Part shown: in pieces, positions 1-64,000 of the stretch
Numbering within the stretch: position 1 is the first letter of the stretch
How the letters are laid out: every line of letters starts with the position of its first letter
DNA from: [Muricauda] lutisoli (nom. illeg.)
GTDB taxonomy: Bacteria; Bacteroidota; Bacteroidia; Flavobacteriales; Flavobacteriaceae
Reading direction: 5' to 3'
DNA length: 64,000 bases
Assembly (NCBI RefSeq): GCF_017313105.1
Contig: NZ_JAFLND010000003.1
Span: 62,001-126,000, forward strand
Program-made: the position numbers and the translations under genes
The notes under the pieces: model-generated
What the model was told of the DNA's origin: nothing
Databases searched by the model: none
What the model saw: only the letters and a program-made list of their open reading frames with translations

Positions 1-547
1 GAATCATATCAAATGGACCACCGTCCCCATCATTTTTTACGGCCAGATACGACTTTCGGGCCAGCTCATAGATTTGCTTTTTATCCCCTGTCACCAGATT
101 CCATTTGCTATCGATCACGCCTTTTTCCAGCGCATATCTTTTAAGTTGGGCAACGGTATCTATTTGTGGGGTAACCGAATGGGAGAGCAACATAATATCG
201 GGGTCGCCCTTAACGGCTTCTTGTATTTCCCCCATGTTCTTGGTCATAATGGGACAAATGGTCAGGCAGGTGGTAAAAAAGAAATCGGCCACATATATTT
301 TGTCCTTGTAATTTTCTTGGGTTATGGTGTCCCCATTTTGATTGACCAAAGCAAAATCGGCTACTTTATGGTATTTTTTAGTGTAATGCAATGTGCTGTC
401 TACCAAAGATTTGTCTACCATGGATGGCTGGTATACCGGCAGCATTTTTTGGGGTTGAAGTGCGTTGTAGAAAAGATAAATAATTACGGCGGACAACCCC
501 AACATTACGATTCCGAACAGCTTGTACTTGGCAAAAAATGATCCCAT
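1..547 (-). CDS. SCO1/SenC family copper chaperone-like protein, C-terminus outside window
   Basis: Read on the minus strand from ATG at 545-547, 182 codons remain open to the window edge, so the 3' end is missing. Residues about 10-30 form one N-terminal membrane anchor. The rest is a thioredoxin-like fold with the Sco motif C-x3-C (Cys94 and Cys98, in TTCLTICP). Sco proteins bind copper and help mature the CuA centre of cytochrome c oxidase, or act as thiol reductants on the outer face of the inner membrane. The conserved distal histidine would lie beyond the window. The family call is secure; the exact role is inferred. Confidence 0.85.
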   Translation of the reverse strand, partial: MGSFFAKYKLFGIVMLGLSAVIIYLFYNALQPQKMLPVYQPSMVDKSLVDSTLHYTKKYHKVADFALVNQNGDTITQENYKDKIYVADFFFTTCLTICPIMTKNMGEIQEAVKGDPDIMLLSHSVTPQIDTVAQLKRYALEKGVIDSKWNLVTGDKKQIYELARKSYLAVKNDGDGGPFDMI

Positions 548-668
548 GGTTACAAAATTACGGTCCAAAGGGTTATTCATCAAGGAGAAAGCTATCTTTT
601 GTTGCTAAATCTTTCTTAAATAACAAGTGGGATTAAAACCGAGGTTTTTTTATCAATCCCTAAAAGGT

Positions 669-676
669 TACTTTTG
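669..676 (+). promoter_or_regulatory. Bacteroidota -7 box upstream of rseP
   Basis: TACTTTTG fits TAnnTTTG exactly and lies 23 bp before the rseP ATG in an AT-rich stretch, giving a short leader. Called by consensus only. Confidence 0.5.
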
Positions 677-699
677 TTCGTTTTAAGAAAATACGACGG

Positions 700-2049
700 A
701 TGACTCCAATAGTTATAAAAACCATACAATTCTTTCTGAGCTTATCGCTTTTAATCGTGCTTCACGAACTGGGACACTTTATCCCGGCAAAGCTGTTCAA
801 GACCAGGGTGGAGAAGTTTTATCTCTTTTTTGATGTTAAGTTTTCGTTGTTCAAAAAGAAAATAGGGGAAACTGTTTATGGTATCGGTTGGTTGCCCTTG
901 GGCGGATATGTGAAAATATCCGGGATGATCGATGAGAGCATGGACAAGGAGCAGATGAGGGAAGAACCTAAACCTTGGGAATTCCGAAGTAAACCGGCTT
1001 GGCAGCGATTGATCATTATGCTTGGCGGGGTGACCGTTAACTTTATTTTGGCGGTCATTATTTTTATTGGACTGGTCTTTACATATGGAGAGCAGTACAT
1101 CGCCAACGATAGTCTAAGGGATGGAATTTGGGTGACCGAGAAAAGTCTGGGTGACGAGTTGGGAGTTAAGACCGGGGACAAAGTTTTGTCCGTTGATGGT
1201 AAAAAAATTGAAGCATTACAGCAGATACTTCCGGAAATGGTTTATGGTGAAAGCTACACCATTGAAAGGGACGGGCAGGTCATAGAAAAGAAAATCCCGG
1301 TTGATTTTATACAGACGTTGTCCGAAGACAAGGACAAAGCACGCTTTATTTATTACCGAGTCCCTTTCGTGATCAGTGCGATTCCCAAAAAATCGCCAAA
1401 CGTGGACAGTGGTCTACAAAAAGGGGATGCCGTTGTTGAAATGGCAGGGGCACCGGTAGAGTACAAAGACCAGGTGATTCCTATACTTGAAGCCAATAAG
1501 GGAGGCACGGTGCCCGTAAAGGTCAGACGTAACGGTGAACTGGTCGATTTGACATTGAACGTTTCTGAAGAAGCAGCTCTGGGAGTTGGTTTGGGAATGA
1601 CCCCGGAAGAATACAAGGAAGCAGGATACCTAGAGCAAAAGACGTTAAAATACTCTTTTTTGGAATCGATTCCCGCAGGATGGAACAAAGGCGTTAAAAC
1701 CCTTACGGACTATATAAGGGGAATGAAGAAAATATTTAACCCGGATACCGGTGCCTATAAAGAAGTGGGTGGATTTGCCGCTATCGGTGGTATGTTCCCG
1801 GATACTTGGAACTGGCCGGCTTTTTGGGCCACAACGGCTTTTATATCCATTATTTTGGCCTTTATGAATATTTTGCCCATTCCTGCTCTGGACGGTGGGC
1901 ATGTGGCCTTTTTGTTGTATGAAATGGTAACAGGGCGCAAGCCAAGCGATAAATTCTTGGAGTATGCCCAAATGATCGGCTTTTTTATTTTAATTGCTTT
2001 GTTGCTGTTTGCCAACGGTAACGATTTATATAAATGGCTTTTTAAATAG
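700..2049 (+). CDS. rseP: RIP metalloprotease RseP (site-2 protease)
   Basis: Intramembrane zinc protease of 449 residues. HELGH at residues 22-26 in the first membrane helix supplies the zinc histidines and catalytic Glu. A second membrane-associated motif, LDGGH, sits near residue 400 and gives the third ligand. The periplasmic part between holds PDZ-like segments (the motif GVKTGDKVLSVDG is visible). RseP cleaves anti-sigma factors and signal-peptide remnants in the membrane. Length fits the family. The ATG follows a TAnnTTTG promoter and the next gene is tRNA-Asn, so it is probably transcribed alone. Confidence 0.95.
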   Translation: MTPIVIKTIQFFLSLSLLIVLHELGHFIPAKLFKTRVEKFYLFFDVKFSLFKKKIGETVYGIGWLPLGGYVKISGMIDESMDKEQMREEPKPWEFRSKPAWQRLIIMLGGVTVNFILAVIIFIGLVFTYGEQYIANDSLRDGIWVTEKSLGDELGVKTGDKVLSVDGKKIEALQQILPEMVYGESYTIERDGQVIEKKIPVDFIQTLSEDKDKARFIYYRVPFVISAIPKKSPNVDSGLQKGDAVVEMAGAPVEYKDQVIPILEANKGGTVPVKVRRNGELVDLTLNVSEEAALGVGLGMTPEEYKEAGYLEQKTLKYSFLESIPAGWNKGVKTLTDYIRGMKKIFNPDTGAYKEVGGFAAIGGMFPDTWNWPAFWATTAFISIILAFMNILPIPALDGGHVAFLLYEMVTGRKPSDKFLEYAQMIGFFILIALLLFANGNDLYKWLFK

Positions 2050-2089
2050 AAAAGCAATTTTTTTGTTTGTGGTGTAAAAAAGAATCCAT

Positions 2090-2097
2090 TATATTTG
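2090..2097 (+). promoter_or_regulatory. tRNA-Asn promoter -7 box
   Basis: TATATTTG matches TAnnTTTG 21 bp before the tRNA, with a TTTG element about 25 bp further upstream (2063-2070) that fits the -33 box. Confidence 0.6.
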
Positions 2098-2118
2098 CAC
2101 CCGCTTAAGGTAAAATAT

Positions 2119-2192
2119 TCCTCCTTAGCTCAGTTGGTTAGAGCATCTGACTGTTAATCAGAGGGTCCTTGGTTCGAGTCCAAGAGGGGGAG
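2119..2192 (+). tRNA. tRNA-Asn(GTT), host of the 2.2-14 kb element
   Basis: A full cloverleaf can be drawn: acceptor TCCTCCT/AGGGGGA, D arm GCTC/GAGC, anticodon stem TCTGA/TCAGA with loop CTGTTAA (anticodon GTT at 2153-2155), and T arm CTTGG/CCAAG with TTCGAGT. G is the discriminator. CCA is not encoded. The 3' end (from 2180) is repeated at 13985 and serves as the integration site. Confidence 0.95.
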
Positions 2193-2196
2193 CAGA
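2180..2196 (+). repeat. attL core of element 1
   Basis: A 17-bp core overlapping the tRNA-Asn T-arm and acceptor 3' strand, identical to 13985-14001. Insertion restores a complete tRNA. Confidence 0.9.
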
Positions 2197-2201
2197 GATA
2201 G

Positions 2202-2238
2202 CCCAGTAGGTATTATACTTACTGGGTTTTTTGTTTTT
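2202..2238 (+). terminator. Terminator after tRNA-Asn
   Basis: CCCAGTA and TACTGGG form a 7-bp stem around an 11-nt loop, followed by TTTTTTG and more T. Lies just inside the element and would end tRNA transcription. Confidence 0.75.
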
Positions 2239-2247
2239 ACATATCTT

Positions 2248-2269
2248 TTTTATCCAACATTTTATCCAA
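2248..2269 (+). repeat. Left copy of 22-bp internal direct repeat of element 1
   Basis: The 22-bp sequence is identical to 13846-13867 and itself contains TTTTATCCAA twice. It lies 51 bp inside attL. Position at both ends suggests an arm-type integrase site. Confidence 0.7.
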
Positions 2270-2526
2270 TATACGAGAAAGTGAATTGTTTATTGATTCA
2301 TTAAATAAAAGCATCATAGAATTTTAGGTATTGCTTCCTTCACCCGTACTGGATGAAATACCTATTCAATCGATTTTAAATTGTTAGGGTCTTTTTTATT
2401 TTCTCTTTTGTCACCTATGACTAGTGCATGCTAATTATGTCCTTTGTATTTAGTAAATTGTTTATCTATGGAAATTTTTAATTTATAGACAACTTAAAAA
2501 CCATCTGCATATTAAGTTTTTTAATT

Positions 2527-2892
2527 ATGGCATTATTCGATAAGGGTGAAAGATTATTTTTGATAATTAGCACAGCACTTATTTTTGGGGTGATTCTTTA
2601 TAATACGTTTCAATCTTCAGATTTGGAAACCAAAATAATTGAAAAAGATTCTCATTTGGCACTAAATAGAATCTGTAAAACTTTAGAGGTTGAAACCTGT
2701 AAAAAACTAAAAGAAGAGTATAAGAAACTATTGTTGATAGTGAATCCAGGCCCCATAAACCCTAGGATAAGAAGAAACTTAGGTAGTTCTAAATCTAGAA
2801 TAATTTCAATATATGGAATAAGATATGAAGATATCTCATTTAATGATTTATTGAACTATCTTGAAATGAAAGATAGTTTGCCTGCCAATTAA
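2527..2892 (+). CDS. Unknown small membrane-anchored protein
   Basis: 121 residues. Residues about 9-26 form one hydrophobic segment; the rest is charged and probably helical with no motif I recognise. It is AT-rich like the rest of the cargo and its stop abuts the stop of the convergent gene at 2893. First gene inside the left end of the element; about 330 bp separate it from attL, holding only a terminator and the internal repeat. Function unknown. Confidence 0.6.
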   Translation: MALFDKGERLFLIISTALIFGVILYNTFQSSDLETKIIEKDSHLALNRICKTLEVETCKKLKEEYKKLLLIVNPGPINPRIRRNLGSSKSRIISIYGIRYEDISFNDLLNYLEMKDSLPAN

Positions 2893-3108
2893 TTAATCAA
2901 TTATCCCTCCCAAAAAATCAATGTAGGAACTAACCGAATTCTGAAAGTCCTCGACTCCATAAGTGCCCAATGACAATAATTGTTTTTCTGACTTCGCATA
3001 TTGCTGCATGGAAACTCCATTGCTATGCTCCATGTAATTAGCCAACAACAATATTTTGAAATCTTCGCTCTTTTGGATTTGGTCTGCTAATTTAAAAGGT
3101 TGAATCAT
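2893..3108 (-). CDS. Unknown 71-residue protein downstream of SRAP gene
   Basis: Short, soluble, mostly helical-looking protein with no recognisable motif. It is the last of three minus-strand genes (4124 to 2893) with gaps of 12 bp or less, so it is probably co-transcribed with the SRAP protein. Its stop abuts the stop of the convergent 2527 gene. Function unknown. Confidence 0.55.
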   Translation of the reverse strand: MIQPFKLADQIQKSEDFKILLLANYMEHSNGVSMQQYAKSEKQLLSLGTYGVEDFQNSVSSYIDFLGGIID

Positions 3109-3120
3109 TGATTGTGTTGT

Positions 3121-3363
3121 TTATGGAAGGTTTAATTTTCCATCTTCCAAATACTTTTCCAATTTTTTACCTTCCGCGAACACCCCCATTCCGATGGGTG
3201 AATCTTTGGTGATACACATTTCCACTTCAACGTAAAACTTGTCAATTGCATATAGTCGGAAAGAGCAGTCAATAGATTTGAAAGAAGTTAGATATACACC
3301 CTTATCCCATAGAGTGTCCCATTGTTCTTCGTTGGATAACATTAAAAATTCGTAGATACCCAT
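3121..3363 (-). CDS. Unknown 80-residue protein overlapping the SRAP gene
   Basis: Compact protein with alternating hydrophobic and charged residues. The ATG overlaps the SRAP stop codon by one base (TAATG arrangement), which indicates translational coupling. The sequence begins MGIYEFLMLSNEEQWDTLWD and looks like a small alpha/beta domain. I recall similar small proteins in Bacteroidota islands but know no function. Confidence 0.65.
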   Translation of the reverse strand: MGIYEFLMLSNEEQWDTLWDKGVYLTSFKSIDCSFRLYAIDKFYVEVEMCITKDSPIGMGVFAEGKKLEKYLEDGKLNLP

Positions 3364-4124
3364 TAGTATTCAACTTTTACATCATCATATTCAAAATACT
3401 CAGTTGCTTCCGGTTGATTGCCAACCGCATTTTTACCGCGAAGCTTTCCAACGGTGTGTGCGGTCATTCCCGATTCAGGATATGACTTTAAAAGTTCTTC
3501 TAATTTTTTTTGGTCTAATTCGTCTTTGTATTCTGCCAACCATTCATCTTCCAATTCGTCAGGCAATATAACGGGCATTCTCGGCCCTTTTAGTTTTGGG
3601 TTGTTATGTATTTCTGCCATCATTGGATTACCTTCCGTTGTTACTATCGAGAAGGTGTTCAATACTTCTCCCGTTTCTCTATCAGTCCATTCATTCCATA
3701 ATCCGGCCAATGAAATTGGCTTTTTATCTTTTCTAGAAATATAATATGGAACGGTCTCTTTTCCTTGATGGTGATGTTCGTAAAAACCATCAATGCAGAT
3801 AATACAACGTTTATCCTTAGCAGACTTTTTAAAAGAGTTTTTTTCAAAAATAGTTTCGCCCCTGGCATTCAACGTTTTATTCCATATGTCTTTTTTATCT
3901 CTTGCCCAACTGGGGACTAACCCCCATTGAGAAACAGTAGGGTAGTTAGGGCTTTCATTGGTATATATGAACATTTTTGGGTGTTGGAATCCAGTAACAT
4001 GGAAAAGAGGTAAATCGGTTTCCCTTAGCATCTTTTCCTTGATTTCCTTGATGGCATGTTCGTCTGCATCCCGCATTGCCCTTTTGAGTTGGGAATCAAG
4101 TTGGGCATTTACATCGTAGCACAT
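3363..4124 (-). CDS. SRAP family protein (YedK/HMCES-type abasic-site DNA crosslinker)
   Basis: 253 residues with the SRAP signatures: Cys2 directly after the initiator Met (MCYDVNA), the Asn in NARGET, the catalytic Glu in GFYEHH, and the active-site His region with RMPVIL. Family members form a thiazolidine crosslink through Cys2 to abasic sites in single-stranded DNA and shield them during replication. First gene of a three-gene minus-strand unit with two tiny overlapping or near-abutting partners. Carriage on a mobile element may protect single-stranded intermediates (inference). Confidence 0.93.
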   Translation of the reverse strand: MCYDVNAQLDSQLKRAMRDADEHAIKEIKEKMLRETDLPLFHVTGFQHPKMFIYTNESPNYPTVSQWGLVPSWARDKKDIWNKTLNARGETIFEKNSFKKSAKDKRCIICIDGFYEHHHQGKETVPYYISRKDKKPISLAGLWNEWTDRETGEVLNTFSIVTTEGNPMMAEIHNNPKLKGPRMPVILPDELEDEWLAEYKDELDQKKLEELLKSYPESGMTAHTVGKLRGKNAVGNQPEATEYFEYDDVKVEY

Positions 4125-4366
4125 GGTTGAGGTTGTTTTGAAGTTGCTGGTATTAAGTTAGTTATAACTGTTAATATTTTTAAAATGTTGATGCATATTT
4201 TTAGAGTTGGAAAAGATTAATGCAAGCGAAGTGAGAGGTATTTTTTAACAGTTGATAACTGATTATAAAGTATTTAGGTTTTTCAATATAACTAATATAA
4301 ATTAATCCAATAATCAATGTTCTGTATAGAAATTTAAAACTTTACTAACCAATTTTAGGATTGCAC

Positions 4367-5821
4367 ATGAAGCTTACAACAGACTTTTTCTTTGGTAATA
4401 AGTTAGGGGACATAATAAGATTTATTGAACGTGGACAAATAGGTAGGTCTTTAAAGTTTCATGTGAGTTATGGATTTGAAATTACTGTAGGAATATTGAT
4501 AGAAGAGATTGATGAAGGGGAGTTGTGTAAGTTAGATATTCAGTTTTTACAAAAAAAAGTATTTCCAAGTAAGTTTGAAGGTGCGAAATTGGAAATCAAT
4601 GATACTTTTATTAATCAATTAATTGGGGTCAATTCAATTATTCAAAAGGTCAACATTAGATTTCTGAATTTAAAATTCAATGATTGGGTTCAAAACCCTT
4701 ACAGTACATTCTCATTATTCGAAGTTGTATTAGAGTCTAAATCTATTCCGATAAATGTTGAATTTGATGATATAGAGACTAATTGGTTGATGATTAATGG
4801 GAATGCAACTAGATTATCTGTGAATTCCGGTAAATTCTCTAAAATAGGCGTTAGGGGGGAGTTTTCTCTATTATCAATTTTCAATAATACCTGTGTTCAA
4901 GCAGGAAATCCACTGGAGGAGTATATTCATGTTGATGATATTATATCGGAGAAAATTGAAATAAATCATAATGTTAAATTTAACCGGATATTCATTGGGA
5001 ACAACTTTACAAATAATTTAAATTGCTTTGGAAACAATTCTGATACCTTGACTATTCAAGGTTTATCATTTTTTGATGCCTGTATTATGGGTAATGAAAT
5101 AGTTAATATGGAAATGTCCAACTTGGGGAATATGACTTTATCTGAACCCTCAAAATTGAGACTTGGCCCAAATAGGATAGAAGATTTATTAGTTATTTCC
5201 GATATCAACTTTACTAAAAGGACTCCGAGGGGTAGTACACTTTTTATAAATGGGAAAAATCCAACATTGTTCGAATTTCATTATAAGTGTACATTTAATA
5301 AATTAATACTGAGGAATCTCGATTGGTCTTATATAAATATTCTTGAAAATAACACCTATAAGAATTCTCAACTTTCTGCTATTTTAAAGTTAAAGTCATC
5401 ATATCAGGTTGAAGGAAATCTTAAATATGAACGTATTTTTCGCGCATTTGAAAAAAGGTGGCATAACGAAAATGGGAAATTTAATTTAGCATTAAGTCTA
5501 GGTTGGATTTCTAATAGGTTTGGCCTGTCATTGTTAAGGTCATTTCTTTGGATGCTTGGGTTAATAATTTTTGAAGGGTTGTTCATTTTAATGCTATCAA
5601 TTGAATGTTTGGATTGTTATTTTGCAAATTGGGGTTTATTATTTCATTTATTAAATCCAGCGCATAGAACGGAAAGCCTACTAGGGTTGGTGATGGATTG
5701 TTCTTATTACGGTTCTATTAAGAACTGGCTTTATCTTATAGATAACGTATTTAGAATACTGATTGGTTATGCCTTGTATCAATTTGTGATGGCATTCAGA
5801 TATTTATATGACTTAAAATAA
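4367..5821 (+). CDS. Predicted beta-helix protein with C-terminal membrane domain
   Basis: 484 residues from ATG 4367. AGGA at 4357-4360 sits 6 bp ahead and favours this start over TTG 4361. The first 340 residues are rich in Asn, Ile, Leu and Phe with repeating short hydrophobic/polar patterns, as in irregular pentapeptide-like or right-handed beta-helices. Two strongly hydrophobic segments follow (about 395-420 and 450-475), so the helix would be tethered to the inner membrane. No catalytic motif is visible. Very AT-rich. The downstream XRE regulator (46 bp gap) may be co-transcribed. Function unknown. Confidence 0.7.
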   Translation: MKLTTDFFFGNKLGDIIRFIERGQIGRSLKFHVSYGFEITVGILIEEIDEGELCKLDIQFLQKKVFPSKFEGAKLEINDTFINQLIGVNSIIQKVNIRFLNLKFNDWVQNPYSTFSLFEVVLESKSIPINVEFDDIETNWLMINGNATRLSVNSGKFSKIGVRGEFSLLSIFNNTCVQAGNPLEEYIHVDDIISEKIEINHNVKFNRIFIGNNFTNNLNCFGNNSDTLTIQGLSFFDACIMGNEIVNMEMSNLGNMTLSEPSKLRLGPNRIEDLLVISDINFTKRTPRGSTLFINGKNPTLFEFHYKCTFNKLILRNLDWSYINILENNTYKNSQLSAILKLKSSYQVEGNLKYERIFRAFEKRWHNENGKFNLALSLGWISNRFGLSLLRSFLWMLGLIIFEGLFILMLSIECLDCYFANWGLLFHLLNPAHRTESLLGLVMDCSYYGSIKNWLYLIDNVFRILIGYALYQFVMAFRYLYDLK

Positions 5822-5867
5822 TCCTAAAACACTATTTTAAAGGAACCACGCTCCTAAAACTAAATGT

Positions 5868-6107
5868 ATGCAAAGTACAGAAATAGAATCGTTTCAAGAA
5901 GTGGCCGCCTTGTTAAAAGAGTGGAGAAAGGTGAATGGAATTAGTCAGGCCGACTTCTGCAGATTCGCCAAGGTCCAACGGACCTGGTATAGTAAGATTG
6001 AGAGGGGACAGGCCGATAATATTACTTTAAATTCCCTTTTAAAATTGCTTGATGAAATGGACTGCAAATTGGTTATTGTGGACTCACACGCTCAAACAGT
6101 GGGATGA
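5868..6107 (+). CDS. XRE-family HTH regulator
   Basis: 79 residues, nearly all one lambda-repressor-like HTH: ISQADFCRFAKVQRTWYSKIERG supplies helices 2 and 3, with the typical KIERG turn. It ends with a short strand (CKLVIVD) as in HipB-like antitoxins. No HipA kinase or obvious toxin adjoins. It follows the beta-helix membrane protein by 46 bp and may regulate that gene or the element. Confidence 0.85.
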   Translation: MQSTEIESFQEVAALLKEWRKVNGISQADFCRFAKVQRTWYSKIERGQADNITLNSLLKLLDEMDCKLVIVDSHAQTVG

Positions 6108-6356
6108 GTACAACCTCAACAATTCTTAAAAAGTAACTTCGAGCAATACATTTGATATATATGTAATTTCATTATCCCCAGATAATTATCTTTAAAAATA
6201 AAATACAAACAACAGTAAATCAAGTTGTTATAAAGATGAATATAGGGTTTGAATTCCTTACTGTTAATCTTTGAGTATGTAATGCGTTCCAAGAATTGTA
6301 GGCTTGAATCCTATTGAATACAATTATGGTTTTGATGAATTTTGTAAATTGTAATT

Positions 6357-6384
6357 CCCCGCTCTAATGCGGGGTGTTTTGTTT
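6357..6384 (+). terminator. Terminator hairpin before the 6385 gene
   Basis: CCCCGC-TCTAAT-GCGGGG then TGTTTTGTTT. A 6-bp GC stem plus T-rich tail. It covers an in-frame ATG at 6367, so the real start of the next gene is ATG 6385. Confidence 0.75.
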
Positions 6385-6798
6385 ATGAGAGGTTTGTTGA
6401 CGATTCTTGCTAGTTTGTTTTCAATGTTGATTTTTGGTCAAAAGGAAATAGATGATATAATGGTAGAAATCAACGCAGTTTATATGTCGAGTGCAGGTGA
6501 CCCAAACAAAGGAAAGATTTATTTTAATCTGGATTCTAAAACATTAGATATTGAGGATAATCAGATTAATATTTTTGATATTAAAATGTCATATGATACC
6601 AGAAACACTATTCTCCAAGGGATAAAGATTGCTGGTTATGTCAAGTTTAATTGTGATGAAAGAATAAAATTCAACAATTGTATATCTACTCCAGATAAAA
6701 ATGCTAGTGCAAGAGGGTTCGCCTTTAAAGAAAAAGGGGAGGCTTACAGATTTATAAACTTAATTAAAAAATTAAAGGATAAAACGAGATACTATTAA
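6385..6798 (+). CDS. Secreted unknown protein with signal peptide
   Basis: From ATG 6385 the protein begins MRGLLTILASLFSMLIFGQ, a typical Bacteroidota signal peptide ending at GQ. The upstream in-frame ATG 6367 lies inside a terminator hairpin and is rejected. The remaining roughly 118 residues look beta-rich, with two cysteines (CDERIKFNNC) that could pair outside the membrane. No known family recognised. It stands alone between the XRE gene and a convergent gene. Confidence 0.65.
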   Translation: MRGLLTILASLFSMLIFGQKEIDDIMVEINAVYMSSAGDPNKGKIYFNLDSKTLDIEDNQINIFDIKMSYDTRNTILQGIKIAGYVKFNCDERIKFNNCISTPDKNASARGFAFKEKGEAYRFINLIKKLKDKTRYY

Positions 6799-6988
6799 TC
6801 TAATTTGTACACGATAGGAACCCCGGGAGGTAATACAGTTAACACGAGAATAATCGTATTAAGAAAATTGGATTTTTTAACCCCATGGGGGTTGATTTGA
6901 GTTATAAGGGTTAAGTTTTTTGGGTTTTTGAATGGTGAACATTTAGTATAATATAATTAAACTAATTTTAATTAGCAGACATAAACCA

Positions 6989-7771
6989 TTAAAAGTCTTG
7001 GCCACAATCACACTCAATTATAAAATCCTTTTTATAGAAATTCATAAACTTTGCTGTAGCCAATAAAGTTTTTTCATATTTGAAATTTAATGATGTCTTT
7101 ATCAGTTTTTCATACTTCAAAGGATTCTCATTAGCCTTAGTATGGATAATCTCATCTCTAAAATTTTTTAGGTTCCAAATTAATTGGTTAGTGGGAGTGT
7201 TCTTTGCAAAGAAATCTTTTCCCGTTACTTCTTGTAAGACATCCTTGATTTTAGTTTTAAAATCTAAATACTCTTGAATTTGCCTCATATTGTAGGTTTC
7301 TGTTTTTCTTGGTCCTGATTTAGAGTATTCATATTCTCTTGGAACCATTTGATTTATAAATGATTCAATAGAAGTAAAAAGAAATATTACAAAACCGCTG
7401 GTTGCTCCGTAGAAAGCATATAGTTCGTTTAAGGCGGGTTCATTCAATTTTGTAGTATCAAGATTGAGTTTTTTTAGTAATTCCGTCTTTCTCTCCTTAA
7501 TAACTCGCAAATAACCCTGAGCGTTATTGAAGTATATCAAAGTAGGGTCTGGAACAGGAAAGATATATTCCTTTCCTTCAAGTTTATGAATGAATCCTCC
7601 TATCATTAAATCATCTTGGGTTCTCAAGAGAGCCATGAATCCTTGTTTGCCCTTGACTTTTTCTAATATTGTAGATTCTTCAGTAAACTCTAATAATTCT
7701 GCTTTATCCTTGTCAAAATTTATTTCATTTTCTTTCCCCTGTACTAAGAATCGCTTTTTAATATGCTTCAT
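6989..7771 (-). CDS. HEPN-motif protein, possible RNase or defence effector
   Basis: 260 residues. The N-terminal ~100 residues look like a mixed alpha/beta domain; residues ~115-235 are helical and contain NLKNFRDEIIH, i.e. Arg205-x4-His210, the HEPN signature Rx4-6H at the start of the last long helix. HEPN proteins are often metal-independent RNases in toxin and phage-defence systems, though some are only structural. A short C-terminal CDC motif ends the protein. Divergent from the 7818 gene with only 46 bp between starts. The exact family is not recognised. Confidence 0.55.
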   Translation of the reverse strand: MKHIKKRFLVQGKENEINFDKDKAELLEFTEESTILEKVKGKQGFMALLRTQDDLMIGGFIHKLEGKEYIFPVPDPTLIYFNNAQGYLRVIKERKTELLKKLNLDTTKLNEPALNELYAFYGATSGFVIFLFTSIESFINQMVPREYEYSKSGPRKTETYNMRQIQEYLDFKTKIKDVLQEVTGKDFFAKNTPTNQLIWNLKNFRDEIIHTKANENPLKYEKLIKTSLNFKYEKTLLATAKFMNFYKKDFIIECDCGQDF

Positions 7772-7817
7772 TTATAGATTTAATTTCAATTAAATTTAAA
7801 GAATCTAATAGTTTAAC

Positions 7818-8717
7818 ATGTTTACATCTGAAGATTTCTATAATAGTTATCAACTTAATTTTTTTGACTACAAGCAAAATGCGAATAAATATTTGTTGGG
7901 TCTTGATGACGACAGCATCGAGAAATTAATGAATGGTATATATCATTCAGAAGTCAATGAATTTAAAAGTACAGTTAAAATGGATATTCGGTTGACTTGT
8001 TTGTGGTCAATTGATACACTTTTTGAGTTGTTATTTGCATTGCTTCCAGATCATAAACAAAGGTTGCAGGGTAGCCATATTGTAGATAATTTATCCAAGG
8101 GAAAATTTTATTATAAAGACTTAGAGAAGTGGATAAATGGTAGTAAGGGAAACTTTGAAAGATTGAATTGGACCATACATCATAAAAGTAAGGAAGGTGA
8201 AATTAAACGCCATTGCTCTACTTTGAGATATCTTTTTTACAAGGGAATCTTTGATTTACCGGAGGAAAAGGATATACAGGAAAGTGTTATGGTTTTAGAT
8301 TTTATTCTCAAATATTTGGGTCGAGAAATAACTGATAATCGAGGGCAATTGAATTCATTCAAGCATGGTGTGAGATTGCTACCATTTTTAAAATCAATGC
8401 ATTTATCAATACCCGGAGATAAATCCAAAGAAATAAGTTTTGATTTACAGGGCTCAATATCTTATCAAACTGTTGATAAACATAAAAACATGAGAACCAT
8501 AAATACTGATACATTAAATCCTGAAAGAGATTTTGAGTTGACTACTTTGTGTACAAACATGATTTACAACATAATTATACAGAGGAAGACCAGGCGGGAA
8601 AGATTTAAAGTAAATGGCTCTAACTTTATTTTTCTTTTTACGGAAATCTTAATTGAGGAGTTAAAAAAGATTCACCCAAAGGTTTCTAGTCTAAAGATAA
8701 ATTTGAGGTCTAATTGA
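7818..8717 (+). CDS. Unknown helical protein, divergent partner of HEPN-motif gene
   Basis: 299 residues, mostly helical in appearance, with no signal peptide or membrane span. A cluster LNSFKHGVR at about 178-186 resembles the last-helix motifs of some HEPN-like families but does not fit Rx4-6H. It shares a 46-bp divergent promoter region with the minus-strand HEPN-motif gene and its stop abuts the stop of the convergent 8720 gene. AT content is as high as in the other cargo. Function unknown. Confidence 0.55.
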   Translation: MFTSEDFYNSYQLNFFDYKQNANKYLLGLDDDSIEKLMNGIYHSEVNEFKSTVKMDIRLTCLWSIDTLFELLFALLPDHKQRLQGSHIVDNLSKGKFYYKDLEKWINGSKGNFERLNWTIHHKSKEGEIKRHCSTLRYLFYKGIFDLPEEKDIQESVMVLDFILKYLGREITDNRGQLNSFKHGVRLLPFLKSMHLSIPGDKSKEISFDLQGSISYQTVDKHKNMRTINTDTLNPERDFELTTLCTNMIYNIIIQRKTRRERFKVNGSNFIFLFTEILIEELKKIHPKVSSLKINLRSN

Positions 8718-8719
8718 TT

Positions 8720-9952
8720 CTAAAATAGTTTTGGTGAAGTAAAATTTATACGATTGTTGAAATAGTAGTTCCTTATCTGCTTGCTCATCATATCATAAAC
8801 TGTTTTTTCAAACTTGTTGTGTTGTCCAGTAAGAAGTATTGACTGCAGTCTTTTGAACTCTTTTAGATTTGATTTTTCAAGGTGTCTTAAACCGGTATTG
8901 GAAAGTAATTTTGAGCATTCCTTTTGCATTGAAATATCCATGCCCGTTACTGGGCAAATTCTATCTTCCAAATGAGTATTATTTAACCCTATATTTGAAT
9001 GGTTAAATTGTTCCCTTGAGATTGTTTCAGAAAGTCGGTTAAATTGTTCCCTTTTTTTGTTCAGCAATAGGGCCAGTTCGGATTTAAGATTTTTACTTTT
9101 TGATTCAATCAGGGCATTTAATTTCTTTTTATCTCTATGTCTTTCTTTTGGAGTTAACTCAGACCAATATCGAGGGTTTTTATAGTCTTTTAATTTGCCT
9201 TTTTGTTTGTCTGGTATGCCTTTCGTTTGGATGGTGATATCATAGTAAAGTACTTTTTGTAATTGCTTTATTAGATAATCAAATGCAAGCCCTAATGTGT
9301 TAAGGTCAATATCCCCCATTGTTCTGAAGCCAACATGGTTTAATTGGTGTTGCATTTTAAGGACCTTAATTTCAAATCTTAGTGTATTGGTTGGCATACC
9401 ATATTGTCTGCCCTTATTATAAATCTTAATGATATATTGCTGATGTATGGATTGAGCGTATAGACCATCAAAATGAAATCCAAATTCGTTTCCCTCAAAA
9501 AACAATAACCATTTAATAAAGTCTTGTGGATTGAAGAAGGAGTTGAGGTTAAGTCCTAACTCAATATTTTGAAGTACCAAACATTCCGGGATGACGTTAA
9601 AAAGCGAACAGATATGTTCTCTTATTTCAATTATGTCTTGATAATAGAACTCGTTGCCGTTAAATCCTTTGGGGTCTCCGTTCGGCGCTTCTACACCTTT
9701 GATTGAATTAAACATTTTATGGATGCTGCCGGAGAAAAAAATAGTTCCACTATCGTAGACTTTAATTTTGCACTTGTGATATGAAGCAATCATAAATGTA
9801 CCCAGTTCCCCTGTCTTTTCTGAAACAGTGCGATGAAACTCCAAGAAAGGGTGATTCGTGAGTTTGTCAATATCACAGTCAACTACTTTTATTTTAACGA
9901 AATCAATCATTATCTTTACTCTGTTGTCTATGCGGATAACATTTTTGAACAA
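8720..9952 (-). CDS. Putative replication-initiation protein of the element (phage gene II/X-like)
   Basis: 410 residues from ATG 9952; an internal ATG at 9911 (MIDFVKIKV) matches the usual start of this kind of protein and may be the true one. The central part has the pattern of filamentous-phage/plasmid Rep proteins: YDSGTIFFSGS, ELGLNL, IKIYNKG and LRFEIKVLK. A Cys-containing C-terminal piece (CPVTGMDISMQKEC) resembles a small metal-binding or HTH-like tail. It probably nicks or initiates replication of the excised circle. The catalytic residues cannot be assigned by eye. Confidence 0.5.
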   Translation of the reverse strand: MFKNVIRIDNRVKIMIDFVKIKVVDCDIDKLTNHPFLEFHRTVSEKTGELGTFMIASYHKCKIKVYDSGTIFFSGSIHKMFNSIKGVEAPNGDPKGFNGNEFYYQDIIEIREHICSLFNVIPECLVLQNIELGLNLNSFFNPQDFIKWLLFFEGNEFGFHFDGLYAQSIHQQYIIKIYNKGRQYGMPTNTLRFEIKVLKMQHQLNHVGFRTMGDIDLNTLGLAFDYLIKQLQKVLYYDITIQTKGIPDKQKGKLKDYKNPRYWSELTPKERHRDKKKLNALIESKSKNLKSELALLLNKKREQFNRLSETISREQFNHSNIGLNNTHLEDRICPVTGMDISMQKECSKLLSNTGLRHLEKSNLKEFKRLQSILLTGQHNKFEKTVYDMMSKQIRNYYFNNRINFTSPKLF

Positions 9953-9965
9953 AATAGATAGGGGG

Positions 9966-10373
9966 CTAAATGCCCCCTTCTTTTTTCACTTCTGCGTGTG
10001 CAAATTCTAGGGCGAACCTTTTAGGGCTTCTGGGGTAATAATCTTTGAAGTAGTAGATATTTAGTATTTTACCTCCTTGGGTCAATTCAAATATCAAAAG
10101 GTGTTTCTTGTTATTTAAATCACCGAAGGTCCATCTGGGCTGCGAAGTTTTAAACATTCCTGTTGTAGGCTGCCGGTTCTCCAAAAGGTTGTCCATTTCG
10201 GTTAACCACTTTGTAACACCCTTTGCATTGGAACGGCCCATATCAATTGTGATTTTAATCCAATCACTAACTGGCCTAATTCCTTCGCGGTACTTAAATT
10301 TCATGGAACCACCGTTAATACCTTTTCTATCGTAAACGGATTTACTGAATATGCGGTTTTTGAACTTCTCCAT
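9966..10373 (-). CDS. Unknown element-maintenance protein
   Basis: 135 residues, basic at the N-terminus and beta-rich in the middle, no recognised motif. It sits between the HTH excisionase-like gene (4 bp gap) and the Rep-like gene (13 bp gap) in one minus-strand unit. This suggests a role in replication or mobilisation of the element. Function unknown. Confidence 0.6.
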   Translation of the reverse strand: MEKFKNRIFSKSVYDRKGINGGSMKFKYREGIRPVSDWIKITIDMGRSNAKGVTKWLTEMDNLLENRQPTTGMFKTSQPRWTFGDLNNKKHLLIFELTQGGKILNIYYFKDYYPRSPKRFALEFAHAEVKKEGGI

Positions 10374-10377
10374 GGCA

Positions 10378-10656
10378 TTAATCGTTTAGGGCGATTAATG
10401 CCGATTCAACTTCACTGCGCTTGTAATAAACCTTTCCGGAAAGACCGTAGGATTTGAGTTTTCCTTTTTTGGTCCATAAATACAATGTGCTTAAATTGAT
10501 TTTAAGTAGTTCCGCGGTTTCAGATCTTGATAGAAGTTCCTCGGGGTTCTTTGGTTGGAAACTCTTTTTGAGTTCGTCAATCTGTGTTCTGACATCGTTA
10601 TTGATGTCGTTTCGTAATTGTTGTGGCGTTGTGCCGATAAATTGAATCTGGTTCAT
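10378..10656 (-). CDS. Excisionase/MerR-like helix-turn-helix protein
   Basis: 92 residues. The C-terminal half is a winged-HTH of the excisionase type: LLSRSETAELLKINLSTLYL, then WTKKGKLKSYGLSGKVYYKR, a tryptophan and wing layout typical of HTH_17. The N-terminal part is a short coiled stretch. In Bacteroidota islands such genes act as recombination directionality factors or regulators. It heads the rep unit (gaps of 4 and 13 bp to the next two genes). Confidence 0.8.
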   Translation of the reverse strand: MNQIQFIGTTPQQLRNDINNDVRTQIDELKKSFQPKNPEELLSRSETAELLKINLSTLYLWTKKGKLKSYGLSGKVYYKRSEVESALIALND

Positions 10657-10742
10657 AATAGCATTGCTTTAATGATTAACAATGCTCAAAATTCAATAAG
10701 GGGGAATGATACTAAAAGATGATACTTAGTATCAATCCAGTA

Positions 10743-11477
10743 TCATTCTTGCCTTAGATACTCTTTGTGATTGATAGGGGTATTATTGGATTTACAGTAA
10801 TCCAGTATTTCCTTTTGATGTGATTGGAAAACATCATTCTCATTTTCCGAATTTTCTCTTTTTGCAGTTGCAGAAAATTGGCCTCTAAATTTTTTAAAAT
10901 TGAAATGGGTGGCAACTTTTGACCATGAACCATACTTATTATAGGCTTGATCTGCTTCACCTGAAAGAAACAATGCCCCAATTTTAACTCTTATTGGAGT
11001 CGATTTAGTTGGTTTTTTGTTTTGTCTTTCTGAAATCTCTCGCTCTAAAGGCACTATTGTAGTTCGGACCTCATCGTTGTGAATAGTGAAATCGAATAAA
11101 GGGAAACCTTCTGGAAATAAGTTTGAAAAATTTAATCGTCCAATGAGATACTTAATGTACTGCGAATAAACAATAGCCTTAAACCGTGTCTCTTGAAATT
11201 GTGTAAGGTTAGAATCTTTGATTATTTGGTTTAATTGATAATCTACTTCTTCGGTTTCAATAAGAAGTTCAGCCTTTTTAACCTCTGAAATAATTACTTC
11301 CAAATCTTCTGATTCACAAATGAAATGTAACATTCTTGCCACCTCAAGGCCGGCTTCTAACTCTTCTTTTTTCGATTTGAAGGTTTCTTTGGAAAGCAAC
11401 TCATTAATGCCCTTAATAAAATTGGTGCGAAAACCATGGTAGTCTTCATTAATGTCGAATGCAGGATTTCTTCTCAT
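10743..11477 (-). CDS. Unknown element protein
   Basis: 244 residues, helical and charged, no membrane span. The N-terminal two thirds could be a dimerising helical domain; the end (GALFLSGEADQAYNKYGSWS onward) looks like a small helical DNA-binding-type region. Two bases separate its start from the stop of the upstream 11480 gene, so the two are co-transcribed. No known family recognised. Confidence 0.6.
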   Translation of the reverse strand: MRRNPAFDINEDYHGFRTNFIKGINELLSKETFKSKKEELEAGLEVARMLHFICESEDLEVIISEVKKAELLIETEEVDYQLNQIIKDSNLTQFQETRFKAIVYSQYIKYLIGRLNFSNLFPEGFPLFDFTIHNDEVRTTIVPLEREISERQNKKPTKSTPIRVKIGALFLSGEADQAYNKYGSWSKVATHFNFKKFRGQFSATAKRENSENENDVFQSHQKEILDYCKSNNTPINHKEYLRQE

Positions 11478-11479
11478 CG

Positions 11480-12229
11480 TTAATTCGGATTTCTTAATTT
11501 TCCTTGGTCCCTAATCCATTCCCGATTGGCTTCAACCCCTTCTGGTGTCATATTGGCCCATCGCTTTTTAAGATAGGCACCGATAATATCATGCTTTTTC
11601 ATTCTTTGTTCTTCCCGTCTAATCCTTGTTGCTAGACTGGCCGCGGCTCTGTAATGAAATTGTTCATGGTTGATTTTCCATTTGAAAAGTACGTAAAATC
11701 GATATTCGTAGTTTTCCAAGGCTTTATCAATAATTTGGTGGTATAGTGTATCAAGTTCCTTTTTGGTCAATTTAGTATAGTCAAATGGATGTGGTTGCGT
11801 GGCTTCTATATCGTTTGGTGGGTATTGTTCTTTTTCTAGTCTGGCTGCTTCCTTGTTGAACCACTCCCTATGTTCCGACATGCTCATTAAACTTATTTCG
11901 GATTTGCTTTTTTTGGAACTTTCATGGACTTTTTGGGGAGAGTCATCTATAGCATTAATTTTCTGCCTTTCTTTCTCCTTTTTCCAATCTATCTCGGAAG
12001 GATTTAAGGATGCTAGGTATTTCCCCTTGGCTTCCTCGCTCTTCCTGTGGGCTTCGTTTAAATACTTGGGTTTATTTCCTTCTTTGTTCGCAAAGGGCTT
12101 CGGTTGAATAGAATACTTTGAGGTACAAGATTTATCGTTTCGCCCCCTATACATTCTTATTACCCACAGAAATGATTTAATGCAAAAACGTGCTATTTTA
12201 ATCAGAAATCTTTTGATTGATTTAATCAT
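11480..12229 (-). CDS. Unknown element protein with basic hydrophobic N-terminus
   Basis: 249 residues. The first ~30 are basic and hydrophobic (MIKSIKRFLIKIARFCIKSF), possibly a membrane anchor or amphipathic helix; the rest is highly charged and helical. The start overlaps the upstream 12222 gene by 8 bp. It belongs to the integrase-side block of the element. No known family recognised; a mobilisation accessory role is only a guess. Confidence 0.55.
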   Translation of the reverse strand: MIKSIKRFLIKIARFCIKSFLWVIRMYRGRNDKSCTSKYSIQPKPFANKEGNKPKYLNEAHRKSEEAKGKYLASLNPSEIDWKKEKERQKINAIDDSPQKVHESSKKSKSEISLMSMSEHREWFNKEAARLEKEQYPPNDIEATQPHPFDYTKLTKKELDTLYHQIIDKALENYEYRFYVLFKWKINHEQFHYRAAASLATRIRREEQRMKKHDIIGAYLKKRWANMTPEGVEANREWIRDQGKLRNPN

Positions 12230-12461
12230 GGCTTTGGGTAGAAAGTTGATATCCTTCCAAATCTTTTAATAGGTTTTCCATGGCTTCAAAATCCGCTAAA
12301 TATTCCGCTCGGTCGGCCTTGTTGTCTGTAAAATCTGATCGCAACGCATCAAATAGAATATTCCTTAGTGATTCTCTCAATTCTTTAGGGTCGGATTGGT
12401 CCAAAGCGTTGTTTAAAATTTGTTCTGCTTTAATTGGGTTTTGGGTTTTAACGTTTTCCAT
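12222..12461 (-). CDS. Unknown 79-residue element protein
   Basis: Short, acidic and probably all-helical. It starts 15 bp after the integrase stop and overlaps the next gene by 8 bp, so it is likely co-transcribed with the integrase. No recognised motif. Confidence 0.55.
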   Translation of the reverse strand: MENVKTQNPIKAEQILNNALDQSDPKELRESLRNILFDALRSDFTDNKADRAEYLADFEAMENLLKDLEGYQLSTQSHD

Positions 12462-12476
12462 GATATTTAGATTTAA

Positions 12477-13802
12477 TTATTCGTTTACTACTTTTAATTG
12501 CGCTTCCTTTTTACTCAGATATTCTTTTTCCATTGCATCAAATTTTGCACTTGCAATTCTTGAAAGTGTAGGGTCGGACTTGTCAATGTAGGTCAAAAAA
12601 TTCCGTTCGTTGACATGGCCCGTTATGTTCATTATTAACTGTGTGGACCAATCCTTTAGGTTATAAAAATTACAAGCAAATGAACGCCTTCCTGTATGAT
12701 TGCTAATTAACTTATATTTTGGATAAAGGCCTTTTTTGCCGTTGTACCTGCCCTGTACTTTTTGTCTTAACCCAGATATACGGCAAACGTCTTTTATCAG
12801 AGATGATAAAATGCTGCGTTGGCTTTGTTCATTATCGGTGAATTTAGGAGGAAAATCATTTCCATATTTTTTCAGTATATCGCGCACTATATGGTGAATT
12901 GGTACCTCAATATTCTTTCCCGTCTTGAATTGCTTAAGAACAATATATTTGTCTCCATCTATAGTCTGGATGTTGCTTTTGGTAAAGCGGTGCAAGTCTG
13001 AAATTCGTTGGGCGGTGTAGCAGGAAATAATGAACCAATCCTTAGCAATCTGCAGTCGTTCGTTTGGCATTTCCTTTTTGATGATTTGGTCTATTTCTTC
13101 AAAAGTCAAGAAGGTAACAATGTTTTCATCTTGAAACCCTTTGATGTTCATATAATCAGGGTCTACCTTGCATCCGTTCAATTGAGAATCTCTCACGATC
13201 GTTTTAAGGCGCTTAATGTATCTTCCCTTGGTGTTTATGCTCTTTTTCTCTATGTCGGTCAGGTAATCAAGAAAATCGGCTGCAAAACGGGTGTTAACCT
13301 CTTTTATTTTCAACTTATGGCCTTTGTGTTTTTGGTATTTCTCAAGGATTTTCGAAAAATTGAGGTATTTGTCAACCGTATTTTGTTTGTAATACAGTTT
13401 GACGTTATTCCGGATATAGGTCCTTCTCTTTAAGTCATTACTGAACCATTTAGAATATGGCACCAAAAATTCTTTTTCTTTGATAGGCTCTAAGTTATTG
13501 AACTTCTGAATTATGCTTTTTATGTGCTTGCTTTCAATATCAAACAATCCTTTGGCCTCATCTTTCTCGATATCATCAATGAATTTGCCCAATTCCTTGG
13601 AAAGATCGTTGAGACGATTTTTTAGTTTCTTGTTCTTAGGGGTGTTCTCCTTGGGTAGGTTAGTGGTGTGGTTCCAGTCCTTTGCATTTTCAATTGTTAG
13701 ACCGCTGGAAAGTCGAAAGTCTTTTTCACGCCCAATGTTGAGCCTTAGATATACCTTGGATGAACCAGTCCCTTTGTGAGGGTAGAATTTGATATTTGCC
13801 AT
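12477..13802 (-). CDS. Tyrosine recombinase (integrase) of element 1
   Basis: 441 residues: an N-terminal arm-binding region (about 1-90), a SAM-like core-binding domain (about 100-210) and a C-terminal catalytic domain. Catalytic signatures are visible: Arg in SCYTAQRISDL, HTGRRSF (H-x2-R), and ITGHVNERNFLTYID with the GH and the nucleophilic Tyr. It lies directly next to attR, the usual position for catalysing insertion into tRNA-Asn. First gene of a long minus-strand run. Confidence 0.93.
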   Translation of the reverse strand: MANIKFYPHKGTGSSKVYLRLNIGREKDFRLSSGLTIENAKDWNHTTNLPKENTPKNKKLKNRLNDLSKELGKFIDDIEKDEAKGLFDIESKHIKSIIQKFNNLEPIKEKEFLVPYSKWFSNDLKRRTYIRNNVKLYYKQNTVDKYLNFSKILEKYQKHKGHKLKIKEVNTRFAADFLDYLTDIEKKSINTKGRYIKRLKTIVRDSQLNGCKVDPDYMNIKGFQDENIVTFLTFEEIDQIIKKEMPNERLQIAKDWFIISCYTAQRISDLHRFTKSNIQTIDGDKYIVLKQFKTGKNIEVPIHHIVRDILKKYGNDFPPKFTDNEQSQRSILSSLIKDVCRISGLRQKVQGRYNGKKGLYPKYKLISNHTGRRSFACNFYNLKDWSTQLIMNITGHVNERNFLTYIDKSDPTLSRIASAKFDAMEKEYLSKKEAQLKVVNE

Positions 13803-13845
13803 TTTGAAAACATTTTGAACATTTGAAAGTTAGTCATGTTGGATA

Positions 13846-13867
13846 TTTTATCCAACATTTTATCCAA
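13846..13867 (+). repeat. Right copy of 22-bp internal direct repeat of element 1
   Basis: Identical to 2248-2269. It lies between the integrase start and attR. The left flank GTTGGATATTTTATCCAAC (13839-13857) is also palindromic. Position suggests integrase arm binding and possible autoregulation. Confidence 0.7.
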
Positions 13868-13984
13868 CATATTTGAAACCAAATACAATTTCTATAAATT
13901 GATTACAATTCAAAATACAGTAAAATAAAGGGTTTTAGGTATATTGAAGTTGTATCTCATCTATAATAAAACAATAATTGCACC

Positions 13985-14001
13985 CCAAGAGGGGGAGCAG
14001 A
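13985..14001 (+). repeat. attR core of element 1
   Basis: 17-bp copy of the tRNA-Asn 3' end (2180-2196), marking the right boundary of the element. Confidence 0.9.
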
Positions 14002-14038
14002 AAAACAAAAGCCACCGATTTCGGTGGCTTTTGTTTTT
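14001..14038. terminator. Strong bidirectional terminator beyond attR
   Basis: A perfect 18-bp inverted repeat around TT: A-rich arm, GCCACCGA / TCGGTGGC, T-rich arm. It may be the original tRNA-Asn terminator displaced by insertion, and it also ends the minus-strand polyol operon. Confidence 0.85.
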
Positions 14039-14092
14039 ATAAAAGCTCGGATTTCAAATTAGAGACTTCTTTTAATGAATTGATATTTGAGG

Positions 14093-15565
14093 TCACAAAA
14101 TGTCACTCATCAATTTCCTGATGTTTCTTTCTTCGTAGATAAGGCGGGATGCAGAAGTATATTCTTTTACAAACCGCCCATTTTTAGGAAGCTCTCCAAA
14201 TATTTCTGGTTGGTTAAGGAAAGAAGTCCAGTCATTTTCCGTGTTTTTGGCGGCACGGTTTAATTCCTCTTTTTGTGCATCTATAATTTCCAGTGGTTCG
14301 CCTTTTTCATTGATTCCTTTATCGCTGTAATAGCACCAGGCTGCCAAAATGAATGTAGCGTATTTGATACTCCCCTGGGAGGCCAAATTTTCCAATAGTG
14401 TTGGAATCAAAAACTTCGGCAACTTGGCGGAACTTTCAGAACAAATACGACTTACGCTGTCCTTGATATTCGGATTAGCAAAACGCTCTTCCAGATTATC
14501 TTTATATTTTTCAACATCAATGCCTTCCACAGCGCCTAAAACCGGGGTGACTTCAACATCCATAAATTTTCGCATGAAGGTGGCCATAACAGGATCCTTC
14601 ATGCAAGAGTTTATAGTCGGATAGCCGTGGATGGACCCTGGTATCCCTAAAACCGAATGTCCTGCATTCAACAGGCGAATTTTCATTGTTTCGTATGGGG
14701 TTACATCGGAAACAATCTGTACTCCAACCTTTTCAAGGGGCGGTCTCCCATTACAGAAGTCATCTTCTACCACCCATTGAATAAATGGTTCACAGACCAC
14801 CGGCCATTCATCTTTTAATTCATAGTTGGTTTTTAGGTACTCTATAACTTCAGGTGTCGTTACTGGGGTAATTCGGTCTACCATAGTGTTGGGAAAAGAA
14901 ACTTCTTCAGCAATCCATTCCGCCAGCTTTGCATCCTGTTTTTTTGCAAAAGATAACACCATTTCCCGAGCGATATGGCCATTGTGTTGGATGTTATCGC
15001 ATGACAAAATGGTAAAAGGAGGTAGGCCATTGGATTTGCGTATTCTCAATGCTGCTGTTAAGTACCCATAGACTGTTTTAGGCTCATTGGGATGGGCTAT
15101 TTCATGCTTTATGTCGGGATTATCAAAATTAAATGCTCCAGTACTCGTATTGAAATTATAACCTCCTTCGGTAATGGTAAGCGAAACAATTTTTGTGTCA
15201 GGGTGGCCCATTTTATCTATGACCAATTCAGGGGTATCCACCGCCAGGAGGAATTCATGAATAGAGCCTATCACCTCACTTTTATCTGATCCATCAGGGT
15301 ACTGGGTCACCAGGGTGTAAAGGCAATCCTGTTTTTCGAATACTTGGCTCATCGTCCTGTCACTCTCTCGCAGACCAACGCCACAGATTCCCCATTCAAA
15401 CCCAGGATATTTCTCCAATAACTTATGTATGTAATAGGCCTGGTGAGATCGGTGAAATCCGCCAACACCAATGTGGATTATCCCAGATTTTAGAGATGCC
15501 CTGTTGTAAGATGGACAGGACACTTTTTTGGAAATTGCAGAAATATTACATTGATTCAATTCCAT
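14093..15565 (-). CDS. Mannitol dehydrogenase family oxidoreductase
   Basis: 490 residues, the usual length of polyol-specific long-chain dehydrogenases (mannitol 2-dehydrogenase, fructuronate reductase). The N-terminal Rossmann part starts IIHIGVGGFHRSHQ; CDNIQHNG lies mid-protein; the catalytic Lys-Asn-His set is in KIRLLNAGHS. NAD(P)-dependent oxidation of a polyol to a ketose is expected; mannitol or arabinitol to fructose or xylulose fits a genome with xylB nearby. Last gene of the operon starting at 18056. Substrate not determinable from sequence. Confidence 0.88.
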   Translation of the reverse strand: MELNQCNISAISKKVSCPSYNRASLKSGIIHIGVGGFHRSHQAYYIHKLLEKYPGFEWGICGVGLRESDRTMSQVFEKQDCLYTLVTQYPDGSDKSEVIGSIHEFLLAVDTPELVIDKMGHPDTKIVSLTITEGGYNFNTSTGAFNFDNPDIKHEIAHPNEPKTVYGYLTAALRIRKSNGLPPFTILSCDNIQHNGHIAREMVLSFAKKQDAKLAEWIAEEVSFPNTMVDRITPVTTPEVIEYLKTNYELKDEWPVVCEPFIQWVVEDDFCNGRPPLEKVGVQIVSDVTPYETMKIRLLNAGHSVLGIPGSIHGYPTINSCMKDPVMATFMRKFMDVEVTPVLGAVEGIDVEKYKDNLEERFANPNIKDSVSRICSESSAKLPKFLIPTLLENLASQGSIKYATFILAAWCYYSDKGINEKGEPLEIIDAQKEELNRAAKNTENDWTSFLNQPEIFGELPKNGRFVKEYTSASRLIYEERNIRKLMSDIL

Positions 15566-15577
15566 TTCGATGATTTT

Positions 15578-15868
15578 TTAGCTTGTAGAATGGCTTGTTT
15601 TGCCTCTTTTCATTGCCCAATAAGCAGAGACAAAGTAGATAATTGTACAAATAAAACCATAGGAGTAAAAGGTTTCCCGGTTGTCTATGTAAGCACTTTC
15701 ATGGTCACTTCCGAATAATACTATACCTGCCAGTACCAAGGTTATTACTAAAGTGGCAACCGCAACGACCTTTAAAATTTTGGTGAAAACAGAATGATCT
15801 TTGACAACAACCGGTTGTTCTTCTGCCAATTTCTCATGGTATTTTTCGACCAGTTCATTGAATCGCAC
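15578..15868 (-). CDS. Small two-span membrane protein in polyol operon
   Basis: 96 residues with a charged N-terminal ~28 residues, then two hydrophobic spans (about 30-52 and 70-88). Gaps of 16 bp to the permease and 12 bp to the dehydrogenase show co-transcription. It could be an accessory subunit of the permease; no family recognised. Confidence 0.7.
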   Translation of the reverse strand: MRFNELVEKYHEKLAEEQPVVVKDHSVFTKILKVVAVATLVITLVLAGIVLFGSDHESAYIDNRETFYSYGFICTIIYFVSAYWAMKRGKTSHSTS

Positions 15869-15884
15869 CTCTTTATCTTCTGCC

Positions 15885-17300
15885 TCAGGGTAGGACTTTT
15901 TTGCACCATATTGTCCCGGCCAGGAACGTATAGACGATAATGGTGAAAATCCAAGTAGGAATAAACAAATAATAAAAGGACATTACCTGAAGATAATTCA
16001 GGCCAAATCCAAAAGCAAGACCCAAGCCCCAGGAAGCTACTGCAGGCAAGCTATGCTCGAATTCCTGGAATTTAGACCAATACCTGGTAAACCCAATCCT
16101 TGGAAAAATTTGGTGCTCTGCAAATACTATGGCGCCAACAGGCACAACAATCAATCCTGCATAAGTGAGGAGTGGCAAAATTTGCGAAAATACAAAGGGA
16201 AAACAAGCGATACCAATCATGGACAGCCCCACCATTAGAGTAGTTTTTTTTCTTGAATGATTGTAAAAAATAGCTTGTGCTGCCAAACCGGCACGATATA
16301 AATTGGTAATCGCAGTTGTCCAGCCCGCCACAATCACAATAATAAATCCAGACCAACCCAATGCATAGTAGGCAACGTCACCAGGGTCGAGTTCAACAAT
16401 CGCTTTTCCTAAAATAATGGCAGTACCAGCCCCCATGATTCCAGCAGCAATCCAGGCAATATAATGTCCGAACATCATACCTGTACTTGTTGCCAGACCA
16501 TAGATTTTCTTTTTGGCGAATCGTAGCAATGCCATATCAATCAATCCAAAATGGGTGATGGTATTTGCCGCCCATGCGAAACCGATGACCTCCAACAGAC
16601 CAATTCCCTGTTCTCCTTGGCTATTTACCCCGGTCCAAATGGATTGATTTCCAATACTGATGAGTTCTGACCAATTTTCAGGAATGGTTTTGTCAATTAC
16701 AGATAAAGACAAAGCAGGTAATAGGACCATTGCTCCACTCGCAAACATGGCGAACAGCCAGGGAGCACAGATACCAGAAAATTCGGAAACAGCTTTAAAG
16801 CCGTACATGGCAACAAATACAACGAAAAGGCCAACTAATATGACAATAAGGACAAACCAAACATTTGTAGGATACCAGTTCAATTGAGCAGGAATATCAA
16901 AAGCAAACCGAACCGCTGTGGCTGAAACGGTTACCATGGCACCTGAAATAACCGTAAAAATTAACACATTGGCCCAATCATATAAATAGGACATTTTCTT
17001 TCCAGCAATCTTTTTGAGATAGGTGTAAAGGCTCAAGCGGGTATCAACTGCGATTGGAGAAGTAATTAAGGTCCAACTAAGCACTGCCAAAATATTTCCG
17101 ATAAGTAGACCAAGGATAATATCCATAGTCTTGGCGCCTAAAGCGACAAAAGTAGCACCTATTACAAACTCCGTAGCAGCCACATGCTCGGCGGCATATA
17201 GCCCTGCAAAGTGACTCCAGTGATGTAGTTTATGACTGGGAACAGGCAATTGTTCTTCTTGTAATGTTTCCAGTTGAGTAAATTCGTTTGGTATTTTCAT
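15885..17300 (-). CDS. NCS1/purine-cytosine permease-like transporter
   Basis: 471 residues, about 12 membrane spans. The start (HHWSHFAGLYAAEHVAATEF) and the pattern of Gly-rich spans fit the APC-superfamily NCS1 group, known for nucleobase, hydantoin or thiamine uptake with Na+ or H+. Context (polyol dehydrogenase downstream, outer-membrane protein upstream) suggests a polyol or related substrate instead, which would be unusual. Gaps of 9 and 16 bp to neighbours place it in one operon. Confidence 0.75.
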   Translation of the reverse strand: MKIPNEFTQLETLQEEQLPVPSHKLHHWSHFAGLYAAEHVAATEFVIGATFVALGAKTMDIILGLLIGNILAVLSWTLITSPIAVDTRLSLYTYLKKIAGKKMSYLYDWANVLIFTVISGAMVTVSATAVRFAFDIPAQLNWYPTNVWFVLIVILVGLFVVFVAMYGFKAVSEFSGICAPWLFAMFASGAMVLLPALSLSVIDKTIPENWSELISIGNQSIWTGVNSQGEQGIGLLEVIGFAWAANTITHFGLIDMALLRFAKKKIYGLATSTGMMFGHYIAWIAAGIMGAGTAIILGKAIVELDPGDVAYYALGWSGFIIVIVAGWTTAITNLYRAGLAAQAIFYNHSRKKTTLMVGLSMIGIACFPFVFSQILPLLTYAGLIVVPVGAIVFAEHQIFPRIGFTRYWSKFQEFEHSLPAVASWGLGLAFGFGLNYLQVMSFYYLFIPTWIFTIIVYTFLAGTIWCKKVLP

Positions 17301-17309
17301 TGGGTTGGG

Positions 17310-18056
17310 TTATCCGAATAGTGCTTGTTCTCGATTAGAATCTGTAATGTAAGAATATTTTGATTGATGAGATTTGTAACATTCTCTAATAAGTATAGAT
17401 CTAACGGAACTCCCATCGCACAAATAGGCCGTAGTTTTCACCTTTTTCTTTAATGGACCCGACTGTTCAATATTTGCGGCTAATCCAAAAATGAATCGGT
17501 CTTTTTTTAATCCAGCTCTTAGATAAAGATATTTCTGGTTATTTGTACCCAACTTCAAGTTTCTGTTAAATATATACTGAACTCTTGTGTAAAGGCTCCA
17601 AGTCTCGTTAAACGCCGGTTTGTACTCGTAAAGACCGAAAAGTTTAAAGTCATTGTCCTCATTTAAAAATATGGAGGCAACATTTACAATTAACCATTCT
17701 TTAGAAGCATAATTAAACTGAGGGCCAACAATGGCAGAAAAACCGGAAATTGAATTTATATCTGTACCTGCCATAATGCCAAAACCTCCTGCAACATCAT
17801 AACTTAACTGTACGGGCATAACTATACTATTTTCGTCGGGGTTGTTTTCATAGTCTGCCGTATAAGTTGCCACGGTAAAGAAATTAAACCTACTTTCAGG
17901 CGTAAATTTTTTCTTTACAACCAACTGGAAATAAAGGGCTTCATTTCCAAAAAAGGCCTCAATAGGAATGGGCGGTTCCGGCTTTTGCGCATGAATAGTA
18001 CAAGTTACAAGAATTAAGAATATCGTTCCCAACCATTTAAATTTCACTCCATTCAT
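17310..18056 (-). CDS. Outer-membrane beta-barrel protein with C-terminal frameshift
   Basis: Signal peptide (LILVTCTIHAQ) followed by alternating aromatic/polar strands typical of a small barrel. After GPLKKK (around 17440-17447) the frame runs through an unrelated Cys-containing tail. Reading one base differently gives ENYGLFVRWEFR and a stop at 17401-17403, a normal barrel-type terminal strand ending in Phe-Arg. A one-base loss in the A-run is the simplest explanation. First intact gene of the polyol operon; probably a porin or substrate-binding barrel, perhaps no longer functional. Confidence 0.75.
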   Translation of the reverse strand: MNGVKFKWLGTIFLILVTCTIHAQKPEPPIPIEAFFGNEALYFQLVVKKKFTPESRFNFFTVATYTADYENNPDENSIVMPVQLSYDVAGGFGIMAGTDINSISGFSAIVGPQFNYASKEWLIVNVASIFLNEDNDFKLFGLYEYKPAFNETWSLYTRVQYIFNRNLKLGTNNQKYLYLRAGLKKDRFIFGLAANIEQSGPLKKKVKTTAYLCDGSSVRSILIRECYKSHQSKYSYITDSNREQALFG

Positions 18057-18128
18057 AATTGAATTATTTAAGAGGTAAAATAGGAAGGGCCGACGAGAAA
18101 TTAATTGCTCTATGGCAAGACTTTTAAC

Positions 18129-18676
18129 TTAAAGCTCTGTTTTCAACCTACTTAAGGTGTAAGGAGTAATGCCCAGATACGATGCAATTACTTTGTTTGA
18201 AATCTTACTCAATATCTTTGGATGGTATTCCATCAACCATTTAAGACGATCAAGTGCAGTTGCACCCTGGAGCCCATAGATTCGCTCCTGTGAGGTGATG
18301 TAAGCCATTTCCAGAACATCCCTTTACAAATAGTTGACAGCGGGAAATCTTTCAACCAAATCAAAAAAATCCTTGCGGGATATTTCAAGGACCACGGTGT
18401 TCTCTATGCTTTCGATATACTCAAAGGATGGCTTCTGGTCAATTAGACTTGAAAGTGCTGTTCCAAACTTACCGGGGAACGCAAAATACCGTGTTAATTC
18501 AGTACCGTCTTTATTCAAACTAAAGAACCTAAGACAGCCTTCGTTAACAAAATAATTGGTTTCACAGATCTGCCCTTCAGAGAGGAGGATTTCATTTTTA
18601 GCATAGGTACGAGGTTTGAAATAGCTGCAAATGATATCAAAACTGTTCCTCTCAATAGGATGTTTTTTTAAAAAAT
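18129..18676 (-). pseudogene. Crp/Fnr-family regulator, frameshifted
   Basis: Reading on the minus strand, a cyclic-nucleotide-binding-like domain (HPIERNSFDIICSYF to DFFDLVERFPAVNYL) runs into TAA at 18324-18326. The missing half continues at once in another frame: KDVLEMAYITSQERIYGLQG, then an HTH ending VIASYLGITPYTLSRLKTEL and stop at 18129-18131. One base lost in the T-run near 18327-18330 explains it. No clear ATG precedes the N-terminal part, so that end may be damaged too. Probably once controlled the polyol operon that starts 73 bp downstream. Confidence 0.85.
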
Positions 18677-18867
18677 ATTAGTGAAGCCGGGTATACATAA
18701 TGTATTAATTCTGTTCCAGAAACTACTTGTTGATTGTATTAAAGATAACCAATAACAAACAAAGAAGTTGACAACCCAAGTTTATACTTTAAGTATAAAA
18801 TAATGGTTCAATCATATTATGGGATGTAATCTCTTATATTGAATGAAAATGTAGCGCGATTCGGTTA

Positions 18868-18929
18868 CCTCGAAGGGTTTACGAGCATCTTGATAGAATT
18901 GGTTCGAAAATAGTGTAGTAGGGGGAGCA
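18868..18929 (+). pseudogene. Degenerate tRNA-Asn 3' portion (att-like relic)
   Basis: Three blocks match the tRNA-Asn in the right order: GAGCATCT (18883-18890), TTGGTTCGA (18899-18907) and GGGGGAGCA (18921-18929). The sequence between them is shortened or diverged and no cloverleaf can be drawn. A D-arm-like CTCGAAGGGTTTACGAG precedes them. Best read as an old attachment-site or tRNA relic. Confidence 0.6.
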
Positions 18930-18938
18930 AAAATTTTT

Positions 18939-18975
18939 AAAACGGCTATACTTTCAAAGTGTAGCCGTTTTTTTA
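18939..18975 (+). terminator. Terminator after tRNA-Asn relic
   Basis: AACGGCTA pairs with TAGCCGTT with an inner ACTTT/AAAGT extension, then TTTTTTT. Follows the relic as terminators follow the other two tRNA-end copies. Confidence 0.8.
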
Positions 18976-19000
18976 TATTGGATATCTAAAAGAATTTAAA

Positions 19001-19474
19001 ATGAAAAAGATTATTTATTTCCTTTTTTTGAGCGTTCCTATGATTGTATTTTCCCAAAGTGAATACGAGATCACATCTTACAATGATAAAGGCATTAGAG
19101 CGCCTAACACCCATTATATAGGAGATGCATGGTTAAATAGTTTACTCCAGTCGGATCAAGAACTGCCCTATGGAATAACTAAGGCAACATTTAGGGCCAA
19201 TTCTACACTAGATTGGCACTTCCATAGTTCTGCACAGGTGTTGATCATAGTTAAAGGGGAAGGGTACTATCAAGAACGTGGTAAGAAACCTATTCGAATG
19301 AAAACAGGTGATATTATTAAATGTGATAAAGAAACCGAACATTGGCATGCTTCATCAAAAGAAGAAGACGTTACGTATTTAGCATTATATGGAGGAACAC
19401 AACCAACTACCTGGACCGAAGTATTAACCCAAGAATATTACGATACGGTAGCCAATGAATTGAAAAAGGAATAA
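19001..19474 (+). CDS. Secreted cupin-domain protein
   Basis: 157 residues with an N-terminal signal peptide (KIIYFLFLSVPMIVFSQ). A single cupin barrel follows: WHFHSSAQVLIIVKGEGYYQ gives the two His ligands of motif 1, and DKETEHWHAS the His of motif 2. Cupins of this kind bind one metal ion; the reaction cannot be told. It stands alone, following the tRNA relic terminator, with a terminator after it. Confidence 0.85.
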   Translation: MKKIIYFLFLSVPMIVFSQSEYEITSYNDKGIRAPNTHYIGDAWLNSLLQSDQELPYGITKATFRANSTLDWHFHSSAQVLIIVKGEGYYQERGKKPIRMKTGDIIKCDKETEHWHASSKEEDVTYLALYGGTQPTTWTEVLTQEYYDTVANELKKE

Positions 19475-19554
19475 TCTTTTGATCATCTTTTTTTTCAACA
19501 AATCCGGACATACAATGCTTTATGCTAAACCTTTGAACAAAAGGGAGCATAGTG

Positions 19555-19593
19555 TAAAAAAGGCAAAACATTAATGTTGGGCCTTTTTTATTT
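19555..19593. terminator. Terminator between cupin gene and small membrane gene
   Basis: AAAAAGGC ... GCCTTTTTT arms enclose a second palindrome AACATTAATGTT. T-rich on both strands, serving the convergent genes on either side. Confidence 0.75.
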
Positions 19594-19740
19594 AATAGCC
19601 ATAATACCCGCTATCACTATAAGCATGAGGCCAAGCAACGATCCACCAGGGGAATCATCATAACTGGAAAAGACCATCATTGCCCCTCCCAGGGCCGAAA
19701 TTATTATTGGTATAATCGCTTTAAGAATGGTCTTGAACAT
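19588..19740 (-). CDS. 50-residue hydrophobic membrane protein
   Basis: From ATG 19738-19740 to TAA 19588-19590. Two hydrophobic spans (ILKAIIPIIISALGGAMMVF and GLMLIVIAGIMAI) joined by a short SSYDDSPGG loop form a hairpin. Codon use looks normal and the stop lies on the terminator. A convincing small gene of unknown function. Confidence 0.65.
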   Translation of the reverse strand: MFKTILKAIIPIIISALGGAMMVFSSYDDSPGGSLLGLMLIVIAGIMAIK

Positions 19741-19827
19741 TTGGTTTGGTTTTTATTGTATACAGTACTATATCTGGTACAATACAGAACGATAGTTAAT
19801 TTAAAACATTTCCTGTACCTTTTAAAC

Positions 19828-19857
19828 AAAAAGACCACCGATCGGTGGTCTTTTTTC
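19828..19857. terminator. Bidirectional terminator
   Basis: AAAAAGACCACCG-AT-CGGTGGTCTTTTTT, a 13-bp stem. Ends the minus-strand pair 20397/21028. Confidence 0.85.
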
Positions 19858-19887
19858 CAATAAGTTTGTTTTTATTTTAAGATGGCC

Positions 19888-20397
19888 TTACACCAATAAA
19901 AGCACAATGGTCAATAAAAAGCCAGCAGCGGCAAAGTAGAGTCCTTTTTTGTAGATGGGGGCGCTTGGCCTAAACATAAAAAAGGCCGAAACCGCAAAGA
20001 ACAGCAAGGCAATACCAAAGAAGATGCCCAACCAGAACAAAGGATTTCCAGTATGCATTTTATGTAGTTTGTTCATGCTTTCCAAAACTGCGGGCAAACG
20101 CTTTTCGGTATAAGAAGCTTCACCAGTTTTCATATTGTAGGTTCCTCCTGCAAAATACATAAGGTCACCTTCGGTCTTGTCTACGGTAAACCCACGTTTT
20201 CTTAAAGCAGAGCCAAGGGCCTCTTCGTTAAGGTTGGCTTCGAGGGTCGTATTCACCTCGTATTCACTTTTCAAAAAGTCGGTACTTCTAAAAGTAAGTA
20301 CAATACCACTAATGGCATAAACGGCCATAATACCGGCCAAAAAGAATCCGAGGTAACGGTGGAATTCCCTAAAGGTGTTTTCTGATTTTCTTCCCAT
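19888..20397 (-). CDS. PepSY-like membrane protein
   Basis: From ATG 20395-20397 (MGRKSENTFREFHRYLGFFL) about 169 residues: a helix with FREFHRYLGFFLAGIMAVYA resembling the PepSY-TM first span, a periplasmic PepSY-like segment, then LHKMHTGNPLFWLGIFFGIA and two further spans. An upstream in-frame start would overlap the hairpin after yceI and is less likely. Such proteins are linked to iron reduction or peptidase inhibition. Follows the YceI gene by 70 bp. Confidence 0.7.
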   Translation of the reverse strand: MGRKSENTFREFHRYLGFFLAGIMAVYAISGIVLTFRSTDFLKSEYEVNTTLEANLNEEALGSALRKRGFTVDKTEGDLMYFAGGTYNMKTGEASYTEKRLPAVLESMNKLHKMHTGNPLFWLGIFFGIALLFFAVSAFFMFRPSAPIYKKGLYFAAAGFLLTIVLLLV

Positions 20398-20419
20398 GGT
20401 TAAGTTTGTATAAAATAAA

Positions 20420-20447
20420 CGAAGAAAGGCGTTGGGGCCTTTCTTCG
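20420..20447 (-). terminator. Hairpin between YceI gene and PepSY-like gene
   Basis: CGAAGAAAGGC and GCCTTTCTTCG pair perfectly (11 bp) around a 6-nt loop, with a T-rich stretch next on the minus strand. It may attenuate read-through into the downstream gene. Confidence 0.65.
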
Positions 20448-20467
20448 CAGTAAATATAATACTATTT

Positions 20468-21028
20468 TTATTGCTGTGCCATCTCAAGGTTAATGGTCAT
20501 TTCCACATCATCGCCCAAAGTTGCCGTATCTCCACCTACGCCAAACTCCAATCGGTTAACGGTACCGGTGAGTTTTAATCCTGCCTTCAATTTTTCGCTT
20601 CGTTGGTCGGTTATAATTCCATTTACCTTTCCATCCAAGGTAACTGTTTTTGTAACTCCGTGCATGGTCAAATCACCGGTAAGTTTAAAGGTTTTGTCTC
20701 CTGTTTTTTCAAAACTGTTGCTCTTAAAGGTAATCGATGGGTATTTTTCCGCGTCGAAAAAATCGGCACTTCTCAAATGGTTATCACGTCTATCGTTGTC
20801 GGTATCTATACTGGTAGTTTTAATGTCTACGGAAAATTCCGCCTCATCAAAGGTATCAGTGGCCGTAGCAATGATGTCAAATTCACCGAAATGGCCCTCA
20901 ACTTCGGAAATCATTAGGTGGGTAATGGCGAAGCCTACTTTTGAGTGTGCCCCGTCCGACTTCCATGTGGATTGGGCGGCTACCATTAAACTGGTCAAAA
21001 ATGCCAATGTAAAAAATGCTTTTTTCAT
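20468..21028 (-). CDS. YceI family periplasmic protein
   Basis: 186 residues: signal peptide ending VAAQS, then the lipocalin-like YceI barrel (GAHSKVGFAITHLMISEVEG, FDAEKYPSITFKSN, LTMHGVTKTVTLDG). YceI proteins bind polyisoprenoid lipids in the periplasm. Length is normal. First gene of a two-gene minus-strand unit with the PepSY-like protein. Confidence 0.93.
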   Translation of the reverse strand: MKKAFFTLAFLTSLMVAAQSTWKSDGAHSKVGFAITHLMISEVEGHFGEFDIIATATDTFDEAEFSVDIKTTSIDTDNDRRDNHLRSADFFDAEKYPSITFKSNSFEKTGDKTFKLTGDLTMHGVTKTVTLDGKVNGIITDQRSEKLKAGLKLTGTVNRLEFGVGGDTATLGDDVEMTINLEMAQQ

Positions 21029-21277
21029 GATTGTGTGATTTTATGTGTTCGCTATAATTTTACAATTCCATAGAGATTGCAATTTCAAATATGGGCAATC
21101 CAACTGCAAACCATAAATTTTTTCTGCCAACGACATAGGTTAACCTCCAATCAACCAATCGATTAAATAGATTATTAGTGTAAAATGTCGTTCACAGGGT
21201 AAATTTGGTTGTTGGTAAAGCTGCTTTTCTTTTAGAGGAGTATTATCTATAATTTAGGCTCAAATAATCGTGGTACA

Positions 21278-22276
21278 TTGATTTCCAAGAAAGAACTTCT
21301 TTTTCAAATAGTATTGCACATACTGGTTCTTCTGTTTTTTTCTTTTGACAGAAACACGGGGAATATTGTAGTGCACAGGGCCATATTCATTTTGTTTTAT
21401 GGTGCCGCCACTTTAATTATTACGTACTACCTGATGCCGAAATTTTTGTACAAGAAAAAATATTGGCAATTTTTCCTTGGCTGTGCCTTAGTGGTAGCGG
21501 TCGTTATTACCATTGAAGAAGTAATATTGGAGCCCATTATATTTCCTGGAACCAGAAGAGGGGATACCTTTCCGGGCGTTTATGTTTCACTTTTGGGGAT
21601 TTTGCCGGTAATGTTTATTCTTTCCGGATGTAAATTTGGATGGGACGCCCTAAAAAAACAAGCCGAGATAGACGAGCTACAGAGCACCATACAAGAAAGT
21701 GAACTACAATTTTTGCGCAGTCAGATCAACCCGCACTTCCTGTTCAACAACCTGAACAACTTGTATTCCTATGCACTACAGGAATCACCAAAAACCCCGG
21801 AAATTATTCTTGAAATGAGCGGTGTTTTGCGATACATGCTCTATGAATCAAAGGAACAGTTCGTACCTTTAAAAAAGGAATTGGAGCAATTGGGCAATTT
21901 TATCCGATTGTACAAGCTTCAGATAGAAGATAGGGGAGAGGTTCATTTTGATGTGGAGAAGATTAAAGGGGAGTATAAGATCGCACCCTTGATTTTGATC
22001 GTATTTATTGAAAACGCCTTTAAACATAGTCAATCTGGTCAATCGTCCGATATTGAAATCGATATCTCCGTAAAACTGAACAACTCTATCCTGGAATTTC
22101 GTTGTAAGAACAATTACGAGCCAGGTTTTAGTTTGGATAGTATTGCCAAGGGTATAGGATTGCAAAATGTGCGTAAACGTTTGGAACTATTGTACCCGAA
22201 AAAGCATCTCTTGCACATAGAAGAGGCGAACAATTCCTATAAGGTGCTGCTAAAATTGGAATTGGAAAAAGTATAG
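21278..22276 (+). CDS. LytS-type sensor histidine kinase
   Basis: 332 residues with four N-terminal membrane spans, then the His_kinase domain with the phospho-acceptor in FLRSQINPHFLFNNLNNLYS and an ATP-binding N-box (FIENAFKHS). Start is TTG 21278; no in-frame ATG lies upstream. It is followed 3 bp later by its LytTR response regulator, so both form one two-component system. The stimulus is unknown. Confidence 0.9.
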   Translation: MISKKELLFQIVLHILVLLFFSFDRNTGNIVVHRAIFILFYGAATLIITYYLMPKFLYKKKYWQFFLGCALVVAVVITIEEVILEPIIFPGTRRGDTFPGVYVSLLGILPVMFILSGCKFGWDALKKQAEIDELQSTIQESELQFLRSQINPHFLFNNLNNLYSYALQESPKTPEIILEMSGVLRYMLYESKEQFVPLKKELEQLGNFIRLYKLQIEDRGEVHFDVEKIKGEYKIAPLILIVFIENAFKHSQSGQSSDIEIDISVKLNNSILEFRCKNNYEPGFSLDSIAKGIGLQNVRKRLELLYPKKHLLHIEEANNSYKVLLKLELEKV

Positions 22277-22279
22277 GTT

Positions 22280-22969
22280 ATGAGGTGTATTATTGTTGAA
22301 GACCAACCGCCCGCCCAGCGGATATTGAGAAAATTTATCCAAGATGTGCCCACGCTGGAATTGGTAGAGGTGTTTTCCGATGGTTTAAAAGCCATGGAGT
22401 TCCTGAACACGGAATCCATAGATCTAATGTTCTTGGATATTCATTTACCAAAAATCAATGGGTTGGATTTTCTTAAAAGTATTCCAGACCCGCCACATGT
22501 AATTTTGACTACTGCATTTTCTGAATACGCTTTGGAAGGTTATGATTTAAATGTTGTGGATTATTTGCTGAAGCCTTTTTCGTTTCAACGCTTTTTACAA
22601 GCCGTGAACAAGGTGAACGCCAAACACGAGCACATGATTTCCAAGAATGAAAGTGCTCCACTCACCGAAATCTATGTAAAGTCCAGCCACGAGCATATCA
22701 AGGTATTGGTAAAGGACATTTATACCATTACCTCGGACTCCGACTACACTGAGATCCATTTAAAGGATAAGAAAATATTGTCCAACGAGCCTTTGAGGCA
22801 TTGGGTGGAAGTTCTGGGCGGCAGTGAATTTTATCAGATACACAAATCCCATATCATCAATACGAAAAAGATTGATAGGATTTCCGGGAATTTGGTACTC
22901 TTGACCAATGCTGCCAAAATACCTATGGGCAGAGCCTATAAAGACAACTTCTTGAAAAGTATTTTATAA
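22280..22969 (+). CDS. LytTR-family response regulator
   Basis: 229 residues: receiver domain with phospho-acceptor Asp in LMFLDIHLPKINGLDFL and the conserved Lys in YLLKPFSFQRF, then a LytTR DNA-binding domain (IYVKSSHEHIKVLVKDIYTI to IPMGRAYKDNFL). Partner of the kinase upstream (3 bp gap). Confidence 0.93.
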   Translation: MRCIIVEDQPPAQRILRKFIQDVPTLELVEVFSDGLKAMEFLNTESIDLMFLDIHLPKINGLDFLKSIPDPPHVILTTAFSEYALEGYDLNVVDYLLKPFSFQRFLQAVNKVNAKHEHMISKNESAPLTEIYVKSSHEHIKVLVKDIYTITSDSDYTEIHLKDKKILSNEPLRHWVEVLGGSEFYQIHKSHIINTKKIDRISGNLVLLTNAAKIPMGRAYKDNFLKSIL

Positions 22970-22970
22970 T

Positions 22971-22998
22971 AAAAAACCCGGCGAAATTGCCGGGCTTT
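22971..22998. terminator. Terminator between response regulator and symporter
   Basis: A-run, CCCGGC-GAAATT-GCCGGG, then CTTT. Serves the convergent transcripts on both strands. Confidence 0.75.
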
Positions 22999-23018
22999 AG
23001 ATTTTTTAGGTCGAATTT

Positions 23019-24668
23019 CTACTTCGCGAAGTAGATATATATGGCAATTACCACAATAGTGATAAACCCACTCGCCAGTTTAACATGCTTCCAAGGTTCA
23101 ATGGATACCTGTTTGGTGTACTCCAATTGGAATGGTTCTTTTCTTGGATAGAATTTACCGATAATGAGCATGATAGCTATGTTGGAAACGAACAATATAG
23201 CCATCACATGAAGGTAGTGGGGGTATGCCCCGGCTTCAACTAGACTTAGTTCCACAGGGTCGGTAATTCCATTTGCCTTGGCCTCTGCAAGGGCATTGGC
23301 CACCATTTTTGGCCCCACTATAAACTGACTGATGATATATAGAATGGATCCGGACAGAATACCAATTTTTGCAGCAATGGCAGGTACTCTTTTTGTTAAA
23401 TACCCTACTACGATAATCGTGAAAATTGGAATGCTATAGATTCCGTTGATCTCTTGCAAATAATTGAACAAACTTCCCGCATTGGCGATCAGTGGTGCTA
23501 TGAACATTGCTGCAAGCGCCAAGCACACACCGAACACTTTACCATATTTTACCACGGTCATTTCTGAAGCATCTTTGTTGATGTGCTGTTTGTATATATC
23601 TATTCCGAACAAGGTAACGGAACTATTGAGCACACTGTTGAACGAGCTCAAAATCGCACCGAACAATACTGCGGCAAAGAATCCCATCAATGGTTTCGGA
23701 AGCACGGCCCTTACCAATTCTGGGTAAGCAAGGTCACTGCTTGCAAGTCCTCCTTCAAAATAGTAGTAGGCGATCATTCCCGGCAAAACCAGGATGATGG
23801 GCCCCAAAATCTTTAAAAAGGCGGCCAATAAAAGACCTTTTTGACCTTCTGCAAGGTTTTTTGCCCCCAATCCCCTTTGGATGATTTGTTGGTTTGTTCC
23901 CCAATAGAAAAGCTGAACCAACATCATTCCAGTAAAAATCGTGGCAAAGGGAACTTCTTGCCCTGGGTTTCCAGTAGAATCAAAACGCTCTGGATTTGCT
24001 GCCATCAAAGTTTCCAAACCGCCAAAAACGCTTCCGTCGCCAATGGCCATCAAACCAAATACAGGTATAAGAATACCACCAATTATGAGTCCTACCGCAT
24101 TAATACTATCTGAAACGGCAACAGCCTTTAACCCTCCAAAAACGGCGTAAATAGAACCTATAATGCCAATCCCCCAAATACAAATGACCAATGCTGTGGA
24201 ATCGGAAACCCCCAGTAGCTCTGGAACATTGAACATACCGCTAATGGCAACAGAACCTGAGTATAGAATTACCGGTAGTAGTACAACTACATACCCTGTT
24301 AGAAATAGACCGGATGTTATCGTTTTAGTGGTAACATCGAATCGTTTGGCCAAAAACTGCGGTACTGTTGTAAGTCCACCTTTTAAATAACGAGGTAAAA
24401 GAAATAAGGCGGTGACCACAATGGCGAGTGCGGCCAACGTTTCCCATGCCATTACAGAAAGCCCATCTTTATAGGCGCTTCCGTTTAGACCAACGATTTG
24501 TTCTGTGGATAGGTTGGTTAACAGTAATGATCCTGCTATTACACCTGCGGTAAGACTCCTGCCTCCTAAAAAGTAACCATCTGATGATGTTTCATCTGTT
24601 TTTCTAACTGACCACCACGATATTATCCCTACCAAAAGCGTGAATCCTAAAAACGAAATAAGTGCCAT
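23019..24668 (-). CDS. Sodium/sugar symporter (SSS family), probable xylose uptake
   Basis: 549 residues, about 14 membrane spans, with family landmarks GGRSLTAGVIAGSLLLTNLS near the start and VFGGLKAVAVSDSINAVGLI mid-protein, as in SGLT-type Na+/sugar transporters. Third gene of the xylB-xylA-symporter unit (58 bp after xylA), so xylose is the likely substrate, imported with Na+. Confidence 0.88.
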   Translation of the reverse strand: MALISFLGFTLLVGIISWWSVRKTDETSSDGYFLGGRSLTAGVIAGSLLLTNLSTEQIVGLNGSAYKDGLSVMAWETLAALAIVVTALFLLPRYLKGGLTTVPQFLAKRFDVTTKTITSGLFLTGYVVVLLPVILYSGSVAISGMFNVPELLGVSDSTALVICIWGIGIIGSIYAVFGGLKAVAVSDSINAVGLIIGGILIPVFGLMAIGDGSVFGGLETLMAANPERFDSTGNPGQEVPFATIFTGMMLVQLFYWGTNQQIIQRGLGAKNLAEGQKGLLLAAFLKILGPIILVLPGMIAYYYFEGGLASSDLAYPELVRAVLPKPLMGFFAAVLFGAILSSFNSVLNSSVTLFGIDIYKQHINKDASEMTVVKYGKVFGVCLALAAMFIAPLIANAGSLFNYLQEINGIYSIPIFTIIVVGYLTKRVPAIAAKIGILSGSILYIISQFIVGPKMVANALAEAKANGITDPVELSLVEAGAYPHYLHVMAILFVSNIAIMLIIGKFYPRKEPFQLEYTKQVSIEPWKHVKLASGFITIVVIAIYIYFAK

Positions 24669-24726
24669 AAATTAAAGTTTTATGTTTTGGTTTTGGGCCA
24701 AAACGGTTTGTTTAGTTGGTTGTTGA

Positions 24727-26052
24727 TCAAATATATTGGTTGATAATATTTTCGAACAACTCTTGCTGACCACTGATGCTTTTTATGTTTTGATGGGTTG
24801 CTGCATGGGCATGAAGGTCTTCCAAAGAGAGTTTACCGTCTTCAAAAGCCTTACCAGAACCCGCATCAAAAGATGCATAGCGATTTCTGCGCATGCTAAT
24901 ATAATTGGAATTTTCCAAAATGTCGTTTGCTGCCAGCAATGCCCTGGCAAAGGCGTCCATTCCTCCAATATGTGCATAGAAGATATCCTCCAGATCTGTC
25001 GAGTTTCTGCGCATTTTAGCATCAAAATTAATGCCGCCACCTTTAAAGCCTCCTGCCTGTAGAATAACCAACATGGCTTGGGTAAGCTCATAAACATCCA
25101 CTGGGAACTGATCAGTGTCCCAGCCGTTTTGGTAGTCTCCTCGGTTGGCATCTATACTTCCCAAAAGATTATGGTCCGCGGCAACTTGGAGTTCATGTTC
25201 AAAAGTGTGTTGTGCCAAAGTTGCATGGTTGACTTCTATATTGAGCTTAAAATCATCCAAAAGGTCATATTTGGTAAGAAAACCTATCACTGTTGCCACA
25301 TCAAAATCGTATTGATGTTTTGTAGGTTCCATGGGTTTGGGTTCAATAAAAAATGTTCCTTTGAATCCTTGTTTTCTCGCATAATCCTTGGCCATATGTA
25401 GAAAACGCGCCATATGCTCTTGTTCCCGTCCCATGTCGGTGTTCAAAAGGGACATGTAGCCTTCTCTTCCTCCCCAAAAAACATAATTTTCACCTTCTAG
25501 CTTTATGGTTGCATCCAGTGCATTTTTTACCTGTGCCCCAGCAGCTGCCACCACATCAAAATCTGGATTGGTCGCTGCCCCGTTCATGTATCTGGGATGA
25601 CTGAAACAATTTGCGGTGCCCCAAAGTAGTTTAACTCCGGAATGCTTCATTTTTTCTTGGGCATAATCCGTAATGATCTGTAATCTTTTCTCGGATTCTG
25701 CGAGTGAGTTGCCCTCTGCGATCAAGTCAAAATCATGAAAGCAAAAATAGGGAGCACCTATTTTGGTAATGAATTCAAAAGCCGCATCCATCTTGTCCTT
25801 GGCTTGTTGTACAGGGTCCGAACTTTGTAACCAAGGAAAATTCTTGGTTGGTGCTCCAAAAGGGTCGGACCCTACCCCAGTGAACGTATGCCAGTAGGCA
25901 ACAGCAAATTTAAAATGCTCTTTCATGGTTTTGGCACCTACTTTACGGTCTTGTTCGTAGTACTTGAATGCCAATGGGTTGTCCGATGATTTTCCCTCAA
26001 ATGGAATTTTATCTATTCCTTTAAAAAATTCTTTGTCTCCTGTGGTAATCAT
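24727..26052 (-). CDS. xylA: Xylose isomerase
   Basis: 441 residues, the length of class II xylose isomerases. Active-site and metal-binding stretches are visible: CFHDFDL with the catalytic His, [31 protein letters not shown] with metal-ligand Glu and the Lys, and [20 protein letters not shown]. Converts D-xylose to D-xylulose with two divalent metals. Follows xylB by 15 bp, so the pathway enzymes are co-transcribed. Confidence 0.96.
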
Positions 26053-26067
26053 ATTTATGTTGTTCAG

Positions 26068-27549
26068 TTAATCCATATATTCATTTAGTGCCTGCTCCCA
26101 TACTTGGTAGGCATTTTGGTATTCGTTGGTCGAGGAGTCGGGTTCGTATGTTTTTTGTACGGTATCGGATGCCGTAGCTTCTGCAATGCTCTTAAAGTCA
26201 CCAAAAGCAAATGCTGCAGCTCTGGCCGCTCCAATAGCTCCAGTTGTCTCTACAATGTCAATTTTGGCTTGAGTTAGCGTGGCTATCGTTTTTGAGAATA
26301 CCCTTGACCTAAAAAGGTTGTCATTTCCCGCTTTTATCGTAGAGATATTGACTCCGTCATTTTTTAAAACACCCATTCCGTATACAAACGAAAAGGCGAT
26401 ACCTTCCAAAGCTGCTCTATATGCATGTGCGGCTTTATGGATATTGAAATTAAGATGAAGGATTTGGGAGCCTTTTCCTCGATTTTCCAACATGCGTTCC
26501 GCCCCATTTCCAAACGGAAGAATACAAAGGCCATCAGAACCGATCGGGATGGACTCTGCCCGTTTGTTCATTTCATTGTAAGATAGGTTTGGGCTCATTT
26601 CATTTTTTATCCAACTATACTGAATCCCTGTTCCATTAATGCACAATAGTTTTCCAATCCGTGTTTTTTCCATGGAATGGTTGGTGTGTGCAAAACTGTT
26701 TATTCTTGTGTGCTCGGTTGTGATTTGTTGTTCAGAAATGGCATAGACAACCCCAGAGGTTCCACCTGTGGCAGCAACTTGTCCTGGTTCCATTACATTT
26801 AGGGCAAGGGCATTGTTGGGTTGGTCACCGGCTCTGTACATAATGGGTATTCCCTCCGGAAGTCCGGATTCGAGGGCTCCTTTTTTGCTTACGGCACCTT
26901 GTTCGGAAAATGAAGGTCGGATCTCTGGAACCAAAGAAGGATCGACCCCGGCATTTCCCAAAAGCCATGCTGCAAGTTGATTTTCTTTAAAGTCCCACAT
27001 AATACCTTCGGAAAGTCCTGAAGGCGTAGTGATGCATTCCCCGGATAATTTTAAAGCGATATAATCACCAGGAAGCATAAATTTGTGGGTTTTCTTGTAA
27101 ATGGAAGGTTCATTTTCTTGGACCCATTTAAGCTTGGATAAAGTGAAATTTCCGGGAGAATTGAGCAAATGATCAACGCATTTATCCTCACCGACCGATT
27201 GAAACAATTTTTCTCCAATATCCACAGCCCTGCTATCGCACCAGATTATTGAAGGCCGGAGCGGATTGTACTTTTTGTCGACAATTACCAAACCGTGCAT
27301 TTGATAGGAGATACCAATGCCTTTGATACTCGAATTTTTAATGTTGTTTTCTGAGAGTAATTTTTGGGTTGCGGCACATAGGTTTTGCCACCAAATTTCA
27401 GGGTCTTGCTCCGCCCAACCACTTTTCTTGGAAATGATGGACATTTCTTTTTCTGGGAACTGAACAATATCGACGGCACTACCATCATGTACGTTCACCA
27501 ATGCAGCTTTTATAGAGGAGCTACCAACATCAAAACCTATCCAATACAT
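26068..27549 (-). CDS. xylB: Xylulokinase
   Basis: 493 residues of the FGGY kinase family: N-terminal phosphate-binding GFDVGSSSIKAALV, MHGLV with the substrate loop, SIIWCDSRA, and the C-terminal GTSGVVYAIS and AGNDNLFRSRVF. Phosphorylates D-xylulose to xylulose-5-phosphate for the pentose phosphate pathway. First gene of the xylose operon. No xylose-specific regulator (LacI, AraC or ROK) is in the window. Confidence 0.95.
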   Translation of the reverse strand: MYWIGFDVGSSSIKAALVNVHDGSAVDIVQFPEKEMSIISKKSGWAEQDPEIWWQNLCAATQKLLSENNIKNSSIKGIGISYQMHGLVIVDKKYNPLRPSIIWCDSRAVDIGEKLFQSVGEDKCVDHLLNSPGNFTLSKLKWVQENEPSIYKKTHKFMLPGDYIALKLSGECITTPSGLSEGIMWDFKENQLAAWLLGNAGVDPSLVPEIRPSFSEQGAVSKKGALESGLPEGIPIMYRAGDQPNNALALNVMEPGQVAATGGTSGVVYAISEQQITTEHTRINSFAHTNHSMEKTRIGKLLCINGTGIQYSWIKNEMSPNLSYNEMNKRAESIPIGSDGLCILPFGNGAERMLENRGKGSQILHLNFNIHKAAHAYRAALEGIAFSFVYGMGVLKNDGVNISTIKAGNDNLFRSRVFSKTIATLTQAKIDIVETTGAIGAARAAAFAFGDFKSIAEATASDTVQKTYEPDSSTNEYQNAYQVWEQALNEYMD

Positions 27550-27861
27550 TTGACAAGATTAAAATCACAATGAAAATAGCCATTTAAAATCAAGTGTAAC
27601 GTCTTGCTCCGATAATTCCGCTGCTAATATGACCATAAAGGTTTCCACCAACAATATTAAAAATCTTGGGAATGCCTATTGCCATAGAAATTAAAGGTAG
27701 CCCCGTAAAATTATAAGTTTAAGTAGGTTTGATTCAGTTTATTAGTTAGCATGAATGCAAAAGACCCGTACATAGGTGCGGGTCTTTCTATTGGGGGCGA
27801 CTGAATAATAGCTGCGGTTTTTCCCAAAATAGTTACCTTAGGGGCAGTGTATTTTAACTAT
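27550..27861. other. Intergenic region between xylB and the Crp/Fnr gene
   Basis: 312 bp without a convincing gene. Contains a 31-codon minus-strand open frame (27590-27685) of doubtful value, the terminator at 27760-27788 and the promoters of the divergent xyl and crp units. No palindrome of the sulfur-regulon type is present. Confidence 0.5.
27760..27788. terminator. Terminator-like hairpin upstream of Crp/Fnr gene
   Basis: AAAGACCCG and CGGGTCTTT (9 bp) around a 10-nt loop, followed by CT-rich sequence. No gene ends near it; it may insulate the two divergent units. Confidence 0.7.
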
Positions 27862-28494
27862 ATGGAAGAAGAACTTTTAGGAATATTCAGCAACTATTTT
27901 GAACAACCCCTTATTGATGAGATACTTGAAGAGGGGAAATTAATGGAAGTCCCTGCGGGCGAAACCATAATGGACATTGGCCAATACATAAGAAGTATAC
28001 CATTAATGTTATCTGGAGCCATAAAAGTTCTTCGAGAAGATGAAGAGGGCGATGAATTGCTTTTGTATTATTTGGAACAAGGTGAAACCTGTTCGGTAAC
28101 TATGGCTTGTTGTATGGGACATACAAAAAGTGAAATCAGGGCGATTACAGAGACCGAAACAAAACTTGTGATGGTCCCTGTCAAGAAAATGGAGGAATGG
28201 ATGGCAAAGTACAAAGGGTGGCGAAATTATGTCTTTGATAGTTATCAAAATCGCTTAAACGAGCTGCTTCAGACTGTGGACAGTATTGCCTTTAAAAATT
28301 TAGATCAACGACTTATGGATTATCTCAAAAAGAAAGTTGAGGTAACCAAGGATAATCGCATTAAAAGTACACATCAAGAGATTGCCTATGACTTGCATAC
28401 CTCAAGGGTAGTAGTTTCCAGATTGCTCAAAAAACTGGAAAAAATGAAAAAGCTAGTACTCCACAGAAACTATATTCATGTTAAAGACCTATAA
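27862..28494 (+). CDS. Crp/Fnr-family regulator with Cys cluster, likely sulfur-regulon activator
   Basis: 210 residues from ATG 27862 (GTG 27847 is a weaker start). A cNMP-binding-like barrel (about 15-115) is followed by a long dimer helix and a winged HTH (STHQEIAYDLHTSRVVVSRL). The barrel carries an unusual GETCSVTMACCMG with Cys77, Cys83 and Cys84, in the loop where cAMP would bind in CRP. This suggests a thiol-based sensor of sulfide, persulfide or redox state rather than cAMP. Palindromes of Crp geometry precede most nearby sulfur genes; it is the only intact Crp/Fnr gene in the window. Confidence 0.88.
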   Translation: MEEELLGIFSNYFEQPLIDEILEEGKLMEVPAGETIMDIGQYIRSIPLMLSGAIKVLREDEEGDELLLYYLEQGETCSVTMACCMGHTKSEIRAITETETKLVMVPVKKMEEWMAKYKGWRNYVFDSYQNRLNELLQTVDSIAFKNLDQRLMDYLKKKVEVTKDNRIKSTHQEIAYDLHTSRVVVSRLLKKLEKMKKLVLHRNYIHVKDL

Positions 28495-28556
28495 AGAGGA
28501 CACTTTTACCATAACCCCTCCTTTTTAGGACTTCAATTTTTTCAAAAACCGATTAC

Positions 28557-30281
28557 ATGCTCAAAAGGATTTTTCCTTTTTTATCGTGGATACCCAACTA
28601 TAACCGTGCTACCTTGTACGGGGATTTTATAGCGGGGGTCACATTGGGTATTATGATCCTTCCACAGGGAATGGCCTACGCCATGATAGCCGGCATGCCA
28701 CCAATTTATGGTTTGTACGCTTCCTTGGTGCCACAATTCGTCTATGCCATTACGGGAACTTCCAGACAATTGGCGGTTGGCCCCGTTGCCATGGATTCCT
28801 TATTGGTTGCAGCTGGAGTCGGAGCCATGCATTTTGCCAGGACAGAAGATTATATTTCTGCAGTAATATTTTTGACAATGCTTATCGGAATGGTCCAATT
28901 GCTTTTCGGTATTATTAGAGTGGGCTCCTTTGTCAATTTTTTGTCCAAACCTGTCATCAATGGATTTACTTCTGCCGCTGCCATATTGATTGGTCTGGGG
29001 CAATTGAAGCACATTCTCGGTATACAATTGCCCCAATCGGGAAAAATACACATATTGTTTGGTAGCATTTTTAGAAATTTGGGACAGGTACACCTTTTGA
29101 CATTTGGCTTGGGTGTCCTTGTGATACTTCTCATTATCGGTTTGAGAAAAATAAGCAAAAAGTTGCCCATACCACTATTAATAGTAGCGCTCGGTATCTT
29201 GGCTGTGGGATTGTTTGGTCTTGAGGCCAAAGGAATTCAAGTTGTGGGTGAAATACCGAAAGGTTTGCCCAATTTTCAGTTGCCGTTGCCCCAATGGGAC
29301 AAGTTGGGCAAGTTTTTGCCCATTGCACTTACAGTAGCTTTGTTTGGTTTTATGGAATCCATTTCCATTGCCAAAACAGTGGAGGAAAAGCATTCGGAAT
29401 ACGAATTGGATGTGAACCAGGAACTCCGCGCGTTGGGAATGTCTAATTTTTTAGGTTCTTTTTTTCAGTCTTTTGTGGTTTCCGGCTCATTTTCCAGAAC
29501 GGCGGTAAATGATGAAGCCGGTGGAAAAACAGGTATGTCCCTTGTTTTTAGTACGCTGGTCATAGCTGCTATCCTATTGTTTCTTACCCCACTGTTCCAC
29601 GATCTTCCAACATTGGTTTTGGGCGGAATAATCATTGTTTCCGTTTTTGGTTTGATTGATATCAAGTATCCATTGTTTCTTTGGAAAAATAGAAAGGATG
29701 AATTCCTTTTGTTGATAGCAACCTTTGTGATGACACTTTCCATAGGGTTGATCGAGGGGATTCTTTTGGGCGTGTTGCTTTCCCTTTTATTGCTCGTTTA
29801 TAGAATCTCCAAACCCCATATTGCCATTTTGGGCAGGATAAAGGGAACAAACTATTTTAAGAACATTACCCGCTTTTCGGAAGATGTGGAGGTGTACGAG
29901 GATACATTGATTATTCGCTTTGATGCACAACTTTACTTTGGGAACAAGGACTATTTCAAAAAACAACTTTATCAAGAAATCCGAAAAAAGGGTACTGCGT
30001 TAAGGTTTGTGGTTCTCAATGCCGAGGCCATAAATTATATAGATAGTAGTGCCGCCGTATTATTGGAACGGATAATTATAGAACTTCGGAAAAAAAACAT
30101 TCAATTTCTTATTGCCGGGGCCATTGGGCCTACTAGGGACATACTTCAAAACAGTGGTATTACGGAGACACTGGGAGTCGAAAACCTCTTTGCACAAACT
30201 TTTGAGGCCGTTGATACTTGTCATAAAGCCTTGGAACGAAGTACGATACAAAAAAAAGTCTCACTTCAAACAAAGAAATAG
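28557..30281 (+). CDS. SulP-family anion transporter with STAS domain
   Basis: 574 residues: about 11-12 membrane spans (signature GVTLGIMILPQGMAYAMIAG, typical of SulP) and a C-terminal STAS domain (about 440-555) with SSAAVLLERI around the phosphorylation-type Ser. Carries sulfate or another oxyanion/bicarbonate. Lies 62 bp after the Crp/Fnr gene on the same strand and just before the sulfide-oxidation genes, so export or uptake of sulfate or sulfite is plausible. Confidence 0.92.
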   Translation: MLKRIFPFLSWIPNYNRATLYGDFIAGVTLGIMILPQGMAYAMIAGMPPIYGLYASLVPQFVYAITGTSRQLAVGPVAMDSLLVAAGVGAMHFARTEDYISAVIFLTMLIGMVQLLFGIIRVGSFVNFLSKPVINGFTSAAAILIGLGQLKHILGIQLPQSGKIHILFGSIFRNLGQVHLLTFGLGVLVILLIIGLRKISKKLPIPLLIVALGILAVGLFGLEAKGIQVVGEIPKGLPNFQLPLPQWDKLGKFLPIALTVALFGFMESISIAKTVEEKHSEYELDVNQELRALGMSNFLGSFFQSFVVSGSFSRTAVNDEAGGKTGMSLVFSTLVIAAILLFLTPLFHDLPTLVLGGIIIVSVFGLIDIKYPLFLWKNRKDEFLLLIATFVMTLSIGLIEGILLGVLLSLLLLVYRISKPHIAILGRIKGTNYFKNITRFSEDVEVYEDTLIIRFDAQLYFGNKDYFKKQLYQEIRKKGTALRFVVLNAEAINYIDSSAAVLLERIIIELRKKNIQFLIAGAIGPTRDILQNSGITETLGVENLFAQTFEAVDTCHKALERSTIQKKVSLQTKK

Positions 30282-30285
30282 AGTT

Positions 30286-30301
30286 TGTAACTTTAGTCAC
30301 A
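30286..30301. promoter_or_regulatory. Sulfur-regulon palindrome, site 1
   Basis: TGTAAC-TTTA-GTCACA. Its centre (30293.5) lies 36.5 bp before the last base of TATATTTG (30323-30330), the -7 box of the 30347 gene. That places it near -40, a class II activator position. Confidence 0.7.
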
Positions 30302-30346
30302 CAAGTTTTCAAACTACAATTATATATTTGGGAAAAACCATAGCAC

Positions 30347-31756
30347 ATGATAATTGAACAGATTTACACAGGATGTTTGGCGCAAGGGGCGTATTACATT
30401 GAAAGTGAAGGAGAAGCGGCCATCGTGGACCCGTTGAGAGAGGTAAAGCCTTACATCAAAAAAGCTGAGGATAATGGAGCAAAGATCAAATACATATTTG
30501 AAACACACTTTCACGCAGATTTCGTGAGTGGACACGTTACCTTATCCAAACAAACAGGAGCACCCATTATTTATGGACCAACTGCAAATCCGGCCTTCGA
30601 GGCCTTGGTTGCCGAAGATGGACAGGAATTCAAATTGGGAAAAGTTACCATTAAGGTATTGCACACCCCAGGGCATACCATGGAAAGTACCACCTACCTT
30701 TTGAAGGATGAAAACGGGAAGGACGTTGCCATTTTTAGTGGAGACACCCTATTCCTTGGGGATGTAGGTAGACCCGATTTGGCCCAAAAGGCAGCACACA
30801 TGACCCAAGAAGAATTGGCAGGGACCTTGTTCGATAGTCTTCGAACCAAAATTATGCCCTTGGCCGATGATGTAACGGTTTATCCGGCTCACGGAGCGGG
30901 ATCGGCATGTGGAAAAAACATGATGAAGGAGACCGTGGACACTTTGGGCAACCAAAAGAAAATGAACTATGCCCTTAGGGCCGATATGACCAAGGAAGAA
31001 TTCGTCCAAGAAGTTACTGAAGGCCTTTTGCCACCGCCTCAATACTTCCCATTGAACGTGAAATTGAACAAGGAGGGTTATGAGGATATCGATACTGTCT
31101 TGGAGAGAGGAACCCAAGCTTTGAGTCCCGATGCTTTTGAAGTTGCAGCAAATGAGACCGGTGCCGTTATTCTTGATGTCCGTCATCAAGACGATTTTGC
31201 AAAGGGACACGTGCCAAGATCTATCTTCATTGGGTTGGACGGAAGCTTTGCACCTTGGGTGGGAGCCCTTATTGCCGATGTTGAGCAGCCCATTTTGTTG
31301 GTTACTCCCAAAGGAAGGGAAGAAGAAACCGTCACCCGACTTTCTAGAGTTGGTTTTGACAAAACCTTGGGATACTTGGAAGGTGGTGTTGAAGCCTGGG
31401 AAAAAGCTGGCAAGGAAGTGGATACCGTTGCCAATGTGAACGCTGAGCAATTTAAGGAAAAAGTGGATGAAGGTGTTCCCGTATTCGATGTAAGAAAGGA
31501 GTCCGAATTTAAGGCAGAGCACGTTGTGGATGCACATTTGACACCATTGGACTATTTGAACGACCATATTGCCGAATTTCCAGAAGAGGAAACTTTCTAT
31601 ATCCATTGTAGAAGTGGTTACAGAAGTATGGTGGCCGCGTCTATCCTTAAAAGTAGGGGAATTCATAACCTAGTGGATGTTTCCGGAGGTTTTGAAGACA
31701 TTAAAAAGGTGGGAACTCCCGTAACCGATTATGTCTGCCCTTCAACCCTTAAATAA
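30347..31756 (+). CDS. Persulfide dioxygenase-rhodanese fusion
   Basis: 469 residues. Residues 1-250 are a metallo-beta-lactamase fold of the ETHE1 type: THFHADFVSGH (His54, His56, Asp58, His63), HTPGHT, FSGDTLFLGDVGRPD, YPAHG. Two rhodanese domains follow: the first (about 265-355) lacks the active Cys, the second (about 375-465) has Cys421 in CRSGYRS. Such fusions (CstB/BlrP type) oxidise glutathione or low-molecular-weight persulfides to sulfite and move sulfane sulfur to form thiosulfate. Site 1 lies upstream; a rhodanese lipoprotein follows 3 bp later. Confidence 0.93.
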   Translation: MIIEQIYTGCLAQGAYYIESEGEAAIVDPLREVKPYIKKAEDNGAKIKYIFETHFHADFVSGHVTLSKQTGAPIIYGPTANPAFEALVAEDGQEFKLGKVTIKVLHTPGHTMESTTYLLKDENGKDVAIFSGDTLFLGDVGRPDLAQKAAHMTQEELAGTLFDSLRTKIMPLADDVTVYPAHGAGSACGKNMMKETVDTLGNQKKMNYALRADMTKEEFVQEVTEGLLPPPQYFPLNVKLNKEGYEDIDTVLERGTQALSPDAFEVAANETGAVILDVRHQDDFAKGHVPRSIFIGLDGSFAPWVGALIADVEQPILLVTPKGREEETVTRLSRVGFDKTLGYLEGGVEAWEKAGKEVDTVANVNAEQFKEKVDEGVPVFDVRKESEFKAEHVVDAHLTPLDYLNDHIAEFPEEETFYIHCRSGYRSMVAASILKSRGIHNLVDVSGGFEDIKKVGTPVTDYVCPSTLK

Positions 31757-31759
31757 AAA

Positions 31760-32152
31760 ATGGGACTAATTAAAAGTGTTATAAGACTTACCCTATACCT
31801 TTTGTTTTTTATGAATGTTGTTTCTTGCCAATCACAGCAAGAAACAACCATTCATAAAATTGACAAGGAGACCGTTATGGCGGATGTTGTTGGCAAGGAG
31901 GTGCAGCTTGTGGATGTAAGGACCCCGGGAGAATACAATTCCGGACACATCGACGATGCCGTCAATTTTGATTTGAGCCGACAAACGACTTTTATGGAAC
32001 AGATCAATACCTTGGACAAAAACCTACCTGTTTATTTGTACTGTGCTGTTGGGTCACGTAGTGCCTATGCAGCAAAAATTCTGGAACGTGAAGGCTTCAC
32101 CAAAATTTTCGATTACTCTGGCGGATACATGGATTGGGTAAGGAACCAATAG
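31760..32152 (+). CDS. Rhodanese-domain lipoprotein
   Basis: 130 residues with a lipoprotein signal (FFMNVVSC, acylated Cys23) and one rhodanese domain with active Cys95 in CAVGSRS. The domain would face the periplasm and could take sulfane sulfur from there. Starts 3 bp after the dioxygenase stop, so the two share the site 1 promoter. Confidence 0.92.
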   Translation: MGLIKSVIRLTLYLLFFMNVVSCQSQQETTIHKIDKETVMADVVGKEVQLVDVRTPGEYNSGHIDDAVNFDLSRQTTFMEQINTLDKNLPVYLYCAVGSRSAYAAKILEREGFTKIFDYSGGYMDWVRNQ

Positions 32153-32174
32153 GTTTTCGCTTTATTTTTTCTTG

Positions 32175-32190
32175 TGTAACCATCGTTACT
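32175..32190. promoter_or_regulatory. Sulfur-regulon palindrome, site 2
   Basis: TGTAAC-CATC-GTTACT, centre 32182.5. A near-consensus TATTTTG (32212-32218) ends 35.5 bp downstream. Precedes the rhodanese-HMA-cytochrome unit starting at 32244. Confidence 0.65.
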
Positions 32191-32243
32191 GACCAGACTT
32201 TTTATCCTAGGTATTTTGCCCTATATAAATATCAAAACAACAT

Positions 32244-32588
32244 ATGTCATTATTAAGTTTTTTGTTCAAAGGGAAAACACTTCCCGATGAAGTTGAAATC
32301 TTAGATAGAGAGGATTATAAAAAGGCCATTTCCAAAGGAAAGGTTCAAATGGTAGATGTGAGGACTAAAGGCGAGTTTATGTCTGGCCATATCAAAGGGG
32401 CTAAGAACATTGACCTTTTTCAAGGGTCTGCGTTTGAGTCCGCTTTTTCAAAATTGAATAAAGACAAACCAGTATACTTATACTGCCAATCTGGGAACAG
32501 AAGCCAAAGGGCAGCCCGAAAACTCGTGAAAATGGGATTTACCAAAGTATACGACCTCCGTGGGGGATATAGGACATGGACGTATTAA
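32244..32588 (+). CDS. Cytoplasmic single-domain rhodanese
   Basis: 114 residues, no signal peptide, one rhodanese domain with active Cys81 in CQSGNRS. Likely sulfurtransferase handling persulfide from the sulfide-oxidation route. First gene of a unit with the HMA protein (16 bp gap) and the cytochrome. Confidence 0.92.
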   Translation: MSLLSFLFKGKTLPDEVEILDREDYKKAISKGKVQMVDVRTKGEFMSGHIKGAKNIDLFQGSAFESAFSKLNKDKPVYLYCQSGNRSQRAARKLVKMGFTKVYDLRGGYRTWTY

Positions 32589-32604
32589 TCGGTTATAGCA
32601 TAAG

Positions 32605-32874
32605 ATGAAAACCACGTTCCAAGTACAAAACCTCAAGTGTGGTGGTTGTGCCAAATCCATTTCCAAAAGGCTTTCGGAAATTAAAGAAATTAACGATGTG
32701 ATTGTGGAGAAGGATAGCTCATCGGTTAGCTTTGATCATCAAAGCGCCGATGACGCTTCCTTAGTTAAAGAGATCCTTAGGAATCTTGGTTACCCCACTA
32801 TCGATGATGACAACAGCATTGTCGAAAAAGCTAAATCCTTTGTAAGTTGTGCTAGTGGTAAAATGGCGCCATAA
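32605..32874 (+). CDS. HMA-domain metal-binding protein
   Basis: 89 residues. The ferredoxin-like HMA fold carries the metal motif KCGGCAKS (Cys12, Cys15). A C-terminal extension holds one more Cys (SFVSCASGK). CopZ-like copper chaperones have this form; copper handling would fit, because sulfide and copper react, but a thiol or persulfide carrier role cannot be excluded. Its stop overlaps the start of the cytochrome gene by one base. Confidence 0.85.
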   Translation: MKTTFQVQNLKCGGCAKSISKRLSEIKEINDVIVEKDSSSVSFDHQSADDASLVKEILRNLGYPTIDDDNSIVEKAKSFVSCASGKMAP

Positions 32875-33872
32875 TGAGAACAATTTCCATTTCCATATTG
32901 TTTGTCCTTCTCATGCTTTCATGCAAGCAGGGGCCCAAAACATCTGATGCAGATCCAGAGGAGGTAGTGCAATTGGCTACTTCTTCAGAAGAAGGCAAAA
33001 AGTTGATGGAAACCAAATGTTACGTTTGTCACAATCCATCTACCCCAGAGAATGGCCAACGTATTGGCCCACCTATGGTTGCTGTAAAAGCGCATTATCT
33101 GGATGTTTACAAGGATAAAGATGCATTTGTAAAAGGTATTTCGGAATTTGTAAAATCACCTTCGGAAGAGAATACCAAAATGCGAGGCGCCGTCCGCCGA
33201 TTTGGATTGATGCCTTCCCAACAATTTGATGAAGAGGAGATCCGAAAGATTGCCGAGTATATTTTCGATTATCAGATTGAAGAACCCGATTGGTTCAAAG
33301 AACATTGGATGGATCGCAGGGGTGACTCCTTATACAACAAGGGAAAAAAATCAATGGTCTCATCCAAAGAGGAAAGCCCTAAAGAATTGGGAATGAAATA
33401 TGCCCTGGAAACCCAAAAAGTACTGGGAAAAAACCTCATGGGAACCATTCAAAATAAAGGAGTTGAAGCAGCTGTTGTATTTTGTAATGAAAGAGCCTAT
33501 CCGCTGACAGATAGCATGTCCATAAAGTTCAATGCCCGAATAAAAAGAGTTTCCGACAAACCTAGAAATCCTAACAATAAAGCCAATGCTGGGGAATTGG
33601 CACACATATCAACTTTTAAAAAACAGGTTGCCTATGGGGAATCTGTTGAGCCCATTGTAAAGGAATCGAACGGTAAAGTCTATTTCTATTATCCTATTGT
33701 TACCAATACCATGTGTTTAAACTGCCATGGAACCCCAGAGAAAAATATTGCTCCTGAAGTATTGACCCATTTATCACAACTTTATCCAGATGATAGGGCT
33801 ACAGGGGACGGACCAGATGAGGTTCGAGGCATATGGAGCATTGTTTTTGATGCCTCTAACAGTGGGAACTAG
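32874..33872 (+). CDS. Dihaem c-type cytochrome lipoprotein with DUF3365-like domain
   Basis: 332 residues: lipoprotein signal (VLLMLSC), a cytochrome c domain with CYVCH (Cys49-His53), a linker, and a C-terminal Tll0287/DUF3365-like haem domain with CLNCH (Cys281-His285). Both haems would face the periplasm and could pass electrons from sulfur oxidation to the respiratory chain. Translationally coupled to the HMA gene (TAATG). Confidence 0.85.
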   Translation: MRTISISILFVLLMLSCKQGPKTSDADPEEVVQLATSSEEGKKLMETKCYVCHNPSTPENGQRIGPPMVAVKAHYLDVYKDKDAFVKGISEFVKSPSEENTKMRGAVRRFGLMPSQQFDEEEIRKIAEYIFDYQIEEPDWFKEHWMDRRGDSLYNKGKKSMVSSKEESPKELGMKYALETQKVLGKNLMGTIQNKGVEAAVVFCNERAYPLTDSMSIKFNARIKRVSDKPRNPNNKANAGELAHISTFKKQVAYGESVEPIVKESNGKVYFYYPIVTNTMCLNCHGTPEKNIAPEVLTHLSQLYPDDRATGDGPDEVRGIWSIVFDASNSGN

Positions 33873-33879
33873 GGATTTT

Positions 33880-34761
33880 TTAGTTTTTCGGCTTTTTAAA
33901 CCCATATACCAACTGTCCCCAAAACCCTTTGGGCAATTTCTCGTCGCCCGGAAATCCCAATTTAATCTTGCCACTGCTTTCGGGAATGTAATTCGTTTTG
34001 AAAATATAATCCCATATACTTAGGCTGATGCCAAAATTTACACCATATGAACCCTCGGGAATGGTGTAGGCATGATGGTACAAATGCATTACCGGATTGT
34101 TCAATATATATTTCAATGGCCCGTAGGTCAATTTAATATTGGAATGGTTAAAATGGCCTATGGCAATAGCTGTAAAATGGACAATATAGGCCTGCTCGGG
34201 TTCAAACCCACCAAGAACCATTACTCCTATTGTTTTTAAAGGCTTGTAAAGAATGTTTTCCATCCAATGGAACCTCAAATGGGCGGCAAACCCCATCTCT
34301 TTTACACTATGGTGCACTTTATGGAATTGCCAAAGCACTGGGTATTTGTGCAAAAGTACATGGGTGAACCACTGCACAAAATCCAGCACCACAAAAAATA
34401 CGAGCAATTGGACCCATTGTGGCCAATGTGCAATATCTACGATGGTCAAGGTTGTTGCAGTGATTCCGAAATCCTTAAAAATCACACCAAGTAATTTGTA
34501 AACCCCACTTATAACAATGGCAAAAATGAAAAAGTTGAAGAACATGTAAAATGCATCCAACCAAAAATCTTTCCTGAAAATAGATTGGTCTTTGCGCCAA
34601 GGAAACAGGATTTCCAATGCCCAGACCAAAAGCGAGATAATAATAAGGCCCCAAAAATAATTGGAGTACCAGGGAACTTCAAACAAAATCGATTTCCATG
34701 TCCAGCGCACCGTTCCTAAAAAACCATTGGCGAGGGCATCAAAATATTCGGTCATAATCAT
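33880..34761 (-). CDS. Sterol desaturase / fatty acid hydroxylase family membrane protein
   Basis: 293 residues, about 5 membrane spans, with the histidine clusters of di-iron membrane hydroxylases: HVLLH, FHKVHHS and HLYHH. Members hydroxylate or desaturate membrane lipids. Its upstream region is shared with the 34977 gene and contains palindrome site 3. On the minus strand TATATTTA (34813-34820) ends exactly 36.5 bp from the palindrome centre, so it may belong to the sulfur regulon. Convergent with the cytochrome gene. Confidence 0.9.
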   Translation of the reverse strand: MIMTEYFDALANGFLGTVRWTWKSILFEVPWYSNYFWGLIIISLLVWALEILFPWRKDQSIFRKDFWLDAFYMFFNFFIFAIVISGVYKLLGVIFKDFGITATTLTIVDIAHWPQWVQLLVFFVVLDFVQWFTHVLLHKYPVLWQFHKVHHSVKEMGFAAHLRFHWMENILYKPLKTIGVMVLGGFEPEQAYIVHFTAIAIGHFNHSNIKLTYGPLKYILNNPVMHLYHHAYTIPEGSYGVNFGISLSIWDYIFKTNYIPESSGKIKLGFPGDEKLPKGFWGQLVYGFKKPKN

Positions 34762-34841
34762 TCAATGTTTAGTCGTGCATTCCAATTAGAACTTATCAAT
34801 ATGCAACAAAATTAAATATACTTTAAAAATATAGAGAGCAG

Positions 34842-34857
34842 TGTAACCAAGGTTACC
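34842..34857. promoter_or_regulatory. Sulfur-regulon palindrome, site 3 (divergent)
   Basis: TGTAAC-CAAG-GTTACC, centre 34849.5. On the plus strand TACTTTTG (34879-34886) ends 36.5 bp downstream; on the minus strand TATATTTA (34813-34820) ends 36.5 bp away. One site could serve both divergent promoters. Confidence 0.75.
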
Positions 34858-34976
34858 ATGGTTTTCATTACCAAAACCTACTTTTGGTATAAGCTCCGTT
34901 GGAAACCGTAATGGATAAGGTGCTGATGATCAGTTTCTTTTTGGTAACTTGTGTTAAGAATCATAAACTATCAATT

Positions 34977-35183
34977 ATGAAAAAAAACATGGGCGGCGCA
35001 GACCGTACAATTCGCGTTATCTTGGCACTTGGTGTTGGAGCATTGTATTATTTTAATGTGATTACAGGAACTTTGGCATATATACTGCTGGCATTGGCAG
35101 TCATATTTGTCCTTACAAGCTTTGTTAGTTTTTGTCCTTTGTACACCCTGTTTGGGATTAACACATGCAAGGTCAAGAATTAG
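34977..35183 (+). CDS. DUF2892 (YgaP-like) inner membrane protein
   Basis: 68 residues from ATG 34977 (MKKNMGGADRTIRVILALGV), the standard DUF2892 start. Two membrane spans. The family is often fused or linked to rhodanese domains (YgaP), which matches this region. Upstream in-frame starts exist but do not fit the family. Single-gene unit under site 3. Confidence 0.85.
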   Translation: MKKNMGGADRTIRVILALGVGALYYFNVITGTLAYILLALAVIFVLTSFVSFCPLYTLFGINTCKVKN

Positions 35184-35207
35184 GTTTTTTAGTTGATTGA
35201 TAAAAGG

Positions 35208-35237
35208 AAGCCGCTCTACTAAGAGCGGCTTTTTTTG
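35208..35237 (+). terminator. Terminator after DUF2892 gene
   Basis: AAGCCGCTCT-ACT-AAGAGCGGCTTTTTTT: a long GC-rich stem with a T-run. Confidence 0.9.
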
Positions 35238-35303
35238 TTCTATGCCAGATCTTGAAGTTAAAAAATGATAAAATTCATTTTTTATGTCAAAAATTGTCGA
35301 TTG

Positions 35304-35319
35304 TGTAACCCTGGTTACA
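35304..35319. promoter_or_regulatory. Sulfur-regulon palindrome, site 4
   Basis: TGTAAC-CCTG-GTTACA, a perfect inverted repeat, centre 35311.5. TATTTTAC (35341-35348) occupies exactly the -7 position seen at the other sites. Upstream of the sulfide:quinone oxidoreductase. Confidence 0.75.
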
Positions 35320-35374
35320 TTTTTTTAAGACTTTCCTCAATATTTTACCGATAATTGAATTTAATTGAACAAAC

Positions 35375-36637
35375 ATGAAATCACATTATCAAATTTTAAT
35401 AATTGGAGGAGGAACAGCCGGTATTATGACAGCTGGCCAATTGTTGAGGAAAAATAAAAAGCTTGATATAGCTATAATAGAACCCTCCGAAACACATTAT
35501 TATCAACCAGCATGGACCCTTGTTGGAGCTGGAACCTATGATTTCAATAAAACCAAAAAGCCCATGTCGGAAGTTATGCCAAAAGGGGTGGATTGGATCA
35601 AGGACAAGGCTGCTGGTTTTGATCCGGAAAAAAATTCGGTAACTACAGAAAGCAGCGGAGATATTACATACGATTATTTGGTGGTGGCTACTGGGTTGGT
35701 CATGGAACCGAGTATGATCAAGGGACTTCCGGAGGCTTTGGAAAAGGGAGTGGCCTGCAGCAACTATATCGACCCAGAGTTTACATGGGAGACCATAAGA
35801 AACTTTAAAAAAGGAAATGCACTCTTCACCCAGCCCACAACGCCGATTAAGTGTGGTGGTGCACCACAGAAAATCGCCTATTTAGCAGCGGACTATTTCA
35901 GAAAGCAGGGACTCAAAGACAGTGCAAATGTGATTTTTGCCACTCCGGGATCTGTGATTTTTGGTGTAAAGGAGATTCGTGAAACCTTGAACAAGGTCAT
36001 CGATCGTTATGGCATTCACTTTAAACCATTTTATGCTCCCAAAGAAATTGATGTTGAAAACAGAATAGTACACTTTAGTCATACAGCTCCCGAGGAGAAC
36101 AGGTGTATTATAAATGAAGATAATGAACTGGGCGAGAAAATGATCGGGGATGTGGATATCCAAGTTCCGTTTGATATGTTGCACATTGCCCCTCCACAGG
36201 CAGCACCAAAATTTGTTCGCGAATCAGTTTTGTCCAACGAGGCAGGCTGGTTGGATGTTGACCATTACTCCATGCAGCACAATAAGTATGCAAACATTTT
36301 TGGTTTGGGCGACGTAGCCGCTCTCCCCACGGCAAAAACGGGAGCAGCGGTTCGTAAGCAAGTTCCTATTGTAGTTGATAACATTATGAGTTTGATGCAA
36401 GGAAAAACTGTTGAGAACCATTCCTATAATGGGTATTCCTCTTGCCCTTTGGTTACAGGATATGGCAAAATGACTTTGGCAGAATTCGATTATAACAACA
36501 ATTTTATACCAGACCCAAAACTCAAGCGCATGCTGGTATTTAACAGTGCCAAAGAACATTGGAGGCTTTGGATGCTGAAAAAGTACGGATTGCCTTATTT
36601 GTATTGGAACAAAATGATGAAAGGCAAGAACGTTTAA
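35375..36637 (+). CDS. sqr: Sulfide:quinone oxidoreductase
   Basis: 420 residues: N-terminal FAD Rossmann motif GGGTAGIMTAGQLL, then EPSETHYYQPAWTLVGAG as in type II SQRs of bacteria and mitochondria, and cysteines in GVACSNY and IKCGGAPQ in the region of the catalytic pair. A C-terminal half with GLGDVAALPTAKTGAAVRKQ completes the family pattern. It oxidises sulfide to persulfide and reduces quinone at the membrane, feeding the dioxygenase/rhodanese enzymes. Preceded by a perfect palindrome (site 4). Confidence 0.94.
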   Translation: MKSHYQILIIGGGTAGIMTAGQLLRKNKKLDIAIIEPSETHYYQPAWTLVGAGTYDFNKTKKPMSEVMPKGVDWIKDKAAGFDPEKNSVTTESSGDITYDYLVVATGLVMEPSMIKGLPEALEKGVACSNYIDPEFTWETIRNFKKGNALFTQPTTPIKCGGAPQKIAYLAADYFRKQGLKDSANVIFATPGSVIFGVKEIRETLNKVIDRYGIHFKPFYAPKEIDVENRIVHFSHTAPEENRCIINEDNELGEKMIGDVDIQVPFDMLHIAPPQAAPKFVRESVLSNEAGWLDVDHYSMQHNKYANIFGLGDVAALPTAKTGAAVRKQVPIVVDNIMSLMQGKTVENHSYNGYSSCPLVTGYGKMTLAEFDYNNNFIPDPKLKRMLVFNSAKEHWRLWMLKKYGLPYLYWNKMMKGKNV

Positions 36638-36683
36638 CAGCAAACCCATAGAAAATCGTATTCCTGAGGAATATCATATTTTG

Positions 36684-36856
36684 ATGGAGGTTTTCCGATT
36701 AATTTTGGTTCAAATAAAAACCAATACATTTTGAAGACGCTTAATATTCCTTTGGTAGTTTGGGAGAACGGTATCTGGATGATAGGACTGTTCGCCCTAG
36801 TGGTCATAATACTTATTGTAGCGGTTTTGGCCATGATGAACAGTGGTAAAAAGTAA
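36684..36856 (+). pseudogene. Possible frameshifted small membrane protein
   Basis: ATG 36684 gives MEVFRLILVQIKTNTF and stops; in another frame the sequence continues as NIPLVVWENGIWMIGLFALV then a hydrophobic tail ending MMNSGKK at TAA 36854-36856. Joined, they would make a roughly 57-residue single-span protein. One base change would explain the break. Weak evidence; chance cannot be excluded. Confidence 0.3.
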
Positions 36857-36876
36857 ACACTAGCCACATATTTAAG

Positions 36877-36926
36877 AAATGGATTTAACATAACGATGTA
36901 TGTTTTATGTTAAATCCATTTTGTTT
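36877..36926 (+). terminator. Terminator downstream of SQR
   Basis: A perfect 16-bp stem (AAATGGATTTAACATA / TATGTTAAATCCATTT) around a 13-nt loop, followed by TGTTTG. Long but AT-rich. Confidence 0.7.
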
Positions 36927-37123
36927 GTGAAATGGGCAACCTAACAAAGTTGCTGATAAGGTTATTTTTGATGTACTGATTGTTGTTACTTATGGAAACC
37001 GAAATTATCGCGCGGATTCAATTACCAAATACAGCGGATTCAACCCATTAACGGAATTTAAAAGGAATATTTAATATGACCTCCTCAACAAAATTGTTGC
37101 GGATTATAAACAAACTCAAACCT

Positions 37124-37154
37124 AAAGACCCTGAATTAGCGGGGTCTTTTTTTG
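37124..37154 (+). terminator. Terminator upstream of DUF2202 gene
   Basis: AAAGACCC ... GGGGTCTTTTTTTG. Good stem and T-run with no gene directly upstream. Confidence 0.8.
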
Positions 37155-37182
37155 TTAATGTTTTGTTGAAAGTAATGGGTAT

Positions 37183-37198
37183 GGTAACCATTGTTACA
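37183..37198. promoter_or_regulatory. Sulfur-regulon palindrome, site 5
   Basis: GGTAAC-CATT-GTTACA, centre 37190.5. The -7 element at the expected place is weak (GATTTTTA), so the site is called from the palindrome and its position 42 bp before the DUF2202 gene. Confidence 0.6.
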
Positions 37199-37239
37199 GA
37201 GTTTATTTTGGGTAATGGTGATTTTTATAGAAAAAAGCT

Positions 37240-37914
37240 ATGAATTTACTTATGAAAAGAATTGCCCCTGTTTTTATTATGATATTGTTGGTATCCTTGA
37301 TGATTTTTGGTTGTTCGGATTCAAATGATGATCCGTTTGACCCTCAAATTGAAAATAGTATTGATGACGACACCAATGATGATGTTTCCGACGACGTTTC
37401 TACGCTTACAGTAGATGATGAAGATGCATTGTTGTTTATGCTGGAAGAGGAGAAACTCGCAAGGGATACCTATAAGTTTTTGAACGAATACTGGGGCATG
37501 GTCCAATTTGAGAACATTATGCAAAGTGAACAATCCCATATGGATGCCGTGGAAACCTTATTGGTTGCCTACGATATTGAATATGAAATATTGGAAGATG
37601 GCGTGTTCGAGAATGAGGACCTCCAGAACTGGTACGACACATTTGTTCAAGATGGAATAGTTGATGAGGTAGCGGCGCTAACGGTAGGTGCTACCATTGA
37701 AGATTTGGACATTGTTGACCTGGAAGAACATATAAAGGCCACCTCCAATATGGACATTGCCGATGTGTTTTCAAGTTTGCAGTGTGGTTCTAGAAATCAT
37801 TTAAGAAGTTTTGTTCAGAGCATCGAAAACCTGGGGGAGACCTATACCCCACAATTTCTTACTCAAGAAGAATATGAGACAATTTTGGATGGTTCGCACG
37901 AACAGTGCAATTGA
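37240..37914 (+). CDS. DUF2202 ferritin-like lipoprotein
   Basis: 224 residues: lipoprotein signal ending IFGCSDSN, an Asp-rich linker of about 30 residues, then a DUF2202 domain with the di-iron-like helices LLFMLEEEKLARDTYKFLNE and QSEQSHMDAVETLL (Glu/His ligands typical of ferritin-like folds). Periplasm-facing. Function of the family is not established; linkage and palindrome site 5 tie it to the sulfur regulon. Confidence 0.88.
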   Translation: MNLLMKRIAPVFIMILLVSLMIFGCSDSNDDPFDPQIENSIDDDTNDDVSDDVSTLTVDDEDALLFMLEEEKLARDTYKFLNEYWGMVQFENIMQSEQSHMDAVETLLVAYDIEYEILEDGVFENEDLQNWYDTFVQDGIVDEVAALTVGATIEDLDIVDLEEHIKATSNMDIADVFSSLQCGSRNHLRSFVQSIENLGETYTPQFLTQEEYETILDGSHEQCN

Positions 37915-38006
37915 ATCCGATAGCATATTACAATAATCAAAGTCTATTTTGCCGCATCGAGGGCTATATGATATAAATGCTTAAGCCCTGATTTTCATCA
38001 TTGTTC

Positions 38007-38062
38007 AAAACCTCAATACCGATTTATTTTGTAAAGATTTCTCTGTATTGAGGTTTTCTTTT
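38007..38062 (+). terminator. Terminator after DUF2202 gene
   Basis: AAAACCTCAATAC pairs with GTATTGAGGTTTT over 13 bp around a 24-nt loop, then CTTTT. Confidence 0.75.
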
Positions 38063-38075
38063 ATGCAATTTTCTC

Positions 38076-38091
38076 AGTAACACAGGTTACT
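38076..38091. promoter_or_regulatory. Sulfur-regulon palindrome, site 6
   Basis: AGTAAC-ACAG-GTTACT, centre 38083.5. TAATTTTG (38113-38120), a perfect TAnnTTTG, ends exactly 36.5 bp downstream. Controls the RND efflux operon. Confidence 0.75.
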
Positions 38092-38139
38092 GTGAGGGTA
38101 TGTTAACAAATATAATTTTGGCACAAATTAATTAGGTAT

Positions 38140-39444
38140 ATGAAACGATTGTTTGTTTTAATAATATTCTTTTATGCACAGGCACAGATATTTGCCCAAG
38201 ATCCTATAAAGATTTCATTACAGGATGTATTGATGAGGGTACAAGAGTCCAACGCCAGTATAAAGGTGTCGGAGCAAGAGGCCAAGATGGCCAAGTACGA
38301 CTATAGGTTCTCAAACTCCATCTTTTTGCCACAGATCTCTGTTTCACATACAGGAATGGCAACAACAAACCCTTTGATGGCTTTTGGTTCCAAACTCAAC
38401 CAAGAGATTTTGACCCAGGCAGACTTCAATCCTGATTTGTTGAACGACCCCGATCAGATTGAGAACTATGCCACAAAAGTTTCCGTGGAACAGCCTTTGA
38501 TCAACTTGGATGGGTTTTATCAGCGTAAAGCTGCCAAAACCACTATGGAAGCCAAAGAGCTACAAGCCATGCGAACTAGGGACTATCTTGATTTTGAAGC
38601 ACAGAAAGCCTATGGACAATTGCAATTGGCACATAGAGCAGTGTCGGTACTTCAAAAAGCATACGATGCCGCAAATGCAAACTTGAACATGGCACAAAAC
38701 AGCTTTGATCAAGGCTTGCTTCAAAAAGCAGATTTGTTGGAAGTAAAAGTTCGGGTTACCGAGGTTTCCGATCAATTGAAAACAGCCAAGAGCAATGTGA
38801 AAAACGCATCGGACTATTTGGCTTTTTTAATGAACGAACAGGGGGATGTGGTTTACGAACCAACCGAAGATCTAGTGCCGGATGATCTTGGTGGAACAGT
38901 AGAGGGTTCCCTGGAAAACAGGGCAGATGTAAAAGCTATGGATTTGGTTTCTGAGGCCTACAAAGCCAATATGCGAGCCGATAATATGACCTTTTTACCA
39001 AGACTCAATGCGTTTGCCAGTTACGAAATGTACGACGATCAGATCTTTCAGGCCGATGCAAAAGGATACATTATCGGGGCAAGCTTAAGTTGGGATGTTT
39101 TTAAAGGTTCTCAGCGATTTGCCAAAGCAGGAAAGAGCAAAACAAGTTATGAAAAAGCGAAACAAGAATACGAACAGTACATTGCCAAAAGTACTATGGA
39201 GCTACAACGCACCAAACGGATGGTCGAAGATGCGAAAAGCAGGCTCCAGACCTCAAAATTGGCTATGGAGCAATCTGAAGAATCACTGAGGATTCGTACC
39301 AACCGATTTAAGGAAGGCTTGGAAAAAACAACCGATTTATTAATGGCCGAAGCTAGCTATGCCGAAAAGCAATTGGCATATTATCAAACCATTTTTGAAT
39401 ACAATCAAGCACAATCCTTACTAACATTTTTAACCAAAGAATAA
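38140..39444 (+). CDS. TolC-family outer-membrane efflux protein
   Basis: 434 residues: signal peptide (FFYAQAQIFAQ), then two repeats of long coiled-coil helices and short barrel strands as in TolC (ALISLQD-type start, GLLQKADLLEVKVRVTEVS, then GLEKTTDLLMAEASYAEKQL in the second half). First gene of an operon with adaptor and RND pump (7 and 16 bp gaps) under site 6. Confidence 0.93.
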   Translation: MKRLFVLIIFFYAQAQIFAQDPIKISLQDVLMRVQESNASIKVSEQEAKMAKYDYRFSNSIFLPQISVSHTGMATTNPLMAFGSKLNQEILTQADFNPDLLNDPDQIENYATKVSVEQPLINLDGFYQRKAAKTTMEAKELQAMRTRDYLDFEAQKAYGQLQLAHRAVSVLQKAYDAANANLNMAQNSFDQGLLQKADLLEVKVRVTEVSDQLKTAKSNVKNASDYLAFLMNEQGDVVYEPTEDLVPDDLGGTVEGSLENRADVKAMDLVSEAYKANMRADNMTFLPRLNAFASYEMYDDQIFQADAKGYIIGASLSWDVFKGSQRFAKAGKSKTSYEKAKQEYEQYIAKSTMELQRTKRMVEDAKSRLQTSKLAMEQSEESLRIRTNRFKEGLEKTTDLLMAEASYAEKQLAYYQTIFEYNQAQSLLTFLTKE

Positions 39445-39451
39445 TTGCAAG

Positions 39452-40540
39452 ATGAAAAACACTACAATATATAAAAGCTTCATTTTAACCATGTCCTTGG
39501 GATTGGTCCTAATGGGATGTGGCAGTGACGAAAAACAAACTGCGGACAACAGGGAAGCAGTTCCAGTAACCGTTGCCGATGTCGATATGGGCGATAGTTC
39601 CACCATTTTGGCAGGAAGTGGTCAAGTAAAAGCCGTGAACAGTGCCACATTGAGCACTCGAATGATGGGCTATGTGGAGTCCTTACCTGTAAAAATAGGT
39701 CAAAAAGTAAATAAAGGGGATTTGCTGATTTCCATAAACAATGTAGACCTACGAGCCAAAAAAGCACAAGTGGAAGCATCCATAACCGAGGCGCAGGTGG
39801 CTTTTAACAATGCCAAGAAAGATTATGAGAGGTTCCAGAACCTTTTCAATGAAAACAGTGCTTCACAAAAGGAGTTGGATGATATGACCGCTCGCTACGA
39901 AATGGCAAAGGCCAGATTGGAAGCTGCAAACCAAATGAAGAACGAGGTAAACTCCCAGTTTGCCTACGCGAATATTAGAGCACCCTTCAGCGGAGTCGTG
40001 ACCAATACGTATATCGATGAGGGTGATATGGCCAACCCGGGTGTTCCGTTGGTGTCCGTAGAGTCCCCTGGTGGATTTGAGGTAGTGGCCAAAGTAGCTG
40101 AAAACAACATCTCTGGTATAGCAGTGGGAACCAAAGCTCACGTTCTGGTTAAGGCATTGGATACCACGATTACAGGTAAAGTATCAGAATTAAGTGTTTC
40201 GGCACAGCATACGGGCGGACAATATTTGATGAAGGTTTTATTGGACAGAACAGAAGCCGAAATTTTGTCAGGTATGTATGTAACCGTTAGGCTGGAGGCG
40301 GAAGATCAAGGTGAAGGTAGGACAGTTGTCACCGTTCCGTCCAAAGCCTTGGTGCATAAAGGTCAGCTAACAGGAGTGTATACTTTAGGACAGGATAATG
40401 TTGCCCTTTTACGCTGGTTGCGATTGGGCGAGAATTATGGAGAAGAAGTAGAAGTATTGTCCGGCTTGTCCAAAGGAGATCAATATATCGTATCGGCCGA
40501 AGGAAAGCTTTACAACGGAGCCAAAGTAACCATTCAATAA
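39452..40540 (+). CDS. RND efflux periplasmic adaptor lipoprotein
   Basis: 362 residues with lipobox GLVLMGC, a lipoyl-like hybrid motif (MGYVESLPVKIGQKVNKGDL), a coiled-coil hairpin (about 100-165), IRAPFSGVVTNTYIDEGDMA and beta-barrel plus membrane-proximal domains. Connects the pump to the TolC channel. Substrate not deducible. Confidence 0.94.
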   Translation: MKNTTIYKSFILTMSLGLVLMGCGSDEKQTADNREAVPVTVADVDMGDSSTILAGSGQVKAVNSATLSTRMMGYVESLPVKIGQKVNKGDLLISINNVDLRAKKAQVEASITEAQVAFNNAKKDYERFQNLFNENSASQKELDDMTARYEMAKARLEAANQMKNEVNSQFAYANIRAPFSGVVTNTYIDEGDMANPGVPLVSVESPGGFEVVAKVAENNISGIAVGTKAHVLVKALDTTITGKVSELSVSAQHTGGQYLMKVLLDRTEAEILSGMYVTVRLEAEDQGEGRTVVTVPSKALVHKGQLTGVYTLGQDNVALLRWLRLGENYGEEVEVLSGLSKGDQYIVSAEGKLYNGAKVTIQ

Positions 40541-40556
40541 CCTAAAAAAGGTACTA

Positions 40557-43500
40557 ATGAAAGACGGACTTGCAGGAAAAATAGCCAAAGGGTTTATGGG
40601 TTCCAAACTTACGGTGCTCCTTATGATCGTATTTATGGTCATAGGGGTGTACAGTTCTTTTCTTATCCCAAGGGAAGAGGAGCCTCAGATAGATGTGCCC
40701 ATGGCAGATTTGTTTGTGGGGTACCCTGGTGCCAGCCCAACTGAGGTGGAATCCAGGATCACAAAACCACTGGAAAAAATAATATCGAACATTAAAGGCG
40801 TGGAGTATGTGTACACTACTTCTATGCAAGAGCAGGGAATGGCCATTGTACAATTCTATGTAGGTGAGGATATCGAAAGATCTTTGGTGCGTTTGTACGA
40901 TGAAATCAACAAACACATGGATCAAATGCCGGAAGGTGTTACCATGCCTTTGGTAAAAACCCGTGCCATTGATGATGTGCCCATGCTTGCTCTTACGCTT
41001 TGGAGTGATGAATACGACGATTTTCAATTAAGAAGGATTTCTGGTGAATTGATCAACGAGATCGAAAAGGTAAACGGGGTTTCGATTACCAAAAAAATTG
41101 GAGGACGAAACCGTCAGCTAAGGGTTGTCGTGGACAAGGATAAAATGGCCGAATCCGGAATCGATATGTTGGCCGTGGCCCAAATGATCAAGGCCAACAA
41201 CCAGCAAATGGATGCCGGTAATTTTCTTTCCAATGACACGGAGTTCCACATCAGTACAGGCAACTTTTTGGAAACAAAAGAAGACCTGGAAAATCTGATC
41301 GTGGGCACCAAACAGGGTCAGCCCATTTACTTGAAACAAGTGGCAACGGTTTTGGATGGTCCGGAACTTCCTAAAAACTACGTTTCCTTAGGATTTGGCG
41401 CGGCAAGTGAAAAAGCGGAAACCTATAAATCAGAATATCCAGCTGTAACCATTTCCATCGCCAAAAGAAAAGGGGCCGATGCCATGAAGATTGCGGATGT
41501 GGTGTTGGAAAAAGTAGATCACCTCAAATCAACTCTTATTCCAGATGAAGTAAAGGTCGAGGTAACCCGAAACTACGGGCAAACCGCATCACAAAAAGTA
41601 TCTGAATTATTGATGCACTTGATCGGTGCGATCATCGCCGTGACTTTTGTGGTAATGTTGGCCATGGGATGGAGAGGTGGATTGGTAGTGTTCCTATCTG
41701 TACCGATAACATTCGCATTGACCTTGTTGAGCTACTACATGCTCGATTACACTTTGAACCGAATCACTTTGTTTGCTTTGGTTTTTGTAACGGGTATTGT
41801 GGTGGACGACTCGATCATCATCGCGGAGAACATGCACCGCCACTTTAAGATGAAACGCTTGCCGTTCAAAGATGCTGCGATTTACGCCATTAATGAAGTA
41901 GGGAACCCGACCATTTTGGCCACCTTTACGGTTATTGCATCCGTATTGCCCATGGCATTTGTATCCGGTTTGATGGGACCCTATATGTCGCCCATGCCCA
42001 TCGGTGCATCTATCGCCATGTTATTATCATTGTTTGTTGCGCTTACGATAACCCCATATTTGGGATATATCTTCCTAAGGGAGAAGGATAAAAAGAAGAA
42101 AAAGGAAAAAGAAGCGGTCGAAATACAGGACACTTTTATTTACAAAGCCTACGCTAGGTTCGAAAGACCTTTGATAGAGAGCAAGAAAAAAAGATGGATG
42201 TTCTTGGGAATTACCTTCTTCTTGTTGATTGCCTCTGTGGCCATGTTCTTTACAAAATCTGTAGCGGTAAAAATGCTTCCTTTTGATAACAAAAATGAGT
42301 TTCAGGTAGTGATCGACCTTCCCGAAGGAACCACTTTGGAACGGACTTCCGCGGTTACCAAGGAAATAGGGGCATATTTGTCCACGCGACCCGAAGTGGT
42401 CAACTATCAGAGTTATGTGGGCACATCCGCACCGATAACCTTCAATGGTTTGGTAAGGCACTACGATCTACGTGGCGGTAGCAATATGGCCGACATTCAG
42501 GTCAACCTTGTGGATAAGCATGATAGAAGCGTGCAGAGTCATGATATTGCCAAATTGTTCAGGCCAAAAATCCAAGAGTTGGGTAAAAAGTACAAAGCGA
42601 ACATCAAGGTTGTTGAGGTGCCACCGGGACCTCCTGTATTGTCTACCATAGTTGCCGAAGTCTATGGCCCGGATTATGACAAACAAATAGAGCTCGCCGA
42701 TAAGATAAAGGGCATTTTGAACAACACCAACGATGTCGTGGATGTCGACTGGATGGTGGAAGACGATCAAGTGGAATATGATTTTGTGATCGACAAGGAA
42801 AAAGCCATGCTTTATGGAGTAACCCCACAACAGATTGTTCAAGTGATGGCAATGGCTTTCAGGGAAAGGCCCGTATCCCATATTTATCACGAAGATGCTT
42901 TTGACCAAATCGGAATTGTTTTGTCCATAAGTGAAAAGGACAAATCATCCTTGGATCAAATCAAACAATTGAAAATAACATCCCAACAAGGGAATATGGT
43001 ATCTGTAGGAGACCTGGTTCAAGTAAAAGAGGGGACCAAGGCCAAGAGCATCTACAGAAAAAACCAGAAACGAGTGGTGTATGTCATGTCCGACATGGCC
43101 GGTGAACTCGAAAGCCCCGTGTACGCCATTTTGGGTATGACCGATAAGTTGAACCAATTGGAGCTCCCGAAAGGATATTCCATCAATGAACTCTATATGG
43201 AACAGCCTCAATTTGAAGATGACTATACCGTAAAATGGGATGGGGAATGGCAGATAACCCTTGAAGTGTTCCGTGATTTGGGAATTGCCTTTTTGGGTGT
43301 TATCGTGATCATATACATGCTTATTGTAGGCTGGTTCCAGAACTTTAAGGCACCTATGGTGATGATGGTGGCCATACCATTGTCGTTGATCGGTATTGTG
43401 CTGGGGCATTGGTTGCTCGGAGCCTTCTTTACCGCGACTTCTTTTATCGGTATGATTGCCTTGGCAGGTATTATGGTGCGGAACTCGGTATTGTTGATTG

Positions 43501-43751
43501 ACTTTGTCAATTTGAGGTTAAAAGAAGACATTCCTTTAAAACAAGCCGTGATCGAAGCCGGTGCAGTGCGTACCACGCCCATTTTATTGACTGCGGGGAC
43601 CGTGGTTATCGGAGCTTTTGTGATTTTGTTTGACCCTATTTTCCAGGGGTTGGCCATATCACTTATGGGAGGAACCATTGTGTCCACTGTTTTGACACTA
43701 TTGGTAGTCCCATTGGTTTATTATATGATTGAACGTAAAAATTACAACTAA
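40557..43751 (+). CDS. RND-family efflux pump permease
   Basis: 1064 residues, 12 membrane spans in the 1+5 / 1+5 arrangement with two large periplasmic loops. The proton-relay acid pair is in span 4 (VTGIVVDDSIIIAEN, about residues 409-423). Sequence is of the AcrB/HAE-like type rather than CzcA. Its inclusion in a sulfide-linked regulon suggests export of toxic reduced-sulfur compounds, sulfur-modified lipids or metals, but the substrate is unknown. The next gene starts 2 bp after its stop. Confidence 0.94.
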   Translation: MKDGLAGKIAKGFMGSKLTVLLMIVFMVIGVYSSFLIPREEEPQIDVPMADLFVGYPGASPTEVESRITKPLEKIISNIKGVEYVYTTSMQEQGMAIVQFYVGEDIERSLVRLYDEINKHMDQMPEGVTMPLVKTRAIDDVPMLALTLWSDEYDDFQLRRISGELINEIEKVNGVSITKKIGGRNRQLRVVVDKDKMAESGIDMLAVAQMIKANNQQMDAGNFLSNDTEFHISTGNFLETKEDLENLIVGTKQGQPIYLKQVATVLDGPELPKNYVSLGFGAASEKAETYKSEYPAVTISIAKRKGADAMKIADVVLEKVDHLKSTLIPDEVKVEVTRNYGQTASQKVSELLMHLIGAIIAVTFVVMLAMGWRGGLVVFLSVPITFALTLLSYYMLDYTLNRITLFALVFVTGIVVDDSIIIAENMHRHFKMKRLPFKDAAIYAINEVGNPTILATFTVIASVLPMAFVSGLMGPYMSPMPIGASIAMLLSLFVALTITPYLGYIFLREKDKKKKKEKEAVEIQDTFIYKAYARFERPLIESKKKRWMFLGITFFLLIASVAMFFTKSVAVKMLPFDNKNEFQVVIDLPEGTTLERTSAVTKEIGAYLSTRPEVVNYQSYVGTSAPITFNGLVRHYDLRGGSNMADIQVNLVDKHDRSVQSHDIAKLFRPKIQELGKKYKANIKVVEVPPGPPVLSTIVAEVYGPDYDKQIELADKIKGILNNTNDVVDVDWMVEDDQVEYDFVIDKEKAMLYGVTPQQIVQVMAMAFRERPVSHIYHEDAFDQIGIVLSISEKDKSSLDQIKQLKITSQQGNMVSVGDLVQVKEGTKAKSIYRKNQKRVVYVMSDMAGELESPVYAILGMTDKLNQLELPKGYSINELYMEQPQFEDDYTVKWDGEWQITLEVFRDLGIAFLGVIVIIYMLIVGWFQNFKAPMVMMVAIPLSLIGIVLGHWLLGAFFTATSFIGMIALAGIMVRNSVLLIDFVNLRLKEDIPLKQAVIEAGAVRTTPILLTAGTVVIGAFVILFDPIFQGLAISLMGGTIVSTVLTLLVVPLVYYMIERKNYN

Positions 43752-43752
43752 C

Positions 43753-44058
43753 ATGAAAATGATCATTGTTACCACAGTTGAGGAATATAAAAGCGAGGTC
43801 TTTAAGTTGTTTAAAAAGGCCGGCGTAGAAAGCTTTAGTGAATCCGATATTGATGGCTATAAAAGTGCTGCGCCACTAATGTACACAAGCAGTTGGTTTC
43901 CCAGTGAAAAGGGAGGGGCGGCATCAAATATGTTTTTCTCCTTCACAAAAGAAGAAAAAGTAACCGAATTGTTTGCACTGATCAAGCAATTCAATACAGA
44001 AAGTGAAACAACAAACCCTATAAGGGCAGTAGAAATTCCAATTGAAAGAACCGTATAA
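43753..44058 (+). CDS. PII-like small protein linked to RND pump
   Basis: 101 residues from ATG 43753 (MKMIIVTTVEEYKSEVFKLF), 2 bp after the pump stop. The pattern beta-alpha-beta-beta-alpha-beta with KMIIVTTVEE at the start and NPIRAVEIPIERTV at the end matches PII/DUF3240-like trimers that accompany efflux pumps. An in-frame start inside the pump gene is less likely. It may sense a ligand and control the pump. Confidence 0.7.
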   Translation: MKMIIVTTVEEYKSEVFKLFKKAGVESFSESDIDGYKSAAPLMYTSSWFPSEKGGAASNMFFSFTKEEKVTELFALIKQFNTESETTNPIRAVEIPIERTV

Positions 44059-44067
44059 AAATCAAAG

Positions 44068-44271
44068 ATGAGAAATAGAATTGTAAGAGGAGTGGCAGGC
44101 ACTTTTATCCTGATAAGTTTAGCTTTAGCTATTTATGTGAATATCAACTGGTTATGGTTTGCCGCTTTTGTCGGGGCCAATCTTTTGCAGTCATCGTTGA
44201 CCAAGTGGTGTTTACTGGAAGATATCTTGAAAAAATTTGGTATTTCAGATTCTGAAAAAAATAGTGCTTAA
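44068..44271 (+). CDS. DUF2892 (YgaP-like) inner membrane protein, second copy
   Basis: 67 residues, N-terminal RNRIVRGVAGTFILISLALA, two membrane spans with WCLLEDILKKFG at the end, as in YgaP-type sulfurtransferase partners. 9 bp after the PII-like gene, hence probably in the RND operon. Paralogue of the 34977 gene. Confidence 0.85.
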   Translation: MRNRIVRGVAGTFILISLALAIYVNINWLWFAAFVGANLLQSSLTKWCLLEDILKKFGISDSEKNSA

Positions 44272-44343
44272 TACCATGTTTTGGGTTTTATTATTAAGGT
44301 ATTTTACTTATTTTGAAAGATAATAATTAATTAAAACAAACAA

Positions 44344-44901
44344 ATGATTTATCAACCTTGGCCCTGGTATGTCGCAGGGCCGCTTATTGCCATTTTGATG
44401 GCAATACTGATCCTAATGGGAAAAAAGTTCGGCATGTCCTCAAATCTTGAAACCTTCTGTTCTATTGGTGGTGCGGGCAAATTCGTCGATTATTTTAAAA
44501 TGGATGTCAAATCCAAGCGTTGGAACCTTTTTGTGGTTCTTGGCTCAGCAATTGGTGGTTTTATCGCCGCTCATTATCTGACGCCAAACCAAGCTGTGGA
44601 TATTTCTCCAAAAACAGTGGAAAGTTTACAGGAACTTGGCTTTGAAAGTGCAGGTACCGCCTATTTACCAACTGAACTGTTCAGTATGGAGGCGTTGTCC
44701 GAACCCAAGGTCTGGATTATCCTGTTGGCAGCCGGATTCTTGGTTGGATTCGGTACACGCTATGCATCGGGTTGTACCTCGGGGCATGCTATTTCCGGAC
44801 TGAGTAATTTGCAGAAACCATCGCTTATCGCCGTAATCGGATTCTTTATCGGCGGACTAGTAATGGTTCATTTGTTGTACCCTATAATTTTTGGATCATG
44901 A
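44344..44901 (+). CDS. YeeE/YedE-family sulfur transporter, first half
   Basis: 185 residues, about 4-5 membrane spans, with the Cys motif FGTRYASGCTSGHAISGLSN diagnostic of YeeE/YedE (TsuA-like thiosulfate uptake; PmpA/B in other bacteria). The Cys is thought to bind the sulfur substrate. It overlaps the next gene by 4 bp, so the two halves make one transporter. Confidence 0.92.
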   Translation: MIYQPWPWYVAGPLIAILMAILILMGKKFGMSSNLETFCSIGGAGKFVDYFKMDVKSKRWNLFVVLGSAIGGFIAAHYLTPNQAVDISPKTVESLQELGFESAGTAYLPTELFSMEALSEPKVWIILLAAGFLVGFGTRYASGCTSGHAISGLSNLQKPSLIAVIGFFIGGLVMVHLLYPIIFGS

Positions 44902-45311
44902 AGAATTTGACATTTATCGCCATAGGCACATTTTTTGGAATTGTTCTCTACAAATCGGAGGCAGCTTCTTGGTTTCGGATTTATGAAATGTTCAAATTTG
45001 ATTCATTCCATATGTACGGTATCATTGGTTCCGCACTGATTTTGGGAATCATCTTTGTTCAACTGATCAAAAGATCAAAGACAAAATCCTTTTTTGGGGA
45101 AGAAATCAAGATTGCAGACAAAGAACCCTCGTTTACCCGATACATACTTGGTGGTACCATTTTCGGTTTGGGATGGGGATTGGCCGGATCTTGTCCTGGT
45201 CCCATATACATTTTGACCGGTGCGGGCTATTGGCCTGTGTTGATCGTGCTTGTAGGATCATTGATAGGCGCCTTTGTATATGGTGCAGTGAGGGGTAAAT
45301 TGCCGCATTAA
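44898..45311 (+). CDS. YeeE/YedE-family sulfur transporter, second half
   Basis: 137 residues, 4 membrane spans, with the matching Cys motif GWGLAGSCPGPIYILTGAGY. Starts inside the upstream gene (ATGA overlap), so it is translationally coupled. Together the pair corresponds to the fused TsuA-like protein and would move thiosulfate or persulfide-type sulfur across the inner membrane. Confidence 0.9.
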   Translation: MKNLTFIAIGTFFGIVLYKSEAASWFRIYEMFKFDSFHMYGIIGSALILGIIFVQLIKRSKTKSFFGEEIKIADKEPSFTRYILGGTIFGLGWGLAGSCPGPIYILTGAGYWPVLIVLVGSLIGAFVYGAVRGKLPH

Positions 45312-45413
45312 GGTTGACTTAACGGGATATTTGGGTCAAACAACGAAAATGAATGGTCGGCTTGATAAAAGCTTATAGCTTTGATGGTCCCAATCTTACT
45401 AAATAGTCCCATT

Positions 45414-45824
45414 ATGAAGCTTACCACGCTTATCATAGACGATGACCTGGTGTCCCAGTTTGCGACACGATACTGCATACAGCAATCCCATGGTGATTTT
45501 AACATAGTTACCTGTTCCAGTGGTGAAGAGGGAATTCAAGCTTGTTTTAGTTCAGTAGAGGAAAGCGACAAGTTACCGGATATTATTTTTTTAGATCTTG
45601 TAATGGACGGGATGAACGGTTGGGAATTCTTGGAAAATCTCAAAAATTTGTTCAAAGAGCATGAACTGCCAAGTGTATATGTGCTTTCGGCCTTTACTAA
45701 TACTTCGGACCGAGCCATTGCCAAGGATCATGGATTGATTGCCGGTTATGTGGATAAACCTTTATCGCGGTCGTATTTGGAGAAAATCCTAAAAAAAGAG
45801 GAGAAAAAGCGAACAGTTGAATAG
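45414..45824 (+). CDS. Single-domain response regulator
   Basis: 136 residues from ATG 45414 (MKLTTLIIDDDLVSQ), one receiver domain only: acid pair DDD, phospho-acceptor Asp in IIFLDLVMDGMNGWEF, and VDKPLSR with the conserved Lys. No output domain and no kinase adjacent. Role unknown; stand-alone between the sulfur region and tRNA-Arg. Confidence 0.9.
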   Translation: MKLTTLIIDDDLVSQFATRYCIQQSHGDFNIVTCSSGEEGIQACFSSVEESDKLPDIIFLDLVMDGMNGWEFLENLKNLFKEHELPSVYVLSAFTNTSDRAIAKDHGLIAGYVDKPLSRSYLEKILKKEEKKRTVE

Positions 45825-45904
45825 TTGCGAAATCTCTTGGTAGGCTTTCACCTTACATACCTTTAATTTGATTCGAGCGGTTGCAAAAAGTTTTTAAAAA
45901 AACC

Positions 45905-45912
45905 TATTTTTG
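45905..45912 (+). promoter_or_regulatory. tRNA-Arg promoter -7 box
   Basis: TATTTTTG fits TAnnTTTG 18 bp before the tRNA; GTTGC about 20 bp further upstream is in the -33 position. Confidence 0.6.
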
Positions 45913-45930
45913 CAGTCCATTTATGTAAAT

Positions 45931-46002
45931 GGCCCCGTAGTTCAATGGATAGAATAGAAGTTTCCTAAACTTTAGATGCAAGTTCGATTCTTGCCGGGGC
46001 TA
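45931..46002 (+). tRNA. tRNA-Arg(CCT), host of element 2
   Basis: Cloverleaf: acceptor GGCCCCG/CGGGGCT, D arm GTTC/GAAT, anticodon stem GAAGT/ACTTT with loop TTCCTAA (anticodon CCT at 45964-45966), T arm GCAAG/CTTGC. A discriminator, CCA not encoded. The 3' half from 45981 is duplicated at 52294. Confidence 0.93.
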
Positions 46003-46007
46003 CTTTT
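45981..46007 (+). repeat. attL core of element 2
   Basis: 27-bp copy from AGTTCGATTCTTGCC through the tRNA end and TACTTTT, identical to 52294-52320. Confidence 0.92.
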
Positions 46008-46101
46008 TGACTTCCGAATGATTCAAAAAATAATTAAATAAATGAAAATCAAGCATTTAATATTTTTTGGTTTCAATTGAATTCCTTTGATTTTGGCTTT
46101 T

Positions 46102-46126
46102 AGAGTTCACAAATCGTCAACATTTT
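46102..46126 (+). repeat. Left copy of 25-bp internal direct repeat of element 2
   Basis: Identical to 52222-52246; contains CACAAATCGTCAACATTTT. A partial copy CGTCAACATTT recurs at about 46205-46215, before the integrase. Likely integrase arm sites. Confidence 0.75.
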
Positions 46127-46233
46127 TAAGGTTACTGTTTTAATATAAGTGATTAAAATTCAGTAATTTAGTTGATATACTCGATTTGATTTGACTTTCG
46201 TCTTCGTCAACATTTAACTTAAAGAAGACAATT

Positions 46234-47502
46234 ATGAGGTCAAATTCCACTTTTTCCGTCCTGTTTTGGCTTTATTCCGGTAGGTCAAAAAATGGCAAAG
46301 CTCCCATTTATGCCAGGATTTCTGTAAATGGGAAAAAACTAAATATCAGTTTAAAGCGAAGAATCCAAATCAGTGAATGGGATTCAAACAAACAGCGTGT
46401 AAAAACTTCTTCTATTCATGCTAAATCAACCAACCAATATCTAGATGAGTTCTACTCCGGTCTTTTCCATTCATTTCAACAATTACGCATAGAGGGTAAG
46501 CACATCACTCCTCAGAGTGTAAAGGCTAGATTTATGGATGAGGAAATCGAAAATCAACATTTTACCATGAGGGAATTAGTGTCTTACCATAATTCGAATA
46601 TGTTTCCCAAGCTGCACGGTAATACTTCAAGACTTTACCTGACAAGCCAGAAGTATATATTTTTATTCTTGAAAATTAAATTAAAAAGGGAAGACATCAG
46701 ACTTGATGAATTGAACTATAAGTTTATCCTTGACTTTGAAAATTTTCTTCGTAAGCATAAACCCAATCATTATCAAAAGCAAATTGGTAACAATGCTGTA
46801 ATGAAGCACATTCAAAGATTAAGGAAAATGGTCTCCTTGGCCTATCGATTGGAGTGGATAGATAAAGACCCCTTTCGACAGTTCAAACAAAGATTGACCC
46901 CAACAACACGGGGATTTCTTTCATCTGAGGAATTGACCTCACTTGAGGAATTGAACCTTGATTGTAAGCGGTTACAAACGGTTAGGGACCTTTTTGTGTT
47001 CAGTTGCTACACAGGAGTATGTTATACTGATTTAATGCTTCTGACAGAAGATAACATAGTCATGGGTTTGGATAAGAGATATTGGATAATCACTGAGAGG
47101 AAGAAAACCCAAAATCCCGTTAAAATACCGCTATTAAAAAAAGCCCTGCACTTGATTGAAAAATATAAGACAGACCCTAAATCTATCTTAACTAATACAT
47201 TGTTCCCGAGAATCTCAAATCAAAAGGTGAATGCTTATTTGAAGGAGATAGCCAGTGAAGCAAAAATTAAAAAAAATCTGACATTTCACATGGCAAGGCA
47301 CACGTTCGCTACGACGGTTACCTTGACCAATGGTGTTCCTATAGAGACCATTTCAAAGATGTTGGGACATCGTAAGCTTACCACGACTCAGATATATGCC
47401 AAGGTTTTAGAGAGGAAGGTTAGTGAAGACATGGAAGTTTTGAGAAGCAAACTAGAATCTCCTAATGCATCAAGTGCCAAAAGAAAAGCAAACGAAGCAT
47501 AG
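46234..47502 (+). CDS. IntDOT-like tyrosine recombinase of element 2
   Basis: 422 residues with arm-binding N-terminus (FSVLFWLYSGRSKNGKAPIY), SAM-like domain and catalytic domain. The box I segment reads SCYTGVCYTDLMLL, so the usual catalytic Arg is a Cys; this loss is known in the IntDOT branch. HMARHTF (H-x2-R) and LGHRKLTTTQIYAKV with the nucleophile Tyr are intact. Catalyses insertion at tRNA-Arg. Confidence 0.92.
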   Translation: MRSNSTFSVLFWLYSGRSKNGKAPIYARISVNGKKLNISLKRRIQISEWDSNKQRVKTSSIHAKSTNQYLDEFYSGLFHSFQQLRIEGKHITPQSVKARFMDEEIENQHFTMRELVSYHNSNMFPKLHGNTSRLYLTSQKYIFLFLKIKLKREDIRLDELNYKFILDFENFLRKHKPNHYQKQIGNNAVMKHIQRLRKMVSLAYRLEWIDKDPFRQFKQRLTPTTRGFLSSEELTSLEELNLDCKRLQTVRDLFVFSCYTGVCYTDLMLLTEDNIVMGLDKRYWIITERKKTQNPVKIPLLKKALHLIEKYKTDPKSILTNTLFPRISNQKVNAYLKEIASEAKIKKNLTFHMARHTFATTVTLTNGVPIETISKMLGHRKLTTTQIYAKVLERKVSEDMEVLRSKLESPNASSAKRKANEA

Positions 47503-47804
47503 CAAAGAGCCGCTCCCCAAATCCTTACCTCAACTTTTGCACATGGTTCCTGTTTCGATTTTATAGCAATCGGAAAGATAAGCGTGAAATAAAATTGAAA
47601 TAGGGTGCAATGAACCTATTTGTAATAATTAAGGACTTCAATGTTCCATCTTATTGAACATGGCTATTTATGTTTTCTTTGCTGGCAAAGAAAATATGAA
47701 GAGCGAGAGGATAGCGTGCTGACGCAACGCTATTGATTCATTTTCCTTCGGAAAAGGCCCTATTTTAAGGGATTTTGTAAAATGCTGGTTATTGTCGTAT
47801 GAAT

Positions 47805-48005
47805 CATTTTTAGCTTAAAAATGCTCTCAGCCCAATGAAACCAAGGAATTTTTAGCTTAAAAATGGCTTTTTGGAGTTTTTGCATCGGGTTTCTTCAATT
47901 CTATTTAGGGCAGCGTCCTGCTATTTGAAGAAATTGCCTTTTCCACGGAAAAGAGAGTTCAGCCCAGTAAAATTAAGGTGTTTTTCACGGAAAATTGAAA
48001 AACAC
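47805..48005. repeat. Modular hairpin repeats (A-linker-A, B-linker-B')
   Basis: Hairpin word ATTTTTAGCTTAAAAATG occurs at 47806-47823 and 47848-47865, separated by a linker with TCAGCCCAATGAAACCAAGG. A second module has CTTTTCCACGGAAAAG (47938-47953), a related linker TCAGCCCAGTAAAATTAAGG, then TTTTTCACGGAAAA (47981-47994). A 9-bp stem TTTCTTCAA/TTGAAGAAA (47890-47933) lies between modules. Confidence 0.6.
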
Positions 48006-48245
48006 AATTCTGATTGGGATAAAATTTACCTCGCTCAGTAAATTAGTTAAGGGTAAGATCTGGGGCTTGCAGCACTCCACTTCGTTGCGCTCGCCTTTGT
48101 TTGGAATATCATTTTGAACTAGGGGATTTTAAGGCACCGTTTTATTGAACTTTCATTGAAAAACGAGTCCACTGGTTTGTTAAAGTTCATTTCCCCGTAC
48201 TAAATAAATAGTTTACATTCTACCGTTTATTTGAACTTTCAGGTT

Positions 48246-48330
48246 ATGGTTTTTGGATATGCACGGGTGAGCACCATGGAATAAAGTTTGGACTTTCAAT
48301 TGAAGCATAATACGCTAACGGATTTCTGAT
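48246..48330 (+). pseudogene. Remnant of serine recombinase (resolvase/invertase) N-terminus
   Basis: ATG 48246 gives MVFGYARVSTME and then TAA. This is the hallmark start of resolvases (GYARVSTxEQ) with the Gln codon changed to a stop; after the stop SLDFQLK still fits the family. The reading then fades. The catalytic Ser is in the RVST motif. A relic of an earlier insertion. Confidence 0.8.
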
Positions 48331-48480
48331 GACCGCAGAATAAAACACTATTTTATAATTAATTAAGAAGGAGTCATTTTAATATGTAAGACCCAATTGT
48401 CTGATTAGTTATAATATTGAAAGAATATTCTTTCAATATTATCCAATATAAAACTATATTTAGGCAAACTATATATATAA

Positions 48481-49680
48481 ATGACTAAAAAAGCTATTAC
48501 CATTCTACTGCTATTATATGGAACATTCATAAATGCACAAACCAACTACGAAAAAGGCTACGTAATAACAAATTCCGGCAATAGACAAAACGGATTTATA
48601 AAAAACCTCAATTGGATGAATGCTCCATCAAAGATATCCTTTAAGCAGGAACTGGAAGGGGAAACACAAACTTTTGACGCAACGACTGTTTCTGAATTTC
48701 AAGTAAATGGTGGGCCTAAATTCATAAGCATCACAACAGATTTTCCGGTCACCAACCAGTTCATAGCTAAAAAGGGAATTGAATATGATCCCAAGCTCGT
48801 GCACAAAACAGTGTTTGTTGAGCAGATACTTCAAGGTCAAGCTTCATTATATAAATACAGAGGAGATAACGACCAAGTCTTTCTATTACAAGTACATGAT
48901 GACCTGCCCTTCCCGTTACTATATAAAGAATACATAAAAAGAACCAACGACATCTATAAAAACAACACGTTTAGAGGTCAACTACTTGAATACCTGAGTT
49001 GTGATTCTTCCATCAACATTCAAACAGTGGATTATACCGAAAAATCATTAAAGAAATACATTTCTTCCTATAATCTATGCCTAGATCCAACTACCAAAGT
49101 AAATGATGTTATCAAAGGCAAAGGAAAAAGCAAGACCAGGCTGTTACTTCTTGCAGGTATAGTGAGCTACAATTTTGAAACCATTGTAAATAGTGAGGAT
49201 GCAGAGTTTGAGGGCAAGATAAGTCCTACTGTGGGATTGGAGGTTGAAACAATTTTACCATTTAACAACAATAAATGGTCTGTGTTCTTATCTGGCCAAT
49301 ATGCCTCCTATTCAACAAGTGGAATCACGGAAATCAATTCAGAACCGGCAACGGTTGCTACCCTTGATCTGAATCAACTAATCTTAAACTTGGGAGGTAG
49401 ACATTACATGTTTTTGACCGAGCACTCCAGTTTATTTATTGAAACTGGGGTAGTATTTGATTATAACTTGAGGGGTGATTATGAAAACCAACCTGGTTTT
49501 CAATCTGTGTTAGGTGAGATCGCAAAAGTAAATTTTGGAGGGATTGCCGGTTTGGGATATTCATTGAATCAGAATCTATACGTTTCCGCAAAAGTTTTTC
49601 TGGGAGCAAGTATAAATCGAGACGCGCGGGATGAAGGTAATTTAGAACGCTATGTATTGAGTGCAAAGATAAAATTGTAA
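48481..49680 (+). CDS. Outer-membrane beta-barrel family protein
   Basis: 399 residues with a signal peptide (ILLLLYGTFINAQ). Residues 20-205 form a beta-rich soluble domain (GYVITNSGNRQNGFIKNLNW), residues ~215-399 a small barrel with alternating strands and terminal RYVLSAKIKL. I recall this type as a common Bacteroidota secreted family of unknown function. Cargo of element 2; no close neighbour on the same strand. Confidence 0.7.
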   Translation: MTKKAITILLLLYGTFINAQTNYEKGYVITNSGNRQNGFIKNLNWMNAPSKISFKQELEGETQTFDATTVSEFQVNGGPKFISITTDFPVTNQFIAKKGIEYDPKLVHKTVFVEQILQGQASLYKYRGDNDQVFLLQVHDDLPFPLLYKEYIKRTNDIYKNNTFRGQLLEYLSCDSSINIQTVDYTEKSLKKYISSYNLCLDPTTKVNDVIKGKGKSKTRLLLLAGIVSYNFETIVNSEDAEFEGKISPTVGLEVETILPFNNNKWSVFLSGQYASYSTSGITEINSEPATVATLDLNQLILNLGGRHYMFLTEHSSLFIETGVVFDYNLRGDYENQPGFQSVLGEIAKVNFGGIAGLGYSLNQNLYVSAKVFLGASINRDARDEGNLERYVLSAKIKL

Positions 49681-49956
49681 GAAGGGTAAATCTCATTCTG
49701 TTGTTTATTTTATTCAAAACAATAAGCCGTAATAAATGAATTAATTAGATTACAGTAAATCATTGATATCTAAAGGCCTAAGTTCCGATGACACAAAAAA
49801 GAAAATGGATTAGGAAGTATTGTTTAAATAATTGGGTTGAATGAAAAAAGTCTATACAAGTTCAAATAAACGATACTGATTTTCACCTGTTAAGTAGAGA
49901 TTTATCTATCCCAATCACAATGATTTCCATTATGGACGTTATACTTATAAAGTTTG

Positions 49957-50751
49957 ATGCTTATGAGAGTAGTAGAAAGAAATTTACATTGGGTACTGGT
50001 GTTTTTTGTAATAAGTTGTTCCTCCAACGGGGATTCAGGTGAGCAGGTACAGGCTCCGGAAGAGACTATTGATAAAGCAGCCAATCAACAAGCGGTGGGA
50101 GAATCATCGCAAGAATTGTTGGAGGATAATGGCTTTACCTCACTATACATTGAAATCTATTATGTTCAGGGGCTCCGTCCAAGCTCGGAAACTGTTGAAC
50201 ACTTCAAGGGGTTTCTAAATGATCGATTGAACAAACCGGACGGAATTAACATCGAATTGTTTGAAATGGATTCCCCTGGACAGGATGTTTACTCCATTAC
50301 AGATGTCCGAAAAATAGAGGACGAGACCAGGACGGCATATAACGAGGGCTCGACATTGAAGGTTTTTGGGCTTTTTCTGGATGGTGAATATGCTGAGAAT
50401 ACCGAAAGCGGTTCAGTATTGGGCGTAGCTTACAGAAATACTTCGTTCGTGCTTTTCTCCGAGACCATCAGGGAATTCAGTGGCCAGCCGCTTTCCCCGA
50501 GTACCACGGTTTTGGAGAGTACGGTACTGGACCATGAATTTGGCCATTTGATGGGACTGGTCAATGCGGGAACACCGTTACAAAGTCAACACCAGGATGT
50601 AGAACATGGCAGACATTGTACGACCGAGGATTGTTTGATGTATTGGACCGCGGAAACCGGTGAGGGGCTGGTGAATATGATAAGTGGGGGAACCATTCCC
50701 ATATTGGATCAGGCATGTCTCGACGATCTCCAGGCCCATGGAGGAAAATAA
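49957..50751 (+). CDS. Zinc metalloprotease lipoprotein
   Basis: About 264 residues from ATG 49957 (ATG 49963 also possible). Lipobox VFFVISC at the N-terminus; zinc-protease signature HEFGHLMGLVN with H-E-x2-H and a downstream His (QHQDVEHGRHC) giving a metzincin-like third ligand; two cysteines near the end may pair (CTTEDC). Surface-exposed or periplasmic protease of unknown substrate. Convergent with the DUF4382 gene, sharing one terminator. Confidence 0.87.
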   Translation: MLMRVVERNLHWVLVFFVISCSSNGDSGEQVQAPEETIDKAANQQAVGESSQELLEDNGFTSLYIEIYYVQGLRPSSETVEHFKGFLNDRLNKPDGINIELFEMDSPGQDVYSITDVRKIEDETRTAYNEGSTLKVFGLFLDGEYAENTESGSVLGVAYRNTSFVLFSETIREFSGQPLSPSTTVLESTVLDHEFGHLMGLVNAGTPLQSQHQDVEHGRHCTTEDCLMYWTAETGEGLVNMISGGTIPILDQACLDDLQAHGGK

Positions 50752-50761
50752 AGTTGAATAA

Positions 50762-50787
50762 AAAAAGCCCCTGTTTCGGGGCTTTTT
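50762..50787. terminator. Bidirectional terminator
   Basis: AAAAAGCCCC-TGTTTC-GGGGCTTTTT. Serves the convergent protease and DUF4382 genes. Confidence 0.9.
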
Positions 50788-50812
50788 GGTATAATGGATT
50801 GATCATGCCTTC

Positions 50813-51763
50813 TTAGGAAGTTGTCCCAATTACAGTCACATTGGCACTCAACTGAAGTGCCGAGGTTACTTCCAAGGCTCCTAGGTCAAGACCTGTGGTG
50901 GACTCCACTTCCAAGGTGGAATTGAAATAGAATTGGTTGCCATCCTGTGTATAGGACACAAAGATCAGCTCGTATTCACCGGCTTCCAAAAAATTAAGGC
51001 TGTAGGAATTGTTGATGCCCCCCACTTCGGCACTTGTAATGGCATTGGCAAAACGGATGTTGCTCTCGCCCTGTCCCTGGGTTTCTACTTCCGCATTGTA
51101 CGTGCCCTTTTCATAGGCATATACCACGATTTTGTCCGATGTGTTCTCCGCATCGTTGACAGTGCCCTTAATTTCACCTGTAGCCTCCTGATTAACGGTT
51201 CGTAGGCCAGCGCTGAGCTCAGAAGCGGTCACGAAGTTGAAATCACTTTCCAGAGTTCCCTGTTCTTCCTTTACGGTCTTTCTCAGGTCGAAATCAATGA
51301 TGATTTCATTGGTATTGGTTGCAAATACTTCAAAACTATCCGTAATGTCAATGGATTGCGAAGTGGATTCGATCTTGTCCTTCGTTCCATCGGCCATTTC
51401 CACATAACATCCGGGAGCATTGCCGTCCATGTCGGCATCATAGTCCAATACCAATTCGATATTGCTGTAAGAACCGGCTTCCATTTGGAGGTTGCCCAAG
51501 GTCTTCGTCTGTCCGTTTACCAATGCGGAAAGGTCGAATGTGGTCTTGTTGAAGCCCTCTAAAGAGGTGCCGTCCACCCTTACATCGGAAACTGTGACAA
51601 AGACAGCTTCGATTTCGGCATTGTCCACGGGCGCATCCGTGATTTTGTAGGTTGTACTGTAGGTTTCACTTTCTGGATTTCCATTTTCATTATCCTTACT
51701 ACAAGAAAACATCATGATTGCTACTCCCATAGTAATACCGACATTTTTCAAAAAAGGTTGCAT
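50813..51763 (-). CDS. DUF4382 lipoprotein
   Basis: From ATG 51761-51763 (MQPFLKNVGITMGVAIMMFS) with lipobox MMFSC. The mature part starts with the DUF4382 domain: ITDAPVDNAEIEAVFVTVSD, then a long beta-rich region. A TACTTTTA -7 element lies between this ATG and the longer in-frame start at 51841, which is therefore rejected. Secreted or surface beta-sandwich of unknown function. Confidence 0.85.
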   Translation of the reverse strand: MQPFLKNVGITMGVAIMMFSCSKDNENGNPESETYSTTYKITDAPVDNAEIEAVFVTVSDVRVDGTSLEGFNKTTFDLSALVNGQTKTLGNLQMEAGSYSNIELVLDYDADMDGNAPGCYVEMADGTKDKIESTSQSIDITDSFEVFATNTNEIIIDFDLRKTVKEEQGTLESDFNFVTASELSAGLRTVNQEATGEIKGTVNDAENTSDKIVVYAYEKGTYNAEVETQGQGESNIRFANAITSAEVGGINNSYSLNFLEAGEYELIFVSYTQDGNQFYFNSTLEVESTTGLDLGALEVTSALQLSANVTVIGTTS

Positions 51764-52221
51764 AAAATTTAAGATTTTGAGATTTATATTGTTTGTAAAA
51801 GTAACAACCTGAAAGGGACCAACCCTACCCGAAAATGCCAAAGATTTTATGTCATTTGGAGAGGGATTTGATAATCAAAAAGTTATGATGGGTTTTAAGA
51901 TTTGTTATTCTTTTCAAAAGAAACAATATATAGAAAAGGGAAACTGGCTAATCATGAATTGCTAATACTCAAAACCAGAATCATCATATTTTATTAGAGC
52001 ATTGTTTAGATGTATTGGACAATCTAATATTGTTTGGTATTATCTACTTGATTCTTGGCTAATTACTAGGCCTATGTTCAAATGCACAAAAATCAGTGTG
52101 TGAATGTAATCCTCCATTAAATTATTATGTGCATAATTAAAGCTGTTGTGAAATCTGCTTAAAATCTATTATTTAAACCAATTTATTTATTTTTGATATG
52201 ACGTAAGGCAAATCAATAACA

Positions 52222-52246
52222 AGAGTTCACAAATCGTCAACATTTT
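52222..52246 (+). repeat. Right copy of 25-bp internal direct repeat of element 2
   Basis: Identical to 46102-46126, 47 bp inside attR and in direct orientation. Confidence 0.75.
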
Positions 52247-52293
52247 GAAATCGAAAAGTGAAAACCCCAATAAAACAAGGGGTCCGGGAAAAT

Positions 52294-52320
52294 AGTTCGA
52301 TTCTTGCCGGGGCTACTTTT
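52294..52320 (+). repeat. attR core of element 2
   Basis: 27-bp duplicate of the tRNA-Arg 3' half and flank (45981-46007). Confidence 0.92.
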
Positions 52321-52475
52321 ACTTTAGTACTTCACACTTTTTCAATACCATTTTCAAGTTAACATCATTTTTGGTCGATAAAATCGCCTCAATTTTGACA
52401 ACCCAAATTTTTTTTTATAATTTTTACATACAATCACATTTGTTCTAACTTAGAGCAAGAAGTAATCACCATGTC

Positions 52476-52802
52476 ATGAACAACCTCAAACGCGTAATTG
52501 TAGACTATAAAAAACTGACCTCCGAGGTACTCAAGCTTTTGGTGGACAAATATCCTGATGGATATGGGGACGATGATGTCATCAACTTCAAAAATATTAA
52601 AGGCGAATATATCGAGGCCGTAGAGGTTTCTACCGAGGACACCAAATATCTGGTGAAAATCAGTTCCAAATTAGAACGGACCATGGCCGATTTCGATGAG
52701 GATGATGACGATGATGATTTTGACTCCGAAGATTACGATAAGATTCCCGAGGATGACGAAAACTTCTCGGATTCCGAAGAAGAAGATGAGGACGACGAAT
52801 AA
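52476..52802 (+). CDS. Small acidic-tailed conserved protein
   Basis: 108 residues. Residues 1-70 form a compact alpha/beta domain (DYKKLTSEVLKLLVDKYPDG); the last ~36 are almost only Asp, Glu and Ser. I recall similar short proteins with an acidic tail in many flavobacteria, without an established function. Convergent with the threonine dehydrogenase, 4 bp apart. Confidence 0.8.
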   Translation: MNNLKRVIVDYKKLTSEVLKLLVDKYPDGYGDDDVINFKNIKGEYIEAVEVSTEDTKYLVKISSKLERTMADFDEDDDDDDFDSEDYDKIPEDDENFSDSEEEDEDDE

Positions 52803-52806
52803 ATCC

Positions 52807-53748
52807 CTATCCCTTTAAGTTTTTAAGCATCTCTTGGGTTGTTTGGTCCAAATCAAACCTTGGTTCCCAGCCCCACTCTTTTCTTGCGGCCGAATCGTCT
52901 ATACTACTAGGCCAAGAATCTGCGATTTCTTGTCTAAAATCCGGGGCATAGCTTATTTTAAATGCGGAAATGTGCTTGGCAATACTTTCTGCCATTTGTT
53001 TTGGGGTAAAGTTCATGCCCGCCAAATTGTAAGAAGACCTGACTTTAATTTTTTCTGCCGGAGAATCCATTAGGCTTACGGTAGCTCTAATGGCATCGTC
53101 CATATACATCATGGGAAGTTCCGTATCGCTATCCAGAAAACATTCATAGGAGCCTTTTTTTAAAGCTTCGTGGTAAATTTCCACAGCATAATCGGTGGTT
53201 CCCCCACCAGGCATGGTCTTCCAGCTGATCAACCCGGGATATCGAACGCTTCTAACATCAACACCATATTTTTTGTAGTAGTACTCGCACCACCTTTCTC
53301 CCGATTGTTTACTGATGCCATAAACCGTACTAGGCTCCATAACAGTACTCTGGGGCGTATTTTGCTTAGGGGTGTTAGGGCCAAAAACAGCTATGCTGGA
53401 AGGCCAGAACACCTTGGATATTTTCTTCTCCTTCGCCAAGTTAAGCACATTGAATAGGGAATTCATGTTGAGGTTCCATGCGCGCATGGGAAATTTTTCC
53501 GCAGTAGCACTCAGCATGGCTGCCATTAAATAAACCTCATCAATTTCGTAGTGCATCACCACATCTTCAATTGCAGCGTAGTTGGTAGCGTCCAAAAGCT
53601 CAAAAGGTCCCGATTGCATCAGAGCTTCTCCCCCCTCGCGAATATCACTTGCGATTACATTTTCAGCTCCGTATTTGCTTCTTAGTTCAAAAGTGAGTTC
53701 CGTTCCAATCTGCCCACATGCGCCGATGATCAAAATAGGTTTGTGCAT
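52807..53748 (-). CDS. tdh: L-threonine 3-dehydrogenase (SDR type)
   Basis: 313 residues, extended short-chain dehydrogenase. NAD motif GACGQIG near the N-terminus and the catalytic Tyr-x3-Lys in YGISK. The sequence, in particular WPSSIAVFGPNTPKQNTPQS and RYPGLISWKTMPGGGTTDYA, matches the SDR threonine dehydrogenases known from flavobacteria. Oxidises L-threonine to 2-amino-3-ketobutyrate. Alternative: another NDP-sugar epimerase-like enzyme, less likely. Confidence 0.85.
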   Translation of the reverse strand: MHKPILIIGACGQIGTELTFELRSKYGAENVIASDIREGGEALMQSGPFELLDATNYAAIEDVVMHYEIDEVYLMAAMLSATAEKFPMRAWNLNMNSLFNVLNLAKEKKISKVFWPSSIAVFGPNTPKQNTPQSTVMEPSTVYGISKQSGERWCEYYYKKYGVDVRSVRYPGLISWKTMPGGGTTDYAVEIYHEALKKGSYECFLDSDTELPMMYMDDAIRATVSLMDSPAEKIKVRSSYNLAGMNFTPKQMAESIAKHISAFKISYAPDFRQEIADSWPSSIDDSAARKEWGWEPRFDLDQTTQEMLKNLKG

Positions 53749-53812
53749 TAAAATCGAAGTTAATTTAGTTTAATGGCAAAGATACCCTTTATTAAAATTT
53801 GTACATTCGCCT

Positions 53813-54310
53813 ATGCGAAAATTGTTAGGCATACTTGTCTTGTTCTTGGTTTTTGGCGCTTGCAAAAAAACCGAGAAAACTACGGCCGTGGTTGAAAATG
53901 CGGATTTGGAATTCAATTATCAGAAAATGCCCGATAAAATTGGAATAAACCCGGAAGCAACGGCCATTGTAGAAAAATGGGAAGAGTTCAAAGCGCTGAA
54001 TTCCAGCATTGATGTACTCTATAAATCCACTAATAACGAAGATTTGGCATTAGCTATTGATGACCTTATAGAAAAGGAAAAGAATATGGCCGATGGAGAG
54101 TACCCTGAACTTTTTGACACCTTTCAAGTAAAAAGCAGGCAAAGGGTGCTTCGTACTTTTTTGTACAAGGTAAAAGCAAGTATATTGGAAAATCAACCCA
54201 CCACGGAGCCAACGATAGCTGTATTGGAAGCATACAATAATATCCGCCGACAGCTAAATGTGCTCGTAAATAGCCAGTTGGATAAAAAACTGATTTTAGA
54301 TGAAGCATAA
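53813..54310 (+). CDS. Unknown lipoprotein
   Basis: 165 residues with lipobox VFGAC (Cys17) and a mature part of helices with no known motif. Overlaps the next gene by 11 bp, so the two are co-transcribed. Function unknown. Confidence 0.8.
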   Translation: MRKLLGILVLFLVFGACKKTEKTTAVVENADLEFNYQKMPDKIGINPEATAIVEKWEEFKALNSSIDVLYKSTNNEDLALAIDDLIEKEKNMADGEYPELFDTFQVKSRQRVLRTFLYKVKASILENQPTTEPTIAVLEAYNNIRRQLNVLVNSQLDKKLILDEA

Positions 54311-54800
54311 AATTATTTTGTTGACCTTGTTCATGGCTTCCATAACATTTTATGGTCAGAATTCAGAAAAGCAAAAGATAAATGAGGTGTTGGATAGTTG
54401 GCACTTGGCAGCTGCCAATGCCGATTTTGATGCCTATTTTGATAAAATGACAGATGACGGTGTGTTTTTGGGAACAGATGCCATGGAGAATTGGCAGAAT
54501 GAAGAATTCCGAACCTTTTCCAAACCCTATTTTGATAAGGGTAAGGCATGGAGCTTTACATCGGTTCAACGAAACATTTATTTGAACGAATCAAAAACCT
54601 TTGCTTGGTTTGATGAACTTCTGGACACCCAAATGAAGATTTGTCGTGGTTCGGGAGTGCTCAAAAAAGTAAATGGGCAATGGAAAATTGCCCATTACGT
54701 GTTGTCTATAGCCGTTCCAAACGAAAATGTGGCGGAACTTATCCAAATCAAGGAAGAAAAGGATAATGAACTCCTGCAGGAACTAAAAAAGAAGCAGTAA
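54300..54800 (+). CDS. NTF2-like (SnoaL/DUF4440-type) secreted protein
   Basis: 166 residues: signal peptide (LTLFMASITFYGQ) followed by an NTF2 cone-like domain, with helices EVLDSWHLAAANADFDAYFD and the strands FAWFDELLDT and GSGVLKKVNGQWKIAHYVLS. No catalytic residues can be assigned. Overlaps the lipoprotein gene by 11 bp; convergent with the TPR gene. Confidence 0.87.
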   Translation: MKHKIILLTLFMASITFYGQNSEKQKINEVLDSWHLAAANADFDAYFDKMTDDGVFLGTDAMENWQNEEFRTFSKPYFDKGKAWSFTSVQRNIYLNESKTFAWFDELLDTQMKICRGSGVLKKVNGQWKIAHYVLSIAVPNENVAELIQIKEEKDNELLQELKKKQ

Positions 54801-54801
54801 T

Positions 54802-55503
54802 TTAGTTTTCAGCTCCCTCGGTAGGCTCTTTTTTTCTGGATTCCAGCGCCTGCTTGCTTAAGCTCGCCAAGTTAAAGTTAGGCGCAATTTTAAGGGCTTC
54901 GTCGATAGAAGCAATGGCACCATCAATATTTTCTTTGTCCTGATTAAAATCGGCCAAACCTTTTAAATGGTAGAAAGCGGCTTTTAAAGGCACCTCGTAA
55001 GGTTGCTGTCTCTCGTAAAAAGCGTATTTCATATCATCGGTGGAATTGGCAATACCATAATCGATATTGGCTCCGGCTCCGGCCATATCACCTGTTTGAA
55101 TTTTTAAGTCGGCCATTTCATAGGCCAAATAAGGCGATGGGTTTCTGGAATTCAATTCTTCGAAATGCTCCAATGCCCTTTTAGGCTGGTTCAAAGCCTT
55201 TAGGGAAAAAGCCTTTACTTGAACCGCAAGGTCAGAGTCATCGGCATTCTTCTCTATCCCTATCGTGTTAAGCGCTTGCATGTGCCTGCCATTGTTCATG
55301 TATACAAAGGCCAAAGTATCCCTACGCTCTTTGGAAGGGGCAATAACGTTCAGGTGTGTCAAAGCACTTATTACGCCATTTACATCGCCTTGTAAGCGCA
55401 TTTCATTGTAATAGGCTTTGTAATGTTTCAAAAGGGCATCGTTTGTTTGCGAAATACCAGTAAAGCCCACCAAAAGGAGCAATAAGAGTACTGTCTTTTT
55501 CAT
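54802..55503 (-). CDS. TPR-repeat secreted protein
   Basis: 233 residues: signal peptide (LLLLLVGFTGISQ) and at least four TPR-like helix pairs (e.g. QAKAFSLKALNQPKRALEHF-type spacing, AYEMADLKIQTGDMAGAGAN, IDEALKIAPNFNLASLSKQA). Periplasmic scaffold of unknown partner. Single gene on the minus strand. Confidence 0.82.
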   Translation of the reverse strand: MKKTVLLLLLLVGFTGISQTNDALLKHYKAYYNEMRLQGDVNGVISALTHLNVIAPSKERRDTLAFVYMNNGRHMQALNTIGIEKNADDSDLAVQVKAFSLKALNQPKRALEHFEELNSRNPSPYLAYEMADLKIQTGDMAGAGANIDYGIANSTDDMKYAFYERQQPYEVPLKAAFYHLKGLADFNQDKENIDGAIASIDEALKIAPNFNLASLSKQALESRKKEPTEGAEN

Positions 55504-55585
55504 TGATCTTCAATTTAGTGCGCCAAATCTAACAAAATAATCCCAACCTATCTGTTAAGAATTAAATAAGTGATTGCAGGGATTT

Positions 55586-56395
55586 TTAGGAAACAACAGA
55601 GGTGTGAAACGTATGTCCTTTTTCCAAAAAGTTCTTGCCCAGAACCAATTTCCCCTTATTTTGGGATGATTCGGTTTTGTAACGGGGAGCTGGCAACCCT
55701 CTTTTCTGAGCTTCTTCAAAATAGTAGACTTGCTTTTTGGGATGATGAGGATATACACCGTTGAAAATCTCTCCCCAATACCTTTGCTCCAAAATGGTAG
55801 TGATCATATGGATGCAATCATCTAAATGTATGAGGTTGATGGGATTGTTTCCCCCGCTTAGGTTTTCCCTGCCCGATAGGGTTGTCACTGGATGGCGGTT
55901 TGGACCTATCAAACCTCCAAACCTTATGATGGTAGTTTTAAAACTTTCATCATCCCGAAATATTTTTTCGCATTCCACCAGTTGCTTGCCCGATTCTGTT
56001 ACGGGCGATGTAGGGGACTCTTCCGACACTTTACCTTCTGCTTCCCCGTAAACAGCGGTACTGCTCACAAAGATGATTTTCGACACTTTGTTTTTTTTGA
56101 TTTCTGCATGCAGATACTTCATCTTTTCCACAAAGTTTTCGCTGTTTTTACCGCGAAGTTTGGGCGGCACATCAATGATCAAGGTTTCGATAGGAGAAAG
56201 AAAACCTTGGATGTTGCCTTGGATTCCAGTTTCTGATAAATGTATTTCAAAAGCTGTAATCCCTTTTTTCTCCAAAGTGTTCAACTTACCCGAAGAGGTT
56301 GTGGAGCCGTGGACTGTGTATCCCTTTTCAACCAATGTTTTAGCCAAGGGCAACCCCAGCCATCCACAGCCTAAAACACCAACGTTTTTATTCAA
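55586..56395 (-). CDS. NAD(P)-dependent epimerase/oxidoreductase-like protein (YeeZ-type)
   Basis: 269 residues. N-terminal nucleotide-binding GVLGCGWLGLPLAKTLVEKG, then a strand/helix pattern as in extended SDRs; SSTAVYGEAEGKVSEESPTS is typical, but the Tyr-x3-Lys motif is replaced. The YeeZ family has this form. Substrate unknown. Its 5' end overlaps the 3' end of the M28 gene by 8 bp. Confidence 0.85.
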   Translation of the reverse strand: MNKNVGVLGCGWLGLPLAKTLVEKGYTVHGSTTSSGKLNTLEKKGITAFEIHLSETGIQGNIQGFLSPIETLIIDVPPKLRGKNSENFVEKMKYLHAEIKKNKVSKIIFVSSTAVYGEAEGKVSEESPTSPVTESGKQLVECEKIFRDDESFKTTIIRFGGLIGPNRHPVTTLSGRENLSGGNNPINLIHLDDCIHMITTILEQRYWGEIFNGVYPHHPKKQVYYFEEAQKRGLPAPRYKTESSQNKGKLVLGKNFLEKGHTFHTSVVS

Positions 56396-58664
56396 ATCGC
56401 AAAGTTTTTATGGTCAATATAGCATCATTCAGTACAAAAGGCATCGGAATACTGTTTTTTGGACGCTCTGGAATGCTAAATTCCGGATGTTTCAAAAGAT
56501 CATTGGAAGCTTCATACAAAGTCAGCTCCAAAACGGAATCTTTTGGGAATTTCAACTGTAATTCCGTAAAATCATTATTGCTAATGTAGTGCGTTACCAA
56601 TTTGCTCCTTCGGTTTTCCAGAAAGTAGGACGATAATTCAACACGATTTACCGTAGCGGACTTTAAATCAATGGGATTTGTAAATACCTCCAGTCTATTT
56701 ACATCCCTTTTTGGAGTGATGCAAAGTTCAATCATTCTATCGTCACCTATAATAGTATCGATAACAGTATCAATGTAGGGCAATTGAATATCTTTTTTAG
56801 GTGCATCTGCTACGTAACTCAGATTTGTACGGTACTTACTGGATATGGTCTGCCCGTTAGCTTCTCTTTTGTTGTTTTTGAAGAATTGACCGTTCCATCC
56901 AATCAATACATTGTCATAGGTGGCCCATAAACTTGAATCATTATCCGCATCGTATACATACATCAAGCTGCTTGGTTTTGGCCTTACCTCAGAGAAATCT
57001 GATTGGATGTGGCTTGTGATACCAAATGCGAAGAAGAGGAGCAAAAATAGGTAAGCCAATCTCCCCTTACTTTTTAGCTGTCCAAAAAATGGAAGGGCCA
57101 AGAAAAACAATAAAGTGGTAAAGAGGGTTGCTCCCACCATCATTTTTAAGCCAAGCCCCACGGGAAACATTTTAATGAAAGGCGAATAGATCAGTACGGC
57201 GGGCAAAGCCAAAAACACCATTAAAAAGGAATTCGGCTTTTTTTGGTTGATGGTTACCAACAGACCTGCCAATAGGCCGAACAAAGGGACTATAAAAAAG
57301 CTTGCCCCTTTTAAGTACTGAGCCACCAGCCCACAGATGACCAACCAAATAAAAATGGGTGCCACCAATAAATTGGGCGTACTTGTTTTTCGGAATTTAT
57401 GATAGGTATAAAAACAAACAAACAAGGAGAACATCACATACACGGTAATGTAAGTGTAACCATTGTACGTAAACCCTTGTAAGATATCCTTAAAGTCGGG
57501 GTACCACCACGTAATTATGGACCAACAAAAATAACCCGCCAGTCCGTTAACAATGAGGGCGACAAGTACAGGCACGAACCCTTTAAAAATATCCTTTGTA
57601 TTAAGCACCTCTTTCTTAAATCCTGTAAACAACAATAGTATAAACGTTAGAACAGCAATACCGAACATGGGCCAAATCCATTCAAAAGGGTAGGAGATAA
57701 GTTTAAAAAACGACATATTAAAATATACATGGTCGTTCAAGCTTTTTAAGTTACTTAGGTCAGCATCACTAAAATAAGTAAGCAGTGGCATTAAATAGCT
57801 GCCTTGGTGTGCCAAGGTGTTTCTGTCCAATCTTTCGTAAGTGTCCAATGCCGTATGATAATCATAATGGTCATCTATAAAAGCAAAATTGAAGCCTTCG
57901 ATATCAGCATCCTCCCTAAAAACTGTGAGGTCGGTATCGTTCGGAAGCATTTTATAAATGCTGTATGCGAGCGAATTGGCCACCGGATATTTTGGATTGG
58001 CCCTTGTGAATTCCTTTATCAATGTACCATTGCCACGGTTGGTTTCAATAAGCATATAGCTCGGGCCTCCACTACCTCGGGCTTCAAAATTTAGGACAAG
58101 CCCAACATCTTTTGCCCATGGGTGGTTGTTTACAAAAAGGTCGGCCCCGTTAAGGCCCAGTTCCTCAGCATCTGAAATAAGAATAATGATATCATTCTTT
58201 GGAGTTTTGTTCTCACTTAAAAAGGCACGGATTCCTTCCAAAATGGTGGCAACACCACTTCCCGCATCGCTGGCTCCGTAAGAAGAATGTGGATTGCTAT
58301 CGTAATGCGAAAGCAAAAGTAGGGCTTTTCCATCCCCACTCGCACTTCCCTTAATTCTGGCCAAAATATTGGTCACATTGCTTAGGTTTGCCCAATCACC
58401 GGCAGTATACCCTTCTTGTGTGATGGTTTCCAATCCCATTTTTTTGAGCTCTGATATTATATAAGCTCTAGCCCGTGCATGTCCAGGAAAACCAACGGCA
58501 TGAGGTTCTTTGGACAACTGTTTTACATGCTCCAGAGCCCTGTCGGTCGAAAAGGAATTAATAGATACATCTTCATTGGCGTTATATGAAGGCATCAAGG
58601 ATTTAAAACTCCAATACACTGCAAAAAATAGCAGGATCAAGGCAAGGGTTCGGGAAAATTTCAT
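56388..58664 (-). CDS. M28-family membrane metallopeptidase
   Basis: 758 residues. One N-terminal span anchors an M28 domain: LLLSHYDSNPHSSYGASDAG gives metal-ligand His/Asp and the second Asp, ISDAEELGLNGADLFV the catalytic and ligand Glu pair, then FAFIDDHYDYHTALDTYERL with the last His. A C-terminal block of about eight membrane spans and a final periplasmic beta domain follow, as in ER-type (Fxna-like) peptidases. Aminopeptidase activity is likely. Confidence 0.93.
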   Translation of the reverse strand: MKFSRTLALILLFFAVYWSFKSLMPSYNANEDVSINSFSTDRALEHVKQLSKEPHAVGFPGHARARAYIISELKKMGLETITQEGYTAGDWANLSNVTNILARIKGSASGDGKALLLLSHYDSNPHSSYGASDAGSGVATILEGIRAFLSENKTPKNDIIILISDAEELGLNGADLFVNNHPWAKDVGLVLNFEARGSGGPSYMLIETNRGNGTLIKEFTRANPKYPVANSLAYSIYKMLPNDTDLTVFREDADIEGFNFAFIDDHYDYHTALDTYERLDRNTLAHQGSYLMPLLTYFSDADLSNLKSLNDHVYFNMSFFKLISYPFEWIWPMFGIAVLTFILLLFTGFKKEVLNTKDIFKGFVPVLVALIVNGLAGYFCWSIITWWYPDFKDILQGFTYNGYTYITVYVMFSLFVCFYTYHKFRKTSTPNLLVAPIFIWLVICGLVAQYLKGASFFIVPLFGLLAGLLVTINQKKPNSFLMVFLALPAVLIYSPFIKMFPVGLGLKMMVGATLFTTLLFFLALPFFGQLKSKGRLAYLFLLLFFAFGITSHIQSDFSEVRPKPSSLMYVYDADNDSSLWATYDNVLIGWNGQFFKNNKREANGQTISSKYRTNLSYVADAPKKDIQLPYIDTVIDTIIGDDRMIELCITPKRDVNRLEVFTNPIDLKSATVNRVELSSYFLENRRSKLVTHYISNNDFTELQLKFPKDSVLELTLYEASNDLLKHPEFSIPERPKNSIPMPFVLNDAILTIKTLRFE

Positions 58665-58786
58665 TGTGTTGGCTTGTTGAATCTTAAAAGTATGAAATTA
58701 TGAAAGGTTCTCATATTTTGATGGGTAAAATTAGGTTATTCACCAAAAAAAGCTATATTTATTAGACAACTTTAAAATCTAACCGT

Positions 58787-59257
58787 ATGGCAATCAAGAG
58801 TTTTCAAGGCGTAAGGTCTAAGGAAGAGAACAAGAAGAAATACAATGCCCCGATTTTGGTGGAAGATTACATGACCAAGAAATTGATCACCTTTTCTCCA
58901 GACCAATCCATTCTGGAAGTAATGGAGACTTTTGCCAAACACCATATCTCTGGTGGGCCTGTTCTTGACAACAATGGCTTTTTGGTCGGAATTATTTCTG
59001 AGGCGGATTGTATGAAACAGATATCCGAAAGCCGATATTTTAATCAACCTATTTTGGATAAGAACGTGGAGCGGTTTATGACCAAAAATGTGGAGACCAT
59101 CCCGCACGACATGTCCATATTTGATGCGGCCGGTGTTTTTGACAGGCATAATAGGCGCAGGCTCCCTGTAATGAAAAACGATGTTTTGGTAGGGCAGATC
59201 AGCCGAAAGGATATTGTTGTTGCGGCTTTAAAGCTTACTTCCCATAGTTGGAAATAG
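58787..59257 (+). CDS. CBS-domain pair protein
   Basis: 156 residues with two CBS domains: YMTKKLITFSPDQSILEVME and FMTKNVETIPHDMSIFDAAG, each with the second-half strand LDNNGFLVGIISEAD / MKNDVLVGQISRKDIV. CBS pairs bind adenine nucleotides and regulate other proteins; no enzyme domain is attached. Stand-alone gene. Confidence 0.92.
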   Translation: MAIKSFQGVRSKEENKKKYNAPILVEDYMTKKLITFSPDQSILEVMETFAKHHISGGPVLDNNGFLVGIISEADCMKQISESRYFNQPILDKNVERFMTKNVETIPHDMSIFDAAGVFDRHNRRRLPVMKNDVLVGQISRKDIVVAALKLTSHSWK

Positions 59258-59258
59258 T

Positions 59259-59612
59259 TTACTCCCTTTTAACAATCATAAAATAGTCGTTGTCGAGCGG
59301 TAAATAGCCAAGATCGTAGACGAAAAAGTAAGTGCTGCCCTTTTTGGTGGTGTACAGGTTGGTGATGTACTCAAAATCAAAACCTTTGTCCAGTAAGCGC
59401 ATTTTTGTGGTCTTTGTTTTACCGTCCCTAAGAGGAAAGCTATCCAAAATCCTATAATTCTTGCGAAGCTTATTATTGATATTTCGCACTAGATTTTTGC
59501 TATCTCTGTTGAGCAGATTGTTATAGGCATTCCTGCAATGGTCGGAACAGTATTTTTGGTCTATACGGCCCAGTAGCTTTTCACCGCATACCAAACATTT
59601 TCTTTCGGGCAT
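59259..59612 (-). CDS. Small zinc-ribbon-like protein
   Basis: 117 residues. CLVCG then KYCSDHC gives a Cys4 zinc-finger-like knot near the N-terminus (about 6-27), followed by NAYNNLLNRD as in DUF2116-type ribbons, and a C-terminal beta domain. Likely nucleic-acid or protein binding. 9 bp after the pentapeptide gene on the same strand. Confidence 0.8.
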   Translation of the reverse strand: MPERKCLVCGEKLLGRIDQKYCSDHCRNAYNNLLNRDSKNLVRNINNKLRKNYRILDSFPLRDGKTKTTKMRLLDKGFDFEYITNLYTTKKGSTYFFVYDLGYLPLDNDYFMIVKRE

Positions 59613-59621
59613 AGGATAAGA

Positions 59622-60194
59622 TTAGGTCACCACAATATCATACTTTTTTAATAAACCGATTAATCCTTCTTTGCTGAAACGGGCTTTCTTCAGGTGATTG
59701 ATGGCGGGGTCGATAGTAAAATTTATCGCAGAAGTAAAATCAGCTTGCTCTAGTTCGGTACCATCAAATAAGGCATTTTCAAAATCACAGTATGGAAACT
59801 TGCCTTGTTTTAAAATAGCCTCCGAAAAATCGGTTTGATGAAATTTACAACCTTGGAATACGATACCGGGTAGGTTTAAACCGTTAAAAGATGCCACAGA
59901 AAGATTGCACCCTATAAAATGTAAGGACAACAAAAGTGGGTTGCAGGTTTCAAACCGGACCCCTACCATTTTGCAATTTTCAAAAGTTACATTGTTAAAA
60001 GTGGTATGGGCAATATTGGCATTGGTGAGATCGCAGCCCTCAAAGGTGCAATCCACAAAATTTTGGTTGTCCAAGTACCCCTCGGCGAACAGGCAGTCCA
60101 CAAAACGGCAATTTTCGTAATCGCCCTTGGGCAATTTTTGCTGTGTATAATCCTGTTTTGTGAACTCCTGATCCGTCCAAAAGTTAGATGCCAT
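59622..60194 (-). CDS. Pentapeptide-repeat protein
   Basis: 190 residues of A(D/N)LxX-type repeats forming a right-handed quadrilateral beta-helix: FVDCLFAEGYLDNQNFVDCT, FEGCDLTNANIAHTTFNNVT and so on. Similar to QNR/McbG-like proteins; the target (gyrase or other) is unknown. Overlaps the BNR gene start by one base and leads into the zinc-ribbon gene. Confidence 0.92.
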   Translation of the reverse strand: MASNFWTDQEFTKQDYTQQKLPKGDYENCRFVDCLFAEGYLDNQNFVDCTFEGCDLTNANIAHTTFNNVTFENCKMVGVRFETCNPLLLSLHFIGCNLSVASFNGLNLPGIVFQGCKFHQTDFSEAILKQGKFPYCDFENALFDGTELEQADFTSAINFTIDPAINHLKKARFSKEGLIGLLKKYDIVVT

Positions 60195-63100
60195 TACTCT
60201 CCTGTTAAAATAATAGCAGGTATGTCCAACGCTTTAAACATGTTGTTGTATTCTTTCATGCCGTTTCCTACAATATCATTTTTCTCATCTTCAAAGGTTT
60301 TCCATTCGGCCATGTTGTCCCTGAAGAGTTCTTTAGCCCCTTCGGTTACTTTGGGCTCGGCCACGTCTATAAAACCTCTCAAATGCATAAAATCGGCATT
60401 TAGCTTGCTGCTAAAGTTTACTACATCTTGGAAGGTTTTTTGTTTGGGCTGAATCAAATTCTCTTCCCAAGTATTGATGCGCTCCAAAAGCGCATCGCCT
60501 TTCTCCAGCAATTCTTTGGCACTTTCATTGTCCTTGAGCAGTTCCTTATATTTTTTGAGCTGGCTTTTTGCCATGCGCATTTGGTTGACCGCCTTGTGCA
60601 TATTCACCAAAGTTTCGTCAATTCGTGTCAAGTAGGACTGTTGTTCTGCATAATCGGCAGCAGTGGCATCGATCAATGGATCTGCCATTACCACCGCTTT
60701 GGTTTCTACTGTTTCATTTTCCATGGATAGGCGAAGTGTGTAGGTGCCTGGTGCCACTCGTGAACTTCCATAACCATCATAGCCAAAAACATTTTCTATA
60801 GAAGGTGAGGGTTCACGGTAAAAATCCCAAGTAAATCGGTTGTACCCTTTGGCTGCTGACAACACCTTTGGTTTTGAGGGTCCACCAGGCCAGCTCTTGA
60901 AATCTTTGGGAGCTTGGTTGGTATAGGTTCTGATGACCTTTCCGCCCGAGAGTACTTCCAGTTTTAGCTCGGTGGAATCCAATTTTTTGGGCAGGTAGTA
61001 ATCGAATGTTACTCCAGATTTAGGGTTCTGACCCAATCCTGGCACATATTCGTCAGTGCTACCGTTAAAAATTCGGTATGATGGTTTAGGTGTTACAATT
61101 TGAAGTGAATTGGCAGGGGTCAAACTATTTTGAATGGCGCCTAGGTCATCCAAAATCCAAAAAGCCCTTCCTGCTGTAGCAGCAACCAAATCGTTATCTT
61201 GAATGATAAGGTCATTGATCGGAACAACAGGCAAATTCAATTGCAACGGTTGCCAATTTTGCCCGTCATCCAAGGAAACATATAGTCCCGTCTCTGTTCC
61301 GGCGTATAACAATCCCTTTTGTTTTTTGTCTTCACGGACAACGCGTGCAAAGGTGTGTTCCCCATCTATTCCATTGGTGATCTTTGTCCAAGTTTGGCCA
61401 TAATCCTTTGTTTTGAAAATGTAGGTGTCCAAATCCATGAACTTGTATCGCATTAAGGTAATGTAGGCATTAGCAGGATCGTGTGGAGATACCTCAATAC
61501 TGTTGATGATACCTTCTTTAATGTTCGGAGGGGTGATGTTCTCCCAAGTTTCACCACCATTTTTCGTAATATGAACCAGTCCATCATCGGAACCTGCATA
61601 AAGGACCCCTTGCTCATGGGGCGACTCCACCAAGTACATGATGGTGTTATAGTTTTCACCACCTGCGGCTTCGTTGGTATATGGCCCGCTTCCGGGTCCC
61701 TGTTTCTCAATTTCATTTCTTGTAAGGTCTGGGCTTACCACATCCCAGCTATATCCTCCGTCAGTTGTTCTAAAAACTACGTTACCAGCATGATAAATTG
61801 TGTTACGGTCATGGGGTGAACTAATGATGGGAGCATTCCAATTGTAACGGAATTTAAAATCCTTTGGAATGTTCCCCAGCCCCAATTCTGGATATTCTTT
61901 TATGGGTTTTGCCTCGCGGGAAGCTTTGACCCATTTTTCAATGATTCCCTGATAGCATCCACCGTAAACAAACTCCGGGTTATCAGGGTCAAAGGCCAAA
62001 TACGCACTCTCGCAACCTGCAACGGCATACCAGTCCTTCCAATCTATACCGCGATCTCTTGTTCTACTTGCAATAGCAACGGAAGAATTGTCCTGTTGTC
62101 CTCCATACACATGGTATGGCACTAAATTATCCGTGATTACTCGGTAAAACTGTGCGGTGGGTTGGTATTGTTGCGAACTCCAGCTCATACCACCGTTGTT
62201 GGACACATTGGCGCCCCCATCATTGGAATTGACCATGACCTGATTGTTCTCAGGATGTATCCAAAGGTCATGATTGTCTCCATGTGGGGTTGAAACGGGA
62301 TTAAAGGTTTTGCCACCATCAATGGATTTGGTCACTGGAGCGTTCAGTACATATACGATGTTTTCGTCTTGGGTGTCGGCGAATATTTCCATGTAGTACC
62401 AAGATCGTGCAATATTGATTCGGTTTTTATTGGTCTGTTTCCACGTTTTTCCTGCGTCCATACTTTTGTATACGCCACCTTGTTCACCTTCGGCTTCAAG
62501 TACGGCATATACCACATCCGAATTTGCCCTGGAAACGGAGATACCGGATTTTCCAAATTCTTTAGGTAAACCTTTTTCCATCTTGTCCCAGGTAGTCCCT
62601 CCGTCGGTGGATTTATAAAATCCAGATGAGGCTCCTCCCGAAGTAATCGTCCAAGGGGTTCTTTCGTGTTGCCATAGGGCGGCGTACAAAATCAGGGGAT
62701 TGTTCATGTCCATGCTAAGGGACGAAGCTCCAGTGATTTCGTTTACGTAAAGTACCTTTTCCCAAGTTTCCCCTCCATTGGTAGTGCGGTAAATGCCCCG
62801 GTCTTCGGATGGTCCATACTGCGCACCCTGGGCCGCGACAAAAATAATGTCGGGATTGGCGGGGTGAATGATCACATCGGAAATATGACGGGTATGATCC
62901 AGCCCAATGTGTTTCCAGGTCTTTCCTGCGTCGGTGGATTTGTAAACTCCATCCCCCATAGAGGTCATTACGCCCCGAGCTGCATGTTCCCCCATTCCAG
63001 CGACAACGATGTTCGGGTTGGTTTCGGAAACGGCAATATCGCCTACGGTGCCTGTTTTTAGGAACCCATCGGAAACGTTTTTCCAAGTGATGCCGTCATC

Positions 63101-63343
63101 TGTAGTTTTCCATATACCACCACCAGTAGATCCCATGTAATAGGTGTGGGGCTGTCCCACAACCCCGGTCGAAGTGACGCTTCGCCCGCCACGGAACGGG
63201 CCGATATTTCGCCATTTTAATCCTGGAAAAAGGGAGTCGTTGACTACAATGGAAGGTTGGTCTGATTTTTTGTTTCTGCGTTGGGCATCCATGGGATGCA
63301 ATACCAATAACATGGCACATAAAAGTAGAAGTCTTAGTTTCAC
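60194..63343 (-). CDS. Secreted BNR-repeat (sortilin/VPS10-like) glycosyl-hydrolase-type protein
   Basis: 1049 residues with a signal peptide ([17 protein letters not shown]) and many BNR/Asp-box repeats through residues ~40-700 ([41 protein letters not shown]). These form beta-propellers as in sialidases and VPS10 proteins; then a beta-sandwich (~750-880) and a helical C-terminus (~900-1010). Common secreted protein in this group, usually annotated as glycosyl hydrolase without proof. Confidence 0.9.
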
Positions 63344-63406
63344 GAGAGTGTTGGAATTAGTTAGTCTGTTAAAGATACTAATTCAACTTCTTCCAATGAA
63401 ACTAAA

Positions 63407-63898
63407 TTACTTTGCTCTTTTGTAGGCAAAAAGGATTTCCTCTGTGTCACCATCTTCTTCCACAAGGACCCAGACATTCATTTGGTGGTCGCTTATTTTT
63501 TCCATAGTGAGTCCTTCAAAATACACCTTGTTCGGCTCTACTTTCACCAACTTAAAATCGATGGTTTTATCCTTTTCTTCCCAACCCCTCATATTTCCAT
63601 CAAAATGTTTGAGCTGCAGTATAATGGAATCGTCCAATTGTTGGATGTGTCCCGATTCGTAAAAGGAGACTTTGTCATCGTTCACCATCCGGAAAACGAA
63701 CATCATGGAATTGCCCAAGGGTGCACTCCATATTTCCTCTGCAATACCGCCAAAAGCCTCTCCCTTCCAATGGCCTTCTATCCAGGAAACATCCTCCAAA
63801 CTTGCCTTGGGGGACGGTTGTCCTTCTGTGAGTTGCATGGTTTCTTGAGCAGTAACCAGTCCCGCACTGAACATTAAAATAAGTGCAATTGATTTCAT
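63407..63898 (-). CDS. DUF6265 secreted protein
   Basis: 163 residues: signal peptide (LILMFSAGLVTAQ) followed by the DUF6265 lipocalin-like domain (VSWIEGHWKGEAFGGIAEEI, FVFRMVNDDKVSFYESGHI). Small-molecule binding is suspected for the fold; no defined function. Confidence 0.9.
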   Translation of the reverse strand: MKSIALILMFSAGLVTAQETMQLTEGQPSPKASLEDVSWIEGHWKGEAFGGIAEEIWSAPLGNSMMFVFRMVNDDKVSFYESGHIQQLDDSIILQLKHFDGNMRGWEEKDKTIDFKLVKVEPNKVYFEGLTMEKISDHQMNVWVLVEEDGDTEEILFAYKRAK

Positions 63899-63925
63899 GA
63901 TTGATTTTGTTTGATAATTGATTGC

Positions 63926-64000
63926 CTAATTGGACAAAGCGAATTTTACGTTGACGTTGGTCTCCACTTTAATTTTTTCAAAGTCTATGTCCAAAGGTTG
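63926..64000 (-). CDS. C-terminal fragment of an unidentified protein
   Basis: The last ~24 codons of a minus-strand gene whose start lies beyond the window: the end reads IDFEKIKVETNVNVKFALSN then TAG at 63926-63928. The alternating pattern suggests a beta-rich protein; too short to identify. Confidence 0.7.
   Translation of the reverse strand, partial: QPLDIDFEKIKVETNVNVKFALSN

Follow-up and report, generated by a model that had tools for sequence, protein, structure and literature searches.

In other phyla, the detoxification of hydrogen sulfide and persulfide is known to be controlled by members of the ArsR, CsoR and sigma54-activator families; these include BigR/SqrR, CstR and FisR, all of which rely on cysteine-based sensing, and BigR, SqrR and CstR act as repressors. 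At class II promoters, Escherichia coli CRP is an activator centred near -41, and in the Bacteroidota the TAnnTTTG motif constitutes the -7 element of the sigma factor, in place of a -10 element. No regulator of sulfide or persulfide detoxification in Bacteroidota was among the matches listed from the open-licence literature. The HcpR2 branch of HcpR is described by Rodionov et al. 2005 (PMC1274295) as having the operator GTAACnnnnGTTAC, hcp as a target and a proline at position 181. Here we report on six palindromes in a window of 64 kb (the whole stretch of DNA analysed, from the marine bacterium [Muricauda] lutisoli) that are, with high probability, the binding sites of a Crp/Fnr protein encoded at position 27862, which would act as a class-II-type activator of sulfide and persulfide oxidation genes. 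Judging from comparisons across genomes, such a switch on sulfur genes is very likely common to many related bacteria.

Results

Six palindromes at a fixed distance from promoter boxes

An earlier note on this DNA had claimed intergenic palindromes of the TGTAAC-N4-GTTACA type starting at six positions of the window, and a scan recovered all of them, each between main genes of the ORF list: site 1 (TGTAACTTTAGTCACA, 30286..30301), site 2 (TGTAACCATCGTTACT, 32175..32190), site 3 (TGTAACCAAGGTTACC, 34842..34857), site 4 (TGTAACCCTGGTTACA, 35304..35319), site 5 (GGTAACCATTGTTACA, 37183..37198) and site 6 (AGTAACACAGGTTACT, 38076..38091). The full 16-mer is perfect at site 4, carries one mismatch at sites 1, 2, 3 and 5 and two at site 6, and at up to three mismatches it is not in excess in the window (25 found vs 29.2 expected). 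The informative part is the 14-mer core GTAACN4GTTAC, exact at sites 2-6, of which the window holds 5 copies vs 0.03 expected, a number reached in none of 100 shuffles. Site 1 (GTAACTTTAGTCAC) departs from this core in its right arm, GTCAC. Informative forms of the motif were limited to the 14-mer core and to the composite of site plus box.

The boxes also proved to be where the earlier note had put them. Perfect TAnnTTTG octamers end exactly 36.5 bp past the centre of site 1 (TATATTTG, 30323..30330, + strand), site 3 (TACTTTTG, 34879..34886, +) and site 6 (TAATTTTG, 38113..38120, +), all three assigned by geometry and orthologues, as was an octamer at the same distance on the opposite strand of site 3 (TATATTTA, 34813..34820, -; centre-36.5), which places this site between two divergent promoters. 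The boxes at the remaining sites occupy the same centre+36.5 position and deviate from consensus: that of site 2 (TATTTTGC, 32212..32219, +; geometry and orthologues) is degenerate, that of site 4 (TATTTTAC, 35341..35348, +) non-consensus yet conserved in 19 orthologues, and that of site 5 (GATTTTTA, 37220..37227, +; geometry) weak. The window was also scanned with a matrix for the composite of site and TAnnTTTG box, derived solely from 28 promoters of distant genera. The promoters of the six sites, along with the divergent promoter of site 3, took the first seven ranks of the 64 kb, with scores of 21.7-32.4 vs 13.4 for the best of 30 Markov surrogates.

Genes beside the sites

Genes were assigned from Pfam matches, and from NCBIfam as well for two of them (the permease and the flavoprotein below). 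A SulP-family permease with a STAS domain (28557..30281, +) lies between the regulator gene and site 1. Beyond site 1 come a protein with MBL-fold and rhodanese domains of the persulfide dioxygenase/sulfurtransferase type (30347..31756, +) and a rhodanese-domain protein with an N-terminal signal-like segment (31760..32152, +); site 2 precedes a rhodanese (32244..32588, +), which is followed by an HMA-domain protein (32605-32874) and a cytochrome c/Tll0287-like protein (32874-33872). Site 3 separates a divergent gene for a membrane protein of the fatty acid hydroxylase superfamily (33880..34761, -) from one for a protein with a YgaP-like transmembrane domain (34977..35183, +). Site 4 is followed by a sulfide:quinone reductase-like flavoprotein (Pyr_redox_2; 35375..36637, +), a relative of type III SQR that scores under the cut-off of that model, site 5 by a DUF2202 lipoprotein-like protein (37240..37914, +), and site 6 by genes for a TolC-type outer membrane protein, an HlyD-type adaptor and an RND transporter (38140..43751, +). 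After this operon lie two YeeE/YedE-type sulfur transporter genes (44344-45311), whose NCBIfam match to the thiosulfate transporter TsuA is weak and under cut-off.

The regulator is a Crp/Fnr-type protein

The gene at 27862..28494 (+) encodes a 210-residue protein that belongs to the Crp/Fnr superfamily by its cNMP-binding domain (PF00027, 36.4 bits; cut-off 27.5) and its Crp-type helix-turn-helix (HTH_Crp_2, PF13545, 29.4 bits; cut-off 27), and the sites have the operator form of that superfamily, with two 5-bp half-sites 4 bp apart and a helix residue matching the half-site. Its recognition helix, TSRVVVSR, was compared in an alignment of 15 relatives and at 100 distant loci. The protein falls short of the CRP equivalog (58.8 of 266 bits) and FNR subfamily (24.4 of 228 bits) models; in its query profile a Val aligns with E72, the cAMP-binding residue of the CRP pocket. 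Set against HcpR, it shares the operator GTAACnnnnGTTAC, with neither an hcp target nor a proline at position 181. It has just three cysteines, C77, C83 and C84, in the segment corresponding to the phosphate-binding cassette of CRP; among 100 distant relatives they are kept in 100, 85 and 52, respectively. The structure model is unreliable at residues 79-89 (pLDDT under 50), too uncertain there to place a sensor, and its Foldseek matches (TM about 0.5) support the Crp/Fnr fold and nothing beyond.

Sites and spacing are conserved within the genus

Site 1 and its perfect box are kept in 45/45 orthologous upstream regions as GTAAC-N4-GTnAC, with n being C, A or G, so that the right arm is GTTAC in none of them. 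The exact core of site 2 stands upstream of 41 of 43 Rhod2 orthologues. At site 3, for which the 220 bases upstream of the YgaP-like gene were compared, the forward box is TAnnTTTG at 31/38 and TAnnTTTA at 7/38 orthologous sites. In the other direction, a comparison of 44 orthologues of the hydroxylase gene gave 24 upstream sites, 23 of which have the divergent box as TAnnTTT[AG]. The core of site 4 is present upstream of 19/19 SQR orthologues, in which six positions of its box are 99% identical; site 5 is present at all three DUF2202 orthologues found, and site 6 retains its core and perfect box in 21/21 TolC orthologues. At the five sites scored, the arms of the footprint are 93-100% identical vs 50-67% in the surrounding DNA.

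All palindromes with 5-base arms and a spacer of 0-8 were surveyed in the 941 kb that surround 48 regulator loci of the genus, and GTAAC with a spacer of 4 ranked first (121 intergenic occurrences, 11 in called ORFs). Of the 119 distinct flanks that point the same way as the regulator, 55 have a TAnnTTTG that ends at centre+36.5 and four have one at +37.5, while every other offset occurs at most once. No single offset stands out in the 120 flanks opposite to the regulator (+42.5 ten times, +25.5 six, +15.5 four and +36.5 four).

Co-occurrence and covariation in distant genera

Regulator matches were found in 176 of 295 sampled genomes of the class, and 100 distant loci, with regulators identified by tblastn, were picked from these, largely for a high score and after that so as to add new genera, hence not at random. 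Among 50 site-gene pairs co-oriented with the regulator (36 loci; 14 pairs in the other direction left out), four positions of the box are T in 94%, T in 100%, T in 92% and G in 82%; a perfect TAnnTTTG occupies the expected place in 23 of the 64 pairs of both directions. At up to one mismatch, the composite gives 258 hits vs 64 for the control in the 176 genomes with the regulator, a count that includes near-regulator sites used by other tests, which are thus not fully independent, and 37 vs 38 in the 119 genomes without it. The exact 16-mer is low in number over the 295 genomes and looks close to control (by eye, not summed). Chance density genome-wide, which the earlier note had named as speaking against its reading, is contradicted, and so is a lack of consistent boxes: enrichment of the composite over its control is confined to genomes that have the regulator, and the distance to the box stays the same within the genus and in distant genera.

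Residue 183 of the regulator, equivalent to CRP E181, is Val in 50 and Glu in 50 of the distant loci, and it covaries with the half-site: in 37 of the 39 loci with exactly one motif type, V183 goes with symmetric GTAAC and E183 with sites in which one arm or both are GTGAC, the discordant loci being L116 and L140 (of the 100 loci, 4 that show both types and 57 that show neither were set aside). The tree was computed after removal of the helix columns, and the trait of the window was left out because site 1 is mixed; on this tree residue 183 changed at least seven times; of four independent phylogenetic pairs, 3.7 on average point in the same direction and none is opposed, although four are too few for significance by a sign test alone. 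The exact intergenic core is absent from the fetched stretch of 29/50 V-type loci, which leaves three readings for these: a looser motif, targets at other places, or a different role of the protein.

Target genes and sites elsewhere in the genome

In other genera, blastp at E <= 1e-4 gave a match to the sulfur set for 38 of 64 site-adjacent genes vs 170 of 1974 other ORFs; two of the matches, both to TauE, are weak. The set was defined from the genes of the present genome, some of them found through the motif, and 20 of the 64 match nothing in the reference set. Site-adjacent genes are thus sulfur genes far above background, which supports the sulfur regulon originally proposed.

The whole genome (3.42 Mb) holds 12 exact copies of the 14-mer, five of which are sites 2-6 of the window. 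One of the seven others falls inside an atpC-like gene (by eye) and six are intergenic relative to ORFs of 90 aa or more. Sulfur-linked genes downstream of these are a type III sulfide:quinone reductase, a peroxiredoxin with an MBL-fold protein, and a TauE/SafE exporter; three sites (L002-L004) have no recognisable sulfur gene downstream, and a box at the right distance is absent at L001 (the type III SQR site), L003 and L004. GTGAC-armed sites with good boxes also occur in this V-type genome. Together with the right arm of site 1, which is GTTAC in none of the 45 orthologues, they indicate that specificity is not strict. At up to three mismatches the composite lies below control here (29 and 19 vs 52 and 44), so low-mismatch hits alone were used.

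Discussion

The sequences show the sites with their fixed geometry and conservation, the co-occurrence with the regulator, the covariation of residue 183 with the half-site and the enrichment of sulfur genes; from there on, we infer binding, activation rather than repression, a class II mode and a sulfide signal. A dimer of the 27862 protein would sit on GTAAC-N4-GTTAC, 36.5 bp separating its centre from the final base of TAnnTTTG; provided that transcription starts a few bases past the box, the dimer would lie near -41. It would activate in the manner of a class II Crp-type protein and stand in for a -33 element; the site at 34842 would drive two divergent promoters. The predicted regulon would handle sulfide and its oxidation products through the MBL/rhodanese persulfide dioxygenase-type enzyme, rhodaneses and sulfide:quinone reductases, with the YgaP-like and YeeE/TauE transporters and the efflux operon as further putative members and, elsewhere in the genome, the peroxiredoxin and MBL pair and the TauE exporter; the type III SQR, which has a site and lacks a box, may belong to it. 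As to the signal, our best guess, a weak one, is reactive sulfur (persulfide or polysulfide) acting at C77 with C83/C84: the conservation of these cysteines agrees with a persulfide sensor without proving it, and the idea is weakened by the incomplete conservation of C83 and C84 and by the unreliable model at 79-89.

The same regulator on the same sites might instead answer to nitric oxide, nitrosative stress or redox state by means of heme or some other cofactor, as in HcpR or PgRsp, the sulfur genes then being no more than its targets. HcpR2 proteins share the motif published in PMC1274295, and heme binding is described for both P. gingivalis HcpR and PgRsp; yet the genome has no match to hcp (Prismane, PF03063) in a search that was positive in 5 of 14 control genomes, the HcpR2 proline is Val or Glu in this family, and the targets are sulfur genes, which makes a non-sulfur signal rather unlikely. 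Were the protein a repressor released from its sites by sulfide, promoter-adjacent sites could block polymerase, and the sulfide regulators BigR, SqrR and CstR are repressors. One-base-exact phasing to the -7 box across many genera, together with off-consensus boxes, points however to a requirement for activator contact that a repressor would not need, and we hold repression to be improbable.

Recognition of these sites by a different Crp/Fnr paralogue (e.g. C3:271721, C4:151570 or C1:1478740) seems very improbable to us. The genome does hold five HTH_Crp_2 matches, the window protein included, and the GTGAC arms of some genome sites (L206, L210) might suit such a paralogue, but an arginine matching CRP R180 is present in none of the other four (read by eye), and the abundance of the composite, as well as the near-gene half-site, tracks the presence and residue-183 type of this regulator family. 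The covariation and the missing arginine also uphold the 27862 protein as the binder, as first proposed. Chance palindromes or other conserved DNA, such as terminators or repeats, would agree with the behaviour of the 16-mer, both at three mismatches and in its exact form per genome; against the core enrichment, composite ranking, conservation, genus and distant geometry and regulator co-occurrence, we regard chance as refuted.

We would tentatively entertain, as a thought still short of probable, that a Crp/Fnr lineage widespread in the class turned its nucleotide pocket into a cysteine-based sensor of reactive sulfur and became a general activator of sulfide and persulfide oxidation in Bacteroidota, moving between GTAAC and GTGAC half-sites via one helix residue. 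Regulator, operator, target list and exact promoter geometry are legible here from many genomes. They offer a handle on which protein controls sulfide oxidation in Bacteroidota and on how a Crp-type activator may work at a -7 promoter of this phylum, and they provide, several times over, a natural switch of specificity by one residue that is open to study.

Comparison with known systems

In targets, the locus resembles the systems of BigR/SqrR, CstR and FisR (MBL/rhodanese persulfide dioxygenases, SQR, sulfite/thiosulfate transporters), none of which belongs to Crp/Fnr. With E. coli CRP at class II promoters it has in common the cNMP-binding fold and the 5-4-5 palindrome; CRP differs in its half-site, in having E72 where a Val aligns here, and in acting with a -10 rather than a -7 box. 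HcpR2 (PMC1274295) has the same fold, an identical operator and the same rule relating R180 and position 181 to half-site bases, but combines Pro181 with control of hcp, whereas the present regulator combines Val181 (Glu in relatives) with sulfur targets. PgRsp of Porphyromonas gingivalis (PMC6955866), likened by description, is likewise a redox regulator of the Crp/Fnr type from a member of the Bacteroidota, but binds heme and acts on oxidative-stress genes. The best match in both sequence and fold is 3dv8, a Crp/Fnr regulator of Eubacterium rectale in the PDB (23% identity, TM-score about 0.5), which has cysteines at the places of C77 and C83.

Palindromes in the window, the genome and related loci

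The six palindromes described in an earlier note, at window positions 30286, 32175, 34842, 35304, 37183 and 38076 (sites 1 to 6), were found at these coordinates and, when compared with the list of open reading frames (ORFs), all lay between genes. Five exact copies of their conserved core, GTAAC-N4-GTTAC, are present in the 64-kb window against 0.03 expected, site 1 having GTCAC instead of GTTAC as its right arm. The whole genome, of a member of the Flavobacteriaceae (3.42 Mb; the window is G000:C3:62001-126000), has 12 exact copies. One of those outside the window is inside a gene (L006; atpC as judged by eye), and the six others are all intergenic, upstream of a type III sulfide:quinone reductase gene (L001; 650 bits, cut-off 525, with a model named 'selenoprotein subtype'), a peroxiredoxin gene followed by one for an MBL-fold enzyme (L005), a TauE/SafE exporter gene (L012), a hypothetical gene followed by a metallophosphoesterase gene, a DUF6799 gene and a YceI gene. 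A control palindrome, CATTG-N4-CAATG, occurred 423 times in the genome with up to one mismatch, versus 80 for GTAAC-N4-GTTAC; its 27 exact copies in the related loci L023-L070 were every one within called ORFs.

Re-inspection of the sites confirmed the boxes at centre+36.5 as the earlier note describes them. All 5-base arms with spacers of 0-8 were then compared over 48 related regulator loci (941 kb), where GTAAC with a spacer of 4 was the commonest intergenic palindrome of all combinations (121 intergenic copies, in 46 of the 48 loci, and 11 within called ORFs). In the regulator's direction, a perfect TAnnTTTG ended at centre+36.5 in 55 of 119 distinct flanks and one base later in 4, every other offset being represented at most once. 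Offsets in the opposite direction (120 flanks) were scattered, with 10 boxes at +42.5, 6 at +25.5, 4 at +15.5 and 4 at +36.5.

Site 1 and its box were intact in 45/45 orthologous upstream regions, its right arm reading GTnAC in all 45, where the third base was C, A or G and T did not occur. Site 2 was kept in 41/43 orthologues with a box degenerate or shifted by one base, site 5 was found in 3/3, and site 6 with a perfect box in 21/21. The box of site 4 is non-consensus (TATTTTAC in the window), and its six scored positions were 99% conserved in 19 orthologues. At site 3, the box toward the YgaP-like gene was TAnnTTTG at 31 and TAnnTTTA at 7 of 38 orthologous sites. On the side of the divergent gene for a fatty acid hydroxylase-superfamily protein, one or the other was present at 23/24 sites (44 orthologues searched). 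With boxes thus conserved both ways, this single palindrome very probably serves two promoters. Alignments of 130-bp upstream regions, made independently of the motif and scored for sites 1, 2, 4, 5 and 6, yielded a footprint in which the palindrome arms were 93-100% identical to the window, the 4-base spacer 33-77% and the rest 50-67%.

Co-occurrence and covariation with the regulator

The regulator encoded at 27862..28494 (+) matches its Allomuricauda profundi counterpart at 100% identity. In a class-wide sample of 295 genomes, a profile of 15 relatives (E <= 1e-20) had matches in 176. Composites of palindrome and box with at most one mismatch, counted in the same genomes with the reversed pattern as control, exceeded the control only where the regulator was present (258 vs 64 in the 176 genomes; 37 vs 38 in the 119 without it), at odds with the chance density that the earlier note had named as a refutation.

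In a chosen sample of 100 distant regulator loci, R182 and R187 were invariant, and the residue that we take to be equivalent to CRP E181 (from a profile alignment; V183 in the window) was split evenly between V and E (50 loci each). Among intergenic sites (5 further sites within called ORFs were left out), those with symmetric GTAAC arms numbered 27 in V loci and 2 in E loci, and those with a GTGAC arm 4 and 26, respectively. Residue and half-site type agreed in 37 of 39 single-type loci, 4 loci with both types and 57 with neither having been dropped. When the helix columns were left out of the tree, the residue still changed at least 7 times; across 4 independent pairs, by themselves too few for significance, 3.7 on average went the same way and none the opposite way. 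Composites numbered 130 vs 25 control in V genomes and 36 vs 17 in E genomes.

A site and box matrix was trained on 28 promoters from distant genera with V-type regulators only. In a scan of both strands of the window, all seven predicted promoters, the divergent one included, took ranks 1-7 (scores 32.4 to 21.7); the next-best position reached 13.0, and the maximum over 30 first-order Markov surrogates was 13.4. The scan placed no site upstream of the regulator gene in the window. In 50 site-gene pairs in the regulator's direction from 36 distant loci, the TTTG bases of the box were conserved at 94, 100, 92 and 82%, and those of TA at 66% (T) and 76% (A). At one locus of a distant genus (L127), a site is flanked by a regulator-family gene and a SulP gene that diverge from it, an arrangement that points to possible control of SulP, and perhaps also of the regulator itself, through such a site.

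Predicted target genes

The 100 distant loci contain 64 genes that start no more than 350 bp from an intergenic site (any arm type) and point away from it. Of these, 38/64 matched the reference sulfur genes of this genome (MBL-rhodanese 12, TauE 12, YeeE 4, rhodanese 3, YgaP-like 3, and SQR, SulP, Prx and MBL 1 each), compared with 170/1974 among the remaining ORFs of these loci (Fisher p 5e-23). TolC-type efflux genes were also targets (3 of 4 copies), and 20/64 were without any match in the reference set. A two-mismatch composite in this genome (L208) and a composite site in another genus (L102) are each followed by a gene for what is, judged by sequence similarity, the same family of small cysteine-rich membrane proteins (CPRCHE...CSHCGLKY), presumably DUF983-like, a possible conserved member of the regulon beyond sulfur oxidation proper.

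Proposed mode of action and exceptions

With its palindrome centred 36.5 bp upstream of the last base of the -7 box, a regulator dimer would occupy the position of a class II Crp-type activator; taking TAnnTTTG as the Bacteroidota -7 element, as we do, places the centre at -41. Repression from the same sites is the alternative, and activation is favoured over it because of the one-base phasing in many genera and the off-consensus boxes.

The regulator's only three cysteines (T-C77-x5-C83-C84) fall in the segment that a profile alignment matches to the CRP phosphate-binding cassette, where the query profile has Val in place of E72 (CRP numbering), and were kept in 100/100 (C77), 85/100 (C83) and 52/100 (C84) distant relatives. 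Given this location and the conservation of C77, a role of C77 in sensing persulfide or polysulfide is plausible, at somewhat less than an even chance. The predicted structure has pLDDT <50 at residues 79-89, too low a confidence to bear on this idea. In the alignment, the solved structure of a Crp/Fnr regulator of Eubacterium rectale (PDB 3dv8) has Cys where the window protein has C77 and C83; the pair may extend beyond Bacteroidota.

The V-type specificity amounts to a preference and is not absolute, since the right arm of site 1 is never GTTAC, some palindromes of this genome have GTGAC arms, some sites are boxless and some V loci coreless. GTGAC-N4-GTCAC palindromes with a perfect TAnnTTTG at standard spacing occur in this V-type genome at L206 (G000:C1:1336790) and L209/L210 (G000:C2:336210-336283), one of them with boxes in both directions, and no E-type regulator of the family was seen in this genome. 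Genes downstream, named by eye, encode a thioredoxin-fold-like protein and a permease, and a small membrane protein/TonB-type pair. No exact intergenic core was present in the stretches examined of 29/50 V loci. The box at +36.5 is absent at three genome sites outside the cluster (L001, L003 and L004). There, by eye, a TGACA-type palindrome (e.g. ATGACATTCGTCAT) separates the GTAAC site from the gene (near locus position 1507), at varying distance; these promoters may belong to a different Crp/Fnr paralogue, with GTAAC as an accessory site.

Comparison with known systems

Geometry, conservation, co-occurrence with the regulator, covariation and sulfur targets together support the reading of the earlier note and point to a sulfur-gene regulon under a predicted Crp/Fnr activator in Bacteroidota. 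Among the papers listed by our search of the open-licence literature, none described a regulon of the same kind. The window regulator is a Crp/Fnr protein, yet neither CRP nor FNR by curated cut-offs. It has its operator in common with HcpR2, but differs from it in the recognition helix, and hcp had no match in this genome. The covariation obeys the R180/E181 recognition rule set out by Rodionov et al. (PMC1274295), with V here versus P in HcpR2. The corresponding arginine was absent, by eye, from the four other HTH_Crp_2 proteins of the genome, one of them below cut-off. The predicted regulon has an unusually clear promoter geometry and a natural specificity switch.
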